Source: Candidatus Brocadiaceae bacterium (GTDB taxonomy: Bacteria > Planctomycetota > Brocadiia > SM23-32). Taken from it: a DNA stretch of 64,000 nt. Both the position numbers and the translations under genes were made by a program. Shown here piece after piece: positions 1-64,000 of the stretch. The notes under the pieces were generated by a model. It worked only from the letters and a program-made list of their open reading frames with translations, was not told the origin of the DNA and searched no databases. Position 1 is the first letter of the stretch; each line of letters begins with the position of its first letter. The stretch spans positions 62,001 to 126,000 of the forward strand of contig JAAYEJ010000031.1 in NCBI GenBank assembly GCA_012728835.1, in the 5' to 3' direction.

Positions 1-1697
1 TCGCCTCGTTGTTCACCGCCCTTACCATGACGCCCATGATGGCCTCGCGGCTGCTCACACGCGGATACGGCGACGGCCGCCGCGAGAGCTGGTTCTTCCG
101 GATGAGCGAGGCCGGGTTCGATGGGCTGGCCAACGCCTACTCGAGCGTCCTGGGCTGGTCCCTGCGCCACCGGGGCATCGTCATCCTGGCCGTGCTGGCC
201 CTGTTGATGAGCAGCCTGGCGCTCGTGCCGGCCATCGGCTTCGAGCTGATGCCGGAGGAGGACCGGGCCATGATCCAGGGGTCCATCAAGCTGCCCGTCG
301 GCACCCGCGTCGAGCGCACGGCGGAAGCCCTCGAGGCCGTCTATGCGGAGATCCTCGAGGAGATTCCGGAGGAGCACATGCTGGCCATCTTCACCCGGTG
401 CGGCACGTCCGCAGAGGGTTCCCCGATGTCCGGCGACGCGGGGAGCCACGTCGGCAGCTTCGGCATGCGGCTGGTGCCCCGGGAGGACCGCGGCTGGCAC
501 GTGGCGCAGGTCGGCGACGCCCTGCGCAAGCGGATCCAACGCCTCGCTCCGCAGTATGGAATCGTCGACTACCGCATCGACATGCAGGACGCCATGTCGG
601 GGCTGGCCAGCGGAGGCGGGCGGGCCCTGGCGGTGGAGATCCGGGGCGATGACCTGGAGGCGGTCGACCGCTTCGCGGCCTGGCTCCTGCCCAGGATGGC
701 GGCCGTGCCCGGGGCCATGGATGTGGGCGTCTCCCGCGAGGATCCCACGCCGGAGGCGTGGGTGCGGGTCGATCGCGACAAGGCCTCGTCGCTGGGCCTG
801 AACGTCTCGGATGTCGCCGACGCCGTCCGAATCGCCGTCTACGGCCGCACGGCCAGCTACTACCGCGTCGGCGGCGACGAGTACGACATCTTCGTGCGCC
901 TGCAGGAGTCCGACCGCGATCGCCTGGACGGCCTGGGCCACCTGGCCGTGCGCCTTCCGAGCGGAGAACTGGTCCGTATCGAGAACGTTGCGGAGGTCAC
1001 CAGGGAACTGGGGCCGCTGGAGATCGAGCGCAAGAACCAGCGCCGCATCGTCCGGGTCGACGCCAACGTGCACGGCCGATCCCTGGGCGAAGTGGCCGCC
1101 GACGTCCAGGCGATCGTGGCCGAGGCGGACATCCCGCAGGGGCTGGAAGTGAGCATGGGAGGGCAGGTTCAGGAGATGCGCGAGACCTTCTTCTGGCTCA
1201 CCCTCGCGCTGGTGATCGCCGTCATCCTCGTCTACATGGTCATGGCCTCGCAGTTCGAATCGCTCATGCACCCGTTCGTGGTCATGTTCTCCATCCCCTT
1301 CGCCTTCATCGGCGTCCTCTGGGTGCTTTTCCTCGGGGGCTATGCCCTGAGCATGGTCGTGTTCCTGGGGGCGCTGCTCCTGATCGGAGTGGTGGTGAAC
1401 AACGCCATCGTGCTGGTGGACTACATCAACATCCTCCGCGCGCGCGGGCTGGACATGATGGAGGCCGTTCAGGAAGCCGGGCGCTCGCGCCTGCGGCCCG
1501 TGCTCATGACGGCGACCACCACGATCGTCGCCCTGGCGCCCATGGCCTTCAAGTCCGGGCAGGGCTCCGAGACGTGGAACCCCCTGGGGGCCACGATCAT
1601 GGGAGGGCTGCTGGTCTCGACCGTGGTCACCCTGGTGCTCGTGCCGACGATCTACAGCATCTTCGAGAGCCGCGCCCGCCCCGCCAACCATCGATAG
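1..1697 (+). CDS. RND efflux transporter, C-terminal part (gene starts left of the window)
   Basis: This is the C-terminal half (about 560 residues) of an inner-membrane RND drug/metal exporter of the AcrB/HAE type, a proton-driven pump that normally works with a periplasmic adaptor and an outer-membrane channel. The frame is open to base 1, so the N-terminal half lies outside the window; the apparent TTG start at 9 sits inside the usual 'LTPMMASRLL' segment. Visible are the second porter region and the last transmembrane block, including 'MASQFESLMHPFVVMFS' and 'GVVVNNAIVLVDYIN', which are typical of RND pumps. The gene downstream begins 10 bases after the stop and is probably co-transcribed. 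The substrate cannot be told from this half. Confidence 0.93.
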   Translation, partial: ASLFTALTMTPMMASRLLTRGYGDGRRESWFFRMSEAGFDGLANAYSSVLGWSLRHRGIVILAVLALLMSSLALVPAIGFELMPEEDRAMIQGSIKLPVGTRVERTAEALEAVYAEILEEIPEEHMLAIFTRCGTSAEGSPMSGDAGSHVGSFGMRLVPREDRGWHVAQVGDALRKRIQRLAPQYGIVDYRIDMQDAMSGLASGGGRALAVEIRGDDLEAVDRFAAWLLPRMAAVPGAMDVGVSREDPTPEAWVRVDRDKASSLGLNVSDVADAVRIAVYGRTASYYRVGGDEYDIFVRLQESDRDRLDGLGHLAVRLPSGELVRIENVAEVTRELGPLEIERKNQRRIVRVDANVHGRSLGEVAADVQAIVAEADIPQGLEVSMGGQVQEMRETFFWLTLALVIAVILVYMVMASQFESLMHPFVVMFSIPFAFIGVLWVLFLGGYALSMVVFLGALLLIGVVVNNAIVLVDYINILRARGLDMMEAVQEAGRSRLRPVLMTATTTIVALAPMAFKSGQGSETWNPLGATIMGGLLVSTVVTLVLVPTIYSIFESRARPANHR

Positions 1698-1707
1698 GGA
1701 GCCGCAC

Positions 1708-1998
1708 ATGAAGCTGGTGCTCATCGCCTACAACGAGGCCCTGGACGACGAGGTGGGCAAGGTCCTTGCGGCCGCCGGGGCGGAGGGCTGGACCAAGTGG
1801 GCGCGCGTCTACGGCAAGGGCCGGTCCAGCGGGCCGCACCTGGGCACGCACGTCTGGCCCAAGGCCAACGACGTCCTGGCCGTCGTCACCGACGAGGACA
1901 CGGCGCGCAAGGTCCTCGACGGCATTCGCGAGCTGCGCACGAGGCTCGCCAGGGAAGGAGTCAAGGCCTTTCTGCTGCCCTGCGAGGAGGTCACCTGA
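1708..1998 (+). CDS. PII-like small signalling protein
   Basis: A 96-residue protein opening 'MKLVLIAYNEAL' and containing a 'KWARVYGKGRSSGPH' loop, followed by alternating strand and helix segments ('DVLAVVTDEDTARKVLDGI'). Length and pattern match the PII-like ferredoxin-fold family. Some members of that family (called PII-NG) are known to sit beside heavy-metal RND pump genes. Here it begins 10 bases after the RND gene, so a role in sensing or controlling that exporter is a reasonable inference. The uridylylation T-loop of classical GlnB is not evident. The ligand is unknown. Confidence 0.7.
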   Translation: MKLVLIAYNEALDDEVGKVLAAAGAEGWTKWARVYGKGRSSGPHLGTHVWPKANDVLAVVTDEDTARKVLDGIRELRTRLAREGVKAFLLPCEEVT

Positions 1999-2014
1999 GC
2001 GCCGCCACGCCCGG

Positions 2015-4069
2015 TCAGGGCGGCCCGAAGCGCTCCCGCAACGCCTCGACCACGGCGCCGACGGCCTGCCGGCGGCCTTCGGTCCGCGCCCGGCGGAGCG
2101 CCTCGGCCTCGTCGCCCAGGTAGGCGGCCGTGGCCGTGTCCGACAGGTCCAGCACGGTCGGCCGGTCCCCGGGCAGCTCGGTGTCGACCGCCCGAATCCG
2201 CCACGGACAGCGTGCGAACACCAGGCGGCCCTCCTCGACCGGCGACGTCTCCGCCAGTTGAGGGCGGAACTCCCCGAGGACAACCAGCGCGCACCGGTAG
2301 GGCCCGAGCCACTCCCGCAGGGGCGCGAGCGCCTCATGAATCGCCGCGTCGTCCGAGTCGGGCCGAAGGGCCGCGACGTGGACGTGCCGGCGCACGTCCT
2401 CCCCGCTCACGAAACGGAACCCCTCCCGCGTCAGAGCCTCCTCCATCTCGCGGGCGGCCTCGGCGGCAGAGCCGCGTCCGGCGGCCGTCTCCTCTTCCAG
2501 AAGGAGGACGAGACGAACGTTCGCACGCGAGCGCACGGCGTAGGCGATCTCCGTCGGCGGGAGCGAGAAGCGTCGGGCGACGGCCGGCAGAGCGGCCGCC
2601 TCCACGTCGATTGCCGCCAGCAGGGCGCCGCGGGTGGGCTCGGGCGGCAGCGCGTCCCGGATGCGCAGCGCCGCGATTCCGTCGGCATCCGAGGCGGCCT
2701 CCGCCCACACGCGCCCCGTCTGAGCGTCCGTCATGCGCACCGGCAACCCCGGCACGGGCACGGCGGGGTCGCCCGCCGAGACCCTGAGCGCGATCTCCTG
2801 TGCCGGCGGCCGGCCGGGCTGGACCCATTGCAGGTCACCCCGGACGACCTCGAGCCGGAACGCCTCCAGAAGTGACCGGAGTTCGCCGCATGCCTGCTGG
2901 AGGGGCGGCGGGGGCTGCGGGGCCGGGATCTGCCCCAGCGGTTCGGGCGCGACGGCTGCGGCCCGCACCTGCAGGACCACCGCCTGCTGGGCTGCATCCA
3001 CGGCCTCGCCGTAGGCCCGCAGGGAGGCGGTGAAGTTCTCCGCCCGACGGTGGTTGCGCGCCGACACCAGGAGCCCTTCGGCCGCCTCGCAGGCGGTCAC
3101 GGCCCGCGCGCTCAGGGCGTCCGAGGCATGCGAGGCCCCGAGGATCGCCAGCGTGTAGTGCGTGTCCGTCACGGCGTCATACCAGCGCTCCGCGATCCGG
3201 GGCCCGGGCAGATCGTCGGCCCGGAACCGAAGGGATCCGGTCTCGAGCCACTGCAGTTCGGCCGCCAGGGCCGCCCCGGCCGGCGTGTCCGGGAGGGCGG
3301 GCAGCAGGCGGTCGACCCGGGCGTTGAGGCGCAGGGCCACTTCGGACCGTGCGGAGGCCTCGGCCGACGGGAGGTCCTTTCCCAGGCCGATCGCACTATA
3401 GTACCGCTCGGCAGGATAGTCTGCGTGTGTGCCCGTCTTCAGCCACCGGGGCGTCCTCTCGTCCGGCAGGACCTCCGGCGGCTGCGGGCGGGCTCGGGCC
3501 GCGGCCGTCAGGCGTTCGGCCAGCGAGGCGTCCAGGTAGTCGTCGAGCGCCGCCATGGCCCGGTCCGCACCCGCGCCGAAAGGGTTGACGTCGGGGATGA
3601 CCATGCGTGTCCTCCGGGCGATCTCGGCGTTCACCCGGGCAATGGGCAGGCTGTAGAGCACGTGCACCCGGCCGTCCGGCTCCTGCCAGACCCGTTCCGG
3701 CTGCGCAGTGCGAAGCAGCCCGGCCGCCACCTCCGTACGGAGGATGTCGGACAACTCCGCGCTCAGAGGCTCGGAGGGCGGCGGATACTGCGCCTCCGAT
3801 GCCAGAAAGGCGGCGATGACGCCGCGCGTATACTCGCCGATGGCGTCCCGCAGCCGGTCCCGCGCCTCGACGTCGGCCATGGCCGCTGCCGAGTCCGAAG
3901 CCGCCCCTTCCGGGGCCGTGCCCACAGCCGAGAGGAACTCCCCCGGGGGATCGGCCGGGGCCGGCTCAGCAGAAACGTCGGGCGGCTCGGGGCGTGTCGT
4001 ACGGACCGTGAGGCAGCCCGCAAGGCAGACGGCAACGCATGGCAGAAGCAGAAGCGCAGACCTCCGCAC
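2015..4069 (-). CDS. Large LPP20-type outer-membrane lipoprotein
   Basis: A secreted lipoprotein of 684 residues. The GTG at 4069 is chosen because AGGAG lies 8 bases upstream and a signal peptide begins at once, with lipobox LAGC and lipidated Cys19; a TTG at 4090 is the alternative. Two segments resemble LPP20/LpoB-like domains: 'FLSAVGTAPEGA' followed by an Ala-rich helix, and, near the middle, 'YYSAIGLGKDLPSAEASAR'. The C-terminal third resembles a periplasmic domain sensing or binding peptidoglycan or protein, but I do not recognise a specific family. A sigma70-like promoter lies at 4108-4137. Function unknown; envelope maintenance is a guess from the domain type. Confidence 0.72.
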   Translation of the reverse strand: MRRSALLLLPCVAVCLAGCLTVRTTRPEPPDVSAEPAPADPPGEFLSAVGTAPEGAASDSAAAMADVEARDRLRDAIGEYTRGVIAAFLASEAQYPPPSEPLSAELSDILRTEVAAGLLRTAQPERVWQEPDGRVHVLYSLPIARVNAEIARRTRMVIPDVNPFGAGADRAMAALDDYLDASLAERLTAAARARPQPPEVLPDERTPRWLKTGTHADYPAERYYSAIGLGKDLPSAEASARSEVALRLNARVDRLLPALPDTPAGAALAAELQWLETGSLRFRADDLPGPRIAERWYDAVTDTHYTLAILGASHASDALSARAVTACEAAEGLLVSARNHRRAENFTASLRAYGEAVDAAQQAVVLQVRAAAVAPEPLGQIPAPQPPPPLQQACGELRSLLEAFRLEVVRGDLQWVQPGRPPAQEIALRVSAGDPAVPVPGLPVRMTDAQTGRVWAEAASDADGIAALRIRDALPPEPTRGALLAAIDVEAAALPAVARRFSLPPTEIAYAVRSRANVRLVLLLEEETAAGRGSAAEAAREMEEALTREGFRFVSGEDVRRHVHVAALRPDSDDAAIHEALAPLREWLGPYRCALVVLGEFRPQLAETSPVEEGRLVFARCPWRIRAVDTELPGDRPTVLDLSDTATAAYLGDEAEALRRARTEGRRQAVGAVVEALRERFGPP

Positions 4070-4107
4070 GACCGTATCTCCTGCAGACAAGGGGGATCGA
4101 CGGCTGC

Positions 4108-4137
4108 ATCATAGCGCGGGCCCCGGTGTGCAATCAA
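4108..4137 (-). promoter_or_regulatory. Sigma70-like promoter for the LPP20-type lipoprotein
   Basis: Read on the minus strand: TTGATT, 18 bp, TATGAT, with the -10 about 40 bases upstream of the GTG start. Confidence 0.55.
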
Positions 4138-4189
4138 GGCAGCGGCGCGGCGGGCCACTCCGTGCAGGCGTGCCGCCCCACGCCCCCCC

Positions 4190-4216
4190 GGCCGCGACGG
4201 GGCGCGGCCTTCCACC
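4190..4216 (-). repeat. 27-bp palindromic intergenic element, copy 1
   Basis: On the minus strand a GGTGGAAG lead is followed by a hairpin with arms GGCCGCG/CGCGGCC and loop CCCCGT. It matches 23 of 27 positions of the copy at 44507 and has the same 7-6-7 hairpin layout as the copies at 27835 and 44565. It lies beside a CACGGAC-type array, as does the copy at 27835. Confidence 0.8.
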
Positions 4217-4217
4217 G

Positions 4218-4326
4218 GCACGCTCCCTCGCGTGCGGGGGCGTGTGCGGGTCCGTGTGCGTCCGTGTGCGTCCGTGTCGGTCCGTGTAGGTCCGTGTCGC
4301 ACGCTCCCTCGTGCGCGGGGGCGTGT
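4218..4326. repeat. Decamer tandem array flanked by 28-bp direct repeats
   Basis: Five tandem decamers TCCGTGTNNG occupy 4251-4300. They are bracketed by two near-identical 28-bp copies at 4218-4245 and 4299-4326, both beginning GCACGCTCCCTCG and ending GGGGCGTGT. The complementary unit CACGGAC recurs in other intergenic regions (27776, 36132, 60101). There are no spacers of CRISPR size and no cas genes. Confidence 0.85.
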
Positions 4327-4370
4327 CCGTGCGTGCGTCCCTGCCGCACAGGCCGCCGCCCAGGAACCGG

Positions 4371-4399
4371 TTGACCCAGGGGGGACGAGCGACTATAGT
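4371..4399 (+). promoter_or_regulatory. Sigma70-like promoter for the TPR-like secreted protein
   Basis: TTGACC, 17 bp, TATAGT; the -10 lies about 47 bases upstream of the ATG at 4446. Confidence 0.7.
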
Positions 4400-4445
4400 A
4401 TGCCGCAAGTCGGGAACGCACAATGCGTTGAGGAAGGGCCATCGG

Positions 4446-5198
4446 ATGGCGTGCGGCCACGCGGCACTGGTTCTGACGTTCATGCTGCTGACGGGGGGGC
4501 CGACCGGGCCGCCCGGCCCGGCCGTGCCGGTTGTGGAGGATCCCGCCGAGGTATTTGCGCTTGCCTGCGAGCCGGACGCGGATGCGAAGACACAGTGCGC
4601 GGACCTGGTGCGCATCGCCAAGGAGTGGCCCGAGAGTGACTGGGCGGACGACGCCCTGTGGGTGCTGGGCGAGACTGCGCGCAGGAACCGTCGCCCGGCG
4701 GAGGTCGTCTACTATTGGCAGTATCTGATGGCGGCCTATCCCGAGACCCGACTGGAGGGCCGGACCCGCTCGCTTGCGGTGTACGTCCACTCCGGGTTGG
4801 CGCAGGTGGAGATGTACGTGCAACAGACGGGGCAGTGCTACAAGCTGACCGAGGGGAAGAGGCGGGACGGCGACCGGGTCTTCTACAACGCCGTCCCGTT
4901 CAGCGCCTTGCCGATGTTCGTCTGGTCGGGGCTGGGGGAATCGTACGAGGAGCTGGGCCGGCTCAGTCTTGCGGCGAAGGCGTTCGAGCGCGCCGAGCGG
5001 TCCGCACCCACCGGCGGCAACTGGCGGGCCTCGTGCGCCGCATCGGCCGAACGGGTCCGACGCAGGCTCGAGGCGCACGCGGCGGGTGCGGGGAGCGCGA
5101 CGCCGCCGGCCGCCGCCGGCCCGGTCGGGGCGCGCCCGTCGGCTCACTGCACCTCTGGAGCCGGGGACGCGGAGCTTGCCTGCGCCGAAGACGATTGA
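4446..5198 (+). CDS. Secreted TPR-like protein of unknown function
   Basis: A 250-residue protein. The ATG at 4446 has an AGGAAGG-type ribosome site and is followed by a hydrophobic signal segment ('HAALVLTFMLLTGG'). The body carries helical hairpins resembling tetratricopeptide repeats of the YbgF/BamD kind: 'WPESDWADDALWVLGE', then 'YYWQYLMAAYPETRLEG', and later 'SYEELGRLSLAAKAFERAE'. The C-terminal 40 residues are Ala/Gly/Pro-rich and probably disordered. It has its own promoter, and Maf follows 7 bases after the stop, so the two may share a transcript. A periplasmic scaffold role is inference only. Confidence 0.7.
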   Translation: MACGHAALVLTFMLLTGGPTGPPGPAVPVVEDPAEVFALACEPDADAKTQCADLVRIAKEWPESDWADDALWVLGETARRNRRPAEVVYYWQYLMAAYPETRLEGRTRSLAVYVHSGLAQVEMYVQQTGQCYKLTEGKRRDGDRVFYNAVPFSALPMFVWSGLGESYEELGRLSLAAKAFERAERSAPTGGNWRASCAASAERVRRRLEAHAAGAGSATPPAAAGPVGARPSAHCTSGAGDAELACAEDD

Positions 5199-5205
5199 CC
5201 CCCCG

Positions 5206-5784
5206 ATGCCGGTCGTGCTGGCCAGCGCCTCGCCCACGCGCAGGGAACTGCTCGGCGGCCTGCTGACCCGCTTCGAGGTCGTTGCGCCGCAGGTCGACGA
5301 GGCGTCGGTCTCCGTGGACGATCCCCGCGAACGGGCCGTGGAGCTGGCGCGACGGAAGGCGGCCGAGGTGGCCGCCCGGCGGCCGGACGCCCTGGTGATC
5401 GGCGCGGACACGCTGATCGTCTGCCGGGGCGACGTGATCGGGAAGCCCGCCGACCTGGACGACGCGGCGCGCATCCTGCACCGGCTCAGCCACAACCCCC
5501 ATTCGGTCATCACCGGTGTCCACGTGATCCATCCGGACGGGCGGTCGCGGTCGGCCTGTGCGGAGGCCGTTCTGCGCATGTATCCGATGTCGGCGGAACG
5601 GATCGCCGAGTACCTGGCCGGATTCGACCCACTGCACCGCGCGGGCGCCTACGCGATCGAGGCGGACGATCCGAACGTCGAGCGGCTCTCCGGCAGCGTG
5701 ACGGGCGTCATGGGCCTTCCCATGGAGGACGTGGAGGCGATGCTCAGGGACCTGCTCGGCGCGGGGCACGGGAGGCCGACGTGA
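5206..5784 (+). CDS. maf: Maf-family nucleotide pyrophosphatase
   Basis: Cytosolic house-cleaning enzyme that hydrolyses non-canonical or excess nucleoside triphosphates (dTTP/UTP-type Maf) to monophosphate and pyrophosphate. The 192-residue protein starts 'MPVVLASASPTRRELL', the Maf substrate-binding signature, and has 'GADTLIV' with the catalytic Asp, 'GKPADLDDAARIL' and 'GVHVIHPDG'. The C-terminal 'HRAGAYAIE' and 'GVMGLPMEDV' are also family hallmarks. Length is normal. The ATG at 5206 is the first start that fits the family N-terminus. Its stop overlaps the GTG start of the phosphatase gene by 4 bases, implying translational coupling. Confidence 0.92.
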   Translation: MPVVLASASPTRRELLGGLLTRFEVVAPQVDEASVSVDDPRERAVELARRKAAEVAARRPDALVIGADTLIVCRGDVIGKPADLDDAARILHRLSHNPHSVITGVHVIHPDGRSRSACAEAVLRMYPMSAERIAEYLAGFDPLHRAGAYAIEADDPNVERLSGSVTGVMGLPMEDVEAMLRDLLGAGHGRPT

Positions 5785-6236
5785 TCCGGGGCTTCAGTTG
5801 GCTGCTTCCGGGCGAACTGGCGGGCATGGCCTGGCCCACACATCCGGAGGCCGATGCGGCGGGACTGCGGGCCCGGGGCGTGGGCGCCGTCGTGTGCCTT
5901 TGCGGCGAGGGCTGGGAGCACGGCGTGGCCGAGCGGGCGGGGCTGGCGTATCTGCACCTTCCGCTCGTGGACTTCACGGCTCCCGGGCCGGAGGAGATCG
6001 ACCGTTTCGTGGGGTTCTGTGACGGCCGCCTCGCGCAGGGGCGTCCGGTGGTTGTCCACTGCGTGGCGGGACGCGGGCGCACGGGCACGATGCTGGCCTG
6101 CTACCTGGTCCACAGGGGCGAGGGGGCCGGCCGGGCGATCGCGCGCGTCCGGCAGGCGCGTCCCGGCTCCATCGAGACGCCCGAGCAGGAGCAGGCCGTC
6201 CGCGACTACGCCGCCCGCTGCGGCCGGGCGCCCTGA
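5781..6236 (+). CDS. Dual-specificity (atypical) protein phosphatase
   Basis: A 151-residue cysteine phosphatase. The P-loop 'HCVAGRGRTGT' fits HCxxGxxR(S/T), with the nucleophilic Cys and the phosphate-binding Arg. The upstream 'LVDFTAPGPEE' provides the general-acid Asp. Size and layout match small atypical dual-specificity phosphatases (DUSP23-like). It could remove phosphate from proteins or small molecules; the substrate is unknown. It begins with GTG overlapping the maf stop (GTGA). A short gap with a weak -10-like TACAAT at about 6274 separates it from the next gene. Confidence 0.88.
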   Translation: MIRGFSWLLPGELAGMAWPTHPEADAAGLRARGVGAVVCLCGEGWEHGVAERAGLAYLHLPLVDFTAPGPEEIDRFVGFCDGRLAQGRPVVVHCVAGRGRTGTMLACYLVHRGEGAGRAIARVRQARPGSIETPEQEQAVRDYAARCGRAP

Positions 6237-6332
6237 GCGCGGTCCCCAGGTGGAAAGTCTCCGCCCCATCCACTACAATGCCGTTTCCCTGCGTGTGACC
6301 CCAGGCGTCCCGGACGGAGGCGGTGGACCGGC

Positions 6333-7331
6333 ATGAGCGAGGAGTTCGCCGTGATCGTCTGCACTCCGGATGTCGACGGGGCGGTTGCGGGTGCGCTGGC
6401 CGGCCGGGCGGCCGCCGGGCGGGCCGAGGTGCTCGTCTTCGGCAGCGACGTGGTGGCGGAGTTCTTCCGTCCCGAGATGCAGCGGAAGCTCCCGCGCGGC
6501 TACGACCTGGCCTTCTGCGGGCACTCGCTGCTTGCGCTGGACTGGGACGGACGGCCCGTGCGCCCCGTCCTGATGGACCGGCTGCGCGCCGCCGGGCGCC
6601 CGATGCGCTGGTTCAGCGGTGCGCGCTGGGCGCCCGAGGACCGCAGCGCCGTGGCGCATCTGATCGGCGAGGGCAACCTGTGCGTGGGCGACGGCGCGGT
6701 GACGGCGTCCGAACTCGTGCGCCGGACCCTCTGCGCACCGTCGGACGCATACGCCGAGCGGCTGGTGCGGCTGGCGCGGGACGACCTCACGGGGCGCGAG
6801 CGCCGCGCCTGGGGCGACGGCGCGAGCCGGGTGCTGGCCGCGCTCAGGGCCGACGCCGAGCAGATGGCCGCCGCCGTCGGATTGCTGATGGAGGAGCGCG
6901 ACGGGGAGATGATCGCGCGCTTCGACGAGGCGGTGCGGCGATGGGAGGAGGACACCCGAACCGACGCGCGCCGCCAGGCCGCCAACGTGCGTGCCATGGG
7001 CGGCGTGCGCGTGGTGCTGCTCGCCCTGGAGCCCGCCCGGCATGCGTGGTGGGCGGAGACCTCCCGGTGTGCGCGGGAGGAGGCTGGCGCGGAGCTTTCG
7101 GTCTGCGTGCTGAAGGGCCGGCCCGTGCTGCTGGCCGCGGCCGACGAGACGGCTCGGCTCGACGTCGAGGGCTGGATCGGTTACGTGACGGACATGCGGC
7201 CCGGCTGCCGGCTTCCCGGCGGGGCGTCCGGAGGGGTCGCGCTGCACGTGCCGGGGCTGGAGCACGATCCCCGGCTGCCGGAGGAGGTCCTGAGGCTGCT
7301 GGAGGAGGGCGTGCACCTGTTGCACGGCTGA
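6333..7331 (+). CDS. Degenerate DHH-phosphoesterase-like protein
   Basis: A 332-residue protein I cannot place firmly. The N-terminus ('VIVCTPDVDGAVAGALA') resembles the first motif of DHH phosphoesterases, where Asp residues bind metal, and the C-terminus has a Gly-rich 'RLPGGASGGVALHVPG' like the nucleotide-recognition segment of DHHA1. The defining Asp-His-His triplet is absent: the region that should hold it reads 'MRWFSGARWAPEDRSAVAHL'. It may be a catalytically changed relative of NrnA/RecJ-type enzymes, or unrelated. It sits 40 bases upstream of phosphofructokinase in the same direction. Confidence 0.45.
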   Translation: MSEEFAVIVCTPDVDGAVAGALAGRAAAGRAEVLVFGSDVVAEFFRPEMQRKLPRGYDLAFCGHSLLALDWDGRPVRPVLMDRLRAAGRPMRWFSGARWAPEDRSAVAHLIGEGNLCVGDGAVTASELVRRTLCAPSDAYAERLVRLARDDLTGRERRAWGDGASRVLAALRADAEQMAAAVGLLMEERDGEMIARFDEAVRRWEEDTRTDARRQAANVRAMGGVRVVLLALEPARHAWWAETSRCAREEAGAELSVCVLKGRPVLLAAADETARLDVEGWIGYVTDMRPGCRLPGGASGGVALHVPGLEHDPRLPEEVLRLLEEGVHLLHG

Positions 7332-7371
7332 AGGCGGGCTCGACCACACAGGAGATCTGAGGAGAGAGCGA

Positions 7372-8475
7372 ATGGCGACTGACACCCGCATCCGGCGCAT
7401 CGGCGTCCTGACCGGCGGGGGCGACTGCCCGGGGCTGAACGCCGTCATCCGGGCCGTGGTCAAGACGGGCATCTTCGAGTTCGGGTTGGAGGCCTTCGGC
7501 ATTTTGGACGGATACGACGGCCTGGTGCGGAACCGCATGATCCCACTGACCGAGAGCGACGTCAGCGGCATTCTGACGGTCGGCGGCACGATCCTGGGGT
7601 CGTCGAACACGGCCCATCCGTTCAAGTACGTGGCCCAGGGCGCCGGGGGTTCGGAGCCTCAGGACCTGTCCGACCGGTGCGTGGAGAACCTCCGGAACGC
7701 CGGGATCGACGTGCTCTTCTGCATCGGCGGCGACGGCACGCTGAGCATCGCGCACGATCTGGCGGCGAAGGGCATTCGCGTGGTGGGCGTCCCGAAGACG
7801 ATCGACAACGACATCTGCGGCACGGACGTCACGTTCGGGTTCGACACCGCCGTGCACATCGTGGCCGAGGCCGTGGACCGCCTGCACACGACCGCCATGT
7901 CGCACCATCGGGCCATGGTGCTGGAGACGATGGGGCGTCATGCCGGCTGGCTGGCGCTTGTGGGGGGGATGGCCGGGGGCGGCGACATCATCCTCATCCC
8001 GGAGATCGCCTACCGCATGGAGCGTGTCTTCGAGGTGGTCGAGGACCGGGCGCGGCGCGGGAAGCGCTTCAGCATCATCGTCGTCGCCGAGGGCGTGCGC
8101 CTGCCGGGCGGCGAATACGTCATCCGCCAGGAGGTGGCCGATACGCACCACAAGATGCGCCTGGGCGGGATCGGCGTCTGGATGGCGCACGAGATCGACG
8201 CCGCCACGGCCACCGAGAGCCGGGCGGTGGTGCTCGGCCACATGCAGCGCGGCGGCACGCCGACGGCCTGCGACCGTGTGCTCGCCACCCAGTTCGGCCA
8301 TGCGGCGCTTGTGGAGGCCATGGAAGGGCACACGGACGTCATGGTCGGCCGCAAGGGCACCCGCATCGTGCCCGTGCCGCTCAGCCACGTGGCCAACCGC
8401 CAGCGGCTCGTGGAGCCCGACAGCCAGATCGTCCGGGCGGCCCGGGCGGTGGGCACTTCCTTCGGCGACGAGTAG
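7372..8475 (+). CDS. pfkA: 6-phosphofructokinase (ATP-type active site with a PPi-type lysine)
   Basis: Glycolytic enzyme phosphorylating fructose 6-phosphate to the 1,6-bisphosphate in the cytosol; 367 residues. Motifs: 'GVLTGGGDCPGLNA' near residue 11, 'GGDGT' at 119-123, 'PKTIDND' at 141-147 and 'METMGRHAGWLA'-type sugar-phosphate binding. The Gly in GGDGT is the ATP-enzyme state (PPi enzymes carry Asp), while Lys142 is the residue usual in PPi-dependent and some actinobacterial ATP-dependent enzymes. ATP dependence is therefore likely but not certain. Start ATG at 7372 is preceded by GGAGAG. SerRS follows 14 bases after the stop. Confidence 0.95.
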   Translation: MATDTRIRRIGVLTGGGDCPGLNAVIRAVVKTGIFEFGLEAFGILDGYDGLVRNRMIPLTESDVSGILTVGGTILGSSNTAHPFKYVAQGAGGSEPQDLSDRCVENLRNAGIDVLFCIGGDGTLSIAHDLAAKGIRVVGVPKTIDNDICGTDVTFGFDTAVHIVAEAVDRLHTTAMSHHRAMVLETMGRHAGWLALVGGMAGGGDIILIPEIAYRMERVFEVVEDRARRGKRFSIIVVAEGVRLPGGEYVIRQEVADTHHKMRLGGIGVWMAHEIDAATATESRAVVLGHMQRGGTPTACDRVLATQFGHAALVEAMEGHTDVMVGRKGTRIVPVPLSHVANRQRLVEPDSQIVRAARAVGTSFGDE

Positions 8476-8489
8476 AAGAGCGCCCTGAG

Positions 8490-9767
8490 ATGATCGACAT
8501 GCAACTGATCCGGGACGACCGCGAACGGATCCGCGAGGCGATGCGGAAGGTCGGGGACGCCCCCGCGTTGATCGACCGTGCCTTCGAGCTGGACCTGCAG
8601 TGGCGGGCGTTGACGACGGAGGTCGAGGCCCTGAAGGCGGAGCGCAACCGACGGTCGAAGCAGATCGCCGGCATGGCCGCCGGGGAGGAGCGCGACGGGC
8701 AGATCGCGGCCATGCGGCGAGTGGGCGAGCAGATCAAGGTGCTCGACGTGCAGGCCGCCGACGTCCGCCGCGACCTGGATGAGCTGATGCTCCGCATCCC
8801 CAACGTGCCGGACGAGGACGTGCCCGCCGGGGCGGACGAGACCGAGAACGTCGTGGTGCGTTCGGAGGGAGAGCTGCCGGCGCTCGAGTTCGCGCCGCGG
8901 CCCCACTGGGAACTCGGGCCGGAACTCGGCATCCTGGACTTCGATCGCGGCGTCAAGCTCAGCGGGTCCCGGTTCTACGTGCTGATGGGCCAGGGGGCCC
9001 GCCTCCAGCGCGCGCTCATTGCCTGGATGCTCGACCTGCACGTGCGCGAGAAGGGCTACGTCGAGGTCTACCCGCCCTACATGGTCAACCGGCGCTGCCT
9101 GGTCGGCACGGGGCAGCTCCCCAAGTTCGCCGACAACGTGTACCACGAGGCCGAGGACGACCTCTGGCTGATCCCCACCGCCGAGGTCCCCCTGACGAAC
9201 CTCCACGCGCAGGAGACGCTGGATGAGGGCTCCCTGCCGCTGCGCTACGTCGCCTGCACGCCGTGCTTCCGGCGCGAGAAGATGAGCGCCGGCCGTGATG
9301 TCCGAGGCATCAAGCGCGGGCATCAGTTCGACAAGGTGGAGCTGGTCCGCATCTGCCGGCCCGACCGGTCCGACCAGGAACTGGCCGAGCTTCTCAACGA
9401 TGCCGAGGACGTGTGCCGCCGGCTGAAGCTGCCCCATCGCGTGGTGGAGATGTGCAGCGGCGACCTGAGCTTCAGCGCCGCCCGCAAGTTCGACGTGGAG
9501 ATCTACGCGGCCGGCTGCGGGGAATGGCTGGAGGTGAGTTCGTGCAGCAACTTCCGCGACTTCCAGGCCCGCCGCGCCGGCATCCGCTTCCGAGCCGAAG
9601 CCGGGGGCGCGCCGCAGTTTGCCCACACCCTCAACGGCTCGGCCCTGGCGCTGCCCCGCACACTGATCGCTATACTGGAGAACTACCAGCAGCCGGACGG
9701 TTCGGTGGCCGTGCCCGAGGTTCTGAGACCCTATATGGGCGGGGCGGACAGGATTGCGCGAGCCTGA
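8490..9767 (+). CDS. serS: Seryl-tRNA synthetase
   Basis: Class II aminoacyl-tRNA synthetase charging tRNA-Ser in the cytosol; 425 residues, the normal length. The N-terminal 110 residues form the coiled-coil tRNA-binding arm ('MIDMQLIRDDRERIREAM', then charged helices). Motif 2 is 'CFRREKMSAGRDVRGIKRGHQF' shortened by convention to FRRE...RGHQF, and motif 3 is 'ALALPRTLIAILENYQQPDG'. The ATG at 8490 gives the family N-terminus; ATG 8499 is an alternative. Only 14 bases separate it from pfkA, and its end overlaps the next gene by 14 bases, so the three are probably one operon. Confidence 0.97.
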   Translation: MIDMQLIRDDRERIREAMRKVGDAPALIDRAFELDLQWRALTTEVEALKAERNRRSKQIAGMAAGEERDGQIAAMRRVGEQIKVLDVQAADVRRDLDELMLRIPNVPDEDVPAGADETENVVVRSEGELPALEFAPRPHWELGPELGILDFDRGVKLSGSRFYVLMGQGARLQRALIAWMLDLHVREKGYVEVYPPYMVNRRCLVGTGQLPKFADNVYHEAEDDLWLIPTAEVPLTNLHAQETLDEGSLPLRYVACTPCFRREKMSAGRDVRGIKRGHQFDKVELVRICRPDRSDQELAELLNDAEDVCRRLKLPHRVVEMCSGDLSFSAARKFDVEIYAAGCGEWLEVSSCSNFRDFQARRAGIRFRAEAGGAPQFAHTLNGSALALPRTLIAILENYQQPDGSVAVPEVLRPYMGGADRIARA

Positions 9768-12447
9768 GCACACAACGGTTTTCCTGACGGGCGTGACGGC
9801 CGCACTGGCGGCGTTCGTGACGCTTCACCGTTTCGAGTTCCTGGGCGTGGGCGTGCGGGCCGCCGCCGGACTGGCCGCCGCGACGCTGGCGGCCGGCGCG
9901 GCCGTCGGCGTGGGCGTCGCCTGCCTGACCGGCCGGGCGCGCCGCCTGACGCCCGCCGTTCTGGCCGCTGTGCTCTGGCCGGCCTTCGCGGCGGCTCCCT
10001 TCGGGGTCCACGTGCACGCGGAGGTGGGGCTGGGCCTGCTCGGCGCGGCGGCGTCCGCGTGGGTGCTGGCCAACGTCTGCCGCGCGCGGCGCCTCGACGC
10101 CTGGGCGCTCGCGGGGGCGCTGGTCGGGTTCGGCGCCGGGAGTGCGGGCATTGTGGGCGCGGTCGGCGTGTTTCCGGCCGTGACGGTTGCCGCCGTGGCG
10201 GCTGCGGCGGCTGCCTTCGCCGCGCGCTCCCGCACGATGCCGGCGCCCGGGCCTGAGGAGTCGGACCCGCAGCCCCCGGCCCTCGCGCCGTTGCTCCGGG
10301 CCGTCGCATGGGGCGCAGTGGCGGCGGGCCTGGTTCGCGCCTACGTCCCCGCGGCGCGGTCCTGCGGATACGCGGCCGCCGACCTCGGAGTGGCCTTCGT
10401 CCTGGGTGGGCTGCTCTGGACGGGCCTGCGCGGGCAGGGGGTGAGGATGCGCGCGGCCGGGGCGTGTGCGGCCGGCCTGCTGCTCGTCCTTGCGTTGCTG
10501 AACGGGTATTCGTTCTTCCTCTATCCGGCGCTCATCCTGAGCGAACCGGCGGCGCTTCAGACGCCGGCGTCGCTGCTCGTGCCCGGCGCTTACTTCCCGT
10601 TCTGGGCCATGGCTTGCGTCCTGGGCGCGATGGCCACCGCCGCGCGGCGCGCAGCGGGCCCCCATGGGACGGCGGCGCCTCTGGGGGCGGCGGCCTTCGG
10701 GGCGGCGCTGGCGGGGTTGCTGGCCGGTCACGGCGCGGCGGCCGTGCTCGTCTCGGTCGTGCTGGCGGCCGTGGCGTTCGTGGTGGCAGCGGCCGAGGCG
10801 GCGCGCGCGGCGCGGGCGGCGACGCGGGTGTTCCTGGTGTGCGGCGGCCTGCTGGCCGTCGGGGCCGTCGTTTGGGCCTGGCGCGCTGATCCCCAGTGCG
10901 GGCTGCTCGGCATCCGCCACGTTATGGCGCTGGAGACGGCGGGCGGGCAGGACGGGGAGCCGGAGCCGGTCTCGCTGGACGCCTTCGAGTACACCCTCGA
11001 CGCCGCGGGACTGACGGCGCGGGCGCGACGGGGCACGGCCGTGGCCGAGCTGTTCAACGCCTACCTGGTGGGGGCCGGCGCGGAGGGCTCGATCGAGGCA
11101 TCTCTGGCCCTCGCCGTCGCTCTGCCGTTCGCCTACGGGGAGCCCGGCGGGGCGACCGGCGTCGTGGCCCCGGTGCTGCCGTCCACGTGGCGTTGCGCGC
11201 GGGCGTTGACCCGCCCGGAGCACCTGCGGCCTGTGGACCTCCGGCGGGGCGGCGGCGGGCGGGACTTCGACCGGATCGTCTGCGGGCCGGGGCCGATCTC
11301 GGGGCCCGGGAGCCCCCTGTCCGTCCTGAGCCGGGAGGCCCTGCTGGCCGTCCGGGCGCGCCTCCGGCCGGGCGGCGTGTTCGGCCTGTGGCTCCCCGTC
11401 GGCACGCTCGAGCCGGATGCGCTTCGAGACGCGCTGGCGACGGTCCGCGACGTGTTCCCGACCTTCCACGTCTACCTGGCCGGCCTGGACGCGGTGGTGG
11501 TGGCCGGGGAGGACCTGTCGCTGAGCTACACGCAACTGCGTTCGCTCCAGCCGCATCTGACCGGGGCGGGGCTCTATGAGCCCATGGACCTGATCTGCGG
11601 GTATGCGGGGGACTCGGGGGACATCGCCCGACTGCTGGACGGCGCGCGGGTGGACTCCATGGCGCGGCCGCGACGGATGCCGGCCTTCGCCCCGAGGGCC
11701 GCCGGGCGGGTCTGGCCCGTCTCGCTCGCACTGCTGGCCCAGCACCGACTGGCCGGTCCCGGACGCCTTCTGGAGCGCCTCCGCTTCGAGTCGACGGTGC
11801 AGCGGGCGCTCGCGCTGCACGGGTTCGACGGCGTCTACGGCGAGCAGACGTGGCACCTGCTGCGCGCGCTCGGCACGCTGTCCGGGGACGAGGGCGCGGC
11901 GGCGCTGGCGCGCTTTGTGGCGGGCCCGCTGGTCTGTCGGAGCCTCTTCGACGACGGGACGCGCGGGCCGGTGGTGCAGGCGGCGGCCGTCTTCATGGCC
12001 CTGGGCCTGCCGAAGGCCGCAGCGGCGACGGTCGCGCGCGCACTGGAGTCGAGCCCGGACGATCCCGTTCTGCACGTCGAGCTGGCCGGGATCCTGGAGG
12101 AGATGCAGCAGGCCGAGCAGGCGATCCTCCATTACGAGGCCGCGTTGCGCGTCGAGCCGTCCTCGACCGTGGCCCTGCAGCGGATGACGGCGAACATGCT
12201 GGCCCTGGGCCGCCACCGGCAGGCGGCCGAGACGCTCGAGCGGTTCCTGGAGCAGCAGCCGGACAACGTGCGGGCCATGCTGCTGCTCGGGCAGCTCTAC
12301 GTCGGCCCTCTGGGGCGGCGCGAACGGGCTGCCGAGCTGGCGCAGCGGGTCCTGGAACTCGAGCCCGGGGACGCGGCCGCGCAGGAACTGCTGCTGCTCA
12401 GCGGCGCCGGGGCGGCTTCCGCGCAGGCCGCGCCGGCCCCGCGTTGA
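9754..12447 (+). CDS. Polytopic membrane protein with spermidine-synthase-like domain and TPR tail
   Basis: An 897-residue fusion. Residues 1 to about 380 hold roughly ten to twelve hydrophobic helices rich in Ala, Val and Gly. The middle (about 380-650) resembles the Rossmann half of fused spermidine/spermine synthases ('DFDRIVCGPGPISGPGSPL', 'LRPGGVFGLWLP'). The C-terminal 120 residues are tetratricopeptide repeats ('ILHYEAALRVEPSSTVALQ', 'ERFLEQQPDNVRAMLLLGQLY'). The aminopropyltransferase catalytic Asp motif is not clear, so polyamine synthesis is doubtful. The start is TTG, overlapping serS by 14 bases; GTG codons downstream are alternatives. Confidence 0.7.
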   Translation: MREPEHTTVFLTGVTAALAAFVTLHRFEFLGVGVRAAAGLAAATLAAGAAVGVGVACLTGRARRLTPAVLAAVLWPAFAAAPFGVHVHAEVGLGLLGAAASAWVLANVCRARRLDAWALAGALVGFGAGSAGIVGAVGVFPAVTVAAVAAAAAAFAARSRTMPAPGPEESDPQPPALAPLLRAVAWGAVAAGLVRAYVPAARSCGYAAADLGVAFVLGGLLWTGLRGQGVRMRAAGACAAGLLLVLALLNGYSFFLYPALILSEPAALQTPASLLVPGAYFPFWAMACVLGAMATAARRAAGPHGTAAPLGAAAFGAALAGLLAGHGAAAVLVSVVLAAVAFVVAAAEAARAARAATRVFLVCGGLLAVGAVVWAWRADPQCGLLGIRHVMALETAGGQDGEPEPVSLDAFEYTLDAAGLTARARRGTAVAELFNAYLVGAGAEGSIEASLALAVALPFAYGEPGGATGVVAPVLPSTWRCARALTRPEHLRPVDLRRGGGGRDFDRIVCGPGPISGPGSPLSVLSREALLAVRARLRPGGVFGLWLPVGTLEPDALRDALATVRDVFPTFHVYLAGLDAVVVAGEDLSLSYTQLRSLQPHLTGAGLYEPMDLICGYAGDSGDIARLLDGARVDSMARPRRMPAFAPRAAGRVWPVSLALLAQHRLAGPGRLLERLRFESTVQRALALHGFDGVYGEQTWHLLRALGTLSGDEGAAALARFVAGPLVCRSLFDDGTRGPVVQAAAVFMALGLPKAAAATVARALESSPDDPVLHVELAGILEEMQQAEQAILHYEAALRVEPSSTVALQRMTANMLALGRHRQAAETLERFLEQQPDNVRAMLLLGQLYVGPLGRRERAAELAQRVLELEPGDAAAQELLLLSGAGAASAQAAPAPR

Positions 12448-12472
12448 AGGGTGCCGTCCCGGGCGCTATACT
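12444..12472 (+). promoter_or_regulatory. Sigma70-like promoter for the Gfo/Idh/MocA gene
   Basis: TTGAAG, 17 bp, TATACT, overlapping the stop of the preceding gene and 48 bases upstream of the ATG at 12520. Confidence 0.65.
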
Positions 12473-12519
12473 GCGCGCACGCTGTGGGAGACGACGTGAG
12501 GCAGACGAGGGAGCACACG

Positions 12520-13491
12520 ATGGGCAGGAAGGTCCGAGTGGCCATGATCGGCGCCGGCCGCCACGCGTGTCGGGTCCATTACCCGTCCCTGGCGATGCTG
12601 GACGATGCCGAGATCGTTGCAGTGGCCGAGCTTTCCTCCGAGCGCCGCAGCGCCGTCTGCGAGCAGTACGGCATCCCGGCGGGGTACGACGACTACGGCA
12701 GGATGCTCGAGGAGGCCGAGCCGGACTGCGTCTACGTGGTGTTGCCCCACCTGCCGGCCTACCCGGTCGTTCTGGACTGCCTGAAGAGGGGCCTGAACGT
12801 CTTCCTGGAGAAGCCCCCCGGGATCACGGTGGCCCAGACGCAGTTCCTGGCGCGTGCGGCCGAGGCACACGGCTGCATCACGATGGTGGGCTTCCAGCGC
12901 CGCTACGCCCCGCTGGTCAGGGAGGCGCTGCGCGTGGCGGGGGAGCGGGGCGGCAGCGACCTGATCATCTGCCGCTTCTACAAGAACGCCTGGGGCCTGA
13001 ACCTGTACGGCTACCACGAGACCAAGGGCGTCGACGTCCTCACGTGCGACGCCATCCATGCCGTGGACCTGATCCGCGCCCTGGGCGGCGAGGTGCGCGA
13101 CGTCGTCAGCGAGGTGCGCTCCGTGCACATGGGGTGCGCGGACCTGTTCGTCGCCCTGATGCGGTTCGAATCCGGCGCTACGGGCGTGTTCGAGTCCACC
13201 TGGACCTCCGGCCGGCGGCTGCTGGAGTTCGAGCTGCACGCGCGCGGCCTGGCGGCGCACGTCGACCTCGAAAGCGACATGCGCGTCTACGCCGACGACA
13301 ACGACGAGCCGCGGCGCGTGAGCGCGGCGGAGATCGGGGGCGGGGACGCGTACGTCATCGCGCGCGGCTTCCGCGACGAGAGCGCCCGGTTCATCGAGTG
13401 CGTGCGCGAGGGCACGCTGCCGGAGAGCCACCTGGGCGACTCGCTCAAGACCATGGAGCTGGTGGATCGCATCTACCACAGCCTGTTGTGA
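12520..13491 (+). CDS. Gfo/Idh/MocA-family oxidoreductase
   Basis: NAD(P)-dependent dehydrogenase of 323 residues acting on a sugar, inositol or related polyol. The N-terminal Rossmann fold has 'VAMIGAGRHACRVHYPSL'. The family signature 'EKPPG' supplies the catalytic-loop Lys, and the C-terminal alpha/beta domain carries 'DLLTCDAIHAVDLIR'-like text (here 'VDVLTCDAIHAVDLIR') with His and Asp residues near the substrate. The ATG at 12520 follows GGAG. It has its own promoter, and the glycosyltransferase gene follows 36 bases later. That pairing suggests nucleotide-sugar or surface-glycan metabolism, but the substrate is unknown. Confidence 0.9.
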   Translation: MGRKVRVAMIGAGRHACRVHYPSLAMLDDAEIVAVAELSSERRSAVCEQYGIPAGYDDYGRMLEEAEPDCVYVVLPHLPAYPVVLDCLKRGLNVFLEKPPGITVAQTQFLARAAEAHGCITMVGFQRRYAPLVREALRVAGERGGSDLIICRFYKNAWGLNLYGYHETKGVDVLTCDAIHAVDLIRALGGEVRDVVSEVRSVHMGCADLFVALMRFESGATGVFESTWTSGRRLLEFELHARGLAAHVDLESDMRVYADDNDEPRRVSAAEIGGGDAYVIARGFRDESARFIECVREGTLPESHLGDSLKTMELVDRIYHSLL

Positions 13492-13527
13492 GTGCGGGCG
13501 GCCGTCAGTCCTTCGTCAGGTGAGCGT

Positions 13528-14343
13528 GTGATCAACGGACAGCGCATCTCCGGGTTCGTCATCACCCAGAACGTGCAGGAGGTCGTGCGCGACTGCCTGG
13601 AGAGCATGAAGTGGGTGGACGAACTGGTCGTCGTCGACTCGCACAGCGACGACGCGACCCGCCGCATCGCCGCCGAGTACACCAACCGGATCATCGAGCA
13701 TGAGTTCCAGGGCCACGTGGCCCAGACGCGCTACGCGTTCGAGCAGACGACGGGCGACTGGGTCCTGTGGCTGGACTCCGACGAGCGGCTGACCGGGGCG
13801 GCGCTCGACCAGATTCGCAGTCACCTGGCCGGGCCGGAGCGGGACGAATGGGACGGGCTGGCCTTCCCCCGGGCAACCTACTTCCTGAACCGTTGGATCC
13901 GGCACGGGGGGTGGTATCCTCAACACAAGCTCCGCCTGATGCGGCGCGTCTGCGCGCAGATCGTGGGCACCGAGCCGCATCCGGAGGCGGTCGTGCAGGG
14001 GCGCGTCAGGAAGCTGTCGGGCGACATCCTGCACCTGAGCTACCCGGGCGGGGTGAGCGACTACCTGCAGCGATCGTGCCGCTACGCCGACATCTCGGCG
14101 CGGGGGCGCTTCGCCCAGGGAAAGCGGGCGTCGTGGCGCGCCCTGCTGTGCAAGCCCCCGCTGGTATTCCTGAAGAGCTACGTGGCCCGCGCCGGCTTCC
14201 TGGACGGAGTGCCGGGGCTCGCGGTGGCCATGGGCAGCGCCTGCTATCGTTTCAGCAGAGACCTCAGGCTCTGGGAGCTGGAGCACGGCCGCGCCCCGGA
14301 GCCCTTTGAGCCGCCGGACGTGGAGCCGCAGCCCGAGACGTAA
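13528..14343 (+). CDS. Family 2 glycosyltransferase (WaaE/KdtX-like)
   Basis: A 271-residue cytoplasmic or membrane-associated glycosyltransferase with a GT-A fold. The start is taken as the GTG at 13528, after AGGTGAG; a GTG at 13492 is possible but has no clear ribosome site. Motifs: 'ISGFVITQNVQEVVRDCL', 'VDELVVVDSHSDD' and 'WVLWLDSDERLT', where the DSD is the nucleotide-sugar/metal motif. The overall pattern matches LPS-core beta-glucosyltransferases of the WaaE type. The C-terminal helix with 'KPPLVFLKSYVARAGFLDG' is also seen in that group. The likely role is envelope glycan or LPS-core assembly. Confidence 0.88.
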   Translation: MINGQRISGFVITQNVQEVVRDCLESMKWVDELVVVDSHSDDATRRIAAEYTNRIIEHEFQGHVAQTRYAFEQTTGDWVLWLDSDERLTGAALDQIRSHLAGPERDEWDGLAFPRATYFLNRWIRHGGWYPQHKLRLMRRVCAQIVGTEPHPEAVVQGRVRKLSGDILHLSYPGGVSDYLQRSCRYADISARGRFAQGKRASWRALLCKPPLVFLKSYVARAGFLDGVPGLAVAMGSACYRFSRDLRLWELEHGRAPEPFEPPDVEPQPET

Positions 14344-14421
14344 CCGCCGCCGCGTGCGCACGGGCGCGCGTCATCGGGGCGGCTTTGCAGGGCCGGGTAT
14401 CGTCAGCCCCCGAGGGGGTGT

Positions 14422-16110
14422 ATGGTGAGGATCAGCTCCGTCCTGAAGGGCCCGCGCCGCATGCGTCGGGTCGCGCAGATCGCCAGCACGGCGGCCTCGC
14501 ACGGGCTGGGGTTCCTGGTGGGTCGCATGGATCTGCTGCGCTACCTGCCGGCCCGTCTGCGGTTGCCCGTGCAGGTGCAGGACGAGCCGCCGGAGGACCT
14601 GCCGGCCCGCCTGGCCACGGTGCTGGAGAAGCTGGGGCCGACGTTCGTCAAGTTCGGCCAGGCGCTCGCCACGCGGCCGGACATCCTGCCGCCGCACTAC
14701 ATCCGCGAGCTGGAGCGCATCTGCCACCACGTCGCGCCCTTCGCGGGGGACGCCGCCCGTTCCATCGTCGCCGGCGAGTTGGGCCGGCCGGTGGAGGAGG
14801 TCTTCAGGGATTTCGACGAACAGCCCCGGGCGAGCGGCTCCATCGCCCAGGTGCACGACGCGGTGCTGCCCGACGGCACCCCCGTCGTCGTCAAGGTGCG
14901 ACGGCCCCGCATCGAACGCGTTATCCAGGACGACGTGGCCATCCTGACCTTCCTGGCCGCCCAGGCGGACCGGGTCGAGGAGTTCAGGCCGTTCCGGCTC
15001 CCCATGCTCGTGGACGAGTTTGCGCAGGGCATCGGCCGCGAACTCGACTTCATGGCCGAGGCCGCCTACACGCACAGGCTGAGGGAGCAGTTCCGGAATG
15101 ACGACCGCATCGAGATACCGGCGGTCTACTGGGACTTCACGACCGCACGGGTCCTGACGATGCGCCGGATGGAGGGCGTTCACGTCAGCGAGATACTGAC
15201 GGAGCCGCAGCGGCCCGGCATCGACCGGGAGGCGGTCGCGCGCACCCTGATGGACGCCTACCTGAAGCAGGTGTTCATCCTCGGCGTTTTCCACGCCGAT
15301 CCTCATCCCGGCAACATCCTTGTGACCGAACAGGGCCGGGTGGCGCTGCTGGACTTCGGCATGGTCGGGCACGTCCGGTCCCGCCTGCGCAGGGGCCTGG
15401 GCGTCTGCGTGATGGCCCTGGGCGGCGGGCAGCCGGAGCTGGTGGCCGAGGTGGCGGCCGAGATCAGCCGCGTCTCGGAGGAGCGGGCCGAGGAGTTCCG
15501 CCAGGAACTGGTGGTCCTGCTGGAGCGCTACAGCAGCGTGCCGGTGGACCGGCTCGACCTGCAGCACACCTTCCAGGACGTGATGGACGTGATCCGCCGC
15601 TACCACGCGGAGATACCGCGCGACCTGGTGCTGATGGGGCGGGCGCTGGTGGCCGTCAGCGGCACCGTCATGCGCCTGTCGCCCGGCCTCCGCATCGGCA
15701 CGCTCGCGGCGCCCTACGGGCGGAGCCTGCTGATGCAGAAGCTGTCGCTGGTCGGCATGCGCCGCATGCTGATGGCCGGCGGGTATCAACTGGGGAGCCT
15801 GGTCTCCGACGTCCCGCGTGCGCTGCGCCACGGTCTGCAGAAGCTGCAGCGCGGCGACATCGAGTTCAGGGTCCGTCACGAGGGTTTCGAGAAGGGGCTG
15901 CGGGAGCTGGACCAGACCGGCAACCGCCTGTCCCTCAGCATCATCCTGGCCGCGATCATCATCGCGTCCTCAAGCCTGCTCGGCGCGGAGATCGGCGCCG
16001 TCAGCGTCCTGGGTTGGCGCGTGAGCCTGCTGGGGCTGGTGGGCCTGCTCTTCGGCCTTGTGCTCGGCGTGTGGCTGATTGTGAGTATCCTGCGCTCCGG
16101 ACGGCTATAG
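14422..16110 (+). CDS. UbiB/ABC1 family atypical kinase
   Basis: A 562-residue membrane-anchored protein of the UbiB/ADCK family, ATP-binding proteins needed for quinone or other isoprenoid lipid metabolism. Hallmarks in order: the KxGQ motif in 'FVKFGQALATRPDILP', the Ala-rich replacement of the P-loop in 'ASGSIAQVH', Lys in 'VVVKVRRP', 'ELDFMAEA', the catalytic-loop-like 'FHADPHPGNIL' and the metal-binding 'LDFGM'. Two hydrophobic helices close the C-terminus. No ubiquinone or menaquinone genes are nearby, so the lipid served is unknown. It stands alone between a glycosyltransferase and a DUF4432 gene. Confidence 0.93.
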   Translation: MVRISSVLKGPRRMRRVAQIASTAASHGLGFLVGRMDLLRYLPARLRLPVQVQDEPPEDLPARLATVLEKLGPTFVKFGQALATRPDILPPHYIRELERICHHVAPFAGDAARSIVAGELGRPVEEVFRDFDEQPRASGSIAQVHDAVLPDGTPVVVKVRRPRIERVIQDDVAILTFLAAQADRVEEFRPFRLPMLVDEFAQGIGRELDFMAEAAYTHRLREQFRNDDRIEIPAVYWDFTTARVLTMRRMEGVHVSEILTEPQRPGIDREAVARTLMDAYLKQVFILGVFHADPHPGNILVTEQGRVALLDFGMVGHVRSRLRRGLGVCVMALGGGQPELVAEVAAEISRVSEERAEEFRQELVVLLERYSSVPVDRLDLQHTFQDVMDVIRRYHAEIPRDLVLMGRALVAVSGTVMRLSPGLRIGTLAAPYGRSLLMQKLSLVGMRRMLMAGGYQLGSLVSDVPRALRHGLQKLQRGDIEFRVRHEGFEKGLRELDQTGNRLSLSIILAAIIIASSSLLGAEIGAVSVLGWRVSLLGLVGLLFGLVLGVWLIVSILRSGRL

Positions 16111-16156
16111 CCGGCCGGGACCGCGCGACTGCGGAGCCGAACGGGAGGGATTCCGA

Positions 16157-17353
16157 ATGGCGTCGTATTTCCAGTGCGTGTTGACGGACTCCGGCGAGGG
16201 CGTCTGGCTGGACGAGCAGGAGCTGTCCGCCGGCAGCTTCATCGGTTACGACGGGCCCCCGTGGGTGATGGAGAAGACCACCCTGGTCGGCGGCAAGCAG
16301 CACGGGGTCGACGTGGTCCGCATTGACAACGGGCGCATGACCGTCGTGGTGTGTCCGACCCGCGGCATGGGCATCCTGGAGGCATTCACCGACGAGGCCG
16401 CGTTGGCCTGGAAGGGGCCGGTCCGCGAGGTCGTGCATCCGGCGTTCGTCCGGGAGGAGACGCAGGGCGGTCTGGGCTGGGTCGCCGGGTTCAGCGAGTT
16501 CGTGTGCCGGTGCGGGCTGTCCTACAACGGCGCCCCGGGGGAGGACTTGATCCGTACGAATACGGGAGCCGAGAAGCGCGTGACATTGCCCCTGCACGGC
16601 ACGATCGCCAACTGCCCGGCCAACCGCGTTCGGCTGCGCGTGCAGTTGCAGCCGCCCTATGAGCTGTCGGTCGTCGGCGAACTGCGGGACGCGCGGATGT
16701 TCGGGCCGTCCTGGGAGTTGGCGACGACGCTGTCGACCGTCCCGGGGTCGCGCACGTTCCGCGTCAGCGACGTCGTCCGGAACGTCTCTGCGGAGACCCA
16801 GGAGATGGAGTTGCTCTACCACTGCAACTACGGCGCGCCCGTCCTGGCGGCCGGCACGGAGGTGGTTGCGCCGGTCGAACACGTCTGCCCGCGCGACGCG
16901 CGTGCGGCGGAGGACATCGGCACGTGGAACGTCTACGGGCCGCCGACCGCCGGATTCGCCGAGCAGTGCTACTACATGCGCGTGCTGTCCGCAGCGGGCG
17001 GACGGACCCTGGTGGGGCTGCTCAACCCGGCGGAGGCCCTGGCCGCCTCCATCCGCTACTCGGTGGATCAGTTGCCTGCCCTGACGCTCTGGCGCAACTC
17101 GGCCGCAGAGGTCGACGGCTACGTCACCGCGCTGGAGCCCGGGACCGACTACCCGAACGGACGGGGCTTCGAGCGCAGCAAGGGGCGTGTCGTCCGCGTG
17201 CCGGCCGGGGCGACCTACCGGACCGAGCTGGACTACTCGATCCTCGTGGGCAGGGACGAGCTGGACGGACTGCGGGCGGAGGTGCGGGCGATTGCCGCAG
17301 GGCGCCGGCCGCGCGTCAGCGACCGGCCCGAGCCCGAGTACTGCCCCGATTGA
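16157..17353 (+). CDS. DUF4432 (aldose-1-epimerase-like) protein
   Basis: A 398-residue protein of the galactose-mutarotase-like beta-sandwich superfamily, DUF4432 group. Recognisable pieces are 'VCPTRGMGILEA', 'EFVCRCGLSYNGAP', 'PLHGTIANCPANRV' (with the His expected in the active site), 'LLYHCNYGAPVL' and 'ERSKGRVVRVPAGATY'. Members often lie with sugar-catabolic dehydrogenases, and a Gfo/Idh/MocA gene is 2.6 kb upstream. It probably binds or epimerises a sugar, but no reaction is established for the family as far as I know. The start ATG has GGAGGG upstream. Confidence 0.85.
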   Translation: MASYFQCVLTDSGEGVWLDEQELSAGSFIGYDGPPWVMEKTTLVGGKQHGVDVVRIDNGRMTVVVCPTRGMGILEAFTDEAALAWKGPVREVVHPAFVREETQGGLGWVAGFSEFVCRCGLSYNGAPGEDLIRTNTGAEKRVTLPLHGTIANCPANRVRLRVQLQPPYELSVVGELRDARMFGPSWELATTLSTVPGSRTFRVSDVVRNVSAETQEMELLYHCNYGAPVLAAGTEVVAPVEHVCPRDARAAEDIGTWNVYGPPTAGFAEQCYYMRVLSAAGGRTLVGLLNPAEALAASIRYSVDQLPALTLWRNSAAEVDGYVTALEPGTDYPNGRGFERSKGRVVRVPAGATYRTELDYSILVGRDELDGLRAEVRAIAAGRRPRVSDRPEPEYCPD

Positions 17354-17380
17354 GGCAGGGCGCGGGAGCGGCCGGGGGGC

Positions 17381-18010
17381 CTACTCGAGGGGAACCGACC
17401 AGTAGGCCTCGTTCAGGAACTGCTTCCACGAATCATACTTCCGCCGGCGCAGCTTGAGGCGGATCATCGGGTTGTACTTCGGCTCGACGGGGCGGCGCGT
17501 CAACTGCATGCCCGCCTCGGCCGGGGTGCGGCCGCCCTTGCGCTTGTTGCAGTGGGTGCACGCGCAGACGATGTTCTCCCAGTCCGTCAGCCCGCCGCGC
17601 GAGAGGGGCAGTACGTGGTCGAGGCTGAGTTCGCTCGTCGGGAAGCGCCGGCCGCAGTACTGGCAGCGGTTTTCGTCCCGGGCGAAGATGTTGCGACGGT
17701 TGAACCCGACGTGGCGCCGCGGGAAGCGGTCGTAGGCCGGAAGCCGGATGACGCGGGGGACCTGCAGATCGCAGCTCACGGTCGAAATCCACTCCGTCTC
17801 ATCGTCCGCCGGCGGCTGCCCGCGCCGGAACTCGCTGACCTCCGCCCAGGTCCGGAAGTCGTAGAAGGACAGATGCCCGTCCTCCATCAGCACGACCTCG
17901 GCCGTGTCGTCGAAGAGCATGCACACGGCCCGGCGGACCGTCGTCAGCCGCACGGGGACAAACCCGCGGTTCAGAACCAGAACGCTCGACTGAAGGGCCT
18001 CGCTGGACAT
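17381..18010 (-). CDS. HNH endonuclease family protein
   Basis: A 209-residue protein with a C-terminal HNH nuclease domain. Zinc-binding 'CQYCGRRF' and 'CTHCNKRKGGRTP' bracket the catalytic 'LSLDHVLPLSRGG...WENIV'. The N-terminus ('SSVLVLNRGFVPVRLTTVRRAV') matches a widespread chromosomal HNH group that is not tied to introns or toxins. ATG 18010 is preferred because AAGGTG lies about 9 bases upstream; GTG 18022 is the alternative. A good promoter lies at 18039-18067. DNA processing is likely, though the biological role of this group is unclear. It runs convergent with the DUF4432 gene. Confidence 0.9.
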   Translation of the reverse strand: MSSEALQSSVLVLNRGFVPVRLTTVRRAVCMLFDDTAEVVLMEDGHLSFYDFRTWAEVSEFRRGQPPADDETEWISTVSCDLQVPRVIRLPAYDRFPRRHVGFNRRNIFARDENRCQYCGRRFPTSELSLDHVLPLSRGGLTDWENIVCACTHCNKRKGGRTPAEAGMQLTRRPVEPKYNPMIRLKLRRRKYDSWKQFLNEAYWSVPLE

Positions 18011-18038
18011 GTACGGTGTCACCTTCCTCTATGTAGGG

Positions 18039-18067
18039 ACTATAGGAGAACGGCCGCCTTCGTGCAA
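18039..18067 (-). promoter_or_regulatory. Sigma70-like promoter for the HNH gene
   Basis: On the minus strand: TTGCAC, 17 bp, TATAGT, ending about 30 bases before the HNH start. Confidence 0.7.
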
Positions 18068-18085
18068 GTGACTCTGGCCGTCTCA

Positions 18086-18108
18086 ACACACACACACACA
18101 CACACACA
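18086..18108. repeat. (AC)11 dinucleotide microsatellite
   Basis: An uninterrupted 23-base AC run lies between the divergent HNH promoter and the hisI promoter. Long pure dinucleotide runs are uncommon in GC-rich bacterial genomes. Confidence 0.95.
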
Positions 18109-18230
18109 GGGATCGCGCGGCCGCCCTCGGCCGGGAGGCAGGGACACCGCGCCCGGGCGCCCGGGGGTGCGTCCGTGCCCGTCGGCGAAGCCGGGGAGCA
18201 GGCCGCCGAGCCCGCCCGTGCACGTGCCCA

Positions 18231-18260
18231 TTGATTTCCCCCCCTGCGGGGCCCTACCAT
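18231..18260 (+). promoter_or_regulatory. Probable promoter for hisI
   Basis: TTGATT, 18 bp, TACCAT; about 33 bases upstream of the hisI ATG. Confidence 0.5.
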
Positions 18261-18292
18261 GATGGCAGAACACCCCCGAGGAGGACCTGGCG

Positions 18293-18697
18293 ATGGACGC
18301 TCTGCTCAAGGTGCTGCGGTTCAAGGACGGCCTGATCCCCGCGGTGATCGCCGAGGAGGGGCGGGTCCTTGTTCTGTGCTACATGGACCGCGAGGCGTTG
18401 CGTCTCACCCTGGAGACCGGGCTGGTGCACGTCTTCCGGCGCTCGCAAGGGCGCGTGATGCTCAAGGGCGAGACGAGCGGGCACACGCAGAGGGTCCTGG
18501 AGGTGCGTCCGGACTGCGAAGGCAACTCCCTGCTGTTCCTCGTGGAGCAGGAGGTGGCCGCCTGCCACGCAGGATATCGGACCTGCTACTACCGCCGCCT
18601 GAACGCGGCGACGGGGGAACTGGAGGTCTGCGAGGAGCGGGTGTTCGACCCGGCGCGCGTCTACGGCCGGAGTGCCGATCGGCCACGGGCAACTTAG
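18293..18697 (+). CDS. hisI: Phosphoribosyl-AMP cyclohydrolase
   Basis: Third step of histidine synthesis: opens the adenine ring of phosphoribosyl-AMP to give the ProFAR precursor; cytosolic, zinc-dependent. The 134-residue length fits the free-standing enzyme without the HisE pyrophosphohydrolase half. Motifs: 'KGETSGHTQ', 'DCEGNSLLFLVEQ' (metal-binding Asp/Cys) and 'CHAGYRTCYYR' (zinc Cys pair). The usual 'SRSR...LW' before KGE reads 'FRRSQGRVML', a mild divergence. No other his genes are in view. ATG 18293 follows GAGGAGG-type sequence. A strong promoter for the next gene begins right after the stop. Confidence 0.93.
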   Translation: MDALLKVLRFKDGLIPAVIAEEGRVLVLCYMDREALRLTLETGLVHVFRRSQGRVMLKGETSGHTQRVLEVRPDCEGNSLLFLVEQEVAACHAGYRTCYYRRLNAATGELEVCEERVFDPARVYGRSADRPRAT

Positions 18698-18700
18698 GGT

Positions 18701-18728
18701 TTGCATCCACTCGACCGATTGCTATAAT
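18701..18728 (+). promoter_or_regulatory. Strong sigma70-like promoter for the HTH membrane protein
   Basis: TTGCAT, 16 bp, TATAAT (perfect -10), about 75 bases upstream of the ATG at 18804. Confidence 0.75.
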
Positions 18729-18803
18729 ACTCATCGAGTCCGGGATTCCTGGGAACCGGCGCAGAGAGCCGGGCGCCGTGGTTTTGCATGGGAGAGACGA
18801 GCG

Positions 18804-19913
18804 ATGACCGTCAGCGACCGCTATCTCAGCTACGAGCAGGCACTTCAGGAGCTCCAGGTCAACCGCAGCCAGTTGAATGCCTTCATCCGCGAGGGGCGGC
18901 TGACCGAGCACGTCATGGAGGGCGAGACGAAGTTCCGGATCGCCGAGGTGCAGGACATCAAGCGGGACATGGAGAAGAGCCCGACCGTGATGGAGGACGA
19001 CGGTGGCCAGGAACCGGGCACCGAGCTTCTGGATTCGGCGAACGGTGCCGGCAGGGAGCCGATCACGGAGATGCTCGACCAGGGCCGTCGCGGATCGGCC
19101 GAAGGAGAGATGGGCACCGTCATCCTTGAGGACGAGGAAGGTGCGGGCGGTGCCGGTGCGCTCGACACGGTCGTGCTGGAAGGCGACCAGGCGTTCGGGG
19201 CCGGCGACCTGGCCACGGTCGTGCTGGCGGACGACGAGGCGGGCGGGGCGGCCGACCACGACACGGAGATCCTGGAGGAAGACGACCAGTTCGAGCTGGA
19301 GGGGGCCGAGGCCTCCGCCAGCGCCGACGCCATGGCCACCGACCTGCTGATCGAGGGTGAAGGACGCGAGAAGGCCAAGGAGTCCAGCGCGGAGGACTTC
19401 TTCGACTTCACCGATGCTCTCGAGTCGGACTCGATCGAGTTGGAGGGGGCCGCGGAGCCTGCCGCAGGCGCAGCGGGACCGGCCGAGGACTCGGAGGAGC
19501 CGGCGATCGTCACCGACATGCTCGACCTGAGTGCCGAGGAGGATGTCGCCGAGGAGGACCTGCTCAGCGAGATCATGGACATCGACGAGGAACCGGGCAC
19601 GACGCACGCCCTCGGCGACACCGAAGACATCACGGCCGAGATCACTACGATGGAGGAGCCGACCTACGAGGAGAGCGATCTGGGCACCGTGCTGGGTGCG
19701 CCGAGCGCTGATCTCGGCGAGGACTTCGGCGCGGGGGCCGAGTTCGCCGTGCCGTATGCCGAACCGGTCGGCGCGGAAGAGCAGATCGGCGGCGCCTTCG
19801 TGGCACTGCTCGTCATCGCCCTGATCGTCCTGGCCGTCAGCATGTTGTTCGTCGTGGAAAACGGCTCGGCCTTCACAACCGGGCTGACGAGTTGGGCACG
19901 TTTCGGCTCCTGA
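18804..19913 (+). CDS. Membrane-anchored HTH protein with repeated TxxL-acidic motifs
   Basis: A 369-residue protein with no close family known to me. Residues 7-58 look like an excisionase/MerR-type helix-turn-helix ('YLSYEQALQELQVNRSQLN', 'FIREGRLTEH'). Residues 60-325 are very acidic and low in complexity, and contain eight copies of Thr-x-hydrophobic-Leu followed by acidic residues (Thr73, 88, 105, 122, 138, 154, 179 and 237). Residues about 329-351 form a single transmembrane helix, leaving a short tail. The layout suggests a cytoplasmic DNA- or protein-binding head tethered to the membrane by a flexible acidic linker. The OmpA-type lipoprotein gene follows 51 bases later. Confidence 0.75.
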   Translation: MTVSDRYLSYEQALQELQVNRSQLNAFIREGRLTEHVMEGETKFRIAEVQDIKRDMEKSPTVMEDDGGQEPGTELLDSANGAGREPITEMLDQGRRGSAEGEMGTVILEDEEGAGGAGALDTVVLEGDQAFGAGDLATVVLADDEAGGAADHDTEILEEDDQFELEGAEASASADAMATDLLIEGEGREKAKESSAEDFFDFTDALESDSIELEGAAEPAAGAAGPAEDSEEPAIVTDMLDLSAEEDVAEEDLLSEIMDIDEEPGTTHALGDTEDITAEITTMEEPTYEESDLGTVLGAPSADLGEDFGAGAEFAVPYAEPVGAEEQIGGAFVALLVIALIVLAVSMLFVVENGSAFTTGLTSWARFGS

Positions 19914-19964
19914 CGGGGTCCGGCCGGCGTGCAGAAGCTTCGATATGCAGAGGAGCAGGTTCCC

Positions 19965-20711
19965 ATGTTGAAACGACTGGGTGCGGTGGCGATGGCGATC
20001 GGTCTCATCGGGCTCACCGGTTGCGCGCAGCTCCGGGAACTGAGGAATCAGAACGCAAGCCTTGCCGATCAGGTGGCCAGCCTCCAGTCCGAGCGGGCGG
20101 TGCTGCTCGAAGAGAACCGCGAGGTGAAGTCCCGCGCCGATGCCCTCCAGGCGCTGCTCGACAAGGCGACGCGCGAAGGGCAGACGATGGCGCGCGAACT
20201 CGAAGGGGTCCGCCGCGCGAAAGAGGAGGCCCACCAGCAGGCGCTCGAACTGAAGCGTCTTCTGGCGGCGATGGACGGCGTCGACGTCGACCAGCGCCCC
20301 GAAGGCAACTTCGTGCGCTTCGAGAGCGACATACTCTTCTCCCCCGGCCGCGATGAGCTGACGCCGGAGGCCACTGCCGCGCTGGACCGTTTCATGGGCT
20401 ACCTGCGCGACCATCCGGAGCAGATGATCCGCATCGACGGACACACCGACGGCGTGCCGATCAGCCGGTCCGGCTGGAAGGACAACTACCACCTGGGCGC
20501 GATGCGCGCGCTGAGCGTGATGCGCTACCTGATCGGCATCGGCCTGGACCCGTCCCGGGCGTTCGTCGCCGGCTTCGGGCCGAATGAGCCCCGGGTCGCG
20601 CCGCACGAACCGACCGCCGACGTGCCTGAGAACCGCCGGGTCGAGGTGTTCCTGGTCCCCCGCAAGGCAGCCGCCGACGCCGCCGAGCGTGTTGGCGCGT
20701 TCGGGGGCTGA
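19965..20711 (+). CDS. OmpA-family lipoprotein with coiled coil
   Basis: A 248-residue outer-membrane lipoprotein that probably tethers the membrane to peptidoglycan. ATG 19965 has AGGAG upstream and starts a signal peptide with lipobox LTGC and lipidated Cys20. Residues about 22-105 are a heptad-rich coiled coil ('LRNQNASLADQVASLQSER'). The C-terminal OmpA domain has 'ILFSPGRDELTPEA', 'IRIDGHTDGVPI' and 'ENRRVEVFL', with the Asp/Arg residues that bind diaminopimelate. It is probably co-transcribed with the HTH membrane protein. A hairpin at 20734-20773 may end the transcript. Confidence 0.93.
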   Translation: MLKRLGAVAMAIGLIGLTGCAQLRELRNQNASLADQVASLQSERAVLLEENREVKSRADALQALLDKATREGQTMARELEGVRRAKEEAHQQALELKRLLAAMDGVDVDQRPEGNFVRFESDILFSPGRDELTPEATAALDRFMGYLRDHPEQMIRIDGHTDGVPISRSGWKDNYHLGAMRALSVMRYLIGIGLDPSRAFVAGFGPNEPRVAPHEPTADVPENRRVEVFLVPRKAAADAAERVGAFGG

Positions 20712-20733
20712 GCCTGACTGCCGCATCCGTTGT

Positions 20734-20773
20734 CGGGCACCGGGCGGGGCGACGGGCCCCGGGTCGGTGCCCG
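20734..20773 (+). terminator. Hairpin after the OmpA lipoprotein gene
   Basis: A perfect 9-bp stem CGGGCACCG/CGGTGCCCG with a 22-base loop lies 23 bases after the stop. There is no clear U-run, so it is only a probable terminator. Confidence 0.45.
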
Positions 20774-20779
20774 GCGCGT

Positions 20780-20809
20780 TTGTGAGCCCCCGCCGGACTC
20801 GTCTATAAT
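20780..20809 (+). promoter_or_regulatory. Sigma70-like promoter of the lipoyl/ketosynthase operon
   Basis: TTGTGA, 18 bp, TATAAT, 51 bases upstream of the ATG at 20861. It appears to drive the following four tightly packed genes. Confidence 0.7.
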
Positions 20810-20860
20810 CGATATCAGCGTGCGTGTCTCCGTTCGTGGCCGCCCCCGCCGAGGAATGTC

Positions 20861-21376
20861 ATGGTCCACAGGCTCCTGATGCCGAGGATCGACCCCAACG
20901 TCGACGAGGGAACCATCGCGCAGTGGTTGGTGGCGCCCGGCCAGCCGGTCGAGGCGGGGCAGCCCGTGGTCGAGATCATCACGGACAAGGCCACGTTCGA
21001 GCTGGAGACGGACGTGGCCGCCACCTGCCGCCGGCTCTGTGCGCCCGCGCGCAGCGTCGTCCCGGTCGGATACGTCCTGGCCCTGCTGAGCGATCCGCCG
21101 GACGAACCGCTCCCGGACGTCGAGGAAGAGAACAGGGCGGTGCTGGAAGCCTACCGCGACGCCCTCCTGGGCGGGGGCGACGCCGCCCCCGGCCGCCCGC
21201 CCATCACGCCGGACGAGGGGGCGGGGCCGGGCGCAGCGCGGGCCACGCCCGCCGCGCGGCGCCTTGCGCGGCGCGTGGGTATCGACCTGGAGGCGCTCTG
21301 CGCGCGCTGCGGCCGAGTGGTGCGTGTGCACGACGTCCAGGAGGAGTTGCACCGTCGAGGAGGCCCCCGACCGTGA
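20861..21376 (+). CDS. Stand-alone lipoyl domain plus E3-binding domain protein
   Basis: A 171-residue protein matching the N-terminal part of a 2-oxoacid dehydrogenase E2 subunit but lacking the catalytic acyltransferase domain. Residues 1-80 are a lipoyl domain with 'TDKATFE', Lys43 being the expected lipoylation site. A Gly/Pro linker follows, and residues about 126-171 resemble the peripheral subunit-binding domain ('ATPAARRLARRVGIDLEAL', 'GRVVRVHDVQEEL'). No E1, E3 or catalytic E2 gene is nearby. The stop overlaps the GTG of the ketosynthase gene (GTGA), so the two are translated together, suggesting a swinging-arm role in acyl metabolism. Confidence 0.85.
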   Translation: MVHRLLMPRIDPNVDEGTIAQWLVAPGQPVEAGQPVVEIITDKATFELETDVAATCRRLCAPARSVVPVGYVLALLSDPPDEPLPDVEEENRAVLEAYRDALLGGGDAAPGRPPITPDEGAGPGAARATPAARRLARRVGIDLEALCARCGRVVRVHDVQEELHRRGGPRP

Positions 21377-22590
21377 CCACGACGAGGGTGTGCGTAACCG
21401 GCATGGGGGCGGTCTGCTGCCTGGGAGTCGGCGTGGACGCGCTGTGGGAGGGACTGCGGCGCGGCGCGTGCGGGCTGGGGCCGCTGACGCGGTTCGCCCT
21501 GGGGGGCGTGCCCTACGGCCTGGCCGGGCAGGTCGAGGGGTTCGACACCGAGGCGGACGAGTCCCGCGGCCTCTCGAGGGGCGCGCGCTTCGCCCTGCGT
21601 GCGTGCCGGGAGGCGCTGGCGGGCTTCCCGCAGGAGTGCCGTCGCCGGCTGGCCGTCGTCACGGGCAGCAACTTCGGGCCGCAGGAGGCCATCGTGAGCC
21701 TCCTGGCCGGCGGCGAAGCCCCCTGGCCGGCGGCTTCCGGCCCGTTCGGCGCCGAGGCGGCCGCGCTGGCCGGGCGTCTGGACGCCGGCGGCCTGGTGGC
21801 GTCCCTGTCGCTCTCGTGCGCGTCCGGAAACGCCGCGATCGCGCACCTGCTGGAGCTGATACGCTACGGCCGCGCGGAGGCCGGGCTGGCTTGCGGTTAC
21901 GACAGTCTGGACCGGTTCAGTTGGGCGGGGCTCTCGGCTCTGAGGGTCATGGCGGCGCCGCGGGGCGGCCGGCCGGCCGGGGTTCGCCCGTTCGACCGCG
22001 CCCGCAACGGCACGGCATTCAGCGAGGGGGCGGGCTGCCTGTTGCTGGAGACCGAGGAGCACGCGCGCGAGCGCGGCGCGGCCATCCTGGCGGTGGTCGC
22101 CGGCGCCGGGGTCAACAACAACGCCTGCCACCTGACGCATTCGGACGAGGAGGGCAGCGGCCTGGCGCACGCGATGCAGATGGCGCTCGACGACGCCGGC
22201 CTGGAGCCGTCCGACGTGGATCACGTCAACGCGCACGGCACGGCGACGAAGCTGAACGACGTGGCCGAGGCCCGCGCGCTCGCCGCCGTGTTCGATGACG
22301 CCCTGGCGGGCATCCCGGTGACGTCCATCAAGGGCAGCATCGGACACGCGATGGGGGCGGCCGGGTCCCTGGAGGCGATCGCCTGCGTCCGGACGCTGAC
22401 GAGGGGCATCATCCCGCCGACCGTGGGCCTCGAGACGCGCGACCCCGACTGCGCGGTGGACGTCGTGCAGGGAGCGGTGCGGCGGGCCGACGTGTCCGCC
22501 GTGCTGAACAACGCGGCCGGCATCGGCGGGGCGAACGCCGCCGTCGTGTTTCGCCGCGCCGATGGCCATCGGAACGGGGAAGGGAAGTAG
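21373..22590 (+). CDS. Beta-ketoacyl-ACP synthase (FabF-like, complete triad)
   Basis: A 405-residue ketosynthase that condenses an acyl primer with malonyl-ACP in fatty-acid or polyketide synthesis. The catalytic set is intact: Cys149 in 'LSLSCASGNAAI', His288 in 'NAHGTATKLND', and Lys320/His325 in 'SIKGSIGHAMGAAGSLEA'. The N-terminal 'VCVTGMGAVCCLG' and 'RPFDRARNGTAFSEGAG' also fit the KAS II family. It starts with GTG overlapping the lipoyl gene, and the second ketosynthase starts 2 bases after its stop. This is the active partner of a two-ketosynthase pair. Confidence 0.95.
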   Translation: MTTTRVCVTGMGAVCCLGVGVDALWEGLRRGACGLGPLTRFALGGVPYGLAGQVEGFDTEADESRGLSRGARFALRACREALAGFPQECRRRLAVVTGSNFGPQEAIVSLLAGGEAPWPAASGPFGAEAAALAGRLDAGGLVASLSLSCASGNAAIAHLLELIRYGRAEAGLACGYDSLDRFSWAGLSALRVMAAPRGGRPAGVRPFDRARNGTAFSEGAGCLLLETEEHARERGAAILAVVAGAGVNNNACHLTHSDEEGSGLAHAMQMALDDAGLEPSDVDHVNAHGTATKLNDVAEARALAAVFDDALAGIPVTSIKGSIGHAMGAAGSLEAIACVRTLTRGIIPPTVGLETRDPDCAVDVVQGAVRRADVSAVLNNAAGIGGANAAVVFRRADGHRNGEGK

Positions 22591-22592
22591 CC

Positions 22593-23756
22593 ATGGAGGA
22601 AGCCCCCGTGCACCCCGACCGCGTGTACGTCAGCGGCATGGGCGTTCTGACCGGCCTGGCCGACAACGTGGAGGACCTGGCGCGCGTGCTGGCCGAGCGG
22701 AGCATCGTGCGGCGCACGGACCGGACGCAGCGGGAGCTTCCCCGGCGGCCATTGCTGCTGCCCCCCTTCGACCTGGCGGACTTCCTGGAGACCCGGCGGC
22801 CATACCTGGACACGCAGTCGCGCTGCGCCCTGGCCGCCGCGGCGATGGCGCTGGACAACGCCGCCGTCGAGCCGGACGAGGTCGACCCCCTGTTGTGCGG
22901 CCTCCACTACGCGAACTCCCTCGGGAACCTGGACACTCTGGAGGCCTTCCGACGGGCCGTCGACGAGAAGGGCATGCGCCTGGCCTCGCCCGTGCTCTTC
23001 TCGCACGCATACCCGAACACGACGGCCAGCCTGCTGGCCATCGAGTTTGCATTGGCGGGCGTCCATCAGAACGTCTGCGGCGGCCGGCTGTGCGGCGCGC
23101 AGGCGCTGCAGGGCGCCCTGATGGCGCTCGACGCCGGCCAGGCGGACATGATCCTCGCCGGCGGGGCCGACGCGGTCGCACCCGAACTGCTGGAGCGGAT
23201 GTGGCAGGGGGCGCCGGGCAATCTGCCGCCCGGTCAGGCGGCCGCCTTCCTCGTTCTGGAGACCCAGGACTCCGTCGAGCGGCGCGAGGGATATGCCTTC
23301 TGCGAGTTGGCTTCCGTCGTCTGCATGGGCACGGGCGGGGCCGCTACGGCGGCCGGCATGGCCGAGGCCCTGGAGGCGGCCGTGGACGCCGCCATCGCCG
23401 AGGCGGCCATGTGGGACGGCGACGTGGGGCTGGTGGCGTGCTGCGGCGCCCCGGCCGAGGACTCGCCGGCCGCCCAGGCGGAGGGACTGGCTCTGCGGCG
23501 CTTCTCGCAGGTGCCGAAGGTCGGCGCCGCTCCGTTCGTCGGCAACGTCTTCGCGGCGAGTTTCCCGCTCGAATGCGCACTGGCGGCCGAGGCCGTCTCG
23601 TCCGGCCGCGTCCCGGCCGACGTGGTGCTCTGGGGTGAGAAGGGGGGCGTGGAGGTCTGGGTGGAAGGCCGCCCCGAGCCCCTGCTGGGCGGCGCGGCCC
23701 TGGTCGTCGGCTGCAGCCCGGAGGAGGTCGCCGCGGCCGTGCTCGTGGCCATGTAG
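22593..23756 (+). CDS. Ketosynthase-like partner lacking catalytic residues (chain-length-factor-like)
   Basis: A 387-residue thiolase-fold protein related to ketosynthases ('VYVSGMGVLTGLADNVEDLA', 'GQADMILAGGADAVAPELL'). The nucleophile region reads 'VCGGRLCGAQAL' and no longer aligns as xACxSG. There is no NxHGT motif, and the SIKGxxGH region is replaced by 'GAAPFVGNVFAASFPLECAL'. This matches the KS-beta or chain-length factor that pairs with an active ketosynthase in type II polyketide, aryl-polyene and related systems. It lies 2 bases after the active ketosynthase, so heterodimer formation is the natural inference. The product is unknown. Confidence 0.85.
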   Translation: MEEAPVHPDRVYVSGMGVLTGLADNVEDLARVLAERSIVRRTDRTQRELPRRPLLLPPFDLADFLETRRPYLDTQSRCALAAAAMALDNAAVEPDEVDPLLCGLHYANSLGNLDTLEAFRRAVDEKGMRLASPVLFSHAYPNTTASLLAIEFALAGVHQNVCGGRLCGAQALQGALMALDAGQADMILAGGADAVAPELLERMWQGAPGNLPPGQAAAFLVLETQDSVERREGYAFCELASVVCMGTGGAATAAGMAEALEAAVDAAIAEAAMWDGDVGLVACCGAPAEDSPAAQAEGLALRRFSQVPKVGAAPFVGNVFAASFPLECALAAEAVSSGRVPADVVLWGEKGGVEVWVEGRPEPLLGGAALVVGCSPEEVAAAVLVAM

Positions 23757-23767
23757 AGGGCCCAAGG

Positions 23768-24619
23768 ATGCACAGCCTGAGCATCGTCGTGCTGGCGCAC
23801 AATCAACTGGCCTACACGCAGGCCTGTTTGAACAGCCTGCGGGAGACCACGGGGGTGCGGCTGGAGGTGGTGGCGGTCGACAACGGATCCACCGACGGCA
23901 CCGGGGGCTGGCTGGCCGGCCGGAGTGCGGCGTTTGCCGAACGCGGCCATACGCTGCGGATCCTGCGCAACGAGGCGAACATCGGCTGCTCGACCGCGCG
24001 CAACCGGGGCGTCGACTGCGCCACGGGCGACTATTGCGCGTTCATGGACAACGACGTGGTGGCCGTCGACCCCCGATGGGCCGTCGGCCTCATCGACGCC
24101 ATTGAACGGGCAGGCGGCCGGGCGCTCGCCGGGCCGAAGCTCGTCTACCCGGTTCCGCCGCATCGCATCCAGTGTGCGGGGGTGGCCATCTCGCGCACGG
24201 GGCGCGTGCAGTTCCGCGGGCGCGGGCGCGACCGCGCCGAACCGGAGTTCAGCCGGCCGCTGCGCTGCCAGGCGCTCATCAGCGCCTGCATGGTGTTCCC
24301 CCGACGTCTGTTTGCCGAGATCGGCGGCCTGGACGAGGCGTTCAACCCGATCGAGTACGAGGACCTGGACCTCTGCTATCGGGCGCGTGCGCACGGCTAC
24401 CAGGCCCTCTATGAGCCGGCAGTCGAGGTGCATCACTGGGAGAGCATCACCAGTGAGGGGACCGAGAAGCTGCCGAACACCTACCTGATCATCAAGCACG
24501 GCCTGCTGTTCAAGAAACGCTGGCGGCACATGTTCGAGACCGAGGACGGGCCGCCGGACGACGCCTGCCGCTGGGAACGCCTCGAGGTGCCGTCGCTCCA
24601 CGGCCGCCGCACCCGATGA
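23768..24619 (+). CDS. Family 2 glycosyltransferase
   Basis: A 283-residue GT-A glycosyltransferase with 'LSIVVLAHNQLAYTQACL', 'VAVDNGSTDGT', the DxD-like metal motif in 'CAFMDNDVVAVD', and an 'EYEDLDLCYRARAHGY' acceptor-side motif typical of rhamnosyl- and related transferases (COG1216). No membrane helix is evident. It begins 11 bases after the KS-beta gene, in the same operon. Its place inside an acyl-chain cluster suggests that the lipid or polyketide product, or a lipid-linked glycan, is glycosylated; that is inference. Confidence 0.9.
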   Translation: MHSLSIVVLAHNQLAYTQACLNSLRETTGVRLEVVAVDNGSTDGTGGWLAGRSAAFAERGHTLRILRNEANIGCSTARNRGVDCATGDYCAFMDNDVVAVDPRWAVGLIDAIERAGGRALAGPKLVYPVPPHRIQCAGVAISRTGRVQFRGRGRDRAEPEFSRPLRCQALISACMVFPRRLFAEIGGLDEAFNPIEYEDLDLCYRARAHGYQALYEPAVEVHHWESITSEGTEKLPNTYLIIKHGLLFKKRWRHMFETEDGPPDDACRWERLEVPSLHGRRTR

Positions 24620-24638
24620 GGGCTGTGGGCTCGTTCGA

Positions 24639-24668
24639 TTGCACAAGCGCCCCGGCATGCGGTAGCCT
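24639..24668 (+). promoter_or_regulatory. Possible promoter for the acyl carrier protein gene
   Basis: TTGCAC, 18 bp, TAGCCT, 39 bases upstream of the ATG at 24707. The -35 is good and the -10 is weak. Confidence 0.4.
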
Positions 24669-24706
24669 GTGGGCGACCGACACGGCTCGAAGACGGGAAC
24701 GACCGG

Positions 24707-24961
24707 ATGACCGAATCCATGGAAGACGCAGTGAAGCGGATCATCGTCGAGCGCTGCTTCCTGAGCATCGCTCCGGAGGAGATCGGCACGGAGGATGACC
24801 TTCTGGAGGCCGTCGGACTCGATTCGGTGCAGATACTGGAGGTCGTGGTCGGCCTCGAAGAGGTCTTCGGCGTGACGTTCGAGGATGCGGATTTCGAGAT
24901 CGCGAACTTCGCCAGCGTCCGGGCCATCGTCGACTACCTGCGCGCCAGAGGCGACAGATGA
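24707..24961 (+). CDS. Acyl carrier protein
   Basis: An 84-residue acidic four-helix carrier. The phosphopantetheine attachment Ser lies in 'VGLDSVQILEVVV', and 'LEEVFGVTFEDADFEIANF' matches helices II-III. Length is standard. It is not next to fabD/fabG and so is unlikely to be the housekeeping fatty-acid carrier. Its position 88 bases after the glycosyltransferase of the ketosynthase pair suggests that it carries the chain built by those enzymes. A separate weak promoter may let it be expressed on its own. Confidence 0.93.
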   Translation: MTESMEDAVKRIIVERCFLSIAPEEIGTEDDLLEAVGLDSVQILEVVVGLEEVFGVTFEDADFEIANFASVRAIVDYLRARGDR

Positions 24962-25004
24962 GCCCGCACGCACGGCGGAACGCCTGCATGCACGGAGAGG
25001 CATG

Positions 25005-25247
25005 ATGGGAAATGTGTTGAGAGGCGGCTGGTTCGGACGGCAGGTGAGCATCCTGCTGGTCAACGGCAAGACGGTCGGCGGGGAGGTCTCGGAGGTCACC
25101 GATCACTACATCGTGCTGACCCGCCCCGGCAAGCCGGACGTACAGGTCATGGGCACGGCCGTCGTGCTGGTGACGGCCGCCGAGACCTCCGCCACGGCCG
25201 CGCGCGAACAGGCGCGTGCGGAGGCCGGACCGCCGCTGTTCGAGTGA
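25005..25247 (+). CDS. Small Sm/Hfq-like fold protein
   Basis: An 80-residue protein. ATG 25005 has GGAG 7 bases upstream; ATG 25002 is the alternative. Residues about 8-55 alternate beta strands in the Sm pattern: 'GRQVSILLVNGKTVGGEV', then 'DHYIVLTRPG' and 'VQVMGTAVVLV', like the Sm1/Sm2 motifs of Hfq and LSm proteins (G-x-V-x-V-x-L-x-N-G-x-x-x-G). The C-terminal 20 residues are Ala/Glu-rich. It lies 43 bases after the ACP gene and may be the last gene of that cluster. RNA binding is possible but unproven, and the family is uncertain. Confidence 0.55.
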   Translation: MGNVLRGGWFGRQVSILLVNGKTVGGEVSEVTDHYIVLTRPGKPDVQVMGTAVVLVTAAETSATAAREQARAEAGPPLFE

Positions 25248-25257
25248 GGTGCCCCCG

Positions 25258-26892
25258 TCAGCGCGTGGACGAGGTGCGGCGGAACATCCGCCGTGCCGTT
25301 TCGTGCAGCTCCTCGGCGCGCAGGACGGCGGCGGCCGCTACAAAGGCAGATCCGCCCGCCGCCGTCGGCAGCACGACGCGCAGGCACCTGAGTCCGAGGG
25401 ACCCGACCGACCATGCGGCGGGCAGCCGGCCCAGCACGGCCAGGCACGCTCCGGCCATGATGCCCGTGGCCAGCAGCGTCTTGCCGATGCTGCCGAGCAG
25501 CCGGCGCGGGTCGCCCGTCATGCCCGCGCGCTGCAGGAGCCACCACAGAACCGCAACCTGGAGCACGGCCGAGACGGCCGTGGCGGCAGCCAGGCCGGCC
25601 TCCGCCAGCGGCCAGACCAGCGTCAGGTTCAGGGCCAGGTTGGCCAGGACGGCCACGGCAGCCACCGCCGCCGGCGTCCCCGCCCGCCCCAGCGCGTAGA
25701 ACGCACGGCTGAGCACGTGCACCGCGCAATAGGCCCAGACCGCAGTGGAATAGGCCAGCGTCACCGCCGCCGTCCGGTCGGCCATTGCCGCCGTGAAGGC
25801 CCCTCGCCGGAACACCAGGGCGATGATGGGCTCCCGCAGGACAATCAGGCCCACACCGCTCGGTGCCGCCACGAACACCACAAGCCCCAGGCTGCGCCGG
25901 AGCGAGGCGGCGAACGCGGCGCGGTCCTCGCGCGCGGCGTGTCGGCTCAGCGCCGGGAAGGCGGCCGTTGCGATCGCGATCCCGAACACGCCCAGCGGCA
26001 ACTGCATCAGCCGGTTGCCGTAATACAGCACGCTGTTCGCCCCGACCCGCATCGGATAGCCCAGGACCGCCCCGAAGAGCCGAAGGGCAGCCCCGTCCTC
26101 CGGGCCGGCCAGCGACAGGGCGATCACCCCGTCGAGCAGCAGGTTGAGCTGCACGGCGGCCATGCCCAGCGCAACGGGCCCCATCGCACGGGCGAGACGG
26201 CGCACGTCCGAATGCGCGGGTGCCAGAACGGGGGCGAACACGAACCGCTCCGCACGCAGCCCGCCGACCTGCAGGGCCAGCTGCAGGAGCCCGGCCAGCA
26301 GGATGCCCGCCGCCACGATGTAGATGCGCACGATGGGGTCCGACGAGACAGCCGGGGCCACGAAACCCACCGCCAGTATCCATACCAGGTTCAGCGTCAC
26401 CGGCGCCAGGGCCGGGGTCGTGAAGTGGCGCAGCGAGTTCAGGACGGCTGCCAGCAGAGCTGCCAGGCAGATCGGCAGCATGTAGGGCAGCAGCACGGCC
26501 GTCAGGCCGAGGGCGAGCCGCCACTGTTCGTTGGGGTTCGCAAACACCAGAAGCGTCAGGACGATGCCCTCCGCCGCTACGATGAGGACGCCCAGCAGCA
26601 CCGTCAGCACGCCCGCGATCCGCCCGGCCAGGGCCGCGGCGCCCTCCCGGTCGCCGGCTTCCAGACGCCCGGCGAACATCGGGATGAAGGCCGCGCTGAG
26701 CGCCCCCTCGCCCAGCAGGCGCCGCAGCATGTTCGGCACCCGGAAGGCGAAGCTGAAGGCGTCCCAGGTGGCGCCCGCACCGAAGAGGGCGGCCGAGAGA
26801 GCATCGCGCACCAGCCCGAGCACACGGCTCAGGAACGTGAAGGCCGCCAGGATGCCGGCCCCGCGCATGATGCCGTCCGTCTGCTGCGGCAC
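25258..26892 (-). CDS. murJ: Lipid II flippase MurJ
   Basis: Integral inner-membrane transporter of the MOP superfamily that flips the peptidoglycan precursor lipid II to the periplasm. 544 residues with about 14 hydrophobic helices. The N-terminal signature 'FTFLSRVLGLVRDALSAALFG' followed by 'DAFSFAFRVPNMLRRLLGEGALSAAFIP' is diagnostic. The start is GTG 26892 with GAGG 6 bases upstream; ATG at codon 9 is the alternative. It lies 36 bases downstream of the rhomboid gene on the same strand, so the two probably share a transcript. It ends 10 bases from the convergent Sm-like gene. Confidence 0.95.
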   Translation of the reverse strand: MPQQTDGIMRGAGILAAFTFLSRVLGLVRDALSAALFGAGATWDAFSFAFRVPNMLRRLLGEGALSAAFIPMFAGRLEAGDREGAAALAGRIAGVLTVLLGVLIVAAEGIVLTLLVFANPNEQWRLALGLTAVLLPYMLPICLAALLAAVLNSLRHFTTPALAPVTLNLVWILAVGFVAPAVSSDPIVRIYIVAAGILLAGLLQLALQVGGLRAERFVFAPVLAPAHSDVRRLARAMGPVALGMAAVQLNLLLDGVIALSLAGPEDGAALRLFGAVLGYPMRVGANSVLYYGNRLMQLPLGVFGIAIATAAFPALSRHAAREDRAAFAASLRRSLGLVVFVAAPSGVGLIVLREPIIALVFRRGAFTAAMADRTAAVTLAYSTAVWAYCAVHVLSRAFYALGRAGTPAAVAAVAVLANLALNLTLVWPLAEAGLAAATAVSAVLQVAVLWWLLQRAGMTGDPRRLLGSIGKTLLATGIMAGACLAVLGRLPAAWSVGSLGLRCLRVVLPTAAGGSAFVAAAAVLRAEELHETARRMFRRTSSTR

Positions 26893-26928
26893 GTGATGCC
26901 TCGGCGAAGCGGGAAGTGGGGGAGACCG

Positions 26929-27636
26929 TCAGCGCCGCCAGGGGGCCTGCGTCGCGGCGCGGTGCGGGGACCCGTCCGGCAGCAGCTTGACCAGAAGCAC
27001 CCCGGCCGCGAAGCCGCCGATATGCGCCCAGTAGGCGACCCCGCCCTGCGACGCGACGCCCAGCGAGGCCGCGCCCTCGAGAAACTGGAACAGAAACCAG
27101 ATACCCAGGAGCACCATGGCGGGGACTTCGACGAAGTGCAGGAAGTAGAAGAACGGGACCAGCGTCAGCACCCGCGCGCCCGGCCAGCAGACGATGTAGG
27201 CGCCCAGAACGCCGCCGATGGCGCCGCTGGCCCCGATCATCGGCACCGGACTGCTCGGCGCGATGACATACTGCAGCGCCGCGGCAGCCAGGCCGCAGGC
27301 CAGGTAGAACGGCACGTAGAGCAGATGACCCAGCCGCCCCTCCACGTTGTCCCCGAAGATCCAGAGGAACCACATGTTCCCCAGGAGATGCAGGATGTCG
27401 CCGTGCAGGAACATGCTGCTGAACGCCGGCACCAGCGCGCCGCCGAGGAACGCCACCTCGCCCTTCAGGGCGCCGGTCACCCGAGACGGCACCAATCCAT
27501 ACTGCAGGACGAACTCCGTCAGCTCGGTCTTCGGCCGGGCGCTCTGGAACACGAACGCCACGACGTTCGCGGCGATGAACGCGTAGGTCGCCCAGGGAAC
27601 GATGCCGGACGGGTTCCTGTCGCGCAGCGGCAGCAA
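26929..27636 (-). CDS. Rhomboid-family intramembrane serine protease
   Basis: A 235-residue membrane protease with six or seven helices. Catalytic Ser137 lies in 'GASGAIGG' and His205 in 'AHIGGFAAG', the Ser-His dyad; His83 and Asn87 in 'HGDILHLLGNMWFLW' match the oxyanion-site HxxxN motif. It cleaves transmembrane substrates within the inner membrane; the targets are unknown. The frame has a TGA just upstream, so the start must be TTG 27636, supported by GAGGGGG about 8 bases before. murJ follows on the same strand. Confidence 0.93.
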   Translation of the reverse strand: MLPLRDRNPSGIVPWATYAFIAANVVAFVFQSARPKTELTEFVLQYGLVPSRVTGALKGEVAFLGGALVPAFSSMFLHGDILHLLGNMWFLWIFGDNVEGRLGHLLYVPFYLACGLAAAALQYVIAPSSPVPMIGASGAIGGVLGAYIVCWPGARVLTLVPFFYFLHFVEVPAMVLLGIWFLFQFLEGAASLGVASQGGVAYWAHIGGFAAGVLLVKLLPDGSPHRAATQAPWRR

Positions 27637-27775
27637 GGCTCATTCCCCCTCTGGCGATCCGCCAGGCGGTCCGTGCCCCACGGCACTGACCGGGGCTCAG
27701 GATAGCATACGCGTCCGGCGGGACACAAGCACGCAGGCGTCAGGCCCCGGCGGTGGAGGGATACGCGCCTGTACC

Positions 27776-27807
27776 GCACACGGACACACACGGACGAGAA
27801 CGGACGG
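27776..27807 (+). repeat. CACGGAC-type short repeats
   Basis: Direct copies of ACACGGAC/GAACGGAC spaced by 8-10 bases lie about 30 bases upstream of the palindromic element at 27835, in the same order and orientation as the pair at 4190-4326. Confidence 0.75.
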
Positions 27808-27834
27808 CCACGGGCGGCGGGAGGCCGGCACGCC

Positions 27835-27861
27835 GTTGGAGGGGCACGCGCCGTCGTGCCC
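27835..27861 (+). repeat. 27-bp palindromic intergenic element, copy 2
   Basis: A TTGGAGGGG lead is followed by a hairpin with arms GGGCACG/CGTGCCC and loop CGCCGT. It matches 23 of 27 positions of the copy at 44565 (minus strand). The arms differ from copy 1 in a paired manner. Confidence 0.8.
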
Positions 27862-28034
27862 GCCCCCCCGCGCGCGAAACGCCCGGGGGCGGGGACGCCC
27901 GGGGCAACCCGGCGCGAACAGCGCGGCCGTCTGAATCACAATGGGTAGAGCGGCCATTCCCGGCCGCGGGCATCCGCCGCGCGTGTGCACGCCTGCCGGT
28001 TGACCGGATTGCCGCGACTCGTCGTTTTGGCTCC

Positions 28035-28063
28035 TTGCACAGGAACTCTATCACGGCTATAAT
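28035..28063 (+). promoter_or_regulatory. Near-consensus promoter for cspA
   Basis: TTGCAC, 17 bp, TATAAT. The predicted start lies near 28070, leaving a leader of about 330 bases before the cspA ATG. Confidence 0.8.
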
Positions 28064-28069
28064 GCGCCC

Positions 28070-28403
28070 GTTTGTCGGCGCTCGGGTGTGCTCCGTCGCA
28101 CCACGTTGCTGTGAGGGAGCAGTGCGGTCGGGGCCCGAGGCCGTCGGTGGAAGTCGGGAGCGCCGGGCGTTGCGGCCCTCCCGTGCGCGGACGCGCATGC
28201 CTGTGTCCGGTTGGCACCCCGGGGTCCCTCCCCCTGCGGTGTGGAACCGGCATGCGCGGTGCCCGCCGGACGGTCCGGGGTTCGCCGGGACTGCTGAACG
28301 TCGACCGGCAGCATGCGACGGAAAGGCACGAAGGACGCCGGGAGCCGAGCGATGCAGTGTCGCGTGCCGGCTCAACATCGGGACTGTTTTGAGGGGTGCA
28401 GCA
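28070..28403 (+). promoter_or_regulatory. Long 5' leader of the cold-shock gene
   Basis: About 330 untranslated bases lie between the promoter and cspA. They contain GC-rich inverted repeats, for example CCGGTT at 28207-28212 with AACCGG at 28245-28250, extended by CACC/GGTG. Long structured leaders act as thermosensors in enterobacterial cspA; a similar role here is inference. Confidence 0.5.
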
Positions 28404-28613
28404 ATGCCTAAGGGTAAGGTGAAGTGGTTCAGTGACACGAAGGGCTTCGGGTTCATCACGCCGGACGACGGTGCGAGGGACCTGTTTGTGCATCACAGCG
28501 CGATCACCGGCATGGGGTTCAAGACGCTGGCCGAGAACGAGGAGGTCGAGTTTGAGGTCGAGCAAGGCCCGAAGGGTCCCCGTGCGGTCAACGTGGTGAA
28601 GCTCGGCGGATAA
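28404..28613 (+). CDS. cspA: Cold-shock protein (CspA family)
   Basis: A 69-residue single-stranded RNA/DNA-binding OB-fold protein, an RNA chaperone. RNP1 is 'KGFGFITP' and RNP2 is 'DLFVHHSAI'; the N-terminus '[18 protein letters not shown]' is standard. The ATG at 28404 gives the family start, although the frame stays open upstream. A strong promoter with a leader of about 330 bases precedes it, and a 10-bp hairpin at 28635-28665 follows. It appears to be a single-gene transcript. Confidence 0.97.
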
Positions 28614-28634
28614 CGCGGCCCCGTTCCGGATCCC

Positions 28635-28665
28635 GGCGCCGACGCGGGAGGGACACGTCGGCGCC
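28635..28665 (+). terminator. Hairpin terminator-like structure after cspA
   Basis: A perfect 10-bp stem GGCGCCGACG/CGTCGGCGCC with an 11-base loop lies 22 bases after the stop. No U-run follows. Confidence 0.5.
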
Positions 28666-28713
28666 CCGCATCCTCCTGGCCGGCCTTCCGACACGCCTGC
28701 ACCGACGCTCTCC

Positions 28714-28742
28714 TTGTGCCTCGCCGATGGGCGGTGTACAAT
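28714..28742 (+). promoter_or_regulatory. Sigma70-like promoter for the mrfB-mrfA-mrfA operon
   Basis: TTGTGC, 17 bp, TACAAT, 54 bases upstream of the ATG at 28796. Confidence 0.65.
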
Positions 28743-28795
28743 GCTGAAGCCCCGTCAGATGTATGCAGTCGCGTTCGGGACCGGTCGGAGGCCGC

Positions 28796-29704
28796 ATGGA
28801 CGGCAGGAGACGAGTCGACGCGCCGCCGGATCCGGAGATCGACGGCATTCGCCGTCGGCTGGGCCGCATCCGTTCCGACGCTGAGCAGCGCCGATGCCGG
28901 AACCCCATTGTGTTCCGACGGGATCTGCCGGTCGCCACGCCCGCCCGGCCGCGGCGCCTTGTCGCCGGTGGCCTCGTGCGTCTGGAGGACGAGGTGGCGG
29001 GCGTCGCGCGACCCTGCCCGCAGGGCGGCGCGGCCTACGTGATCGAGCGCCGCTTCGACGGTTCCTGTGAGACCTGGGGCGCCCTGTGCGGCGAGTTTCG
29101 GACGCACCTGCAGGACGCCGGCTCGCCCATCCGGCGGCTGATCGCCGCCTCGTGCGGTCTGGACGGCGTGCGGCCGGACGACGTGCTGTTCGTGGACCTG
29201 GAGACGACCGGTCTGGCCGGCACGCCGCTGTTCCTGATCGGCACGATGGCCTGTGAGGGCGGCGCCCTGGTGGTGCGGCAGTTCTTCGCGCGGGACTACT
29301 CGGAGGAGCGACCCGTCATCGCCCACTTCGCCGAGGCGGCCGGCGGGCGGGGCCTGCTCGTGTCGTTCAACGGCAAGTCGTTCGATCTGCCCTACGTGCG
29401 CGTTCGGGCGGCCGCCGTGGGCGTGCCGTTTGCCCCGGACCCTGCGCATCTGGACCTGCTGCACGTGTGCCGCCGGATCTGGCGGGACGTCCTGCCGAAC
29501 TGCCGTCTCCAGACGCTGGAGCGCCGCATCTGCGGCCGCGTGCGCACGGCGGACATCCCCGGCAGCGAGATCCCGGAGGCCTACCACGAGTACGTGCGCA
29601 CGGGCAACGCCCTGGAGATGCTGGACGTGCTGGAGCACAACCGGCAAGACTTGCTGACGCTGGCCGAGCTGATGGTCAGGCTGCCGCCGCCGGAAGCCGG
29701 GTGA
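28796..29704 (+). CDS. mrfB: RNase H-fold exonuclease, MrfB/YprB family
   Basis: A 302-residue DnaQ-like nuclease with metal-binding Asp/Glu in 'LFVDLETTGLAGTPLFLIG', then 'LVSFNGKSFDLPYV', 'LDLLHVCRRIW', 'CRLQTLERRICGRVR', 'DIPGSEIPEAYHEYVRTG' and 'EHNRQDLLTLAEL', the full motif set of the YprB family. In Bacillus subtilis MrfB acts with the helicase MrfA in excision repair of mitomycin damage. ATG 28796 has GGAGG 4 bases upstream. The helicase gene starts 5 bases after the stop. There is no TPR tail like the one on the Bacillus protein, as far as I can see. Confidence 0.9.
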   Translation: MDGRRRVDAPPDPEIDGIRRRLGRIRSDAEQRRCRNPIVFRRDLPVATPARPRRLVAGGLVRLEDEVAGVARPCPQGGAAYVIERRFDGSCETWGALCGEFRTHLQDAGSPIRRLIAASCGLDGVRPDDVLFVDLETTGLAGTPLFLIGTMACEGGALVVRQFFARDYSEERPVIAHFAEAAGGRGLLVSFNGKSFDLPYVRVRAAAVGVPFAPDPAHLDLLHVCRRIWRDVLPNCRLQTLERRICGRVRTADIPGSEIPEAYHEYVRTGNALEMLDVLEHNRQDLLTLAELMVRLPPPEAG

Positions 29705-29709
29705 GGGGC

Positions 29710-32523
29710 ATGGACTTCGCCGAGATCCTGCGCGGGTTTCGCAGCGATCCCGCCTACCGGGGTCAGATGGTGCACGTGCGCGAGGAGCCGCCGCGCCCGG
29801 CGCGCTTCGCCCAGCGCCGCCGCGGCCTTTCCGATCGGTCGCGGGCCGCCCTGCATGCGCTGGGCATCGAGCGGCTTTACACGCACCAGGCCCGCGCGCT
29901 CGACCTGCTGGACGCTGACCGCGACGTGCTCGTGACGACCGGCACGGCCTCGGGCAAGTCGCTGTGTTACGTCCTGCCCATCCTGGAGATGCTGGCCCGC
30001 GGCGAGGGCGGGGGGGCCTTGCTGCTGTTCCCCACGAAGGCCCTCTGCCAGGACCAGTTCCAGTCGTTCCGGCGCGTGCTGGACGCGGCGGGTCTGACGG
30101 ACGTGCTGGCCGGCGTCTACGACGGCGACACGCCGGCGCACGTGCGGCGCCGCCTGCGCGATCATGCCGCCGTCCTTTTCTCCAATCCCGACATGCTGCA
30201 CAGCGGCATCATGCCGCAGCACGGCCGCTGGGGGCGTTTCCTGGGCGCGCTGCGGTGGCTGGTCGTGGACGAGCTGCACGTCTACAGCGGCATCTTCGGC
30301 GCGAACATGGCGAACGTCCTGCGGCGGTTCGGGCGGCTCTGCCGCCACTATGGGTCGAGCCCGCGGTTCGTCGGCTGCTCGGCCACGATCGGCAACCCGG
30401 GCGAGCTGGCCGAGGTGCTGACGGGCCGGCCCGTGTCCGTGGTGCTGGAGGACGGCAGCCCGCGCGGCCGGCGCACCTACGTCTTCTGGAACCCGCCGCG
30501 CGTGCGGAGCGGGGCGTGGCGGTCGCGGCGGAGCGCCAACGTGGAGGCCCACGAGCTGATGGCGATGCTCGTGCAGCACGGCGTGCCCACGATCACGTTC
30601 TCGAAGGCCAGGATGACGGCCGAGATGATCCACCGCTACGTCTGCGAGACGCTCCGCGTGCACGCGCCGCACCTGGCGGAGCGGGTCTCGCCGTATCGGG
30701 GCGGCTATCTGCCGGAGGAGCGGCGCGAGATCGAGCGGCGGCTCTTCAACGGCGAGCTTCTGGGCGTCAGCAGCACGCGTGCACTGGAGCTGGGCATCGA
30801 CGTCGGCGCGCTGGACGCCTCCATCCTGGTCGGCTATCCCGGCACGCTCGCGTCGTTTTTCCAGCAGGCCGGCCGGGCGGGGCGGCAGGATCGCGACGCC
30901 CTTGTGATCCTGGTGGGGATCGACACGGCCGTCAATCAGTACGTGATGAGCACGCCGGACTACATCTTCGGCCGGCCGGTGGAGGAGGGCGTCGTGGACC
31001 GGGACAACCCGTTCGTCGTCATCGGCCACCTGCGCTGCGCGGCGCACGAACTGCCGCTGCCGGACGCCGGCGCGGACCTGTTCGGTCCGCACGCGCGGCT
31101 GGCCCTGCGGGTGCTGGAGGGCAACCGGAAGGTGCGGCTCGTCGACGGCCTGTGGTACCACGCGGCCTCCGAGACGCCGCAGCACGAGGTCTCGCTGCGG
31201 GACTTCGCCGAGGCGAACGTCGTGATCGAGGACGTCGACACCGGGGCGGTCCTGGGGGAGGTCGACCGGTTCGATGCGCCCCCGATCGTGCATCCGGACG
31301 CCATCTACATGCACCGGGGCGACACCTACCGGGTCCTGCGCCTCGACCTGGACCGGAACATCGCCACCGTGAAGCGCGTGGAGGTGGACTACTACACCCA
31401 GCCCCTCGGCGGCACAGACGTGCACCACGTCGACCACCGCCTGCGCGAGAAGCCCTTCGGCACGGGCACCGCCTGCTGGGGCGAGGTGACGGCCTATTTC
31501 CGCACGTCCATGTACGAGCGCATCCACTTCTACTCGCTCGACGCCGTCTCGCGCCATGCGCTGGACCTGCCGACCTTCGTTCTGGAGACCATGGCCTTCT
31601 GGCTCGTGCCGCCCGAGGGCCTTATGGAGCAGGTGCGGAACGCCGGCCTGGACGCCCACGCGGGGCTGCGCGGCATCGGCTATGCCACGCGCATGCTGCT
31701 GCCGGCGTTCATGACGTGCGACACCCTGGACTTCTCGCACTCGATCGGCAGCGCCAACAGCGAGTGGAACGCCATCTTTGTCTACGAGCGCTATCCGCAC
31801 GGGCTGGGCTTCACCGAGAAGGCGTTCGAACGCCTGCACGAGATCATGCCGGCCGTCCTGGACGCCGTGCGCACGTGCGACTGCGACGACGGCTGTCCGT
31901 GCTGCGTCGGCAAGCCGCTCCGGCAGTACACCACCTGGAACGTCGAGCGCGGCGAGGGCTCCATCCCGAGCAAGGCGGCCGCGCGGATGATCCTGGAGGG
32001 GCTTCTGGGCGACGGCACGCGGCTGCAGATGCCCGCGCGGGGCGCCCTGTCCGACGACGAGGCGGCCGCCTCGTCTCGGCTGGAGCAGGCGCTGGGGCGC
32101 CGGCTGGAGCGCATGCGCGAGCCGGCGGTGTTCCATGCGATTGAGCCGCGCGTGGCGACGCGGTATCCTGACGCCGAGCCGCGCGAGGGACTGGACCGCG
32201 CCGACGCGGCGACCCGCAGGCAGCGGCGCACGGAGTTCCACCGCGACCTGCGCAAGCGCCTGGCGAAGCACCTGGGGCCCGACGGCCTGCCGCCGAACGC
32301 GCCGAAGGCGACCCCGCGCCCCGGGATGATCACGGACCACGGCAACCGGCGGCCCGTCGACTTCCCGGGCCGTCCGCGCGTGCAGAACGAAGCGGCACCG
32401 GAGGGCGCGCAGGCGCCCATCCGCCTGGGCGACTCCCTGGCGGCGCGCGCCCGGAAGCTCACGAGACGGCCCCCGGCCGGGACGCCCGACGCCGCCGCTC
32501 CCTCTGAGGATGAACAGGCATAG
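29710..32523 (+). CDS. mrfA: MrfA/YprA-type DEAD/DEAH-box helicase, copy 1 (extended C-terminus)
   Basis: A 937-residue superfamily 2 helicase: ATP-driven DNA unwinding in the cytosol, probably feeding the adjacent nuclease during DNA repair. Walker A is 'TGTASGKS' (Lys83), the Walker B box is 'VVDELH' at 185-190, motif III is 'CSATIGNP' and motif VI is 'QQAGRAGR'. A DUF1998-type zinc module has cysteines at 723, 725, 729, 731 and 732 ('CDCDDGCPCC'). About 150 basic, Pro-rich residues after the usual end are not seen in the second copy. The gene lies 5 bases after mrfB and overlaps the next helicase by 14 bases. Confidence 0.93.
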   Translation: MDFAEILRGFRSDPAYRGQMVHVREEPPRPARFAQRRRGLSDRSRAALHALGIERLYTHQARALDLLDADRDVLVTTGTASGKSLCYVLPILEMLARGEGGGALLLFPTKALCQDQFQSFRRVLDAAGLTDVLAGVYDGDTPAHVRRRLRDHAAVLFSNPDMLHSGIMPQHGRWGRFLGALRWLVVDELHVYSGIFGANMANVLRRFGRLCRHYGSSPRFVGCSATIGNPGELAEVLTGRPVSVVLEDGSPRGRRTYVFWNPPRVRSGAWRSRRSANVEAHELMAMLVQHGVPTITFSKARMTAEMIHRYVCETLRVHAPHLAERVSPYRGGYLPEERREIERRLFNGELLGVSSTRALELGIDVGALDASILVGYPGTLASFFQQAGRAGRQDRDALVILVGIDTAVNQYVMSTPDYIFGRPVEEGVVDRDNPFVVIGHLRCAAHELPLPDAGADLFGPHARLALRVLEGNRKVRLVDGLWYHAASETPQHEVSLRDFAEANVVIEDVDTGAVLGEVDRFDAPPIVHPDAIYMHRGDTYRVLRLDLDRNIATVKRVEVDYYTQPLGGTDVHHVDHRLREKPFGTGTACWGEVTAYFRTSMYERIHFYSLDAVSRHALDLPTFVLETMAFWLVPPEGLMEQVRNAGLDAHAGLRGIGYATRMLLPAFMTCDTLDFSHSIGSANSEWNAIFVYERYPHGLGFTEKAFERLHEIMPAVLDAVRTCDCDDGCPCCVGKPLRQYTTWNVERGEGSIPSKAAARMILEGLLGDGTRLQMPARGALSDDEAAASSRLEQALGRRLERMREPAVFHAIEPRVATRYPDAEPREGLDRADAATRRQRRTEFHRDLRKRLAKHLGPDGLPPNAPKATPRPGMITDHGNRRPVDFPGRPRVQNEAAPEGAQAPIRLGDSLAARARKLTRRPPAGTPDAAAPSEDEQA

Positions 32524-34873
32524 CGTGGACGCCGACACCTTCATACAGCGCCTGCCCAAGCAGCGGTTCTACTCGAACCAGATCGTGTCCGTCCACGAGG
32601 TGCCCGCCCGGCCGGCCGTGTTCGCCGCCCTGGGCGACGGCATGCATCACGCCGTGGAGCATGCCCTGCGCAAGCAGGGCATCGAGCAGCTCTACAGCCA
32701 CCAGGCCCAGGCCATCGAGCACGTGCGGTCCGGGGGCAACGTAGTCATCGTCACGGGCACGGCCAGCGGGAAGACCCTCTGCTACAACGTGCCCGTGGTC
32801 GAAGCCCTCATCGACGACAGCCTGGCGACGATGCTGTACGTCTATCCGACCAAGGCGCTGGCCCAGGACCAGTTGCGCGCCATCGGCCGGTTCGAGATGC
32901 CGGAGCGCGACGTGCGCTTCCTGGCCGGCACCTACGACGGCGACACGCCCCAGAACCTGCGCCGCCGCCTGCGCGACGGCGGCAACGTGATCCTGACCAA
33001 CCCCGACATGCTGCACCAGGGCATCCTGCCGCAGCACGCGCGCTGGAACCGGTTCTTCACGCACCTGAAGTACGTCGTCATCGACGAAGTGCACGCTTAC
33101 CGCGGCGTCTTCGGCTCGCACGTGGCCGATGTCCTGCGCAGGCTTCAGCGCATCTGCCGCCATTACGGTTCCGCCCCGCAGTACATCTGCTGCTCGGCCA
33201 CGATCGCCAACCCGCGAGAGCACGCCGAGCGGATCACGGGGCAGTCGATGGAGCTGGTGACGGAGGACGGCTCGCCGCGCGGCCGGAAGGTGTTCGTGCT
33301 GTGGAACCCGCCGCCGCTGGAGACGGCCGCCCGCGGCCGCCCCGACGACTGGCGCATCGGCGGCGACCGGCGCAGCCCCACCTGGGAGGCCGTGCACCTG
33401 ATGGCCGCGCTCGTGCGCACGGGGATCCAGACCATCGCCTTCACGCGCACGCGCCTGGCGGCCGAACTCATCTTCAAGAACGTGCGCGACCTGCTGCGGC
33501 CTGTGAGCCGCCGACTCGCCGAATCGGTCCATGCCTATCGTGGCGGCTACCTGCCCGAGGAACGGCGCGAGATCGAGCGCCGTCTGGTCAACAAGGAAAT
33601 CCTCGGCGTCTCCAGCACGAATGCGCTCGAACTGGGCATCGACATCGGCAGCCTGGACGCGTGCATCCTCGTCGGCTACCCGGGCACCGTCGCCAGCCTG
33701 TGGCAGCAGGCGGGCCGTGCGGGGCGCGGGCAGGAGGATTCGCTGGTGTTCCTGGTCGCGCAGAATTCGCCCATGGACCAGTACCTGATGGCCGAGAGCG
33801 GCTACATCTTCGCGCAGAACCCGGAGCAGGCCGTTGTGGACCCCGACAACCCCCACGTGGCCGTCGGGCACGTGCGCTGCGCCGCGCACGAGCTGCCCCT
33901 GCGCGACGACGAGGCCGAGGCGTTCGGCCCGTACGGCCCCGTGATGCTCGACCTGCTCGCCGAGGACGAGTCGGTGCGGCATATCGACGGGCGCTGGTAC
34001 TGGGCGCGCTCGGAGTACCCGGCCGCCGAGGTGAACCTGCGCAACATCGCCGGGCCCGTCTATACCATCCAGGACGAGGCCGCCGGCGAGCGCGTGATCG
34101 GCACGATGGACGAGATCAGCGCGCTTGCGCAGTTGCACGACCACGCCGTCTACATCCACGGCGCCGAGACCTACTTCGTGAACAAGCTGGACCTGGACCA
34201 GAAGATCGCCTTCGTCGCCCGCCGCGACCTGGACTACTACACGCAGTCGATCCAGAACTCGCAGATCCGCATCGACGAGACCGAACAGCAGGACGACTGG
34301 CGCGGCGGGCTGGTCGGGTTCGGCGACGTGACCGTCACGACGACCATCCCCATGTTCAAGAAGATCCGCTTCCACTCGCGGGACAGCCTGGGGTTCGAGA
34401 AGCTCGAACTGCCCCCGCAGGAACTCGAGACCGTGGCCATGTGGTTCAGCCCGCCGAAGGCCCTCGCCGCCGGCATGCAGGAGCAGGGCCTCGTTGTGAG
34501 CGAGGCGCTGATCGGCCTGGCCAACGTGCTGGTCGAGGTGGCCCCGTTCTTCGTCATGTGCGACACGCAGGACATGGGCACCGTCGTGGACTCGCGCTGC
34601 CTGGGCCGCGACGCGCTCTTCCTGCACGACCGCTATCCGGGGGGCATGGGCTACGCGCGCCGCTGCCTGGCTCGCATCGAGCAGCTCATGCAGATGGCCT
34701 ACGGCGTCGTGCGCGAGTGCGGCTGCGAGGACGGCTGCCCGTCGTGCGTCGGCTCCGCCGTGCCCGCCTTCGCCATGACGGACCTGGACAGCGCCGTGCG
34801 CGGCCGCATCCCCAGCAAGGCGGGGGCGCTCCACCTCCTGAACGCCCTCCTGACCGCATCGCCGGAGGCCTGA
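32510..34873 (+). CDS. mrfA: MrfA/YprA-type DEAD/DEAH-box helicase, copy 2
   Basis: A 787-residue paralogue of the preceding gene with near-canonical family length. Walker A 'TGTASGKT', box II 'VIDEVH', motif III 'CSATIANP' and motif VI 'QQAGRAGR' are all intact. The four-Cys zinc site is 'CGCEDGCPSC' from Cys737. Long matching stretches such as 'YRGGYLPEERREIERRL' show that the two copies arose by tandem duplication, but they differ across their length, so the event is old. ATG 32510 overlaps the upstream gene by 14 bases (GAGG touches it); GTG 32525 is the alternative. It ends at a bidirectional hairpin. Confidence 0.93.
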   Translation: MNRHSVDADTFIQRLPKQRFYSNQIVSVHEVPARPAVFAALGDGMHHAVEHALRKQGIEQLYSHQAQAIEHVRSGGNVVIVTGTASGKTLCYNVPVVEALIDDSLATMLYVYPTKALAQDQLRAIGRFEMPERDVRFLAGTYDGDTPQNLRRRLRDGGNVILTNPDMLHQGILPQHARWNRFFTHLKYVVIDEVHAYRGVFGSHVADVLRRLQRICRHYGSAPQYICCSATIANPREHAERITGQSMELVTEDGSPRGRKVFVLWNPPPLETAARGRPDDWRIGGDRRSPTWEAVHLMAALVRTGIQTIAFTRTRLAAELIFKNVRDLLRPVSRRLAESVHAYRGGYLPEERREIERRLVNKEILGVSSTNALELGIDIGSLDACILVGYPGTVASLWQQAGRAGRGQEDSLVFLVAQNSPMDQYLMAESGYIFAQNPEQAVVDPDNPHVAVGHVRCAAHELPLRDDEAEAFGPYGPVMLDLLAEDESVRHIDGRWYWARSEYPAAEVNLRNIAGPVYTIQDEAAGERVIGTMDEISALAQLHDHAVYIHGAETYFVNKLDLDQKIAFVARRDLDYYTQSIQNSQIRIDETEQQDDWRGGLVGFGDVTVTTTIPMFKKIRFHSRDSLGFEKLELPPQELETVAMWFSPPKALAAGMQEQGLVVSEALIGLANVLVEVAPFFVMCDTQDMGTVVDSRCLGRDALFLHDRYPGGMGYARRCLARIEQLMQMAYGVVRECGCEDGCPSCVGSAVPAFAMTDLDSAVRGRIPSKAGALHLLNALLTASPEA

Positions 34874-34888
34874 CGGCCCGAGGGCCGT
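34873..34888. terminator. Hairpin between convergent genes
   Basis: ACGGCC/GGCCGT stem with a CGAG tetraloop, at the junction of the helicase operon and the convergent UroD-like gene. It could work in both directions; no U-run is visible. Confidence 0.45.
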
Positions 34889-34897
34889 GCCCGTCCG

Positions 34898-36046
34898 TCA
34901 GTACTGCCCGTATTCCCGGCACGTCTCGACCATGGCGCGCATGTTCTCCTCGGGCGTGTCGCGTCCGAGCTGGTCGCCGGTCGACAGGATGTAACCGCCT
35001 CCTTCCGCCGCCGCGTCAATGCAGCGCCGGACCGTTGCGCGCACGTCGTCCGCAGACCCTCTGAGCATCAGGCCCGTCGTGGACAGGTTGCCCTTCAGAA
35101 CGATCTTGTCGCCGTAGAGCCGCTTCATCTCGGCCAGGTCGCAGTCGCCCATCGGCGGCTCCTCCAACGGGTCGATGACGGTCAGGTCCGTCTCCTCGGC
35201 CATGATCTTCACGAGCGCCGCCTCGGGGCCGCAACTGTGCACGTGGGTGGGGATGCCCACGGACGTGGCCAGCTCAATGGCGCGCTTCACGGCCGGCAGG
35301 GCGAGCTGGCGGAAGATCCCGACCGTCTGGAACACGAGCGTGCCCGAGCCGCCGCACAGGAAGAAGTCCGGCTTGACCGGGAACTCCATCAGGCGGCGGA
35401 ACTTCTCCTCGACCGCGTCGATGCGTTGCTGCGCCCACTCCTCGTGCTTGTCGGGGTTGTCGTAGTAGTTGTAGATCGCCTCCGGGTTGCCCAGCGCGAG
35501 CGTGCCGGCCAGCCCGATGCCGACGATGCCGCGGTCGCCGAGCAGTTCCTTGATGCGGCCCACGACGTCGGGGCCGACCATGTCCGGCTTGACTCCTTCC
35601 ACGGGTTCGTAGCGCTCGGGCTCCGGGGGGAATCCCAGCTTCTCGAGCGGAATCCGATACCCGGGCGAGTCGGCCACGCGGAAGACATCCGCCGTGGGCT
35701 GCCATACCCGCTTGCCGTCTTCGAGCCGCGAGAGTTGCGTGACGATTCGCGACTCATCACGCGCGATGATGAAGCGCTCCCAGCCGAACGCCTCCGGCTG
35801 GCGGTCGCCGAACAGGTCGATGTAGTAGGCCTCGAAGAAGGCGTCCACGTCGTAGTGGTTGGCGCAGTCGATGTAGGCCCGCCACAGCGGGGGGTCGTTG
35901 TAGAGGTAGATGTCCCAGAACGGCTTGCCGGTCAGCCGGCAGGGCAGCATGTTCGAAAAGTCCGGTGATACCGGCACGCAGTCCGGCACACCGCCGGACA
36001 GCACGGTCAAGAGGCGCTCGCGCGGCGTCATGGAGGCCATGGTCAT
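34898..36046 (-). CDS. Uroporphyrinogen-decarboxylase-like (corrinoid methyltransferase-type) protein
   Basis: A 382-residue TIM-barrel protein of the UroD superfamily. The segment 'THVHSCG' (His268, Cys272) resembles the zinc-binding HxC motif of MtaA/MtbA-type methylcobamide:thiol methyltransferases rather than the substrate Asp/Tyr set of true HemE. 'FFLCGGSGTLVFQTVGIFRQL' and 'LKGNLSTTGLMLRGSADDV' are common in the environmental UroD-like group. It probably moves methyl groups in one-carbon metabolism; no corrinoid protein is adjacent, so the substrate is open. A good promoter lies at 36092-36120. It converges with the helicase operon. Confidence 0.85.
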   Translation of the reverse strand: MTMASMTPRERLLTVLSGGVPDCVPVSPDFSNMLPCRLTGKPFWDIYLYNDPPLWRAYIDCANHYDVDAFFEAYYIDLFGDRQPEAFGWERFIIARDESRIVTQLSRLEDGKRVWQPTADVFRVADSPGYRIPLEKLGFPPEPERYEPVEGVKPDMVGPDVVGRIKELLGDRGIVGIGLAGTLALGNPEAIYNYYDNPDKHEEWAQQRIDAVEEKFRRLMEFPVKPDFFLCGGSGTLVFQTVGIFRQLALPAVKRAIELATSVGIPTHVHSCGPEAALVKIMAEETDLTVIDPLEEPPMGDCDLAEMKRLYGDKIVLKGNLSTTGLMLRGSADDVRATVRRCIDAAAEGGGYILSTGDQLGRDTPEENMRAMVETCREYGQY

Positions 36047-36091
36047 CTCGCTCCGAGTTGTGCGGCGGGACGTTCACTGACGTGGCGCGGC

Positions 36092-36120
36092 ATTCTACGG
36101 GGGCCGACAGGCGCTTTCAA
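36092..36120 (-). promoter_or_regulatory. Sigma70-like promoter for the UroD-like gene
   Basis: On the minus strand: TTGAAA, 17 bp, TAGAAT, about 45 bases upstream of the start. Confidence 0.65.
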
Positions 36121-36131
36121 CGGCGGGCGGG

Positions 36132-36157
36132 CACGGACACATGCACGGACGGACACG
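36132..36157 (+). repeat. CACGGAC-type short repeats
   Basis: Three CACGGAC/ACGGACA units within 26 bases of a divergent intergenic region; the same unit as at 4251, 27776 and 60101. No palindromic element accompanies it here. Confidence 0.65.
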
Positions 36158-36222
36158 CCCGGCTGTGGGGCCACGCCCTGCGGAGCGCCTTCAGGGTGGT
36201 GCATGCCGCGTGGCCTCCCGGC

Positions 36223-36251
36223 TTGACGCCCAGCCGCCGGCGGGGCACAAT
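36223..36251 (+). promoter_or_regulatory. Sigma70-like promoter for the M20 amidohydrolase
   Basis: TTGACG, 17 bp, CACAAT, 36 bases upstream of the ATG at 36287. Confidence 0.6.
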
Positions 36252-36286
36252 GGCGTCCGAATCGTACCGACAACGGGAGGTCGCGG

Positions 36287-37612
36287 ATGACGGGCACGCG
36301 GAAGAAGGAACTCGTACGCAAGGCTGTGAAGGCCGACGCGGCCGGCGCGAGGAAGCTGGCGGGCCGCATCTGGGAACTGGCGGAGCCGCCGTTGCAGGAG
36401 TTCGAATCCTCGCAGCTCCTGGCTGACTTCCTTGGGGAACGCGGCTTTGACGTCGAGTTCCCCTTCGCCTGCCTGCCGACGGCATTCCGGGCGACGGCCG
36501 GGCGGGGCGGGCCCGCCATCGGCATGCTGGGAGAGTACGACGCGCTGCCCGACTGCGGCCTGAAGGCGGGCACCTACGGCCACGGGTGCGGACATAACCT
36601 GCTCGGCGTCGGTGGGGCGCTGGGGGCGCTGGCGGCGGCGCGCGTGTTGGCCGCCGAGGAGCGCGCGGGCCGGGTCGTCTTCTGGGGCTGTCCGGCCGAG
36701 GAGGAGTTGACGGGCAAGGTCTACATGGCGCGGGAGGGCGCCTTCCGCGAGCTGGACGCGTGCCTGGCCTGGCATCCCGGCACGCACACGTCCGCATCGC
36801 CGATGGGCGGGGCGGCCATGGACTCGCTGGTCTACGAGTTCTTCGGCCGGACGGCGCACGCCGCAGTGGCCGAGGGGGGCCGCAGCGCGCTGGACGCCGT
36901 GATGCTCATGGACGTGGCGGCCAACTACCTGCGCGAGCACATCCCCGACAACGTGCGCGTCCACTGCGTCGTGCGCGAGGGCGGCGGGGCGCCCAACGTG
37001 GTCCCCGCGCATGCGCGCATCTGGTACTACGTGCGCGGCAAGGACAGGAAGCAGGTCGATGAGATCGTCCCGCGCCTCACGCTGTGTGCGAGGGGGGCCG
37101 CCACCGCGACGGAGACGCGCATGAAGGTGCGCCGCCTTGCGGGCGTCTATGACCGGCTGCCGAACGCGCCCCTGGCGTCGCTGGTGCAGGAGAACCTGGA
37201 GCTGTTCGGCGCGCCGCGGGCGACCAGGGCGGACCGGGACCGGATCAAGGACCGGCTGCCGCAGGTCGAGTTCGAGTCCGGCGTCCGCAAGGAGATGCCC
37301 GAGACGCCTTCGAAGGGCAGCACGGACGACTGCAACGTGTCGTGGCTGACGCCGCTGGGCGCCTTCCGGATGGCCTGCGTGGCAAAGGGCACACGCGGGC
37401 ACCACCGCGACTACACGTTCCAGACGAACCTTCCGTTCGCCTACCGCGGCATGCAGCGCACGGCCGAGGTGATGGCCGGCACGGCCTGGGACCTGGCCAC
37501 ACGGCCGGCTGTGCTCGGGGAGGTTCGCGCCGAGTTCGAGAAGGCCACGAAGGGCTTCACCTACGACCCGCTGGTGCCGAAGCGCCAGCGGCCGCCGATC
37601 AAGGACGTGTGA
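36287..37612 (+). CDS. M20-family amidohydrolase (AbgB-like)
   Basis: A 441-residue zinc-dependent amidohydrolase resembling the p-aminobenzoyl-glutamate hydrolase subunit AbgB. Metal-site motifs are 'GMLGEYDALPDCG', 'YGHGCGHNLLGVG' and 'CPAEEELTGKVYM', followed by the dimerisation domain ('FFGRTAHAAVAEGGRSALDAV') and 'APNVVPAHARI'. It cleaves an amide bond in an acyl-amino-acid or peptide-like substrate in the cytosol; the exact substrate is unknown. ATG 36287 follows GGGAGG. Its 3' end overlaps the end of the convergent acyl-ligase gene by 14 bases. Confidence 0.88.
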   Translation: MTGTRKKELVRKAVKADAAGARKLAGRIWELAEPPLQEFESSQLLADFLGERGFDVEFPFACLPTAFRATAGRGGPAIGMLGEYDALPDCGLKAGTYGHGCGHNLLGVGGALGALAAARVLAAEERAGRVVFWGCPAEEELTGKVYMAREGAFRELDACLAWHPGTHTSASPMGGAAMDSLVYEFFGRTAHAAVAEGGRSALDAVMLMDVAANYLREHIPDNVRVHCVVREGGGAPNVVPAHARIWYYVRGKDRKQVDEIVPRLTLCARGAATATETRMKVRRLAGVYDRLPNAPLASLVQENLELFGAPRATRADRDRIKDRLPQVEFESGVRKEMPETPSKGSTDDCNVSWLTPLGAFRMACVAKGTRGHHRDYTFQTNLPFAYRGMQRTAEVMAGTAWDLATRPAVLGEVRAEFEKATKGFTYDPLVPKRQRPPIKDV

Positions 37613-40349
37613 CCGGGCCGCCCGGTCCCGAATCGCAGGGCGCAAGTTGCCGACGAAGCGCCCGGTAGTCCGTCTTGCCTGTGCCGAGCAGAGGGATTTC
37701 CTCCACACGCACGACTCGCCGAACGCTGTGCAGGCCCGACAGGCCGGCTTCCCGAATCTGCCGATTGACCTCGCCGCGATCGACCTCGAACGTGGCAAAC
37801 AGCACGATCTCCGGTTGTCCCTCGTCCGCGGTGGCGTCGACGGCGAGCACCGGGCCGCCTTCCGAGCCGTAGTGCGCCTCCAGAACGGTCTCGACGGCCG
37901 GCAGCGACACCATCTCGCCGCCGATCTTCGCGAAGCGCTTCAAGCGGCCGCGGAAGGTCAGCACGCCCCCATCGTCCTCGCTGACCAGGTCGCCGGTCCT
38001 GTACCAGTCGGCACCCTCGAGGGACACGAACGGCGACGGGCCGTCGTACTCCATGTAGCCGCCGAAGACGCTCGGGCCGCGCACGAGGAGCATCCCGCGT
38101 TGCCCGCGCCGCACGCGCTCTCCAGTCTCCATGTTCACAATCGCGTAGTCCAGGGACGGCAGGACCTTGCCGATCGATCCGCGCACCGGCGCGTCCTCGA
38201 CGTTGACCGCCACGACGGGGGAGCATTCGGTGACTCCGTAGCCCTCCAGGACGGTCAGGTGCGGGTACTGCGCGGCCAGGGCGTCGTAGACGCGCTCGGG
38301 GCACTTGTCCGCTCCCGTGACGGCCAGGCGCAGCGAGTTCAGCATGCGCGGATCGGCGACGCGGACGATCCCATGCAGGAAGGACGGCGTGCCGACCATG
38401 AGCGTCAGCCGGTAGGCCTCGATGAGCCGGGCCAGCATCCCGGCCTCGGTCGGGTCGGCGTGGTAGGCGACCGGGATCCCGGTACAGAGCGGCATCAGCA
38501 TCGTGACCGTCAGCCCGAAGGAGTGGAACGGCGGCAGCATGCCGAGGATGCTGTCCGTCTGCCGCAGGGCCACGTGGTTGAGGAGGTCGCGCATGTTGGC
38601 CAGCAGGTTGGCATGGCTCAGCGGCACGGCCTTCGGCAGGCTCTCGGATCCGCTGGTGAACAGCACCACGGCGGGCTCGGGGGCCCGGACGCGGTGCAGT
38701 GCGCGCCAGCCGGTGTGCGAGGCCACGACGGCCCGCAGCTTGCGGCCGGTGCCGATGCGCCGGCCGAGGTCCTCGGCGTGGACGAAGCGGTCGGACAGCG
38801 CGCTCAGGTCGATCCCGCGCTCGGCCAGGCGTGCCAGGAGAGCGCCGCTGGTCAGCACGTGCCGGACGCCGGCCAGGTCGAGCGAATGCCCCACGTTGCG
38901 CGCGCCGGTGGTCCAGTTGACCATGACGGGCGTCTTGCCGGCGAACAGGGCGGTCAGGTAGAAGACCGAGGCGGCCGCCGAGGCCGGCAGCATGATGCCG
39001 ACGCGCGGGCCGTCGAGGCGTTCCATCTCCGGCCGGAGCGCGCAGACGGCGGTGAGCAGATCGCGATAGGTCTTCACACCGGTGATCTGGTCGGCGATGA
39101 CCGGTCGGTCCGGAAAGCGGTGCGCCGCGTGAAGAAACGCCTCCAGGATGGTGTTTCCGACGGGAGGCTCGACACGGCCGGACGGCCGGGGCGCGAACCA
39201 CGCACGGGCGATGGGCCTGAGTTCCGCCGGCTCGGCGGTGACCGCGTCGCCGCAGGCGGCCAGCAGCAGGTCGGCGACCGTCTGGAGCGAATCCGGGTCT
39301 CCGGCCGGCAGGCCGAACTCGCCCTCGGCCCAGGCGATCAGTTCGGCGCGCGCCAGGCTGTCCAGCCCCAGGTCGCGTGCCAGGTGGTCGCCGTCGCCGA
39401 TGTCCGGCAGGCCCGTCAGTTCGCGCAGGTGCTCGCGCACGATGTGCCGGGTTGCCTCGGGCACGTGCTCGGTGTCGCGGCCGGAGGCGCCCAGGCGGGG
39501 CTCCTGCATGACGCGCGTGCCGCCGTGCTCCCAGATGGTGTACGGAACGTAGGTGGCGGCGGGCGCATCGGCGTTGTAGAACGCCTCCAGGCAGGCGTTG
39601 AGGGCGTCCGGGCCGGCGTCGCGCGGTAGGTCGGCCGGCTCGACGAACTCGATGGTCACCCGGCGCTTCGGGGCGAAGAAGACGCCGCTGAGCAGCAGCC
39701 TGCCGATCCCGAATCGCAGCGTCCCGGCCACGTCCGGCGGGTGCCCGTGGGCCCAACTGAACCGGCTGCCCCACAGCCCGCGCGTGCGCACGAGCACGAC
39801 GCGGGCGTCGGGGGCCAGGGACAGGATGCGACCGGCGGCGGTGTTGCCGCGCAGGTTCTCCGTCCGCGCGCGGTAGGCGTGCCCCGAGGGATAGAGCAGC
39901 ACGCAACGTCCGTCGCGGAGACAGGAGGCGAAGTCCTCCAGCGCCTGTTCGATGTGGGGCCGTGCCTGGGGGCCGCGCTTCGCAATGCTCGGGACCGCAC
40001 GCACGCCGAGGCGGCGCGCCACGCGGCGGATGAAGAAACGGTCGACCTGGTCGGCGTCGGCCCAGGTGCGCGGCGCGAACCGCGGGAAGAGCAGGGCCGT
40101 GAGCATGATGGGATCGATCAGGGCCGGGTGGTTCGGCATGAGCAGGATGGCGTTCCGGCCTCGTGCGGCGACCTGGCGCAGTCCGGTGACCCGAACGCGG
40201 TAACGGAGGCGGATCAGGCTGCGGGCCAGCCCCATGAGGAACCGGTCCAGGGGGTTGTGGCGTCCGGGCGGCAGAACCACGGCCCCGATGCCGAGTGCCG
40301 CCAGGAACGCCGCCACGGCCGCCAGGGCGATCCTCGCTTCCATACTCAT
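37599..40349 (-). CDS. Acyltransferase-ACP-adenylation fusion (Aas-like)
   Basis: A 916-residue three-part enzyme. Residues 1-240: PlsC-type acyltransferase with N-terminal membrane helix and 'NHPALID' (His74, Asp79). Residues about 300-370: an acyl carrier domain with Ser331 in 'LGLDSLARAEL' for phosphopantetheine. Residues about 400-900: an acyl-adenylating domain with 'LFTSGSESLPKAVPLS', 'GYGVTECSPV', 'YRTGDL' and the catalytic Lys in 'LLGTGKTDY'. E. coli Aas has the first and last parts and uses free ACP; the built-in carrier is the novelty. It probably activates a fatty acid and transfers it to a lysophospholipid or similar acceptor. Confidence 0.92.
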   Translation of the reverse strand: MSMEARIALAAVAAFLAALGIGAVVLPPGRHNPLDRFLMGLARSLIRLRYRVRVTGLRQVAARGRNAILLMPNHPALIDPIMLTALLFPRFAPRTWADADQVDRFFIRRVARRLGVRAVPSIAKRGPQARPHIEQALEDFASCLRDGRCVLLYPSGHAYRARTENLRGNTAAGRILSLAPDARVVLVRTRGLWGSRFSWAHGHPPDVAGTLRFGIGRLLLSGVFFAPKRRVTIEFVEPADLPRDAGPDALNACLEAFYNADAPAATYVPYTIWEHGGTRVMQEPRLGASGRDTEHVPEATRHIVREHLRELTGLPDIGDGDHLARDLGLDSLARAELIAWAEGEFGLPAGDPDSLQTVADLLLAACGDAVTAEPAELRPIARAWFAPRPSGRVEPPVGNTILEAFLHAAHRFPDRPVIADQITGVKTYRDLLTAVCALRPEMERLDGPRVGIMLPASAAASVFYLTALFAGKTPVMVNWTTGARNVGHSLDLAGVRHVLTSGALLARLAERGIDLSALSDRFVHAEDLGRRIGTGRKLRAVVASHTGWRALHRVRAPEPAVVLFTSGSESLPKAVPLSHANLLANMRDLLNHVALRQTDSILGMLPPFHSFGLTVTMLMPLCTGIPVAYHADPTEAGMLARLIEAYRLTLMVGTPSFLHGIVRVADPRMLNSLRLAVTGADKCPERVYDALAAQYPHLTVLEGYGVTECSPVVAVNVEDAPVRGSIGKVLPSLDYAIVNMETGERVRRGQRGMLLVRGPSVFGGYMEYDGPSPFVSLEGADWYRTGDLVSEDDGGVLTFRGRLKRFAKIGGEMVSLPAVETVLEAHYGSEGGPVLAVDATADEGQPEIVLFATFEVDRGEVNRQIREAGLSGLHSVRRVVRVEEIPLLGTGKTDYRALRRQLAPCDSGPGGPVTRP

Positions 40350-40441
40350 CCGACTGTCGTCTCCGCGAGGGAGAGGGGTCCGGACCGCGCGCCATTATAG
40401 GAGACCGGACCCGGAGGAGAAAGGCCGGCGAGGCCGCCGGC

Positions 40442-41179
40442 CTACGCCTTCCGGGCGAGGCGCAGCACCTTCAGGAAGGCGAACAACCCCATCCCCAGCA
40501 TCAGGGCCGCCGCGCCGAACACGATCCCGACCCTCACCCACGGCACCTCGTGCGTCTCCATGACCGTGCCGACGACGCCGAAGCCGGCGACGACGATCAG
40601 CGCCCCGGGAAGCATGCAGAGCCAGGACCAGAACAGGTAGGTCGGGAACCGGACCGGCGTCAGCCCGAACGCGTAGTTCTGCACGTTGAAGGGCACAACG
40701 GGCAGCAGGCGCATCAGAGCGACCACGCAGGCGCCGTGCAGCCGGACGAGCGGGTCCAGCCGGCACGCCTTCGGGTGGCGCCGGATCCACTGCCCGGCCG
40801 CCTCGCCCGCCAGGTAGCGGGCGATTACGAAGGCGACGGCGGCGCCCAGCGTCTTGGCGATCGAGATGCACACGAAGGCGACGACCGGATGGAACAGGAG
40901 CGCCCCGACGGCGCTGAACGCGGACCCGGGCACCAGGCAGACGGCGGCGCCCGCGCGGATCAGGATGTAGGCGAGCGGCGCGGCAGGCCCCAGCGTGCGG
41001 ATCCACGCCTGCAGCTCCGGCAGTCGGCGCCCGAGCCCCAGCAGCATGGCCGCGACCGTCGTGAGGACCAGGACGGCCAGCAGGACCAGGGCCTTCCAGG
41101 CATCGGAGGCGCGCGCGGGGGACACGACCTGGCCGAGGGCATTCTCGGCCGGCACCTCCGTGTCGGTTCTGCCTTCCAT
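40442..41179 (-). CDS. TVP38/TMEM64 (VTT-domain) membrane protein
   Basis: A 245-residue integral membrane protein with five or six helices. The VTT/SNARE-associated domain is clear: 'LVPGSAFSAVGALLFHPVVAF', 'GAAVAFVIARYLAG', 'LMRLLPVVPFNVQNYAFG' and 'YLFWSWLCMLPGALIVV'. The family is related to DedA and to scramblase-like proteins; a role in lipid handling is likely but undefined. It lies about 90 bases upstream of the acyltransferase-ACP-ligase gene on the same strand, which fits a lipid function. A second DedA-superfamily member is encoded at 52197. Confidence 0.92.
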   Translation of the reverse strand: MEGRTDTEVPAENALGQVVSPARASDAWKALVLLAVLVLTTVAAMLLGLGRRLPELQAWIRTLGPAAPLAYILIRAGAAVCLVPGSAFSAVGALLFHPVVAFVCISIAKTLGAAVAFVIARYLAGEAAGQWIRRHPKACRLDPLVRLHGACVVALMRLLPVVPFNVQNYAFGLTPVRFPTYLFWSWLCMLPGALIVVAGFGVVGTVMETHEVPWVRVGIVFGAAALMLGMGLFAFLKVLRLARKA

Positions 41180-41215
41180 CCGAGCCGATCAGCCTCCGCT
41201 GTGACCGGCAAAGGA

Positions 41216-41244
41216 ACCGGCAGCCCGTCGTCGGGGCTGCCGGT
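41216..41244 (-). terminator. Hairpin terminator after the 41292 lipoprotein gene
   Basis: A perfect 11-bp stem ACCGGCAGCCC/GGGCTGCCGGT with a 7-base loop; on the minus strand it is followed by TCCTTTG. The best terminator candidate in the window. Confidence 0.65.
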
Positions 41245-41291
41245 CTGCCGGGATGTGTGCGCCGGGACGAGCGCGGCGGCCTGGTGCCCCC

Positions 41292-41903
41292 TCAGAAGGG
41301 CAGAACCGGGTGGTAGACCGGGCCCTGGCGAGGTTTGTCCCGCCACCACGGCCAGTCGCCTTCACCGAGCGTCCTCAGGTCGTCGTCGCCGCACAGGTCG
41401 TAGTTGAAAAAGCCCAGGAAGAAATCGGCGATCTCGCCGTAGCGTATGTTGCCGCCGAGGCCGAACCAACCCAGGTGCAGGTAGTGGATGCAGGAGATGC
41501 CGTAGGCGGGCCGCCGTTCGGGCCGGGCGACCCAGCCGAGGATGCCGGCATACCACTGGTGCAGGGTCTCCGGCTTGTCCGGGTCGTATTCGTTGCCCCA
41601 GCCGACCTCGCTGTAGCTCCACGGCCCGAGCCCCAGGGTCCGGTAGTAGTGCCTCTGCATCCCGATCCTGTCGCCGCCCCAGCCGATGAACTGGCCGTCG
41701 CACTTGCCGGCTCCGAAGGCCACCACGCCGGCGCCGCAGACGTAGAACGCGGCATAGGGATCCGAAGAGACCATCACGCCGAGGTCCGCGATCTGCGCCG
41801 CGTCGCGGCAGCGATCTCCCAGGTACGCGCAGCCCGGAGCGGCCAGGAGAGACAGCGCCAGGGCCAATCCAGCGATCAAAAGCGTCCGCCTGTTCTGCGG
41901 CAC
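41292..41903 (-). CDS. Small secreted or lipoprotein-like protein, Trp/Tyr/Gly-rich
   Basis: A 203-residue protein I do not recognise. GTG 41903 is chosen because GGAGG lies 8 bases upstream; a signal peptide follows ('RRTLLIAGLALALSLLAAPGC') with a possible but non-standard lipobox at Cys25. The mature part is rich in Gly, Trp, Tyr and Asp ('KCDGQFIGWGGDRIGMQ', 'LGLGPWSYSEVGWGNEYD', 'FFLGFFNYDLC') and has several cysteines. The pattern recalls small planctomycetal envelope proteins, but no function can be given. A stem-loop lies in its leader (41938-41960) and a terminator follows it. Confidence 0.65.
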   Translation of the reverse strand: MPQNRRTLLIAGLALALSLLAAPGCAYLGDRCRDAAQIADLGVMVSSDPYAAFYVCGAGVVAFGAGKCDGQFIGWGGDRIGMQRHYYRTLGLGPWSYSEVGWGNEYDPDKPETLHQWYAGILGWVARPERRPAYGISCIHYLHLGWFGLGGNIRYGEIADFFLGFFNYDLCGDDDLRTLGEGDWPWWRDKPRQGPVYHPVLPF

Positions 41904-41937
41904 AGCAGAATCCTCCACCCGTGTGGTTGCCCGCACC

Positions 41938-41960
41938 GGCCGCGGGCCCTTCCCGCGGCC
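41938..41960 (-). promoter_or_regulatory. Strong hairpin in the leader of the 41292 gene
   Basis: A perfect 9-bp stem GGCCGCGGG/CCCGCGGCC with loop CCCTT, extended by CCGCA/TGCGG, begins 35 bases upstream of the GTG. It could stabilise the mRNA or be a terminator or attenuator. Confidence 0.4.
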
Positions 41961-42041
41961 GATGCGGTGGTTCCATGTAAAGCATACCTGGGCGCGGAGG
42001 GCGGCGTCACGCGACGCCCGATTCCGTGCCGGATGCGTCGT

Positions 42042-44315
42042 TCACCTGGGCATCGTCTGAAGGTGTACTTCCCGCGCGAGGACGTCCGAGGGGTCCGCCC
42101 CCGTGTTGAAGATATGCGCCAGTTCCAGGTTGCTGACGGCCCGCAGCAACGGGTAGCGTTCCCGGCGGTTCAGCAGCACCTCCCGGATGGCCCCGCTGAG
42201 GACCTCCCAGTGCACCTCGTTGCCGGGACGATCGGCGAAGGGGCTGTTGGGCCAGTCGTGGCCGGACAGCCGCACGACGGTCGTCGGCTGGTGGAAGTAC
42301 CAGTACTCGATGCTGGCGGCAAAGGCGTCGATGCGTTCCTGCGGGTCGGCGGCGTCATACTCGTAGCGCAGATCGCCGGCGGCGCGCGGGCTGGCCAGGT
42401 GGGCCTCGATGCCGGCGGCCCAGTCCCCGTAACCCCTACCCGGATGGAACGGCGGCGCCATCAGGTCCCAGCCTGCGAACGTCGGGACGTTGACGCGCGT
42501 GGAGATGTCCGTACTGAAGTTCGCCTCCCTGCGAATCTGGTTCATGTCGCGCCGGGAACGCACGACGTCGCCCGGGCGCTGGAAGCCGCCGCCGCCGCCC
42601 TTGAACCCATAGATCTTGTCCAGACCCAGGATGTAGGCGCGCAGCCAGTTGTTGCAGCCGGCGTAGTTGGCGCGCAGTTCGTCATCCGTCATGGCGCGGA
42701 TGGTCCGGCCGTCCGGGTTGTGGTACATGGTGTGGTTCGCGACTTCGGCGCCGCGGTCGAAGCAGCGCTGCACGAGCACGCGGTGATACTCGTGGTCGTG
42801 GCGCGACATCGGAGCGTAGTAGATCGTGAAGGCCCAGCGCACGTCCTCGGCCGCCAGTTCCTCCACCAGGCCCGCGATGCGCTCCATCGCCTCGACCGTC
42901 GCGCAGTCGTCGAACCAGCCGTGCAGGTAGCGGAACTCCCCGTAGGTGTCCTCAGGGACCGGCGGGGCCGGGGGCTCGGTCAGCGCGGCGACCGGGGCCG
43001 GCAGGGGCCCGAACCGCTCGATCCCGGACCGTATCGCCCGGAACGTGCTCGGCTCGGTCTCCGTGCCGATGGCCGCCACCAGCAGCGGCAGCGAACTCGG
43101 GTCTCCGAGATCGGCCAGAAGCTGCGCGGCCAGGCGCCGGACGGCGGCGTCTTCGTGGCGGAGGGCTTCCTGCAGATGCGCCAGGCCCTCGGGGTCCTCC
43201 AGCCGTGCCAGCGCGGACGCCAGGTGGAGCCGGAAGAAAAAGTGGTCGCGCGGCCGGCTGTAGCGTTCATACCAGAGCTTGATCCCCGGGATGACCGACT
43301 TGTCGCCGATGGCGCCCAGCGCCTCGCAGGCCATCTGGAACACCTTGTACTCGCGCTCCCACTGCACCGCCCCGGTCTCCTCGTCATACTCCTTCGGGGG
43401 CAGGACGCGTTGCACGATGATCTCGGCCCCGCCTTCGGGCTTGAACTTCGCCAGGCCCAGCACGCACTGGTACTGATGCTCGTGGTCGCGCGTGGTCGCC
43501 AGGGACTCCTTGAAGACTTCAGCCACCCGCTCATCGCCGAACTTCACCAGCAGCGCCAACGTCCAGATGGGCGCGTGCATGCCGATGGCGTCGTTCTTCT
43601 CGAGGGCCACCCGGACGATCTCCTCCCGGGAGGGCTCGTCGCCGATGTGCCAGAGCGCGCGCAGGGCGAAGAAGCCCGGGCTGTCCTCGCCGAAGAACTC
43701 CTGCTCCCGGGCGATGCGAATGCAGGCGGGGATGGCCTCCTTGAGGTCCATGTAGAGGGCCGCCTTCAGGGCCATGGACCGGACCATCTTGTGGTCGGCG
43801 GTCTCCAGGCAGTCCACGACGGTGGCCCGCCCGGCCTCGCTGCCGAGGCGGTGAAGGGCCAGGGCGGCGGCCAGGCGGTTGAAGTGCTCCTCGAAGCGAA
43901 GGTCCTCGTTCGGCCCATAGTCTGCCGGCCGGTAGGTCAGAGCCTCCGTGAGTGCCGGAATGGCCTCGGGAGAGCCGATCCGCTCCAGCACGGCGATCGC
44001 GCACCGCCGCACCGGCCGGGAGCTGTCCGTCATCGCCTCGATCACCGCCGGAAGGGCCGTCTCGTCGTGCGTGAAAACCAGTTGCGCGATGGCGGCCTCG
44101 CGCACCCCAGGATTGCGGTCCCGCAGGGCCTCGCAGAAGGTCGCGATGTGCCGCGGGTCGTTCTCGAGTCCCAGCCGGTAGAGCCGGCCGACAACCTCCC
44201 CTCTCTCCTCGAACGTGAAATGCCCCGTCTGACGACGCGCCGTCTGAACGGTTCCGGTCGCCGAACATCCGGCCAGAACCACCAGGAGGGCCAGAGCCGA
44301 GCCGAATGCCCTCAT
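42042..44315 (-). CDS. Lipoprotein with HEAT repeats and NodB-like deacetylase domain
   Basis: A 757-residue exported lipoprotein. ATG 44315 has AGGAG 6 bases upstream and opens a signal peptide with lipobox LAGC (Cys17). Residues about 40-470 form HEAT-like helical pairs ('RDRNPGVREAAIAQLVFTHD', 'DSSRPVRRCAIAVLERIGS', 'HEDAAVRRLAAQLLADLGD'). The C-terminal 280 residues resemble a polysaccharide-deacetylase (NodB) barrel: 'FTIYYAPMSRHDHEYH', 'GAEVANHTMYHNPDG' (about 526-531, the HxxxH-like metal motif) and 'STDISTRVNVPTFAGWDL'. The first catalytic Asp is not evident, so activity on envelope or external glycans is uncertain. Confidence 0.8.
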   Translation of the reverse strand: MRAFGSALALLVVLAGCSATGTVQTARRQTGHFTFEERGEVVGRLYRLGLENDPRHIATFCEALRDRNPGVREAAIAQLVFTHDETALPAVIEAMTDSSRPVRRCAIAVLERIGSPEAIPALTEALTYRPADYGPNEDLRFEEHFNRLAAALALHRLGSEAGRATVVDCLETADHKMVRSMALKAALYMDLKEAIPACIRIAREQEFFGEDSPGFFALRALWHIGDEPSREEIVRVALEKNDAIGMHAPIWTLALLVKFGDERVAEVFKESLATTRDHEHQYQCVLGLAKFKPEGGAEIIVQRVLPPKEYDEETGAVQWEREYKVFQMACEALGAIGDKSVIPGIKLWYERYSRPRDHFFFRLHLASALARLEDPEGLAHLQEALRHEDAAVRRLAAQLLADLGDPSSLPLLVAAIGTETEPSTFRAIRSGIERFGPLPAPVAALTEPPAPPVPEDTYGEFRYLHGWFDDCATVEAMERIAGLVEELAAEDVRWAFTIYYAPMSRHDHEYHRVLVQRCFDRGAEVANHTMYHNPDGRTIRAMTDDELRANYAGCNNWLRAYILGLDKIYGFKGGGGGFQRPGDVVRSRRDMNQIRREANFSTDISTRVNVPTFAGWDLMAPPFHPGRGYGDWAAGIEAHLASPRAAGDLRYEYDAADPQERIDAFAASIEYWYFHQPTTVVRLSGHDWPNSPFADRPGNEVHWEVLSGAIREVLLNRRERYPLLRAVSNLELAHIFNTGADPSDVLAREVHLQTMPR

Positions 44316-44405
44316 CGCAGGCTCCTTCCGTGCAGGCAAGAGATGCTGTCCGACCATGCAGTCGCGGACCTCACAGGATCAAGCCGGAGACGCCGGCCTC
44401 GCCTC

Positions 44406-44435
44406 AGGCTACTTCGGCGGCCGTCGGCCTGTCAA
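44406..44435 (-). promoter_or_regulatory. Sigma70-like promoter for the HEAT/NodB-like gene
   Basis: On the minus strand: TTGACA (perfect -35), 18 bp, TAGCCT, about 90 bases upstream of the ATG. Confidence 0.6.
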
Positions 44436-44506
44436 GGGCAGTCGTGCGCTCCCCCCAGAAGCGTAGCGCCGGGCGTCCTTGTCCGGCGGCCGGGGCTGCG
44501 CGTGCA

Positions 44507-44591
44507 CGTGGAGGGCCGTGCTCCGTCGCGGCCGGGGATGGCCGGGCCGGCCACATGCGCGGGCGGGCACGACGGAGCATGCCCCTCCACG
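44507..44591. repeat. Inverted pair of 27-bp palindromic elements, copies 3 and 4
   Basis: Copy 3 (44507-44533, plus) has arms GGCCGTG/CGCGGCC; copy 4 (44565-44591, minus) has arms GGGCATG/CGTGCCC. Both have loop CTCCGT and lead CGTGGAGG. The two face each other across 31 bases and can fold as two small hairpins or one long one. Confidence 0.85.
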
Positions 44592-44638
44592 GCGTGAGGC
44601 GCCCGTGCCCGGAACCCGGCCAGGATTACCCGGACCGC

Positions 44639-45850
44639 TCAACCCAGCTCCAGCAGCAGCGACTGCAGGAACGGCTGCACGTCCGTCACGATGCCGAGCG
44701 CCTGGGCCGTGCCGCGGTCCGCCAGCTTGGTGACCGCCGCCGGCTGGATGTCCACGCACACGACCCGCGTCGAGGCGGGCAGCATGTTGCCGGTGGCGAC
44801 CGAATGCAGCAGCGTCGCCACCATGATGGCCAGGCCCACCTTGCGGCAGCGGCGGCGCATCTGATGCTGGGCCTGGACGGAGTCCGTGATGACGTCGGGC
44901 AGGGGGCCGTCGTCGCGGATCGAGCCGGCCAGAACGAAGTCGACGCCATGCGTGACGCACGCGTGCATGATGCCGCTGTGCAGGAGACCTGTGCGTACGG
45001 CGGCCCGGATGCCGCCGGCCTGGCGGATGGCGTTGATCGAGCGCAGGTGGTTCTCGTGGCCCGCCCGTGTGACGGCGCCTTCGCGCATGGACACGCCCAG
45101 GGAGGTGCCCATGAGCGCGCACTCGACATCGTGCACGGCCAGCGCGTTGCCGGAGAAAAGCACCTGCACGTAGCCGGCCGCGATGAGCTTCTCAAACAGC
45201 GGCCCCGCGCCCGAGTGCACCAGCGCCGGCCCGCACACCCAGAGCACGGGCCGCCCCGCCTCCCGCTCCTGGCGTAGCATGGCGGCCACGTGGGCGATGA
45301 GCACCCGCTTCGGCTTCTCGGTGGACACGTCGCTGGTCATGAAGCCGAACTCGCCCGGGCCGCGGCGGGGTGCCGGCGGCGTCACGTGCACGCCTCCGCG
45401 CCCGACGACGATCCGGTCGCCCTTGCGCACATCGGCCATCTTGAGCGTGCGCGCACTGCGGGGGGATTCCGACACGACGATGCCGCTGTCCATCTGCGGG
45501 TTCTTCACGCGCACCCACCGTCCGCCCAGGTACACGGAGGTCGGCAGGTTCGTTGTGACGTAGAAGCCTTCGGGGAAGACGCCGTCGCGCGGCGCGGGCT
45601 TCAGCGTGACGGGCCGGCGCTCGACGGGCTGGGCGCCCAGCCGCGCGACGGCCTGCAGGATGGTCTCCAGCTTCTTGGGGCTGTCGTGCGTCAGCAGCAG
45701 CCGCGCGAAACTGGAGTCCTCGGCCGTGGCGCCCACGTCGAACCTCTGGACCTCAAAGCGTCCTTCGTGGGCCATGATCACGTCGAGGATGCCGGGCAGG
45801 ATCCGAGAGTCAATCAGGTGTCCTCTGACCTCCACAATCTCCTGAGCCAT
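44639..45850 (-). CDS. TIGR00300 (LOR/SDH-type) protein, probable ornithine cyclodeaminase
   Basis: A 403-residue protein of the TIGR00300 family. The N-terminal 'MAQEIVEVRGHLIDSRILP' domain is followed by 'NPQMDSGIVV', 'WVCGPALVHSGAGPLFEKLI', 'VLFSGNALAVHDVECALMGTSLG' and 'GLLHSGIMHACVTHGVDFVLAGSIRDDGPLPDVI', here a Rossmann-like NAD-binding half. Members in methanogens, and the related C-terminal half of cyanobacterial AgrE/ArgZ, convert ornithine to proline and ammonia. The frame is open upstream, but ATG 45850 gives the family start; its ribosome site (GGGAG, 11 bases away) is weak. No arginine genes are adjacent. Confidence 0.85.
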   Translation of the reverse strand: MAQEIVEVRGHLIDSRILPGILDVIMAHEGRFEVQRFDVGATAEDSSFARLLLTHDSPKKLETILQAVARLGAQPVERRPVTLKPAPRDGVFPEGFYVTTNLPTSVYLGGRWVRVKNPQMDSGIVVSESPRSARTLKMADVRKGDRIVVGRGGVHVTPPAPRRGPGEFGFMTSDVSTEKPKRVLIAHVAAMLRQEREAGRPVLWVCGPALVHSGAGPLFEKLIAAGYVQVLFSGNALAVHDVECALMGTSLGVSMREGAVTRAGHENHLRSINAIRQAGGIRAAVRTGLLHSGIMHACVTHGVDFVLAGSIRDDGPLPDVITDSVQAQHQMRRRCRKVGLAIMVATLLHSVATGNMLPASTRVVCVDIQPAAVTKLADRGTAQALGIVTDVQPFLQSLLLELG

Positions 45851-46017
45851 AAAGGGGTTGCTCCCATGCGTCTTCCTCTCCGCCAGCAAGGTCGGTACTG
45901 CGCCGGGCCGACGGAAGCCGGCGCCCCGCCGCACGGGGCGGTCAGTCGGATCCCGAGTCGCCATCGCGGCCGGGACGGATCCTTCCTCGTTGTCCATTGA
46001 TCTCGTGCAGCGGCATC

Positions 46018-47466
46018 CTACCCGTTCGGCGGGCGTTTGGGAAGGGCGTTGCCTGCCTCTCCGGGAAGTCCCGGCGGGGCGGCCATCGACGCCCGGCTCA
46101 CGGGGAACCCCCGGGCGGCGAAGAAGCCGGACAGGTCGCGGCCGGCGGCGATGCTGAAGTAGAAGGCCATCCTGTCGATGGCCGCCACCTGGCGCGCGCG
46201 GAGCGGCGCCTGCCATTGCCGGGCGGCCCGGCAGTACCTCGCCAGAAGGTCGCGCCCGTGCAACTCCTCCAGTTCCTTCAGGGCGTTCAGGAGCTTGCCG
46301 GCGCCGACGGGGTAGTTCGTGCCCGTGGTGATGTCGTAGTTGCCGTGCTCGGCCTCATAGGCCCTCCATCTCTGCAGAAGCTGTTCCTCCTCCCGTCGGC
46401 CCCGTTCGGCCGCCTCGCCGCCGAGCTGCTGCCGCACTCGTGAATGCATGATCCGGGAGAACCCTCCGTCGCCGAGCCAGACCGGGGCGTCCACACAGAG
46501 GGAATTGGACAGCTCGTGGATCAGCACGGCCTCCACCGCCTCCGGAGAGCCCAGACCGCCGATGCCGACCGTGCGGCCGGACGTGAAGCCGCTGCCCGCG
46601 CAGGGCAGCACCCAGATGGTCCGTGGTTCGGTCGCCCCGTGTCCGTACTCGCGCGCCAGGACGGCGTAGATGCGCGGCGCCGTCCGGACGATGATCTGCA
46701 CCGTCTCCACCGGCAGAACCTCGGAGTAGCGGACGCGGAAGGCGCCGAAGGTGACTCCCCTCTCGCCGGGATGCAGGCCGAAGGGGCCGGTGGCCGGCCG
46801 GGGCAGGCGGCGATCGCCTGCGCGCGCCTTCCCGAGCCATGCCGCCATGGCCTGGAGCTGCCGGCCGCGCGCCGCCGCGTGCGCCGCGTCCGGCAGGCGA
46901 TGCGCCAGGCCGTCGGCATTCAGGGCCAGGACGCGCCCCCGGCCCGGGCTGAGGGCCACGGCGACCGGCTGCCCGTCGGCGTCGACGATCACCGGATGCT
47001 GGCCGAAGCGCGGCGCGATGCGTGCGCCGGCGCCCGTCCATTGGTCCGGTGTGCGGGGCGACAGGTGGAAGGAGAGCGGCGCGACCGCCGCCGCATCCGT
47101 AAACTCGATGCCGAACGCGCCGGCCAGCGCAGCGGAGGCGGTGCCGCAGATGAGCAGCCCGCCTCCGTTCGCAACGAAAAGGCGCAGGGCCTCGACCTCG
47201 CCGGCGGCGTAGCGGCGCTCCGGGTGCTCGCAGGCGACGACGACGTCATAGGGGGCGATCCGGGCCGGCGAGACGGCGGCCAGCGACAGGTCCACGGCGT
47301 CGGCGAAGTACTCCCTGGCGCCCTTGCACGTGGCGAAGCGGACCGAGCGCGACTGGTCGTAGTAGACGCGGACCGGGTCCGGCGCCCGCTCCGCCGCCAG
47401 AGCCAGCCCGCCGATCAGCAGCCCGATCAGCAGCCCGCAGCCCCTGCCGGTCGCTCGGCCGTGCAT
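46018..47466 (-). CDS. Secreted protein with GATase-like and degenerate metallopeptidase-like parts
   Basis: A 482-residue exported protein of uncertain family. ATG 47466 has AGGAGG 6 bases upstream, then a signal peptide ('GLLIGLLIGGLALAAERA'). Residues about 30-140 resemble a glutamine-amidotransferase-like fold ('YDVVVACEHPERRYAAGEVEALRLFVANGGGLLICG'-type text split by strands). The C-terminal half looks like a gluzincin peptidase: 'AVLIHELSNSLC' stands where HEXXH would be and 'VWLGDGGFSR' where WFxEG would be. The second zinc His is missing, so catalysis is doubtful. Function unknown; glycan or peptidoglycan binding is possible. Confidence 0.6.
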   Translation of the reverse strand: MHGRATGRGCGLLIGLLIGGLALAAERAPDPVRVYYDQSRSVRFATCKGAREYFADAVDLSLAAVSPARIAPYDVVVACEHPERRYAAGEVEALRLFVANGGGLLICGTASAALAGAFGIEFTDAAAVAPLSFHLSPRTPDQWTGAGARIAPRFGQHPVIVDADGQPVAVALSPGRGRVLALNADGLAHRLPDAAHAAARGRQLQAMAAWLGKARAGDRRLPRPATGPFGLHPGERGVTFGAFRVRYSEVLPVETVQIIVRTAPRIYAVLAREYGHGATEPRTIWVLPCAGSGFTSGRTVGIGGLGSPEAVEAVLIHELSNSLCVDAPVWLGDGGFSRIMHSRVRQQLGGEAAERGRREEEQLLQRWRAYEAEHGNYDITTGTNYPVGAGKLLNALKELEELHGRDLLARYCRAARQWQAPLRARQVAAIDRMAFYFSIAAGRDLSGFFAARGFPVSRASMAAPPGLPGEAGNALPKRPPNG

Positions 47467-47539
47467 CGCACGCCTCCTCGTCCTGACGCAGTTCCCGATT
47501 TCGGCCCCGCCCGCATCTTCGGCCGGCCGGCGGGGCGGC

Positions 47540-49072
47540 TCACTCCAGCCGGCGGTCGAGGGTCCGGTAGTTGATGGCCTCGCTGACGTGCTGGGGGAGG
47601 ATGCGGTCGGAGGCTTCGAGGTCGGCGATGGTGCGGGCGACCTTGAGGATCTTGTCGTAGGCGCGTGCCGAGAGGCCGAGCGTCTCCATCGCCTGGCGCA
47701 GCAGCAGCCGGCCGTCGTCGTCCAGCGCGCAGTGCGCGCGCACCTGGCGGCGGGGCATCTGCGCGTTGGCGTAGACGCCGTCGCCGGCGAAGCGTTCGAT
47801 CTGAATCCGCCGGGCGGCGACCACGCGCGCCCGCACGGCAGCCGACGGCTCGCCCGGCCGCGCGGCGGCCAGTTCCCGGTATTCCAGCGGCGGCACGTCC
47901 ACGTGGATGTCGATGCGGTCGAGCAGGGGGCCGCTGAGGCGCCGGCGGTAGTTGTGGACCTGCCGCGGCGTGCAGCGGCACTGCCGGCGCGGGTCGGTGT
48001 AGTGGCCGCACGGGCAGGGGTTCATCGCGGCGACGAGCATGAACTGGGCCGGGTAGGCGATGGTCATCTGCACGCGTGCAATCGTCACCGTGCCGTTCTC
48101 GAGCGGCTGGCGCAGGGCCTCGAGCGCCGAGAGGGCGAACTCCGGCAACTCGTCGAGGAACAGCACGCCGTGGTGCGCCAGGCTGATCTCGCCGGGCCGG
48201 GGATGCGTGCCGCCGCCCACAAGGCCCGCGTTGCTCACGCCGTGGTGCGGCGCGCGGAAGGGCCGCACGGTCATCAGCGAGGTGCCCGGCCGCAGCAGGC
48301 CGCAGATGCTGTAGACGCGCGTGGTCTCCAGGGACTCCTCGAGCGTCAGCGGCGGCAGGATCGTGCAAAGGCGCTGCGCCAGCATGCTCTTGCCGGCACC
48401 CGGCGGCCCGATCATCAGCATGTTGTGCCCGCCGGCGGCCGCCACCTCCAGGGCGCGCCGGGCGTGGTGCTGGCCCTGCACCTCGGCCAGGTCCACGTCG
48501 TACGACGGGCCGTCGCTGAAGACGCGATCGACGTCCGTGCGGACGGGCTGGAGTGCCTGCGCCCCGGACAGGAAGCCGACCGCCTCCGCAAGGTGGTTCA
48601 CCGGGATGACGTCGAGGCCGCGGACGACGCCGGCCTCCCTGGCGTTGTCCACCGGCACCACCATGCCCCGGAACCCCTGCGCGCGCGCCTGGAGGGCCAT
48701 CGAGAGGCAGCCGTTGACCGCCCGGACGCGTCCGTCCAGCGCCAGCTCGCCGACGACCGCGTAGGCCTCGGTGGATGTCAGCTTGACGCTGTCGATGGCG
48801 GAGAGCAGTCCCAGGGCGATCGGCAGCTCGAAGGCCGGGCCCTCCTTGCGGCGGTCGGCGGGAGCCAGGTTGACGGTGATGGCGGAGGGCGGCAGGAGAT
48901 GGCCGGTGCTGCGCAGGGCGGCCCGGACGCGGTCGATGCTCTCCTTGACGCTGGCATCGGGCAGGCCAACGATGGTGGAGCGGGGCATGGCTGCGCGGGT
49001 CACGCAGACCTCGACCTCGACGGGAAAGGCGTCGATTCCGAACACGCCCATGCTTTGCAGTTTTGCGAGCAT
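47540..49072 (-). CDS. comM: YifB/ComM family Mg-chelatase-like AAA+ ATPase
   Basis: A 510-residue cytosolic AAA+ protein. The N-terminal Lon-like domain ('[34 protein letters not shown]') is followed by Walker A '[14 protein letters not shown]', '[18 protein letters not shown]', Walker B '[11 protein letters not shown]' and a four-Cys zinc loop '[17 protein letters not shown]'. ComM acts as a branch-migration helicase in natural transformation in Vibrio and Haemophilus, and the gene is widespread in bacteria without known competence. ATG 49072 is the family start. A promoter with a perfect TTGACG -35 lies at 49114-49142. Confidence 0.96.
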
Positions 49073-49113
49073 CGTGCTCCCGCCGCCCGAAGATCGCGCG
49101 CCTTAGCTGAGAC

Positions 49114-49142
49114 ATTAAATGGGAGAATCGCATGCACGTCAA
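49114..49142 (-). promoter_or_regulatory. Sigma70-like promoter for comM
   Basis: On the minus strand: TTGACG, 17 bp, TTTAAT, about 42 bases upstream of the ATG. Confidence 0.6.
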
Positions 49143-49296
49143 GTGACGGCCGGTGCGCACGGCGGGGCTGCAGGGCCTGCGGCGGCCTCTCGCGGGTGTT
49201 GAAACCTCGCGCCGAAATGCGTAGCATTTTGCCCGAGCAGCCGCGCTGTGCACAGATGGGGCCAAATAGGACGCACGCCCGGGGAGTATAAGTCTG

Positions 49297-49866
49297 ATGG
49301 AGGGACAAGCGGACAATACCCCTGACGCGATGGGCGAGAGCACGTTGCTGAGGCGCTGCCAGGCGGGCGATAAGGACGCGTTCGGCCTTGTGGTGAGGCG
49401 ATACGCGGGGCGCGCCACCGGCGCGGCGCTGCTGCTGCTGGGCAGCCATGAGGACGCGCTGGACGCCTCGCAGGAGGCATTCGTGCGCGCGTGGCGCCAC
49501 ATGGAGCGGTTCGACCTGAACCGGCCCTTCTACCCTTGGTACGCGACCATCCTGCGGAACGTCTGCCTGAGTCGTCTGCGGAGCCGCACCCGCCGGCCGA
49601 CCTACGAGCTTCCCGACGACCACCCGGGGGCCGGCGAGGCGAACCCCGTCCTCCTGGCGGAGCGCAACGAGCGGCGTGACCGGGTCTGGCGGGCCGTCAT
49701 GGCTCTGAAGCCGCACCATCGGGAGATCATCGTTTTGTGCCATTTCCAGCAGCTGTCGTACAGGGAGATGGCGGCGGCGCTGGAGATACCCATCGGCACG
49801 GTCATGTCGCGGCTGCACACCGCCCGGCTGGCCCTGCGCGAGACGCTCAGGGATGATGCGCCATGA
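49297..49866 (+). CDS. ECF-type RNA polymerase sigma factor
   Basis: A 189-residue sigma70-family factor with region 2 ('LLRRCQAGDKDAFGLVVRRY', 'DALDASQEAFVRAWRHMERFD', 'FYPWYATILRNVCLSRLR') and region 4 ('HREIIVLCHFQQLSYREMAAALEIPIGTVMSRLHTARLAL' shortened to its helix-turn-helix core LSYREMA...GTVMSRL). It redirects RNA polymerase to a special promoter set, probably in response to an envelope signal. It overlaps the anti-sigma gene by 4 bases (ATGA). A TATAAG lies only 5 bases before the ATG and is unlikely to be a real -10; ECF factors often transcribe their own gene, but no ECF-type promoter is obvious. Confidence 0.95.
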   Translation: MEGQADNTPDAMGESTLLRRCQAGDKDAFGLVVRRYAGRATGAALLLLGSHEDALDASQEAFVRAWRHMERFDLNRPFYPWYATILRNVCLSRLRSRTRRPTYELPDDHPGAGEANPVLLAERNERRDRVWRAVMALKPHHREIIVLCHFQQLSYREMAAALEIPIGTVMSRLHTARLALRETLRDDAP

Positions 49867-50312
49867 AATGCGAAGATGCACGCCCCTTCATCACGGGGGC
49901 CATCGATGGCGAACTCGACCCGGAACAACAGCGCGCCCTGGACGAGCATCTGGCCGGGTGCGACCGGTGCCGTCGGGAGATGGATCAACTGATGCGGCTG
50001 ACGAACGAGCTGGCCCACATGGGGTTTCGCGAGCCGTCCGACGAGGAACTCGACCGCTACTGGTGCGGGGTGTACAACCGGCTCGAACGGCGCCTGGGCT
50101 GGGTGCTGATCGCCGCCGGAGCGACCGTTGCGCTGCTGGGGGCGGTGTTCTGCCTGATCGACAGCCTGGACGGCGATTCCTGGCCGGTGCTCGTGCTGAA
50201 GATCGGCGGGGTGGCCCTGGCGGGGGGGCTGGCCGTACTGTTCGTGTCCGTGCTGCGTGAACGTCTGGCCGTCTGCAGGTCCGATCCCTATTCCACGAGG
50301 GTCAAACGATGA
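49863..50312 (+). CDS. Membrane anti-sigma factor with zinc-finger (ZAS) domain
   Basis: A 149-residue protein. The N-terminal anti-sigma zinc site is Cys3 with His29-x3-Cys33-x2-Cys36 ('DEHLAGCDRC'). Two hydrophobic segments follow (about 78-100 and 110-132), so it is a membrane-bound regulator that holds the ECF sigma factor inactive. It overlaps the sigma gene by 4 bases and the next gene by 4 bases, giving a fixed expression ratio. There is no large periplasmic sensor domain, so the signal may be read in the membrane or cytosol through the zinc-thiol site. Confidence 0.9.
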   Translation: MKCEDARPFITGAIDGELDPEQQRALDEHLAGCDRCRREMDQLMRLTNELAHMGFREPSDEELDRYWCGVYNRLERRLGWVLIAAGATVALLGAVFCLIDSLDGDSWPVLVLKIGGVALAGGLAVLFVSVLRERLAVCRSDPYSTRVKR

Positions 50313-50623
50313 TCGTTGCGACCACGGAGACAGTCGCCGGCAGGCGGGTTGTCGAGACGCTCGGGATCGTGCGCGGCAACACGATCCGCGCGCGTCACAT
50401 CGGGCGGGACATCACGGCGGTGCTGCGGAACGTGGTCGGCGGCGAGATTCCCGAGTATACGAAGCTGCTGGGCGAGGCGCGCGAGCAGGCACTGGACCGG
50501 ATGATACAGAACGCCGAGGAACTCGGGGCGAATGCCATCATCGGCGTGCGGTTCGCCACCAGCACGGTGACAACGGGTGCCGCCGAGTTGCTGGCCTACG
50601 GGACGGCGGTGATCCTCGAGTGA
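50309..50623 (+). CDS. YbjQ/UPF0145 family protein
   Basis: A 104-residue protein with the UPF0145 pattern: 'TETVAGRRVVETLGIVRGNT', 'GGEIPEYTKLLGEAREQALDRM' and 'GANAIIGVRFATSTV'. The family forms pentameric beta-rich rings of unknown function and is often linked to stress or membrane genes. Here the ATG overlaps the anti-sigma stop (ATGA), making a coupled sigma/anti-sigma/YbjQ operon. It ends 14 bases from the convergent pssA gene. Confidence 0.93.
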   Translation: MIVATTETVAGRRVVETLGIVRGNTIRARHIGRDITAVLRNVVGGEIPEYTKLLGEAREQALDRMIQNAEELGANAIIGVRFATSTVTTGAAELLAYGTAVILE

Positions 50624-50637
50624 CGCCGAGATGCGTC

Positions 50638-51348
50638 TCAGGCGTGGTGGACGGCGCGGATCTTCTCTCGCGCCACCTGCAGCGGGGCGGCCAGGGCGTA
50701 GCCCCAGGTGAGGGCGGCGAACAGGTACTGGTACTGCCAGAGCGCCGACCCCAGGATGAATGTCGCCGTGACCAGCGCCAGCGGGACGGGGCCCAGCCGC
50801 CCGACGATCTGCCCGGCGTGCCGGTAGGGCACGCGGGAGACCATCAGGACCGCCAGCAGCAGCATGGCCCAGGGGAGCAGCGCCCCTGTGCCGAACACGC
50901 CGATCTGGTGCAGGTGGGAATGCAGCAGGATGGCGCTGGCGGCGCCCGCGCCCGCGCCGGTGGAGGGCAGGCCGGCGAACCCGACGTGCTCGCCCCGGTC
51001 CACGGACAGGTTGAACCGCGCCAGCCGCACGGCCGCGCAGACCGGGAGGCTCAACAGCAGCAGCCAGCCCATCCCGGCGAACTCCTCCGGCAGGAGCGAC
51101 CCGGCCAGGACGGCCGGGGCGACGCCAAAGGAGACGACATCGGCCAGGGAGTCCAATTCGGCGCCGAAATCGCTCTCGGCCGACAGCGTGCGCGCCAGGG
51201 CGCCGTCGAGCGAGTCCAGGAGCACGGCCGCCAGGACCATCAGCGCGCCGGCTTCGACACGGCCCCGCGTGGCCAGCATGCAGGCGGTCACGCCGGCGGC
51301 CAGGTTGCCCAGGGTGGCGATCGAGGGTGCGTGCTTGCGCCAGGTCAT
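50638..51348 (-). CDS. pssA: CDP-diacylglycerol-serine O-phosphatidyltransferase
   Basis: Membrane enzyme transferring the phosphatidyl group to serine, the first committed step to phosphatidylethanolamine. 236 residues with about seven helices. The CDP-alcohol phosphotransferase signature runs through 'LLDSLDGALAR...FGAELDSLADVVSFGVAPA' (DxxDGxxAR...GxxxDxxxD). ATG 51348 gives the usual short N-terminus before 'SIATLGNLAAGV'; GAGGAAA lies about 9 bases upstream. No phosphatidylserine decarboxylase gene is in the window. A hairpin at 51514-51535 separates it from the AMMECR1 gene. Confidence 0.94.
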   Translation of the reverse strand: MTWRKHAPSIATLGNLAAGVTACMLATRGRVEAGALMVLAAVLLDSLDGALARTLSAESDFGAELDSLADVVSFGVAPAVLAGSLLPEEFAGMGWLLLLSLPVCAAVRLARFNLSVDRGEHVGFAGLPSTGAGAGAASAILLHSHLHQIGVFGTGALLPWAMLLLAVLMVSRVPYRHAGQIVGRLGPVPLALVTATFILGSALWQYQYLFAALTWGYALAAPLQVAREKIRAVHHA

Positions 51349-51513
51349 TCTTGTTCGTTTCCTCTGCATTCGACGTGATACATCAAATCGCGTGCCGTAT
51401 GACCAGTCCGGTGGGGAAAGCCTGCATGCGGTGATCCCGGGAGGACTTGCGGCCGCGCGCGGGCCCGAGCAGCGGGTGCCGGGGGCCGCCACTGCCGTTG
51501 CGTGACTGCACAT

Positions 51514-51535
51514 GGTGCAATCGCAGGATTGCACC
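51514..51535 (-). terminator. Hairpin after the AMMECR1 gene
   Basis: A perfect 9-bp stem GGTGCAATC/GATTGCACC with tetraloop GCAG lies 5 bases beyond the AMMECR1 stop. There is no U-run; it may be a terminator or a protein-binding dyad upstream of pssA. Confidence 0.5.
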
Positions 51536-51539
51536 GCGG

Positions 51540-52094
51540 CTACTGCTCCGAGATCACCTCCGCCGTGAAGACCGACACCTGCACGTGCGGGTCGCGCCAA
51601 GCGTCCGGCGGCAGGCCCGCCTTGCCGGCGCAGCAGTGTCGCAGGAACTCCAGCTTGTCCCACCCCGTCTCGGTGGCCACCTGGGGGAGGAAGCAGCCGG
51701 AGCGCCGGCCGTCCGTGACGTAGATGCCGTGGGTGCCCAATACGATGTCGTTCATCGGGTCCTGGACGGGTTTCAGGGGCGAGAGGACGGAGACCTCGAT
51801 CTCCAGGCGGGGCAGGTCCTCCGGCCGTATCGGGGTGCCCAGGAAGCGCGGGTCCCTGGTCGCCGAGTCGATGGCCTTCTGCTGCACAACCTGCCAGAGC
51901 GGCTCCTCCGCCGTGAAGCACCCGATGCAGCCCCGCAGCCGGCCGTCGGTCTTCAAGGTCACGAAGGCGCCCTGCGCACCGGCCAGTTCGGGATCGTCCA
52001 CGGCGAACTCCGGCACGCGCTCCCGGCGCACAACGGCCTCGACCGTCCGGCGGGCGATCTGCAGCAGCGTCTCTCCGGATTCTGCCGATAGCAT
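51540..52094 (-). CDS. AMMECR1-domain protein
   Basis: A 184-residue protein of the AMMECR1 family. The invariant 'GRLRGCIGC' is present, as are 'GAFVTLKTDG', 'RDPRFLGTPIRPEDLPRLEIEVSVLSPL' in shortened form (DPRF...LEIEVSVLS) and 'LGTHGIYVTDGRRSG'. The family is conserved from archaea to humans, is often linked to the MEMO1 and radical-SAM genes, and lacks a settled biochemical role. Neither partner is adjacent. ATG 52094 is chosen with AGGA just upstream; ATG 52103 touches GGAGG and is less likely. Confidence 0.92.
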   Translation of the reverse strand: MLSAESGETLLQIARRTVEAVVRRERVPEFAVDDPELAGAQGAFVTLKTDGRLRGCIGCFTAEEPLWQVVQQKAIDSATRDPRFLGTPIRPEDLPRLEIEVSVLSPLKPVQDPMNDIVLGTHGIYVTDGRRSGCFLPQVATETGWDKLEFLRHCCAGKAGLPPDAWRDPHVQVSVFTAEVISEQ

Positions 52095-52196
52095 GGTCCT
52101 CATCCTCCACTTCGGATGGTGCCCCGCGGGCATTCGTCAGTATACCGCAGGCGAAGCCCGAAGGCGCGGGCCGGTCGGCACGGACGCGGGGGCGTC

Positions 52197-52835
52197 TCAG
52201 TCGGCGTCTCCGGCTGCGGTCGAGCGGCGGGCGCGCCGCCTCTGGACGCGGATGTAGACGAACACGATGACGACGACGGCACCGAGGGCGATCAGGGTGG
52301 CATCGCTCAGGTAGCGGTGGAGGAGTTCCTGGTTGCGGCCCACTTCGTAGCCGATCCAGGTCAGGACGGTCACCCAGATGCCCGCGCCGAGGGCGGTATA
52401 GCACGTGAACTTCAGCAGGTTCATGCGGCACACGCCGGCGGGGAGGCTGATGAGCTGGCGGACGACGGGGATCAGCCGGCCGACGAACATCGTGATCTCG
52501 CCGTGGCGCGCGAAAAACCGGTCGGACCGCGCGATGTGGTCCTCGCTGATCAGGAAGTAGCGGCCGAACTTCAGGAAGAAGGGCCGCCCCAGCCAGGCGG
52601 CCAGGGCGTAGTTGATGTAGGCGCCCAGGATGCTGCCGCCGGTTCCGGCCGCGATGACGAGCGCCCAGGACATCTTCCCCTCGAAGATCTGGTAGCCGGC
52701 CGGCGGCATGACCAGCTCACTGGGAAAGGGGATGAAGGAACTCTCGATGGCCATCAGCAGGGCGATGCCCGGGTAGCCGATGACCAGTATTGTCGCCGCA
52801 AGCCAGCCGCAGACACCTGCGAGAAACCCCGACAC
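52197..52835 (-). CDS. DedA-family membrane protein
   Basis: A 212-residue inner-membrane protein with '[29 protein letters not shown]', here the DedA signature [10 protein letters not shown], then '[20 protein letters not shown]' and '[28 protein letters not shown]' with the membrane-embedded Arg and Pro residues needed in the family. DedA proteins are thought to flip or recycle undecaprenyl phosphate and phospholipids. GTG 52835 has GGGAG 9 bases upstream. It lies close to pssA, AMMECR1 and DUF523 genes on the same strand, but gaps suggest separate transcripts. Confidence 0.95.
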
Positions 52836-52859
52836 TCTCGTCTCTCCCGATGATCCGGT

Positions 52860-53324
52860 TCATTCGACGCCGTCGACGTTCACGCCCATCCGGCGGAGCA
52901 GGGCGGCCGTCACCCCTTCGCCCCGTACGTCCCGGTCGGCACGCTTGATCCTGGCGACGCCGCACGAGGGACTCCCTTCCTTCAGGATGGCCCGCCGGAT
53001 GTCCAGAAGGCGAGCCACCTCGGCGACGGCCTGCGCGCCGTGCAGAAAGTGCGAGGTCACGCACTCTCCCCGGTCGTTGACGACACGCGCGGAGCCGGCC
53101 AGCACGTCCTCTCCCGAGCCGTGCTCGATCTCCGCCGGAGGGCGCGGGGTGGCCAGCCCGCCGAGTTGCTCGGGGCAGACGGGCACGGCGGCCAGCCTCC
53201 GGCAGGCGGCCACCACGTCGTCCCGCCGGCAGTGCCGGCCGTCGAACCGCGTGCAAAGGCCCAGCAGGCAGGCGCTGACGAGGACCGGCTGGCGCGGGCT
53301 GAGGGCGGCGTGCATGTGCGGCAT
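52860..53324 (-). CDS. DUF523 family protein
   Basis: A 154-residue cysteine-containing protein. Diagnostic pieces are 'PVLVSACLLGLCTRFDG', 'AVPVCPEQLGGLATPRPPAEI' and 'AILKEGSPSCGVARI', with the three conserved Cys regions that suggest an iron-sulfur or thiolation role. ATG 53324 (or 53315) gives the family start; neither has a clear ribosome site. DUF523 is sometimes fused to DUF1722. The dedA gene follows on the same strand 24 bases downstream. Confidence 0.9.
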   Translation of the reverse strand: MPHMHAALSPRQPVLVSACLLGLCTRFDGRHCRRDDVVAACRRLAAVPVCPEQLGGLATPRPPAEIEHGSGEDVLAGSARVVNDRGECVTSHFLHGAQAVAEVARLLDIRRAILKEGSPSCGVARIKRADRDVRGEGVTAALLRRMGVNVDGVE

Positions 53325-53365
53325 TGTGCACGTTCGGCCGGGCGGAGTCAAACAACAGGCCGCGT

Positions 53366-53395
53366 TTGAATCAGCGCGGAGGATTCTGCTATAAG
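53366..53395 (+). promoter_or_regulatory. Sigma70-like promoter for yjbQ
   Basis: TTGAAT, 18 bp, TATAAG, 39 bases upstream of the ATG at 53434. Confidence 0.6.
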
Positions 53396-53433
53396 TGGTT
53401 TGTTTCCGGATGCATAGGGACGGAGCAGAGGCC

Positions 53434-53823
53434 ATGTACACGTTGAGGGTGACGACGCATTCGCGCACGGAGATGGTGGACATCACCGCCGAGGTGCAGC
53501 ATGCGGTGGAGCACGCGGGCATGGCCGACGGCGTGTGCGTGGTCTACGTTCCGCACACCACGGCCGGCGTGACGATCAATGAGAACACCGATCCGGCCGT
53601 GCGGGCCGACGTGCTGAAGGAGCTGAACGACATCGTGCCGTTCGAGGACGGCTATGCGCACGCGGAGGGCAACAGCGCCGCGCACATTAAGGCGAGTCTG
53701 ATTGGCAGCAGCGTGACGGTGATCGTGGCGAACGGCCGCCTGGCGCGGGGGACGTGGCAGGGAATCTACTTCTGCGAGTTCGACGGGCCGCGCCGCCGCC
53801 AGGTCTGGGTGACGTGCCGATAG
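53434..53823 (+). CDS. yjbQ: YjbQ/UPF0047 family protein
   Basis: A 129-residue protein with family motifs 'VYVPHTTAGVTINENTDPAV' and 'YAHAEGNSAAHIKASLIGSS', followed by 'ARGTWQGIYFCEFDGPR'. The His/Asn/Glu residues form a probable metal or phosphate site. Some members complement thiamine-phosphate synthase mutants, but the physiological role is unsettled. ATG 53434 has GGAG and AGAGG upstream. The CPBP protease gene begins 8 bases after the stop, so the two are likely one operon. Confidence 0.95.
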   Translation: MYTLRVTTHSRTEMVDITAEVQHAVEHAGMADGVCVVYVPHTTAGVTINENTDPAVRADVLKELNDIVPFEDGYAHAEGNSAAHIKASLIGSSVTVIVANGRLARGTWQGIYFCEFDGPRRRQVWVTCR

Positions 53824-53831
53824 GAGCCCCG

Positions 53832-54575
53832 ATGACCGGCGAAGGCGCTGATGACGCCCGGCAGGTTCCCTGCTGGGGCATGCTGCATGCCGTGCTCCTG
53901 CTCTGCGTATTCGTGACGGCGCAGGTGGCGTTCAGCGTCGTCTTCGGGCAGATGGCCCGGGGGCTGACGGCGCACGTTCTGACCGGCGCGGCCACGATGG
54001 CCGTGCAGTTGCCCGTCACCTTTTCGATGGTCCGTCGGCTGGCCGGGGGGCTGCCCGGAGCGGCCGAGCGGCTGGGTCTGCGCGCCTCGCGGCCGGGCAG
54101 CTTCTGGAGGGCCCTGGGAATCGCCGGCGCCGGCGCCCTGGCGTTTGTGGCGGTTGGGCTGGCCATGGTCTGGCTGTCGCAGCTTGCGGGTCGCTCGGCG
54201 GACGAGTTTCCGGCGCAGCCGCTGGCCCGGCTGATCTCCGCTCAGGGGCCGGGATGGACGCTCGTCGCCGCGGCCGTTCTGACCACGGTCGGCGCCCCCA
54301 TGACCGAGGAACTGCTCTTCCGCTCCGTGCTCTACCAGCCTCTGCGCTCGCGGACGGGCCCCGTGCCGGCCGCGCTGGCCATCGGCGTTGTGTTCGCGCT
54401 GCTGCACGGCTATGCCTGGGGACTGCCGCAGTTGTTGGTGCTCTCACTCGTGTTCACGGCGCTGTTCGAGCAGACGGGCAGCCTCTGGTATCCCATCCTG
54501 GCCCACGGGCTCTACAACGGGATCACGCTCGTGGTCGTGCGCGCGATGTCCGTTCCGGACTTCTCCGCCGTCTGA
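53832..54575 (+). CDS. CPBP-family intramembrane metalloprotease
   Basis: A 247-residue membrane protein with about seven helices. The Abi/CPBP signature is present: 'APMTEELLFRSVLYQPLR' (EExxxR), then 'ALLHGYAWGLPQLLVLSLVFTALFEQTGSLWYPILAHGLYNG' with the conserved FxxxH-like and HxxxN-type motifs. It probably cleaves membrane peptides or prenylated substrates like eukaryotic Rce1; the target is unknown. ATG 53832 has GGAG 6 bases upstream. It is probably co-transcribed with yjbQ. Confidence 0.93.
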   Translation: MTGEGADDARQVPCWGMLHAVLLLCVFVTAQVAFSVVFGQMARGLTAHVLTGAATMAVQLPVTFSMVRRLAGGLPGAAERLGLRASRPGSFWRALGIAGAGALAFVAVGLAMVWLSQLAGRSADEFPAQPLARLISAQGPGWTLVAAAVLTTVGAPMTEELLFRSVLYQPLRSRTGPVPAALAIGVVFALLHGYAWGLPQLLVLSLVFTALFEQTGSLWYPILAHGLYNGITLVVVRAMSVPDFSAV

Positions 54576-54577
54576 CC

Positions 54578-54606
54578 GTGCAAGTGCACGTCCGGCCCGT
54601 TACACT
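54578..54606 (+). promoter_or_regulatory. Possible promoter for tyrS
   Basis: GTGCAA, 17 bp, TACACT, 74 bases upstream of the ATG at 54680. Weaker than the others. Confidence 0.35.
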
Positions 54607-54679
54607 GGCGGCCGGCCGAGCGCGCCCGGACCGGCGGGCCGGCCGGCGCTTTCAGTCCCATGACCCCATCTGAGATGCC

Positions 54680-55936
54680 ATGAGCGACATCACCGTACCA
54701 GTGGAAGAACAGATGGCGCGCATTCGCCGCGGCGCCGCTCAGATCGTGCCCGAGGCGGAACTGGCCAACAAGCTGGAGCGTTCGCTCCGCCAGGGCCGTC
54801 CGCTGCGCGTGAAGCTGGGCCTGGACCCGACGGCCCCCGACATCCACATCGGGTTCGCGGTGGCCCTGCGCAACCTGCGGACGTTTCAGGACCTCGGCCA
54901 CCGGGCCGTCCTGATCATCGGCGACTACACGGCGATGGTCGGCGACCCGAGCGGCCAGAATGCCACGCGCCCCCAACTGACCTACGAGCAGGTCACCGAG
55001 CATGGCCGCACCTACTTGGAGCAGGTCGGCAAGGTGGTGGACCTGGACCGGGCCGAGGTGGCCCGCAACGGCGACTGGTTCCGCACGATGTCCTTCGCCG
55101 AGGTGATTGCCCTGGCCGCCAAGCTGACGGTGGCCCGCTGCATCGAGCGGGACGACTTTTCGAAGCGAATCGCCGAAGGGCGCCCCATCGGACTGCACGA
55201 ACTCCTCTACCCGCTCATGCAGGCCTACGACTCCGTCATGGTGCGCAGTGACGTCGAACTGGGCGGGACCGACCAGACCTTCAACATCCTCCTGGGGCGC
55301 GAGCTGCAGCGCCAGGTCGGGCAGGAGCCGCAGGTGGCCGTCACCAACCCCCTGCTGGAGGGCCTGGACGGCGTGCAGAAGATGTCCAAGAGCAAGGGGA
55401 ACTACATCGGCATCTCGGAGCCGCCCGAGACGATCTTCAGCAAGGCGATGAGCATACCGGACGAGCTGATGGAGAAGTACTTCCTGCTGGCTACGGACCT
55501 TCCGCAGGACCGGGTGGCGCTCATGCTGTCCCCGGACGTGCATCCGCGCGAGGCGAAGGCCGAACTGGCCGCCGCCATCGTGCGCCTCTACTACGACGAG
55601 GAAGCGGCCGAGCGCGGCCGGCGGATGTTCGATGCCGTCTTCCGCGACCGCGAACTGCCCGAGGAGATGCCCGAGGTGCGCGTCCCGGCTGGCGAGCTAC
55701 GGGACGGGGCGGTCTGGATCGTGGGGCTTCTGCGGCTGGTGGGCGCCGCCGGGTCGGGCGGCGAGGCCCGGCGCCTGGTCGTTCAGGGCGGCGTGAGCCT
55801 GGGGCGGGATGCGGACTCGCTGGAGGTGGTCGCGGACCCGGATGCCCACGTGCGCGTGCCGGCCGGGACCGTTCTGAAGGTCGGGAAGCGGCGTTTCTGG
55901 CGTCTGCAGCCGGGGGGAACGGGGCCGGCCAGTTGA
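54680..55936 (+). CDS. tyrS: Tyrosyl-tRNA synthetase
   Basis: Class I aminoacyl-tRNA synthetase charging tRNA-Tyr; 418 residues. The HIGH-type motif is 'DPTAPDIHIGF' and the KMSKS loop is exact ('QKMSKSKGNYIGI'). 'LIIGDYTAMVGDPSG' and 'ELGGTDQTFNILLGREL' complete the catalytic domain. The last 65 residues are an S4 RNA-binding domain ('GSGGEARRLVVQGGVSLG'). The length and the long HIGH-KMSKS spacing match the TyrZ-like bacterial subgroup. The gene appears single, with its own weak promoter and no T-box leader. Confidence 0.97.
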   Translation: MSDITVPVEEQMARIRRGAAQIVPEAELANKLERSLRQGRPLRVKLGLDPTAPDIHIGFAVALRNLRTFQDLGHRAVLIIGDYTAMVGDPSGQNATRPQLTYEQVTEHGRTYLEQVGKVVDLDRAEVARNGDWFRTMSFAEVIALAAKLTVARCIERDDFSKRIAEGRPIGLHELLYPLMQAYDSVMVRSDVELGGTDQTFNILLGRELQRQVGQEPQVAVTNPLLEGLDGVQKMSKSKGNYIGISEPPETIFSKAMSIPDELMEKYFLLATDLPQDRVALMLSPDVHPREAKAELAAAIVRLYYDEEAAERGRRMFDAVFRDRELPEEMPEVRVPAGELRDGAVWIVGLLRLVGAAGSGGEARRLVVQGGVSLGRDADSLEVVADPDAHVRVPAGTVLKVGKRRFWRLQPGGTGPAS

Positions 55937-55961
55937 TGGGATTGCCGGATTCGGGTATCAT
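55933..55961 (+). promoter_or_regulatory. Sigma70-like promoter for the PpiD/SurA-like gene
   Basis: TTGATG, 17 bp, TATCAT; the -35 overlaps the tyrS stop. The -10 lies about 48 bases upstream of the TTG start. Confidence 0.6.
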
Positions 55962-56009
55962 CGCCCCTTCCTTCCCGCGACTGTTCCCATCGTTCGGAGG
56001 AGTACGGCG

Positions 56010-57836
56010 TTGAAGATCATGCGCTGGTTCAGGAGACACCAGGCCCAGCTCATGGCTGCTGCGGCTGTGATGCTGATGCTCTCGTGGGGCCTCGGCGGCT
56101 ATCTGTCCCGTCTGGTCGATCGTGCGGATGACGTCGCCGGCTGGATCGACGGACAGCCCATCGGCCGGGTGGAGCTTCAGGAGGCATCCGGCACGCTGGA
56201 ACTCGGGACACGGCTGTGGTTTCTGGAACCGGAGATGCGCTTTGCGGTCCAGTTCGCGCGCGGGAGCGATGCCGCCCGGAAGGCCGGCATCCTGCTCGCG
56301 ACGGACTTCTTTGGCTTCGTCGTGGGTGACGAAGGCCAGCGGGTCGCCGGCGACGAGGCCCTCTGGCGGTGCGCGGCGCTGCTCGCGGAGGTGCGGCGCG
56401 AGGGCGTCCTGGCGACACCGGCGGAAGCCTCCGAACTGCTGGCGGTCGCGCCGCTCCTGCAGGCCGGCGGGATCTCCGGCCCGGAGGCCTTCGCCCAGGT
56501 CCTGCGCCAGTGGGGGCTGAGTGAGGCGGACGTGACCCTGTACGTCGGCAACCTGGTGCGCATCGGCAAGCTGATCGCGCTCCGGCGCGCCGCCGTCCTG
56601 ACGAGCACCCCGGAGGTCTGGGCGCGCTACGTTCACGAGAACGAGCAGGTCAGGCTGCGACTTGTGGAACTGGACGCGTCCCTGTTCCTGCCGATCGTCG
56701 AGTTCGACGAGGAGGACCTGAAGCGCTGGCATGGCGAACACCTCGACCAGCCGGGCGACCCCGCCGCCGGCGTCGTCGGCTACCTGGCTCCGCGGCGTGC
56801 GAAGATCGAGTGCGCCGTGGCCCCGTTGGAGCGGCTGCAGGATGAGGCCGTCGTGACCGACGAGGAAGTGGCCGACTACTACGAGCAGAACAAGCACCGG
56901 TTCCCGGCCGAACGGCCGGCGGCCGGGGACGACTCCGAGGAAGAGCGGGCGCCGGGCGTCCTGCACCGGCCGCTCGAGGAGGTGCGCGACGAGATCGTCC
57001 GCACGCTCAAGGAGCGCAAGGGACTCCAGGCGGCCGGCGAGCTGGTCGACACCGTGGTCGGTGAGCTTGCCTCGGTCGCCGCCGACTACGTGCACGAGCC
57101 GCTGCCCCTGGCGCAGATGGCGCGGCGGCATGGGCTGGAGCACAGCATCCCGAGCGTGGAGGGCCGCCAGTTCCTGTCGCGCCAGGAAGCGGCGGCCGCG
57201 CTGCCCGACGGGGACGCCGTGGCCATGTTCGTATTCGACGAGCCGGACAGCCTGTTCGATCCCCAGCAGTTCGGTCGCGGGAGCCGGCCGATGGTCTGCC
57301 AGGTGCTGGCCCTGCGCGAGCCGGAGCCCCTGTCGTATGCCGAGGTCGAGCCGCAGGTCCGGCACGACTACGGACTGCATCGCGCGATGGAGTCCGCCGG
57401 GGCCTTTGCCGAGAAGCTGCGGGCCGCGGCGGACGGGGAGGGCCTCTCCCCGGCGGCGGCCGAGATGGAGGGCCGGTTGAGGGCACTCCTTGGTGAGAGC
57501 GCGCCCGGAGACCCCCTGCTCCGGGTTCAGGAGAGCGGGCTCTTCCGAAGGACGGCCGAGCAGGTTGAAGGCCTGGCGGCCGCCGGCGAGGACCTGGTCG
57601 AGGCGGCTTTCGCGCTGGTGCGGGACGAGGCCGGCGTCGTCACGCAGGGCCCGCCGGCGAACAGGTGCTTCGTCTTTGAGGTCATCGAGCGCTCGACTCC
57701 CTCCGGGGTGGGCGAGGAGAGGGAGTGGGAAGGGTTCCGCGTGGCGCACCTGTATGAGAAGCAGGGGCGGGAGCTGCGGCGCTGGATGGATGGCCTCATG
57801 CGCGGGGTGCGGCGCGCGGAGCGTGCGGAGGAGTAG
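56010..57836 (+). CDS. Membrane-anchored PpiD/SurA-like periplasmic chaperone
   Basis: A 608-residue protein. TTG 56010 is supported by GGAGGAG 7 bases upstream; ATG 56019 has no such site. An N-terminal signal anchor ('QLMAAAAVMLMLSWGLGGYL') is followed by 'VAGWIDGQPIGRVELQEA', typical of the SurA/PpiD N-terminal domain. Long helices follow, with parvulin-like fragments in 'VTDEEVADYYEQNKHRFP', 'RPLEEVRDEIVRTLKERK' and 'EPEPLSYAEVEPQVRHDY'. A clear PPIase active site is not seen, so it is probably a holdase for secreted proteins. RibF follows 6 bases after the stop. Confidence 0.78.
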   Translation: MKIMRWFRRHQAQLMAAAAVMLMLSWGLGGYLSRLVDRADDVAGWIDGQPIGRVELQEASGTLELGTRLWFLEPEMRFAVQFARGSDAARKAGILLATDFFGFVVGDEGQRVAGDEALWRCAALLAEVRREGVLATPAEASELLAVAPLLQAGGISGPEAFAQVLRQWGLSEADVTLYVGNLVRIGKLIALRRAAVLTSTPEVWARYVHENEQVRLRLVELDASLFLPIVEFDEEDLKRWHGEHLDQPGDPAAGVVGYLAPRRAKIECAVAPLERLQDEAVVTDEEVADYYEQNKHRFPAERPAAGDDSEEERAPGVLHRPLEEVRDEIVRTLKERKGLQAAGELVDTVVGELASVAADYVHEPLPLAQMARRHGLEHSIPSVEGRQFLSRQEAAAALPDGDAVAMFVFDEPDSLFDPQQFGRGSRPMVCQVLALREPEPLSYAEVEPQVRHDYGLHRAMESAGAFAEKLRAAADGEGLSPAAAEMEGRLRALLGESAPGDPLLRVQESGLFRRTAEQVEGLAAAGEDLVEAAFALVRDEAGVVTQGPPANRCFVFEVIERSTPSGVGEEREWEGFRVAHLYEKQGRELRRWMDGLMRGVRRAERAEE

Positions 57837-57842
57837 TCTCGC

Positions 57843-58796
57843 ATGGATGTGCTGCGCTGGCCCGGCTCCGGTGCCCGGCCGCCCCGATGCGGCGTCGTGA
57901 CGGTCGGCGTGTTCGACGGCGTGCACGTGGGGCACGCGGCCATCCTCGAATGCGTCGTCAGCGAAGCCCGGGCCCGATCCTGCCGGTCCGCCGTGGTCAC
58001 CTTCGACCGCCATCCGGGGGCGCTGCTCAACGCCGCCCCCCAGCCGGCGATCACCTCGCTGGACCACCGGATCCGTCTGTTCGCGGCGCTGGGCCTGGAC
58101 GCGTGCGTGGTGGTGGAGTTCACCGCGGCCGTGGCCGCGACGGCGGCCGAGGACTTCGCCCGCTCGGTCTTCGGCGACCTGCTGCAGGCCCGGGTCGTGG
58201 TGCTGGGGGAGGACGCCCGCTTCGGGCACGGCCGCCGGGGCGACGCGGCCCTCCTGAAGGCGCTCGGGTTAGCCGTGCGCCGCGTGGGACCGGTGCTGGT
58301 CGGCGGCCGGCGCGTGAGCAGCACCGCGATCCGGCAGGCGATCCGTGCCGGCGACTTCGAGGATGCGCATCGCCTGCTCGGACGCCCCTTCTCCCTCTAC
58401 GGAATCGTGGTGCGCGGCGCGCAGCGCGGCCGGGCGCTCGGCTACCCAACGGCCAACCTGAACGTGCAGAACGAAGCCATACCCCCCGAGGGCGTCTACG
58501 CCGGCTGGGCAATGGCCAACGGCGAGCGGATGCCCTGTGCGATCAGCGTCGGCCGATGCGAGACGTTCGCGCCGGGCCCGTCGCTGCCCGTGATGGTGGA
58601 GGTGCACCTGCTGGACCGGTCAATGGACCTGTACGGGCGGCGCCTCGAGGTCGAGTTCGTCTGCCGGCTCCGGCCCCAGCAGACGTTCGAATCGGCGACG
58701 GACCTGTCCGCGCAGATCGCGCGCGACGTTGCCGCGTGCCGGGACGTCCTGGCAGGGCCTCAGGACGGCAGCTCCGGCGCCGAGGGCAGCTCGTAG
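57843..58796 (+). CDS. ribF: Bifunctional riboflavin kinase/FAD synthetase
   Basis: Makes FMN from riboflavin and then FAD; cytosolic. 317 residues, typical length. The N-terminal FAD synthetase half has 'VTVGVFDGVHVGHAAIL', 'VVTFDRHPGALL' and 'RRVSSTAIRQAIRAGDFEDAHRLLGRPF' in part (SSTAIR). The C-terminal kinase half has 'RGRALGYPTANL', 'GVYAGWA' and 'VEVHLLDRSMDLYGRRLEVEF'. The usual N-x-G-x-x-PT segment is replaced by 'SVGRCETFAPG'. It follows the PpiD-like gene after 6 bases. Its end overlaps the convergent DUF3179 gene by 37 bases. Confidence 0.95.
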   Translation: MDVLRWPGSGARPPRCGVVTVGVFDGVHVGHAAILECVVSEARARSCRSAVVTFDRHPGALLNAAPQPAITSLDHRIRLFAALGLDACVVVEFTAAVAATAAEDFARSVFGDLLQARVVVLGEDARFGHGRRGDAALLKALGLAVRRVGPVLVGGRRVSSTAIRQAIRAGDFEDAHRLLGRPFSLYGIVVRGAQRGRALGYPTANLNVQNEAIPPEGVYAGWAMANGERMPCAISVGRCETFAPGPSLPVMVEVHLLDRSMDLYGRRLEVEFVCRLRPQQTFESATDLSAQIARDVAACRDVLAGPQDGSSGAEGSS

Positions 58797-60022
58797 AGCG
58801 ACGTGTGCGGGCAGGCCTCCTTCCAGGCATACCAGAGCCGCACCGTCGGGATGACGCCGGGGACCTCGGGCGCCACGTGGGCCGTCTGCGGCGACGTGAC
58901 GTGGATCCTGAACTCGTGCCCGGCGATGGAATCCGTCAGAACCTCGGACCCGGCGGCCGCCAGCGCCGCCAGGGGATAGGCGCGCGCCTCGTCGCCGACG
59001 GCAATCCCCAGAACAAACGCCTTCGGCGGCAGGGGCGTCTCGGACGCCCGGAAATGGCGCAGCTCGATGGGGGGGACGTCGGAGGCCAGGTAATCGCGCA
59101 TGATGGCATGGACCTTCGCCTTCTGCTCGTCCGGCACGTCCTGTCCCGGCTCCAGGTCCGGGACCCGGGCGTCGGGGAAGGCCGCCTTGCCGGCCTCCCA
59201 GGGCCAGACGGAGACGGTATGCCGGGGTGCCGACGCGCCGGCATGCGGGCCCGTCAGTGCGCGCCCTGAGAATGAGTCCCAGAGCGAGCCCGTCTGGCGG
59301 TCATACAGGACGACGTCGCCGCGGTAGATCAGCCCCGTGTCGCCCCACTGGACGCCGGCGCAGTCGCCGTCGGCGACCAGGCAGGAGGCGGTCTGCGAGA
59401 GGACCGACCAGGAGATGGTGCAGGACCGCCCGTCGACCGAGTCACGCACCAGGAAGTCCGAGACAAGCGCCACGGGATAGGCGCGGGTCGCCTCCGGCGT
59501 CTGCAGGACGATGAGCCGGTCCTCAGGCCCCGGCGCGGAGAGCCCGGCCAGGGGGACGTAGCCGGGCGGAGCGCCGTCGGCCAGCACCAGAGACGGATGG
59601 TGGTCCAGCCAGGCGTCGGGTATCCGGAACAGCTCGCCGATGGAGAAGCCTCCCGCCTTGTCGGTCACGTCGAAGAGCCGCTGGAGCCGATAGGGCACAC
59701 GGGACGGCCGCAGCAGCACGGCCGGGGCGGCCAGTATGCTCTCGCGCTCCGAACCGATCACGCGCGACACCTCCACCGGCTCGGCGCGCCGGGGCTGCCG
59801 GTTCTCGGGCGTCTTCTGGGGGGACGGTGCGGGCGCGGCCTGGGGCGGGAGCAGGGACGGGTCGAGGCGCTCCCACGTGACGGCAACCAGCCACGCGATG
59901 CCGATGACCGCCAGGATGATGAACAGGAGCCAGATGTTGCGGCGGAAGTCGGTCGGCGCCGGCTCCTCCGGGCTCTCGCAGGGCGGTTCGATCGGGTCGA
60001 CCGGGGGCAGGCTTTCGGCCAT
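58760..60022 (-). CDS. DUF3179 membrane-anchored protein
   Basis: A 420-residue protein with a single N-terminal membrane helix (about residues 28-50, 'NIWLLFIILAVIGIAWLVAVTW') and a large, probably periplasmic, DUF3179 domain. Motifs: 'FRIPDAWLDHHPSLV', 'RAYPVALVSDFLVRDSVDGR', 'ISWSVLSQTASCLV', 'DVVLYDRQTGSLWDSFSGRAL' and 'AFVLGIAVGDEARAYPLAAL'. The function of DUF3179 is unknown; it often occurs in marine and environmental bacteria. Its 3' end runs 37 bases into ribF on the opposite strand. The -10-like TACAAT at 60058-60063 may belong to its promoter. Confidence 0.9.
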   Translation of the reverse strand: MAESLPPVDPIEPPCESPEEPAPTDFRRNIWLLFIILAVIGIAWLVAVTWERLDPSLLPPQAAPAPSPQKTPENRQPRRAEPVEVSRVIGSERESILAAPAVLLRPSRVPYRLQRLFDVTDKAGGFSIGELFRIPDAWLDHHPSLVLADGAPPGYVPLAGLSAPGPEDRLIVLQTPEATRAYPVALVSDFLVRDSVDGRSCTISWSVLSQTASCLVADGDCAGVQWGDTGLIYRGDVVLYDRQTGSLWDSFSGRALTGPHAGASAPRHTVSVWPWEAGKAAFPDARVPDLEPGQDVPDEQKAKVHAIMRDYLASDVPPIELRHFRASETPLPPKAFVLGIAVGDEARAYPLAALAAAGSEVLTDSIAGHEFRIHVTSPQTAHVAPEVPGVIPTVRLWYAWKEACPHTSLYELPSAPELPS

Positions 60023-60100
60023 CGTGGGTCTCCGGTGAGTTCGAGGGAATCAGGGCATTGTAGCAGACCCGGTGGGTCGGTTCAGCAGAAAGGCCGACGC

Positions 60101-60145
60101 ACACGGACGGGCACGGATGCCTGCGCGCTCGGCCGTGGTCCGTGT
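60101..60145. repeat. CACGGAC-type inverted repeat
   Basis: ACACGGAC (60101-60108) and CACGG (60112-60116) pair with CCGTG (60133-60137) and GTCCGTGT (60138-60145). This gives a 13-bp stem with a 3-base bulge and a 16-base loop, just upstream of the bioY promoter. The unit matches the intergenic repeats at 4251, 27776 and 36132. Confidence 0.75.
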
Positions 60146-60148
60146 GTC

Positions 60149-60178
60149 TTGCACCGGACGGTCCTCTTCCGCTACACT
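60149..60178 (+). promoter_or_regulatory. Sigma70-like promoter for bioY
   Basis: TTGCAC, 18 bp, TACACT, 38 bases upstream of the ATG at 60216. The repeat-derived hairpin abuts its -35. Confidence 0.6.
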
Positions 60179-60215
60179 GGCCGCCCGACGGGGGTCTTCT
60201 CGTGGAGAATCCAAG

Positions 60216-60839
60216 ATGGCGAGCGTAGCGGCAATCCTGGCGGATTATGGGGCCGCCCGGCAACGGGCATACTGCTGGCAGCGGGAGCGGTCCGTGGCCG
60301 CCCGGACGGGGATGGCCCTGGCCATGGCCGCCGTCACCGGGCTGATGGCCCAGTGGCGCATCATGCTGCCGTTCAGCGACGTGCCTCTGACGGGGCAGAC
60401 GTTCGCGGCCCTGATGGCGGGCGTGGCGCTGGGCGGCGCCTTCGGCAGCCTGAGCCAGGTGTTCTACGTGGCCCTGGGCGCTGCCGGGGTGCCCTGGTTC
60501 TCCGGCGCGAGAGCGGGGCTCCCGGTGCTGCTGGGGCCCACGGCGGGCTACATGGTCGGCTTCGCGCTGACTGCGGGGCTGATCGGATGGCTCAGCGAGC
60601 ACCGTCCCGCCATGCGCAGGTTCGTTCCCCAGCTTCTGCTCATGGCGACGGGCTCGGCGCTGATCCTCGTCTGTGGCTGGGTGTACCTGGTTCTGGCGCT
60701 CGGTCGCGCGCCCATGGCCGCGTTCCTGACCGGCGTGGTTCCGTTCGTGATCGGCGACCTCGGGGTCAAGACGTTCGCTGCGGCGGGGCTGGGAACGGCG
60801 CTGCTTCCCAAGGACGGTCGGGGACAGCCGCGGGCCTGA
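60216..60839 (+). CDS. bioY: Biotin transporter substrate-binding component BioY
   Basis: A 207-residue membrane protein with about six helices: the S component of an energy-coupling-factor biotin importer. Signature: 'DVPLTGQTFAALMAGVALGGAFGSLSQVFYVALGAAGVPWF' in part (PLTGQTF), then 'GPTAGYMVGFALTAGLIGW'. ATG 60216 has GGAG 9 bases upstream. No BioM/BioN or EcfAT genes are nearby, so it relies on a shared ECF module elsewhere or works alone, as some BioY proteins do. It ends 10 bases from the convergent hypB gene. Confidence 0.95.
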   Translation: MASVAAILADYGAARQRAYCWQRERSVAARTGMALAMAAVTGLMAQWRIMLPFSDVPLTGQTFAALMAGVALGGAFGSLSQVFYVALGAAGVPWFSGARAGLPVLLGPTAGYMVGFALTAGLIGWLSEHRPAMRRFVPQLLLMATGSALILVCGWVYLVLALGRAPMAAFLTGVVPFVIGDLGVKTFAAAGLGTALLPKDGRGQPRA

Positions 60840-60840
60840 C

Positions 60841-60858
60841 ACGGCCGTTTCAGGCCGT
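60841..60858. terminator. Hairpin between convergent bioY and hypB
   Basis: ACGGCC/GGCCGT stem with GTTTCA loop directly after the bioY stop and overlapping the last hypB codons; possibly bidirectional. Confidence 0.45.
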
Positions 60859-61500
60859 TGCCGCGCGGGCTTGTCGCAGGAACTCGAACCAGGGCTCGAA
60901 CCCCGTGTTCCGGGCCGCCGAGGTCTCGAAGACCTTCACGTTCGGCCGCGCCTTGCGGGCGTCCTGGCGGACGCGGGCCGGATCGTACGGGCAGTGGGGC
61001 AGCAGGTCGATCTTGTTGATGAAGACCACGTCGGCCCGCACGAACAGGGCGGGGTACTTGCGGACCTTCTCATCGCCCTCCGGAACGCTCAGGACGGCCA
61101 CCTTGATGTGCTCGCCGAGCGCCAGAGCGGATGGGCAGACCAGGTTCCCCACGTTTTCGATGAACAGGTAGTCGATGGCGTCGAGGTCCAGTCGGGCGAC
61201 CGCATCGGCGATCTGCGTGGCGTTCAGATGGCAGCCCCCGCCCGTCTCGATCGGCAGGGCCGTCATGCCGCAGTCCTGAAGCCGCTCGGCGTCCAGCGCC
61301 GTCCGGACGTCGCCGATGATGGCGGCGGCTCGGCCGTCGAAGTGCCGCGCCGTGACCTCCAGGATGGACGTCTTGCCCGAGCCCGGCGACCCGATGATGT
61401 TCATGGCGTAGACGCCATGCCGGTCGAACACCTCCCGGTTGCGCGCGGCGATCGTGTCGTTGCTGTCACGGACGGACCGTCCCACCTCAATCTTCGCCAT
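60850..61500 (-). CDS. hypB: Hydrogenase nickel-incorporation GTPase HypB
   Basis: A 216-residue G3E-family GTPase that delivers nickel to the hydrogenase large subunit together with HypA. P-loop 'GSPGSGKTSILE', metal-binding 'ETGGGCHL', 'FIENVGNLVCPS' (Walker B and switch regions) and guanine-specific 'NKIDLLP' are all present. There is no His-rich or CxxCGC N-terminal extension, so it lacks the extra nickel-storage site. ATG 61500 lies inside the end of hypA (14-base overlap), so the two are coupled. It is the last gene of the hydrogenase operon. Confidence 0.97.
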   Translation of the reverse strand: MAKIEVGRSVRDSNDTIAARNREVFDRHGVYAMNIIGSPGSGKTSILEVTARHFDGRAAAIIGDVRTALDAERLQDCGMTALPIETGGGCHLNATQIADAVARLDLDAIDYLFIENVGNLVCPSALALGEHIKVAVLSVPEGDEKVRKYPALFVRADVVFINKIDLLPHCPYDPARVRQDARKARPNVKVFETSAARNTGFEPWFEFLRQARAATA

Positions 61501-61834
61501 CTTCGACCTCGACGTATTGAATGACGACGTCGCGCCCCTGGAGGATGTCGCGGGTGTACTGGCCGCACCGGGGACAGGGCGCAAACATGTCCTCGGCCTG
61601 ATACCGGTGTCCGCAGACGCAGCGCACGAGCGCGGGCACGCAGGCGACGCACGCCCGCGTCTGCGTCAGGCCATGCTCGTCGAGCACGGCGCGCAGGCAG
61701 AACTCCAGCGCCGACGGGCTCGCCGACGAGAGGGCACCCACCTGGACGGCCAGCGCCGTCATCTTCGAGGCGCGCTCGCCGCAGGCGTGCACAGCCTCCC
61801 GGACGATGTCTTCGGATAGCGCCAGTTCGTGCAT
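61487..61834 (-). CDS. hypA: Hydrogenase nickel-incorporation protein HypA
   Basis: A 115-residue zinc and nickel protein. It begins with the conserved 'MHELALSEDIV', whose His2 binds nickel, and carries the zinc ribbon 'RCVCGHRYQ...CPRCG'. It works with HypB to insert Ni into the [NiFe] centre. ATG 61834 is the family start. It overlaps hypB by 14 bases and follows the maturation protease gene after 71 bases on the same strand. Confidence 0.96.
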   Translation of the reverse strand: MHELALSEDIVREAVHACGERASKMTALAVQVGALSSASPSALEFCLRAVLDEHGLTQTRACVACVPALVRCVCGHRYQAEDMFAPCPRCGQYTRDILQGRDVVIQYVEVEDGED

Positions 61835-61905
61835 GGATCTCCGGCCGCCCGCAAAGCAGCCATGATAGCGCGCGGACGCGGTCCGCGTCAAGCCAACCGG
61901 CGGCG

Positions 61906-62376
61906 TCACGATGCGGGGAGGACCTCGGCGACGACGCGGCCGGCATAGTCGGCCAGGCGGGCCTCCAGTGCGGGCGACAGGCCGACGCCGGGTTCGATGC
62001 GCAACGGTTGGATGCCGAAGATGACGATCTCCGGCAAGCGCTCGCCCAGTCTTCGGGCCAGCCGGAGCAGGGCCGGCAGGTCGGGCTCGTGGAGCGATGC
62101 CGCGCCCGGCCCTGCGGCGGGCCGCAGCTCGGCGGGTGTGAAGCGGCGGATGGTGCCCGGGGGCGCGCCCATCATCGCGCAGTCGACGAGCACGACGCGG
62201 CGCCGGCCGCGCAGGGCGTGCAGCAGTGCGAGGCCCGGCGTGCCCAGGTCCAGGAAGTCGATCCCCGGCGGCTCGCCGGCCCGCCGGGCGGCCAGGTCGA
62301 CCACACGAGGGCCGACCCCTTCGTCTCCCATCAGAGGGTTGCCCAGCCCCGCCACGAGCACGTCGCTGATGGTCAT
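61906..62376 (-). CDS. Hydrogenase maturation protease
   Basis: A 156-residue endopeptidase of the HycI/HoxW/FrxA type that clips the C-terminal tail of the large subunit after nickel insertion. 'VLVAGLGNPLMGDEGVGPRVV' holds the nickel-sensing Glu/Asp, 'FLDLGTPGLALLHAL' follows, and 'VVLVDCAMMG' provides the second Asp. The His equivalent is in 'ASLHEPDL'. ATG 62376 begins 8 bases after the large-subunit stop. It is almost certainly dedicated to the adjacent large subunit. Confidence 0.95.
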   Translation of the reverse strand: MTISDVLVAGLGNPLMGDEGVGPRVVDLAARRAGEPPGIDFLDLGTPGLALLHALRGRRRVVLVDCAMMGAPPGTIRRFTPAELRPAAGPGAASLHEPDLPALLRLARRLGERLPEIVIFGIQPLRIEPGVGLSPALEARLADYAGRVVAEVLPAS

Positions 62377-62384
62377 CGGGCGGG

Positions 62385-63683
62385 TCAGGTGAACTGGACG
62401 GTCAGGTAGTGTGTCGAGCACGAAATGCAGGGGTCATACGATCGTACGAGCATCTCCAGGAGCAGCCGCAGCTCGTCCTGCCCGCGATCGAGGAACTCGG
62501 GGACGAACGCCTCGAAGTCCTTCTGGATGTTGGCGTGGTTCTGGTTGGTGGGGATGACCAGGTTGGCCCCGGTGCAGCGTCCTCGGTCGTCGTAAGTGTA
62601 GTCGTGGAAAAGGATTCCGCGCGGGGCCTCGACGCAGCCGACGCCCTGGCCGGCCTTCGGCGTCACCGGGCGGCGCGCGTCGTCCTGCAGGCCGTCCGAG
62701 AGCAACTCGTCGATGATCCCGCGGGCCTCCACGAGCACCTGGACGCATTCGACCAGTTGCGCGACCGAGTTCATGAACGGGTTGGCGCAGCCTTTGGCCA
62801 ATGCAAACCGGGCGGCCACGTCTGCCGCTTCGGGCAGAAGGTGCTCGGCGTTGAGGTTGAACCGCGCCAGGGCGCCCACGGCGTAGCAGTCGCGGTGCCA
62901 GCGCGTCCACTTCGCGGTGGACTGCGGCGAGACGCGTTCGTTCGCTGCGGAGCGGTACTCCGACACGGGGACGGGGTCAGCGTCGGTGCTGCCGATCTCG
63001 CCGTCGTAGAACGTGTAATGCCCCGGCTCGACCTGCGCGACGTATTCGGTCTCGCGGCGGAACGCGGGCAGCCGGTCGGCAACGCTGAGCACGACGTCGG
63101 CGACCGCGCGGACGTCCGCCAGCGCAGCCTCGAGCTTCGCGTCCAGTTCCTTCAACTGCTCGGCGGTGGGCAACCGGGTGAACCCGCCGGGGCAGAGCGT
63201 CACCGGGTGGGTGATGCGGCCGCCGAGCAGCTCGGACCATTCGTTGGCGGCCCTGTGCACGCGCACGATCGCGAGCACGGCGTCGGTGTGCGTGTCGATG
63301 AGCGGGATCACGGAAGGCGCGTTGAACAGATCGGGCGCGACCAGGTAGCCGACGTGGAGGATGTGGCTCTGGAGCTGCTCGGAGTAGTGGATGAGCAGAC
63401 GGAGCTTCTGCGTCTGGGGGCTGACCTCGATGTCCATGGCGGCTTCCGTCGCCTTGACGGAGGCCAGCGAGTGGCTGATGGAGCAGATCCCGCAGACGCG
63501 GCTGACGATGGTCTGGATGTCTTCGTAGCTGTGGCCGCGCACCATGGCCTCGAAGAACCGCGGCGCCTCGGGCACCTGCCAGACCACCTCCTCTATGCGG
63601 CCGTCGGCGGCCCGGACCAGGATGTTGCCGTGCCCCTCCACGCGCGTGAGGTGATGGACACGGATGTCAACGGTGCTCGACAT
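62385..63683 (-). CDS. Group 3 [NiFe]-hydrogenase large (catalytic) subunit
   Basis: A 432-residue catalytic subunit. The N-terminal L1 motif is 'VSRVCGICSISH' (about 60-71) and the C-terminal L2 motif is 'YDPCISCSTH' ending at His425; together they give the four Ni-Fe cysteines. After His425 only seven residues remain, the peptide to be cleaved by the adjacent protease. Such a short tail fits soluble group 3 (3b-like) enzymes rather than group 1. It overlaps the small-subunit gene by 17 bases. It reduces protons or oxidises H2 in the cytosol, coupled to NAD(P) or another carrier through subunits encoded beyond the window. Confidence 0.95.
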   Translation of the reverse strand: MSSTVDIRVHHLTRVEGHGNILVRAADGRIEEVVWQVPEAPRFFEAMVRGHSYEDIQTIVSRVCGICSISHSLASVKATEAAMDIEVSPQTQKLRLLIHYSEQLQSHILHVGYLVAPDLFNAPSVIPLIDTHTDAVLAIVRVHRAANEWSELLGGRITHPVTLCPGGFTRLPTAEQLKELDAKLEAALADVRAVADVVLSVADRLPAFRRETEYVAQVEPGHYTFYDGEIGSTDADPVPVSEYRSAANERVSPQSTAKWTRWHRDCYAVGALARFNLNAEHLLPEAADVAARFALAKGCANPFMNSVAQLVECVQVLVEARGIIDELLSDGLQDDARRPVTPKAGQGVGCVEAPRGILFHDYTYDDRGRCTGANLVIPTNQNHANIQKDFEAFVPEFLDRGQDELRLLLEMLVRSYDPCISCSTHYLTVQFT

Positions 63684-64000
63684 GGGTGGGCTCCTGCTGG
63701 CTGTTGAACAGCGTCAGGCGTCTCTGGAGGTCCTCAACGGTCTTCCCGTAGGTCTCCATCACTTCCCGGGCGGCGTCGACATTCGGGTTCGGGGCCAGCC
63801 CGCGGCACCCGTAGCACCACATGCCGGCCGCCGGGCAGGGGGCGTTGCAGCCGGCCCGGGTGACGACGCCCAGGCAGATCTCGTTGTACTCGTACCGGCA
63901 TACGGTGCCACGCGCCTTGCACTCCACGCAGACGGGATAGGTGGGGAGGTCCGGCTCCCTGCCCAGTGCCAGACACCGCACGACGTGGCCGAACTCCTCC
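63667..64000 (-). CDS. [NiFe]-hydrogenase small subunit, C-terminal part (gene continues past the window)
   Basis: About 111 C-terminal residues of the small subunit that carries the electron-transfer iron-sulfur clusters. Cysteines are dense: 'VCVECKARGTVC', 'EICLGVVTRAGCNAPCPAAG' and 'MWCYGCRG'. The 'TRAGC..PCP' and 'CYGCRG' spacing resembles HydD/MvhG/HoxY-type group 3 small subunits. The frame is open to base 64000, so the N-terminus lies outside. Its stop overlaps the large-subunit start by 17 bases, as is common in this operon type. Any diaphorase subunits would lie further right. Confidence 0.9.
   Translation of the reverse strand, partial: EEFGHVVRCLALGREPDLPTYPVCVECKARGTVCRYEYNEICLGVVTRAGCNAPCPAAGMWCYGCRGLAPNPNVDAAREVMETYGKTVEDLQRRLTLFNSQQEPTHVEHR

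Follow-up and report, generated by a model that had tools for sequence, protein, structure and literature searches.

Our results suggest that a compact gene cassette in a Candidatus Brocadiaceae bacterium supplies building blocks for acyl chains by a route not described before, one that dispenses with the usual acyltransferase. The cassette encodes a free lipoyl protein (LIP), an active ketosynthase (KSα), an inactivated ketosynthase partner (KSβ), a GT2 family glycosyltransferase, and a dedicated acyl carrier protein (ACP), and it lies in a 64,000-nucleotide stretch of contig JAAYEJ010000031.1 (the window). Judging from sequence, we are inclined, by a modest degree, to regard it as belonging to a 2-oxoacid dehydrogenase without an E2 of its own, in which an E1αβ of a type associated with LIP, a free carrier with lipoyl and E3-binding (E3BD) domains, and a KSα module would work together. 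A search of the open-access literature returned no description of a system that combines a lipoyl protein, a ketosynthase, and an E1 or 2-oxoacid dehydrogenase, and broader queries there turned up nothing relevant.

The cassette is a discrete unit on the forward strand. A sequence-only reading of this DNA had described a promoter followed by six genes in a row, namely, a lipoyl/E3BD protein without a catalytic domain, a GTGA-coupled ketosynthase with a full Cys-His-His-Lys set, a second ketosynthase lacking these residues, a GT2 glycosyltransferase, a dedicated ACP, and an Sm-like protein; each was found again at its place. Upstream of LIP there is a single sigma-70-like consensus match, TTGTGA-18-TATAAT (20780 to 20809, + strand; score 10/12, with 0.1 expected by chance). 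The Sm-like gene (25002 to 25247, +) is present as claimed, and its membership in the cluster is not upheld. Specifically, genomes G001 and G005 carry an empty site where the Sm-like gene sits directly between the same neighbors and the cassette is missing. Since relatives without the cluster keep this gene in place, it is flanking synteny and lies at the right-hand border of the insertion site, and LIP-KSα-KSβ-GT2-ACP stands as the cassette. The Sm-like protein had zero matches in a Pfam profile search, and its structure model matches Hfq with an rmsd of about 1 Å over 49 columns and a weak E-value (best, 1.5e-3). The left edge is formed by a gene for an OmpA-family protein (19992 to 20711, +), also a flanking nonmember. 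As called, this gene starts at 19992; an alternative start lies at 19929.

LIP (20861 to 21376, +; 171 amino acids) was characterized by Pfam, alignment, and a structure model. A Biotin_lipoyl domain covers residues 5 to 75 (6e-11), and an E3_binding match barely exceeds its cut-off. In the AlphaFold model (mean pLDDT, 89.5), a lipoyl barrel spans residues 1 to 80 and a three-helix domain spans residues 130 to 166. The predicted lipoyl site, Lys43 within ITDKATF, is invariant in 17 free LIPs. The E2 acyltransferase domain (PF00198) was not found on LIP, which ends after the E3BD. In the alignment, the E3BD loop is shorter in LIPs, so that docking of E3 is uncertain. The genome of the window has one E3 (lipoamide dehydrogenase) above cut-off, LipA above cut-off, and a LipB-like gene. 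It also encodes a 79-amino-acid lipoyl protein on contig C29, which we dismissed as a partner of E1 because it adjoins LipA, LipB, and E3 and is missing an E3BD.

The KSα gene (21373 to 22590, +) begins with a GTG start that overlaps the LIP stop in a real GTGA junction, and the residues Cys149, His288, Lys320, and His325 of its product are each invariant in 16 relatives. KSβ (22593 to 23756, +), which occupies a position like that of a chain-length or cyclization factor, has lost the Cys/His/Lys set, as have 13 relatives wherever their sequence covers those positions. KSα shares its fold and catalytic residues with FabF, which also provides its best solved-structure matches. Yet KSα splits from FabF in the tree (support, 100/99), scores below the FabF equivalog cut-off (TIGR03150; 301.1 of 493.75 bits), and coexists with a fatty-acid operon, PlsX-FabH-FabD-FabG-ACP-FabF, on the same contig. 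The presence of FabH in that operon leaves replacement of FabH priming by the cassette unsupported in this genome. KSα also falls below the NCBIfam AmcF equivalog cut-off (203.5 of 325 bits). Downstream of the ketosynthases are the GT2 gene (23768 to 24619, +; assigned by Pfam) and the ACP gene (24707 to 24961, +), whose product carries Ser40 in LDSVQ and has AmcB as its best NCBIfam match, under cut-off (60.2 of 80 bits).

Relatives reveal a fuller locus. In other Planctomycetota and Armatimonadota, the gene order is LIP-(AcpS)-KR-KSα-KSβ-E1α-E1β-GT2-ACP, where KR is a ketoreductase; LIP-KR-KSα-KSβ-E1α-E1β is a conserved operon, and GT2-ACP is added in Armatimonadota. Several divergent loci were annotated by six-frame homology because a simple gene caller missed genes in them. 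AcpS adjoins LIP in 13 loci, the order LIP-AcpS-KSα occurs in G362 and G369, and relatives of the GT2 in other phyla adjoin E1β and/or ACP. An ACP gene directly follows E1αβ in four genomes (G184, G115, G134, and G199), with no E2 within the roughly 4 kb examined. An E1-like pair and an ACP are also encoded together at loci L189, L190, and L192, but not at the window locus. In the genome of the window, the LIP-type E1αβ lies on a separate contig (C19, about 47,410 to 49,376), with no E2 within 18 kb. E1α retains the GDG...NN cofactor motif, and profiles and solved structures alike place the E1s closest to the pyruvate type. KSβ is missing from simpler systems, including G362, G369, and f54, which excludes it from the invariant core. 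The invariant core is LIP, KSα, and E1, rather than the ketosynthase triplet.

The association of these genes is not confined to a single lineage. Among 392 sampled genomes, 16 of the 20 with a free LIP are also among the 20 that rank highest for KSα (P about 2e-21 with relatedness ignored; about 9e-8 by family). In addition, free LIPs separate from E2-attached lipoyl proteins in the tree (support, 96/98), and the LIP-type E1β forms a clade apart from other E1s (98/96 and 99/96). LIP-type E1 was not found in three LIP-less family members (G001, G005, and G008), which supports the link. Counting against it are three genomes that have the KSα type with no detected free LIP (G078, G115, and G374), and the location of E1αβ on a separate contig in the genome of the window. 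The sequence-only reading had named a lack of conserved linkage as the result that would count against it; LIP is conserved beside, or shares a genome with, a specific KSα in both Planctomycetota and Armatimonadota, and the proposal thus survives. That the free lipoyl protein is no stray piece of a 2-oxoacid dehydrogenase is supported. Furthermore, of two earlier guesses for the lipoyl arm, delivery of acyl units has become the stronger because a matching E1αβ is found, often in the same operon.

We propose that E1αβ, LIP, and KSα, here with KSβ, may make up a three-part module of which the cassette is the condensing half. The thiamine-diphosphate E1αβ on C19 would decarboxylate a 2-oxoacid, with pyruvate or something closely related as the likeliest substrate, and would acylate the lipoyl-Lys43 of LIP reductively. 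Cys149 in the KSα-KSβ pair would take the acyl group directly from LIP with no free acyl-CoA, a hand-over that we propose because LIP has no E2 acyltransferase domain. That a ketosynthase takes its starter straight from an acyl-lipoyl protein, and thereby replaces the acyltransferase that E2 contributes to a 2-oxoacid dehydrogenase, is a tentative claim to which we give slightly less than an even chance. KSα would then condense the acyl group with malonyl carried by the cassette's own ACP. Relatives encode a dedicated ketoreductase that would yield 3-hydroxyacyl-ACP, a step for which housekeeping FabG may stand in here. GT2, along with GT4s in relatives, may join the chain to a sugar or decorate a glycan; the glycosylated lipid suggested by the sequence-only reading is still a guess. 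Finally, the genome's single E3, recruited via the E3BD, would re-oxidize LIP.

Parts of this arrangement are familiar from other systems. With type II polyketide synthases (KS-CLF), it shares adjacent active and inactive ketosynthases and an ACP; there the lipoyl/E1 module has no counterpart, and here KSβ is not essential. The cispentacin AmcF-AmcG KS-CYF heterodimer with AmcB likewise pairs a ketosynthase with a degenerate partner and a small dedicated ACP for one C2 extension, but its 2-oxoglutarate starter is loaded by the adenylating enzyme AmcH, with no lipoyl protein or E1. Complexes of the pyruvate dehydrogenase type have in common with our system an E1αβ with the cofactor motif (partnering LIP from the same operon or genome), a lipoyl lysine in a turn, an E3-binding-like domain, and an available E3. 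LIP differs in being without an acyltransferase core, in being genomically tied to ketosynthase, KR, and ACP, and in having an E1 from a separate clade.

These likenesses bear on how else LIP might function. A complete E2 is encoded in the genome (C61:89,199) and might, in principle, act on LIP in trans, in which case LIP would be an auxiliary lipoyl/E3-binding subunit of an ordinary E2 core, acyl-CoA would be made, and the ketosynthases would use CoA- or ACP-bound starters as usual. Consistent with this, in G213 a complete E2 with lipoyl, E3BD, and acyltransferase domains comes after a LIP-type E1, and LIP may therefore descend from such a protein. We consider the explanation unlikely, however: G213 is the only case found of an E2 adjoining a LIP-type E1, this E1 clade is distinct from those E1 lineages that lie beside normal E2s or match them, and LIP and E1 are tied instead to KSα, AcpS, KR, and ACP. 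The closest precedent is offered by the QncN/QncL/QncM and SclQ1-4 glycolicacyl-ACP modules, in which an E1-like pair and a lipoyl-acyltransferase protein load an acyl unit onto ACP (PMC6335953). By analogy, E1αβ might use a ketose phosphate and pass glycolyl, a C2 hydroxyacyl unit, to LIP and then ACP, with KSα extending glycolyl-ACP or acting as the missing acyltransferase. The parts list agrees, since SclP/SclQ1-4 and QncN/L/M comprise two E1 polypeptides, a lipoyl protein, an ACP, and a phosphopantetheinyl transferase (PMC6335953), and in our relatives ACP adjoins E1β and AcpS adjoins LIP. Nevertheless, the affinity of the E1s to the pyruvate type, together with a Qnc/Scl lipoyl protein that retains the acyltransferase domain and is described with no mention of a ketosynthase, where here KSα, KSβ, and KR replace that domain, makes the glycolyl route quite improbable.

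An E3BD-like domain on LIP and the one E3 would also fit a redox carrier whose dithiol arm moves electrons to or from a thiol step of the pathway. Such a role leaves the tight link to a decarboxylating, lipoyl-acylating E1αβ unexplained, and we find it very doubtful. It could further be argued that a leftover lipoyl gene has come to lie beside a fatty-acid-type ketosynthase by chance, given that short genes drift and that LIP and KSα are far apart in several genomes. The co-occurrence statistics and the operons shared across phyla contradict this, and we give it next to no credence.

Lipoyl arms are known as carriers in 2-oxoacid dehydrogenases, which pass the unit to an E2 core, and in the glycine cleavage system, where a partner of the H-protein receives it. 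If our proposal is correct, a lipoyl protein working for a ketosynthase would connect central metabolism with the assembly of acyl chains in a new way. The ketosynthase would couple oxidative decarboxylation directly to carbon-carbon bond formation, bypassing acyl-CoA. Fatty-acid or polyketide-like chains could then be primed by a CoA-free route, which would also offer a point of access for engineering starter units. More generally, the E1-LIP-KSα trio offers a signature for genome mining. It predicts an unknown acyl product, probably glycosylated, in lineages of Planctomycetota and Armatimonadota that are known mostly through metagenomes.

The six open reading frames that a sequence-only reading had proposed as an acyl-chain cluster (20861-25247) are real and lie where it placed them. 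A single promoter-like match in 4.9 kb (0.1 expected) lies at 20780-20809. The first gene (20861-21376) encodes LIP, a free lipoyl carrier without an acyltransferase domain, which combines a lipoyl domain with a weak match to an E3-binding domain (E3BD). In its predicted structure, a linker helix joins the lipoyl barrel to a three-helix domain at 130-166, and Foldseek matches this model to lipoyl domains and E2 acyltransferase proteins. The ketosynthase KSα (21373-22590) overlaps LIP through GTGA and, as had been claimed, retains the full Cys-His-His-Lys set (Cys149, His288, Lys320, and His325), which is invariant across 16 relatives. Its partner KSβ (22593-23756) lacks the KSα-type Cys, His, and Lys residues, as expected, and so do its relatives in an alignment of 14, where sequence covers the position. 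The identities of the glycosyltransferase (GT2) and acyl carrier protein (ACP) are likewise clear. KSβ and its relatives carry their own invariant motif, F(S/P)HxYxNT..SLxAIE (Phe136, His138), whereas classical chain-length factors have Gln instead.

The sixth gene does not belong to the system. Its product adopts an Sm/Hfq fold by predicted model, with weak E-values (best 1.5e-3) and a close superposition. G001 and G005, two genomes of the same family with neither LIP nor this KSβ, have the order HisI, acidic protein, OmpA, Sm-like, and MurJ, with 118 and 96 bases, respectively, between OmpA and Sm-like. These flanks recur in the window, where 4.3 kb of LIP-KSα-KSβ-GT2-ACP separates OmpA from Sm-like. 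Because the Sm-like gene directly follows OmpA where the cassette is missing, it is left out of the functional unit, which spans 20861-24961 and is cleanly present or absent at this site, by gain or loss. In G004, a BrxC/BrxD-like ATPase fragment adjoins the cluster (L067:6495-7229). Elsewhere in the window (60850-63999, minus strand), genes resemble HypA, HypB, a hydrogenase maturation protease, and the NiFe hydrogenase large subunit.

Across genomes, the lipoyl gene and KSα proved to be conserved together. Free LIPs, called by score and frame length, occurred in 20 of 392 Planctomycetota genomes. With cutoffs chosen after the lists were seen, 16 of these fell within the 20 best KSα genomes (hypergeometric p 2e-21, or 9e-8 when counted by family, both values ignoring shared ancestry within families). 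The overlap of LIP with KSβ was 5/7 (p 4e-6). In a tree with the next-best FabF sequences, LIP-type ketosynthases split off with support of 100/99; sequences from G271 and G184 (partial), examined solely since these genomes carry LIP, fell on the LIP side. In the same survey, free LIP was not detected in G078, G115, and G374 despite their KSα type, G213 had a full E2 in its place, and KSα was not detected in LIP-bearing G088 (76% complete) and G389 (61% complete). G078 has a KR (ketoreductase)-KSα-KSβ-GT2-ACP cluster, but without main-type LIP; a lone 146-aa lipoyl protein there adjoins a fused E1 (L118, G078:C78, 8074-10456).

The carriers themselves form a family, with 25 free LIPs apart from 11 E2-attached lipoyl proteins (support 96/98). 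They conserve an ITDKATF lipoyl turn and the ATPAARRLA...GVDL portion of E3BD; relative to E2, the loop joining helices two and three is shortened. As a lead, conserved LIP arginines presumably align with the E3-contacting arginines of bacillar E2.

Gene neighborhoods point to 2-oxoacid dehydrogenase E1 as the partner. Downstream of LIP, G009, a genome of the same taxonomic order, and G011, of the same class, have genes for a FabG-like ketoreductase, KSα, KSβ, E1α, and E1β in turn. Two Armatimonadota/Zipacnadia loci continue the series past E1β with GT2 and ACP, followed by hydrolases and GT4 in L104 and by GT4 in L090. At L100 and L098, E1β lies at a separate genomic place, still adjoining GT2 or GT2-ACP, and ACP is directly 3' of LIP-type E1αβ in G184, G115, G134, and G199. 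In the window, GT2 directly follows KSβ, so that the junction looks as if E1αβ had been taken out from between. A second recurrent cluster joins an E1αβ pair, a transketolase-like pair, and a class-III aminotransferase (L122 = G010:C120; L100:644-5989). LIP also adjoins an AcpS-type phosphopantetheinyl transferase at 13 loci, including L090, where AcpS directly follows LIP; G362 and G369 have the order LIP-AcpS-KSα. The G362 block (L183, 2116-6877) is part of a gene run that also includes DAC (cyclic di-AMP synthase), YbbR, PdxJ, and a member of the DHDPS family, and with such neighbors its AcpS may be a housekeeping enzyme.

Two 2-oxoacid-type E1β genes occur in the window's genome, one in a fused E1 (C12) and one in an E1α-E1β pair (C19), with no E2 in the 18-kb stretch around each. 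The E1β on C19 shares one clade with its counterpart in G004, the E1s encoded in LIP operons, and those of other tested LIP genomes (support 98/96 in one tree and 99/96 in a second, which splits 18 rows from 15), while LIP-free family members G001, G005, and G008 have other E1 types exclusively. The GDG...NN motif is retained in E1α, for which profiles and solved structures both give pyruvate E1 as the closest match. An E2 was found beside a single clade member, the LIP-type E1 of G213: at L207 (G213:C238), E1αβ precedes a full lipoyl-E3BD-acyltransferase E2, and KSα and KSβ types also occur in that genome. This arrangement is possibly an evolutionary intermediate or a reversal. E3 (lipoamide dehydrogenase), LipA, and a LipB-like gene are grouped on C29, where a run at ~54691-57919 (L084) contains these, the E3 being the genome's sole copy, and a 79-aa lone lipoyl-domain protein without E3BD.

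The module is most simply explained as a 2-oxoacid dehydrogenase that lacks its own E2 acyltransferase and has a dedicated ketosynthase to accept the acyl group instead. E1αβ would pass an acyl unit to lipoyl-LIP, from which it would move to Cys149 of KSα for condensation with malonyl-ACP; KR would reduce the product, and glycosyl transfer would come last. Sequence evidence underlies the parts, catalytic residues, linkage, and co-evolution of the module, while we infer the lipoyl-to-ketosynthase transfer, the absence of CoA, the identity of the 2-oxoacid, and the product. The nearest described logic to E1-LIP-KSα is the QncN/L/M and SclQ1-4 type, in which E1-like proteins, a lipoyl-acyltransferase, and ACP yield a glycolicacyl unit; AmcF-AmcG/AmcB is the nearest ketosynthase pair with ACP. 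Given these precedents, and since we found no report in the open-access literature of a lipoyl carrier joined to a ketosynthase, there is a sizeable chance that this junction is itself new. Several ketosynthases and ACPs also form a cluster of their own in the window's genome (L083, G000:C11:92000-111000), unrelated to LIP. The window's contig carries a separate FabH for housekeeping fatty acid synthesis, so in this genome the module comes on top of that pathway.
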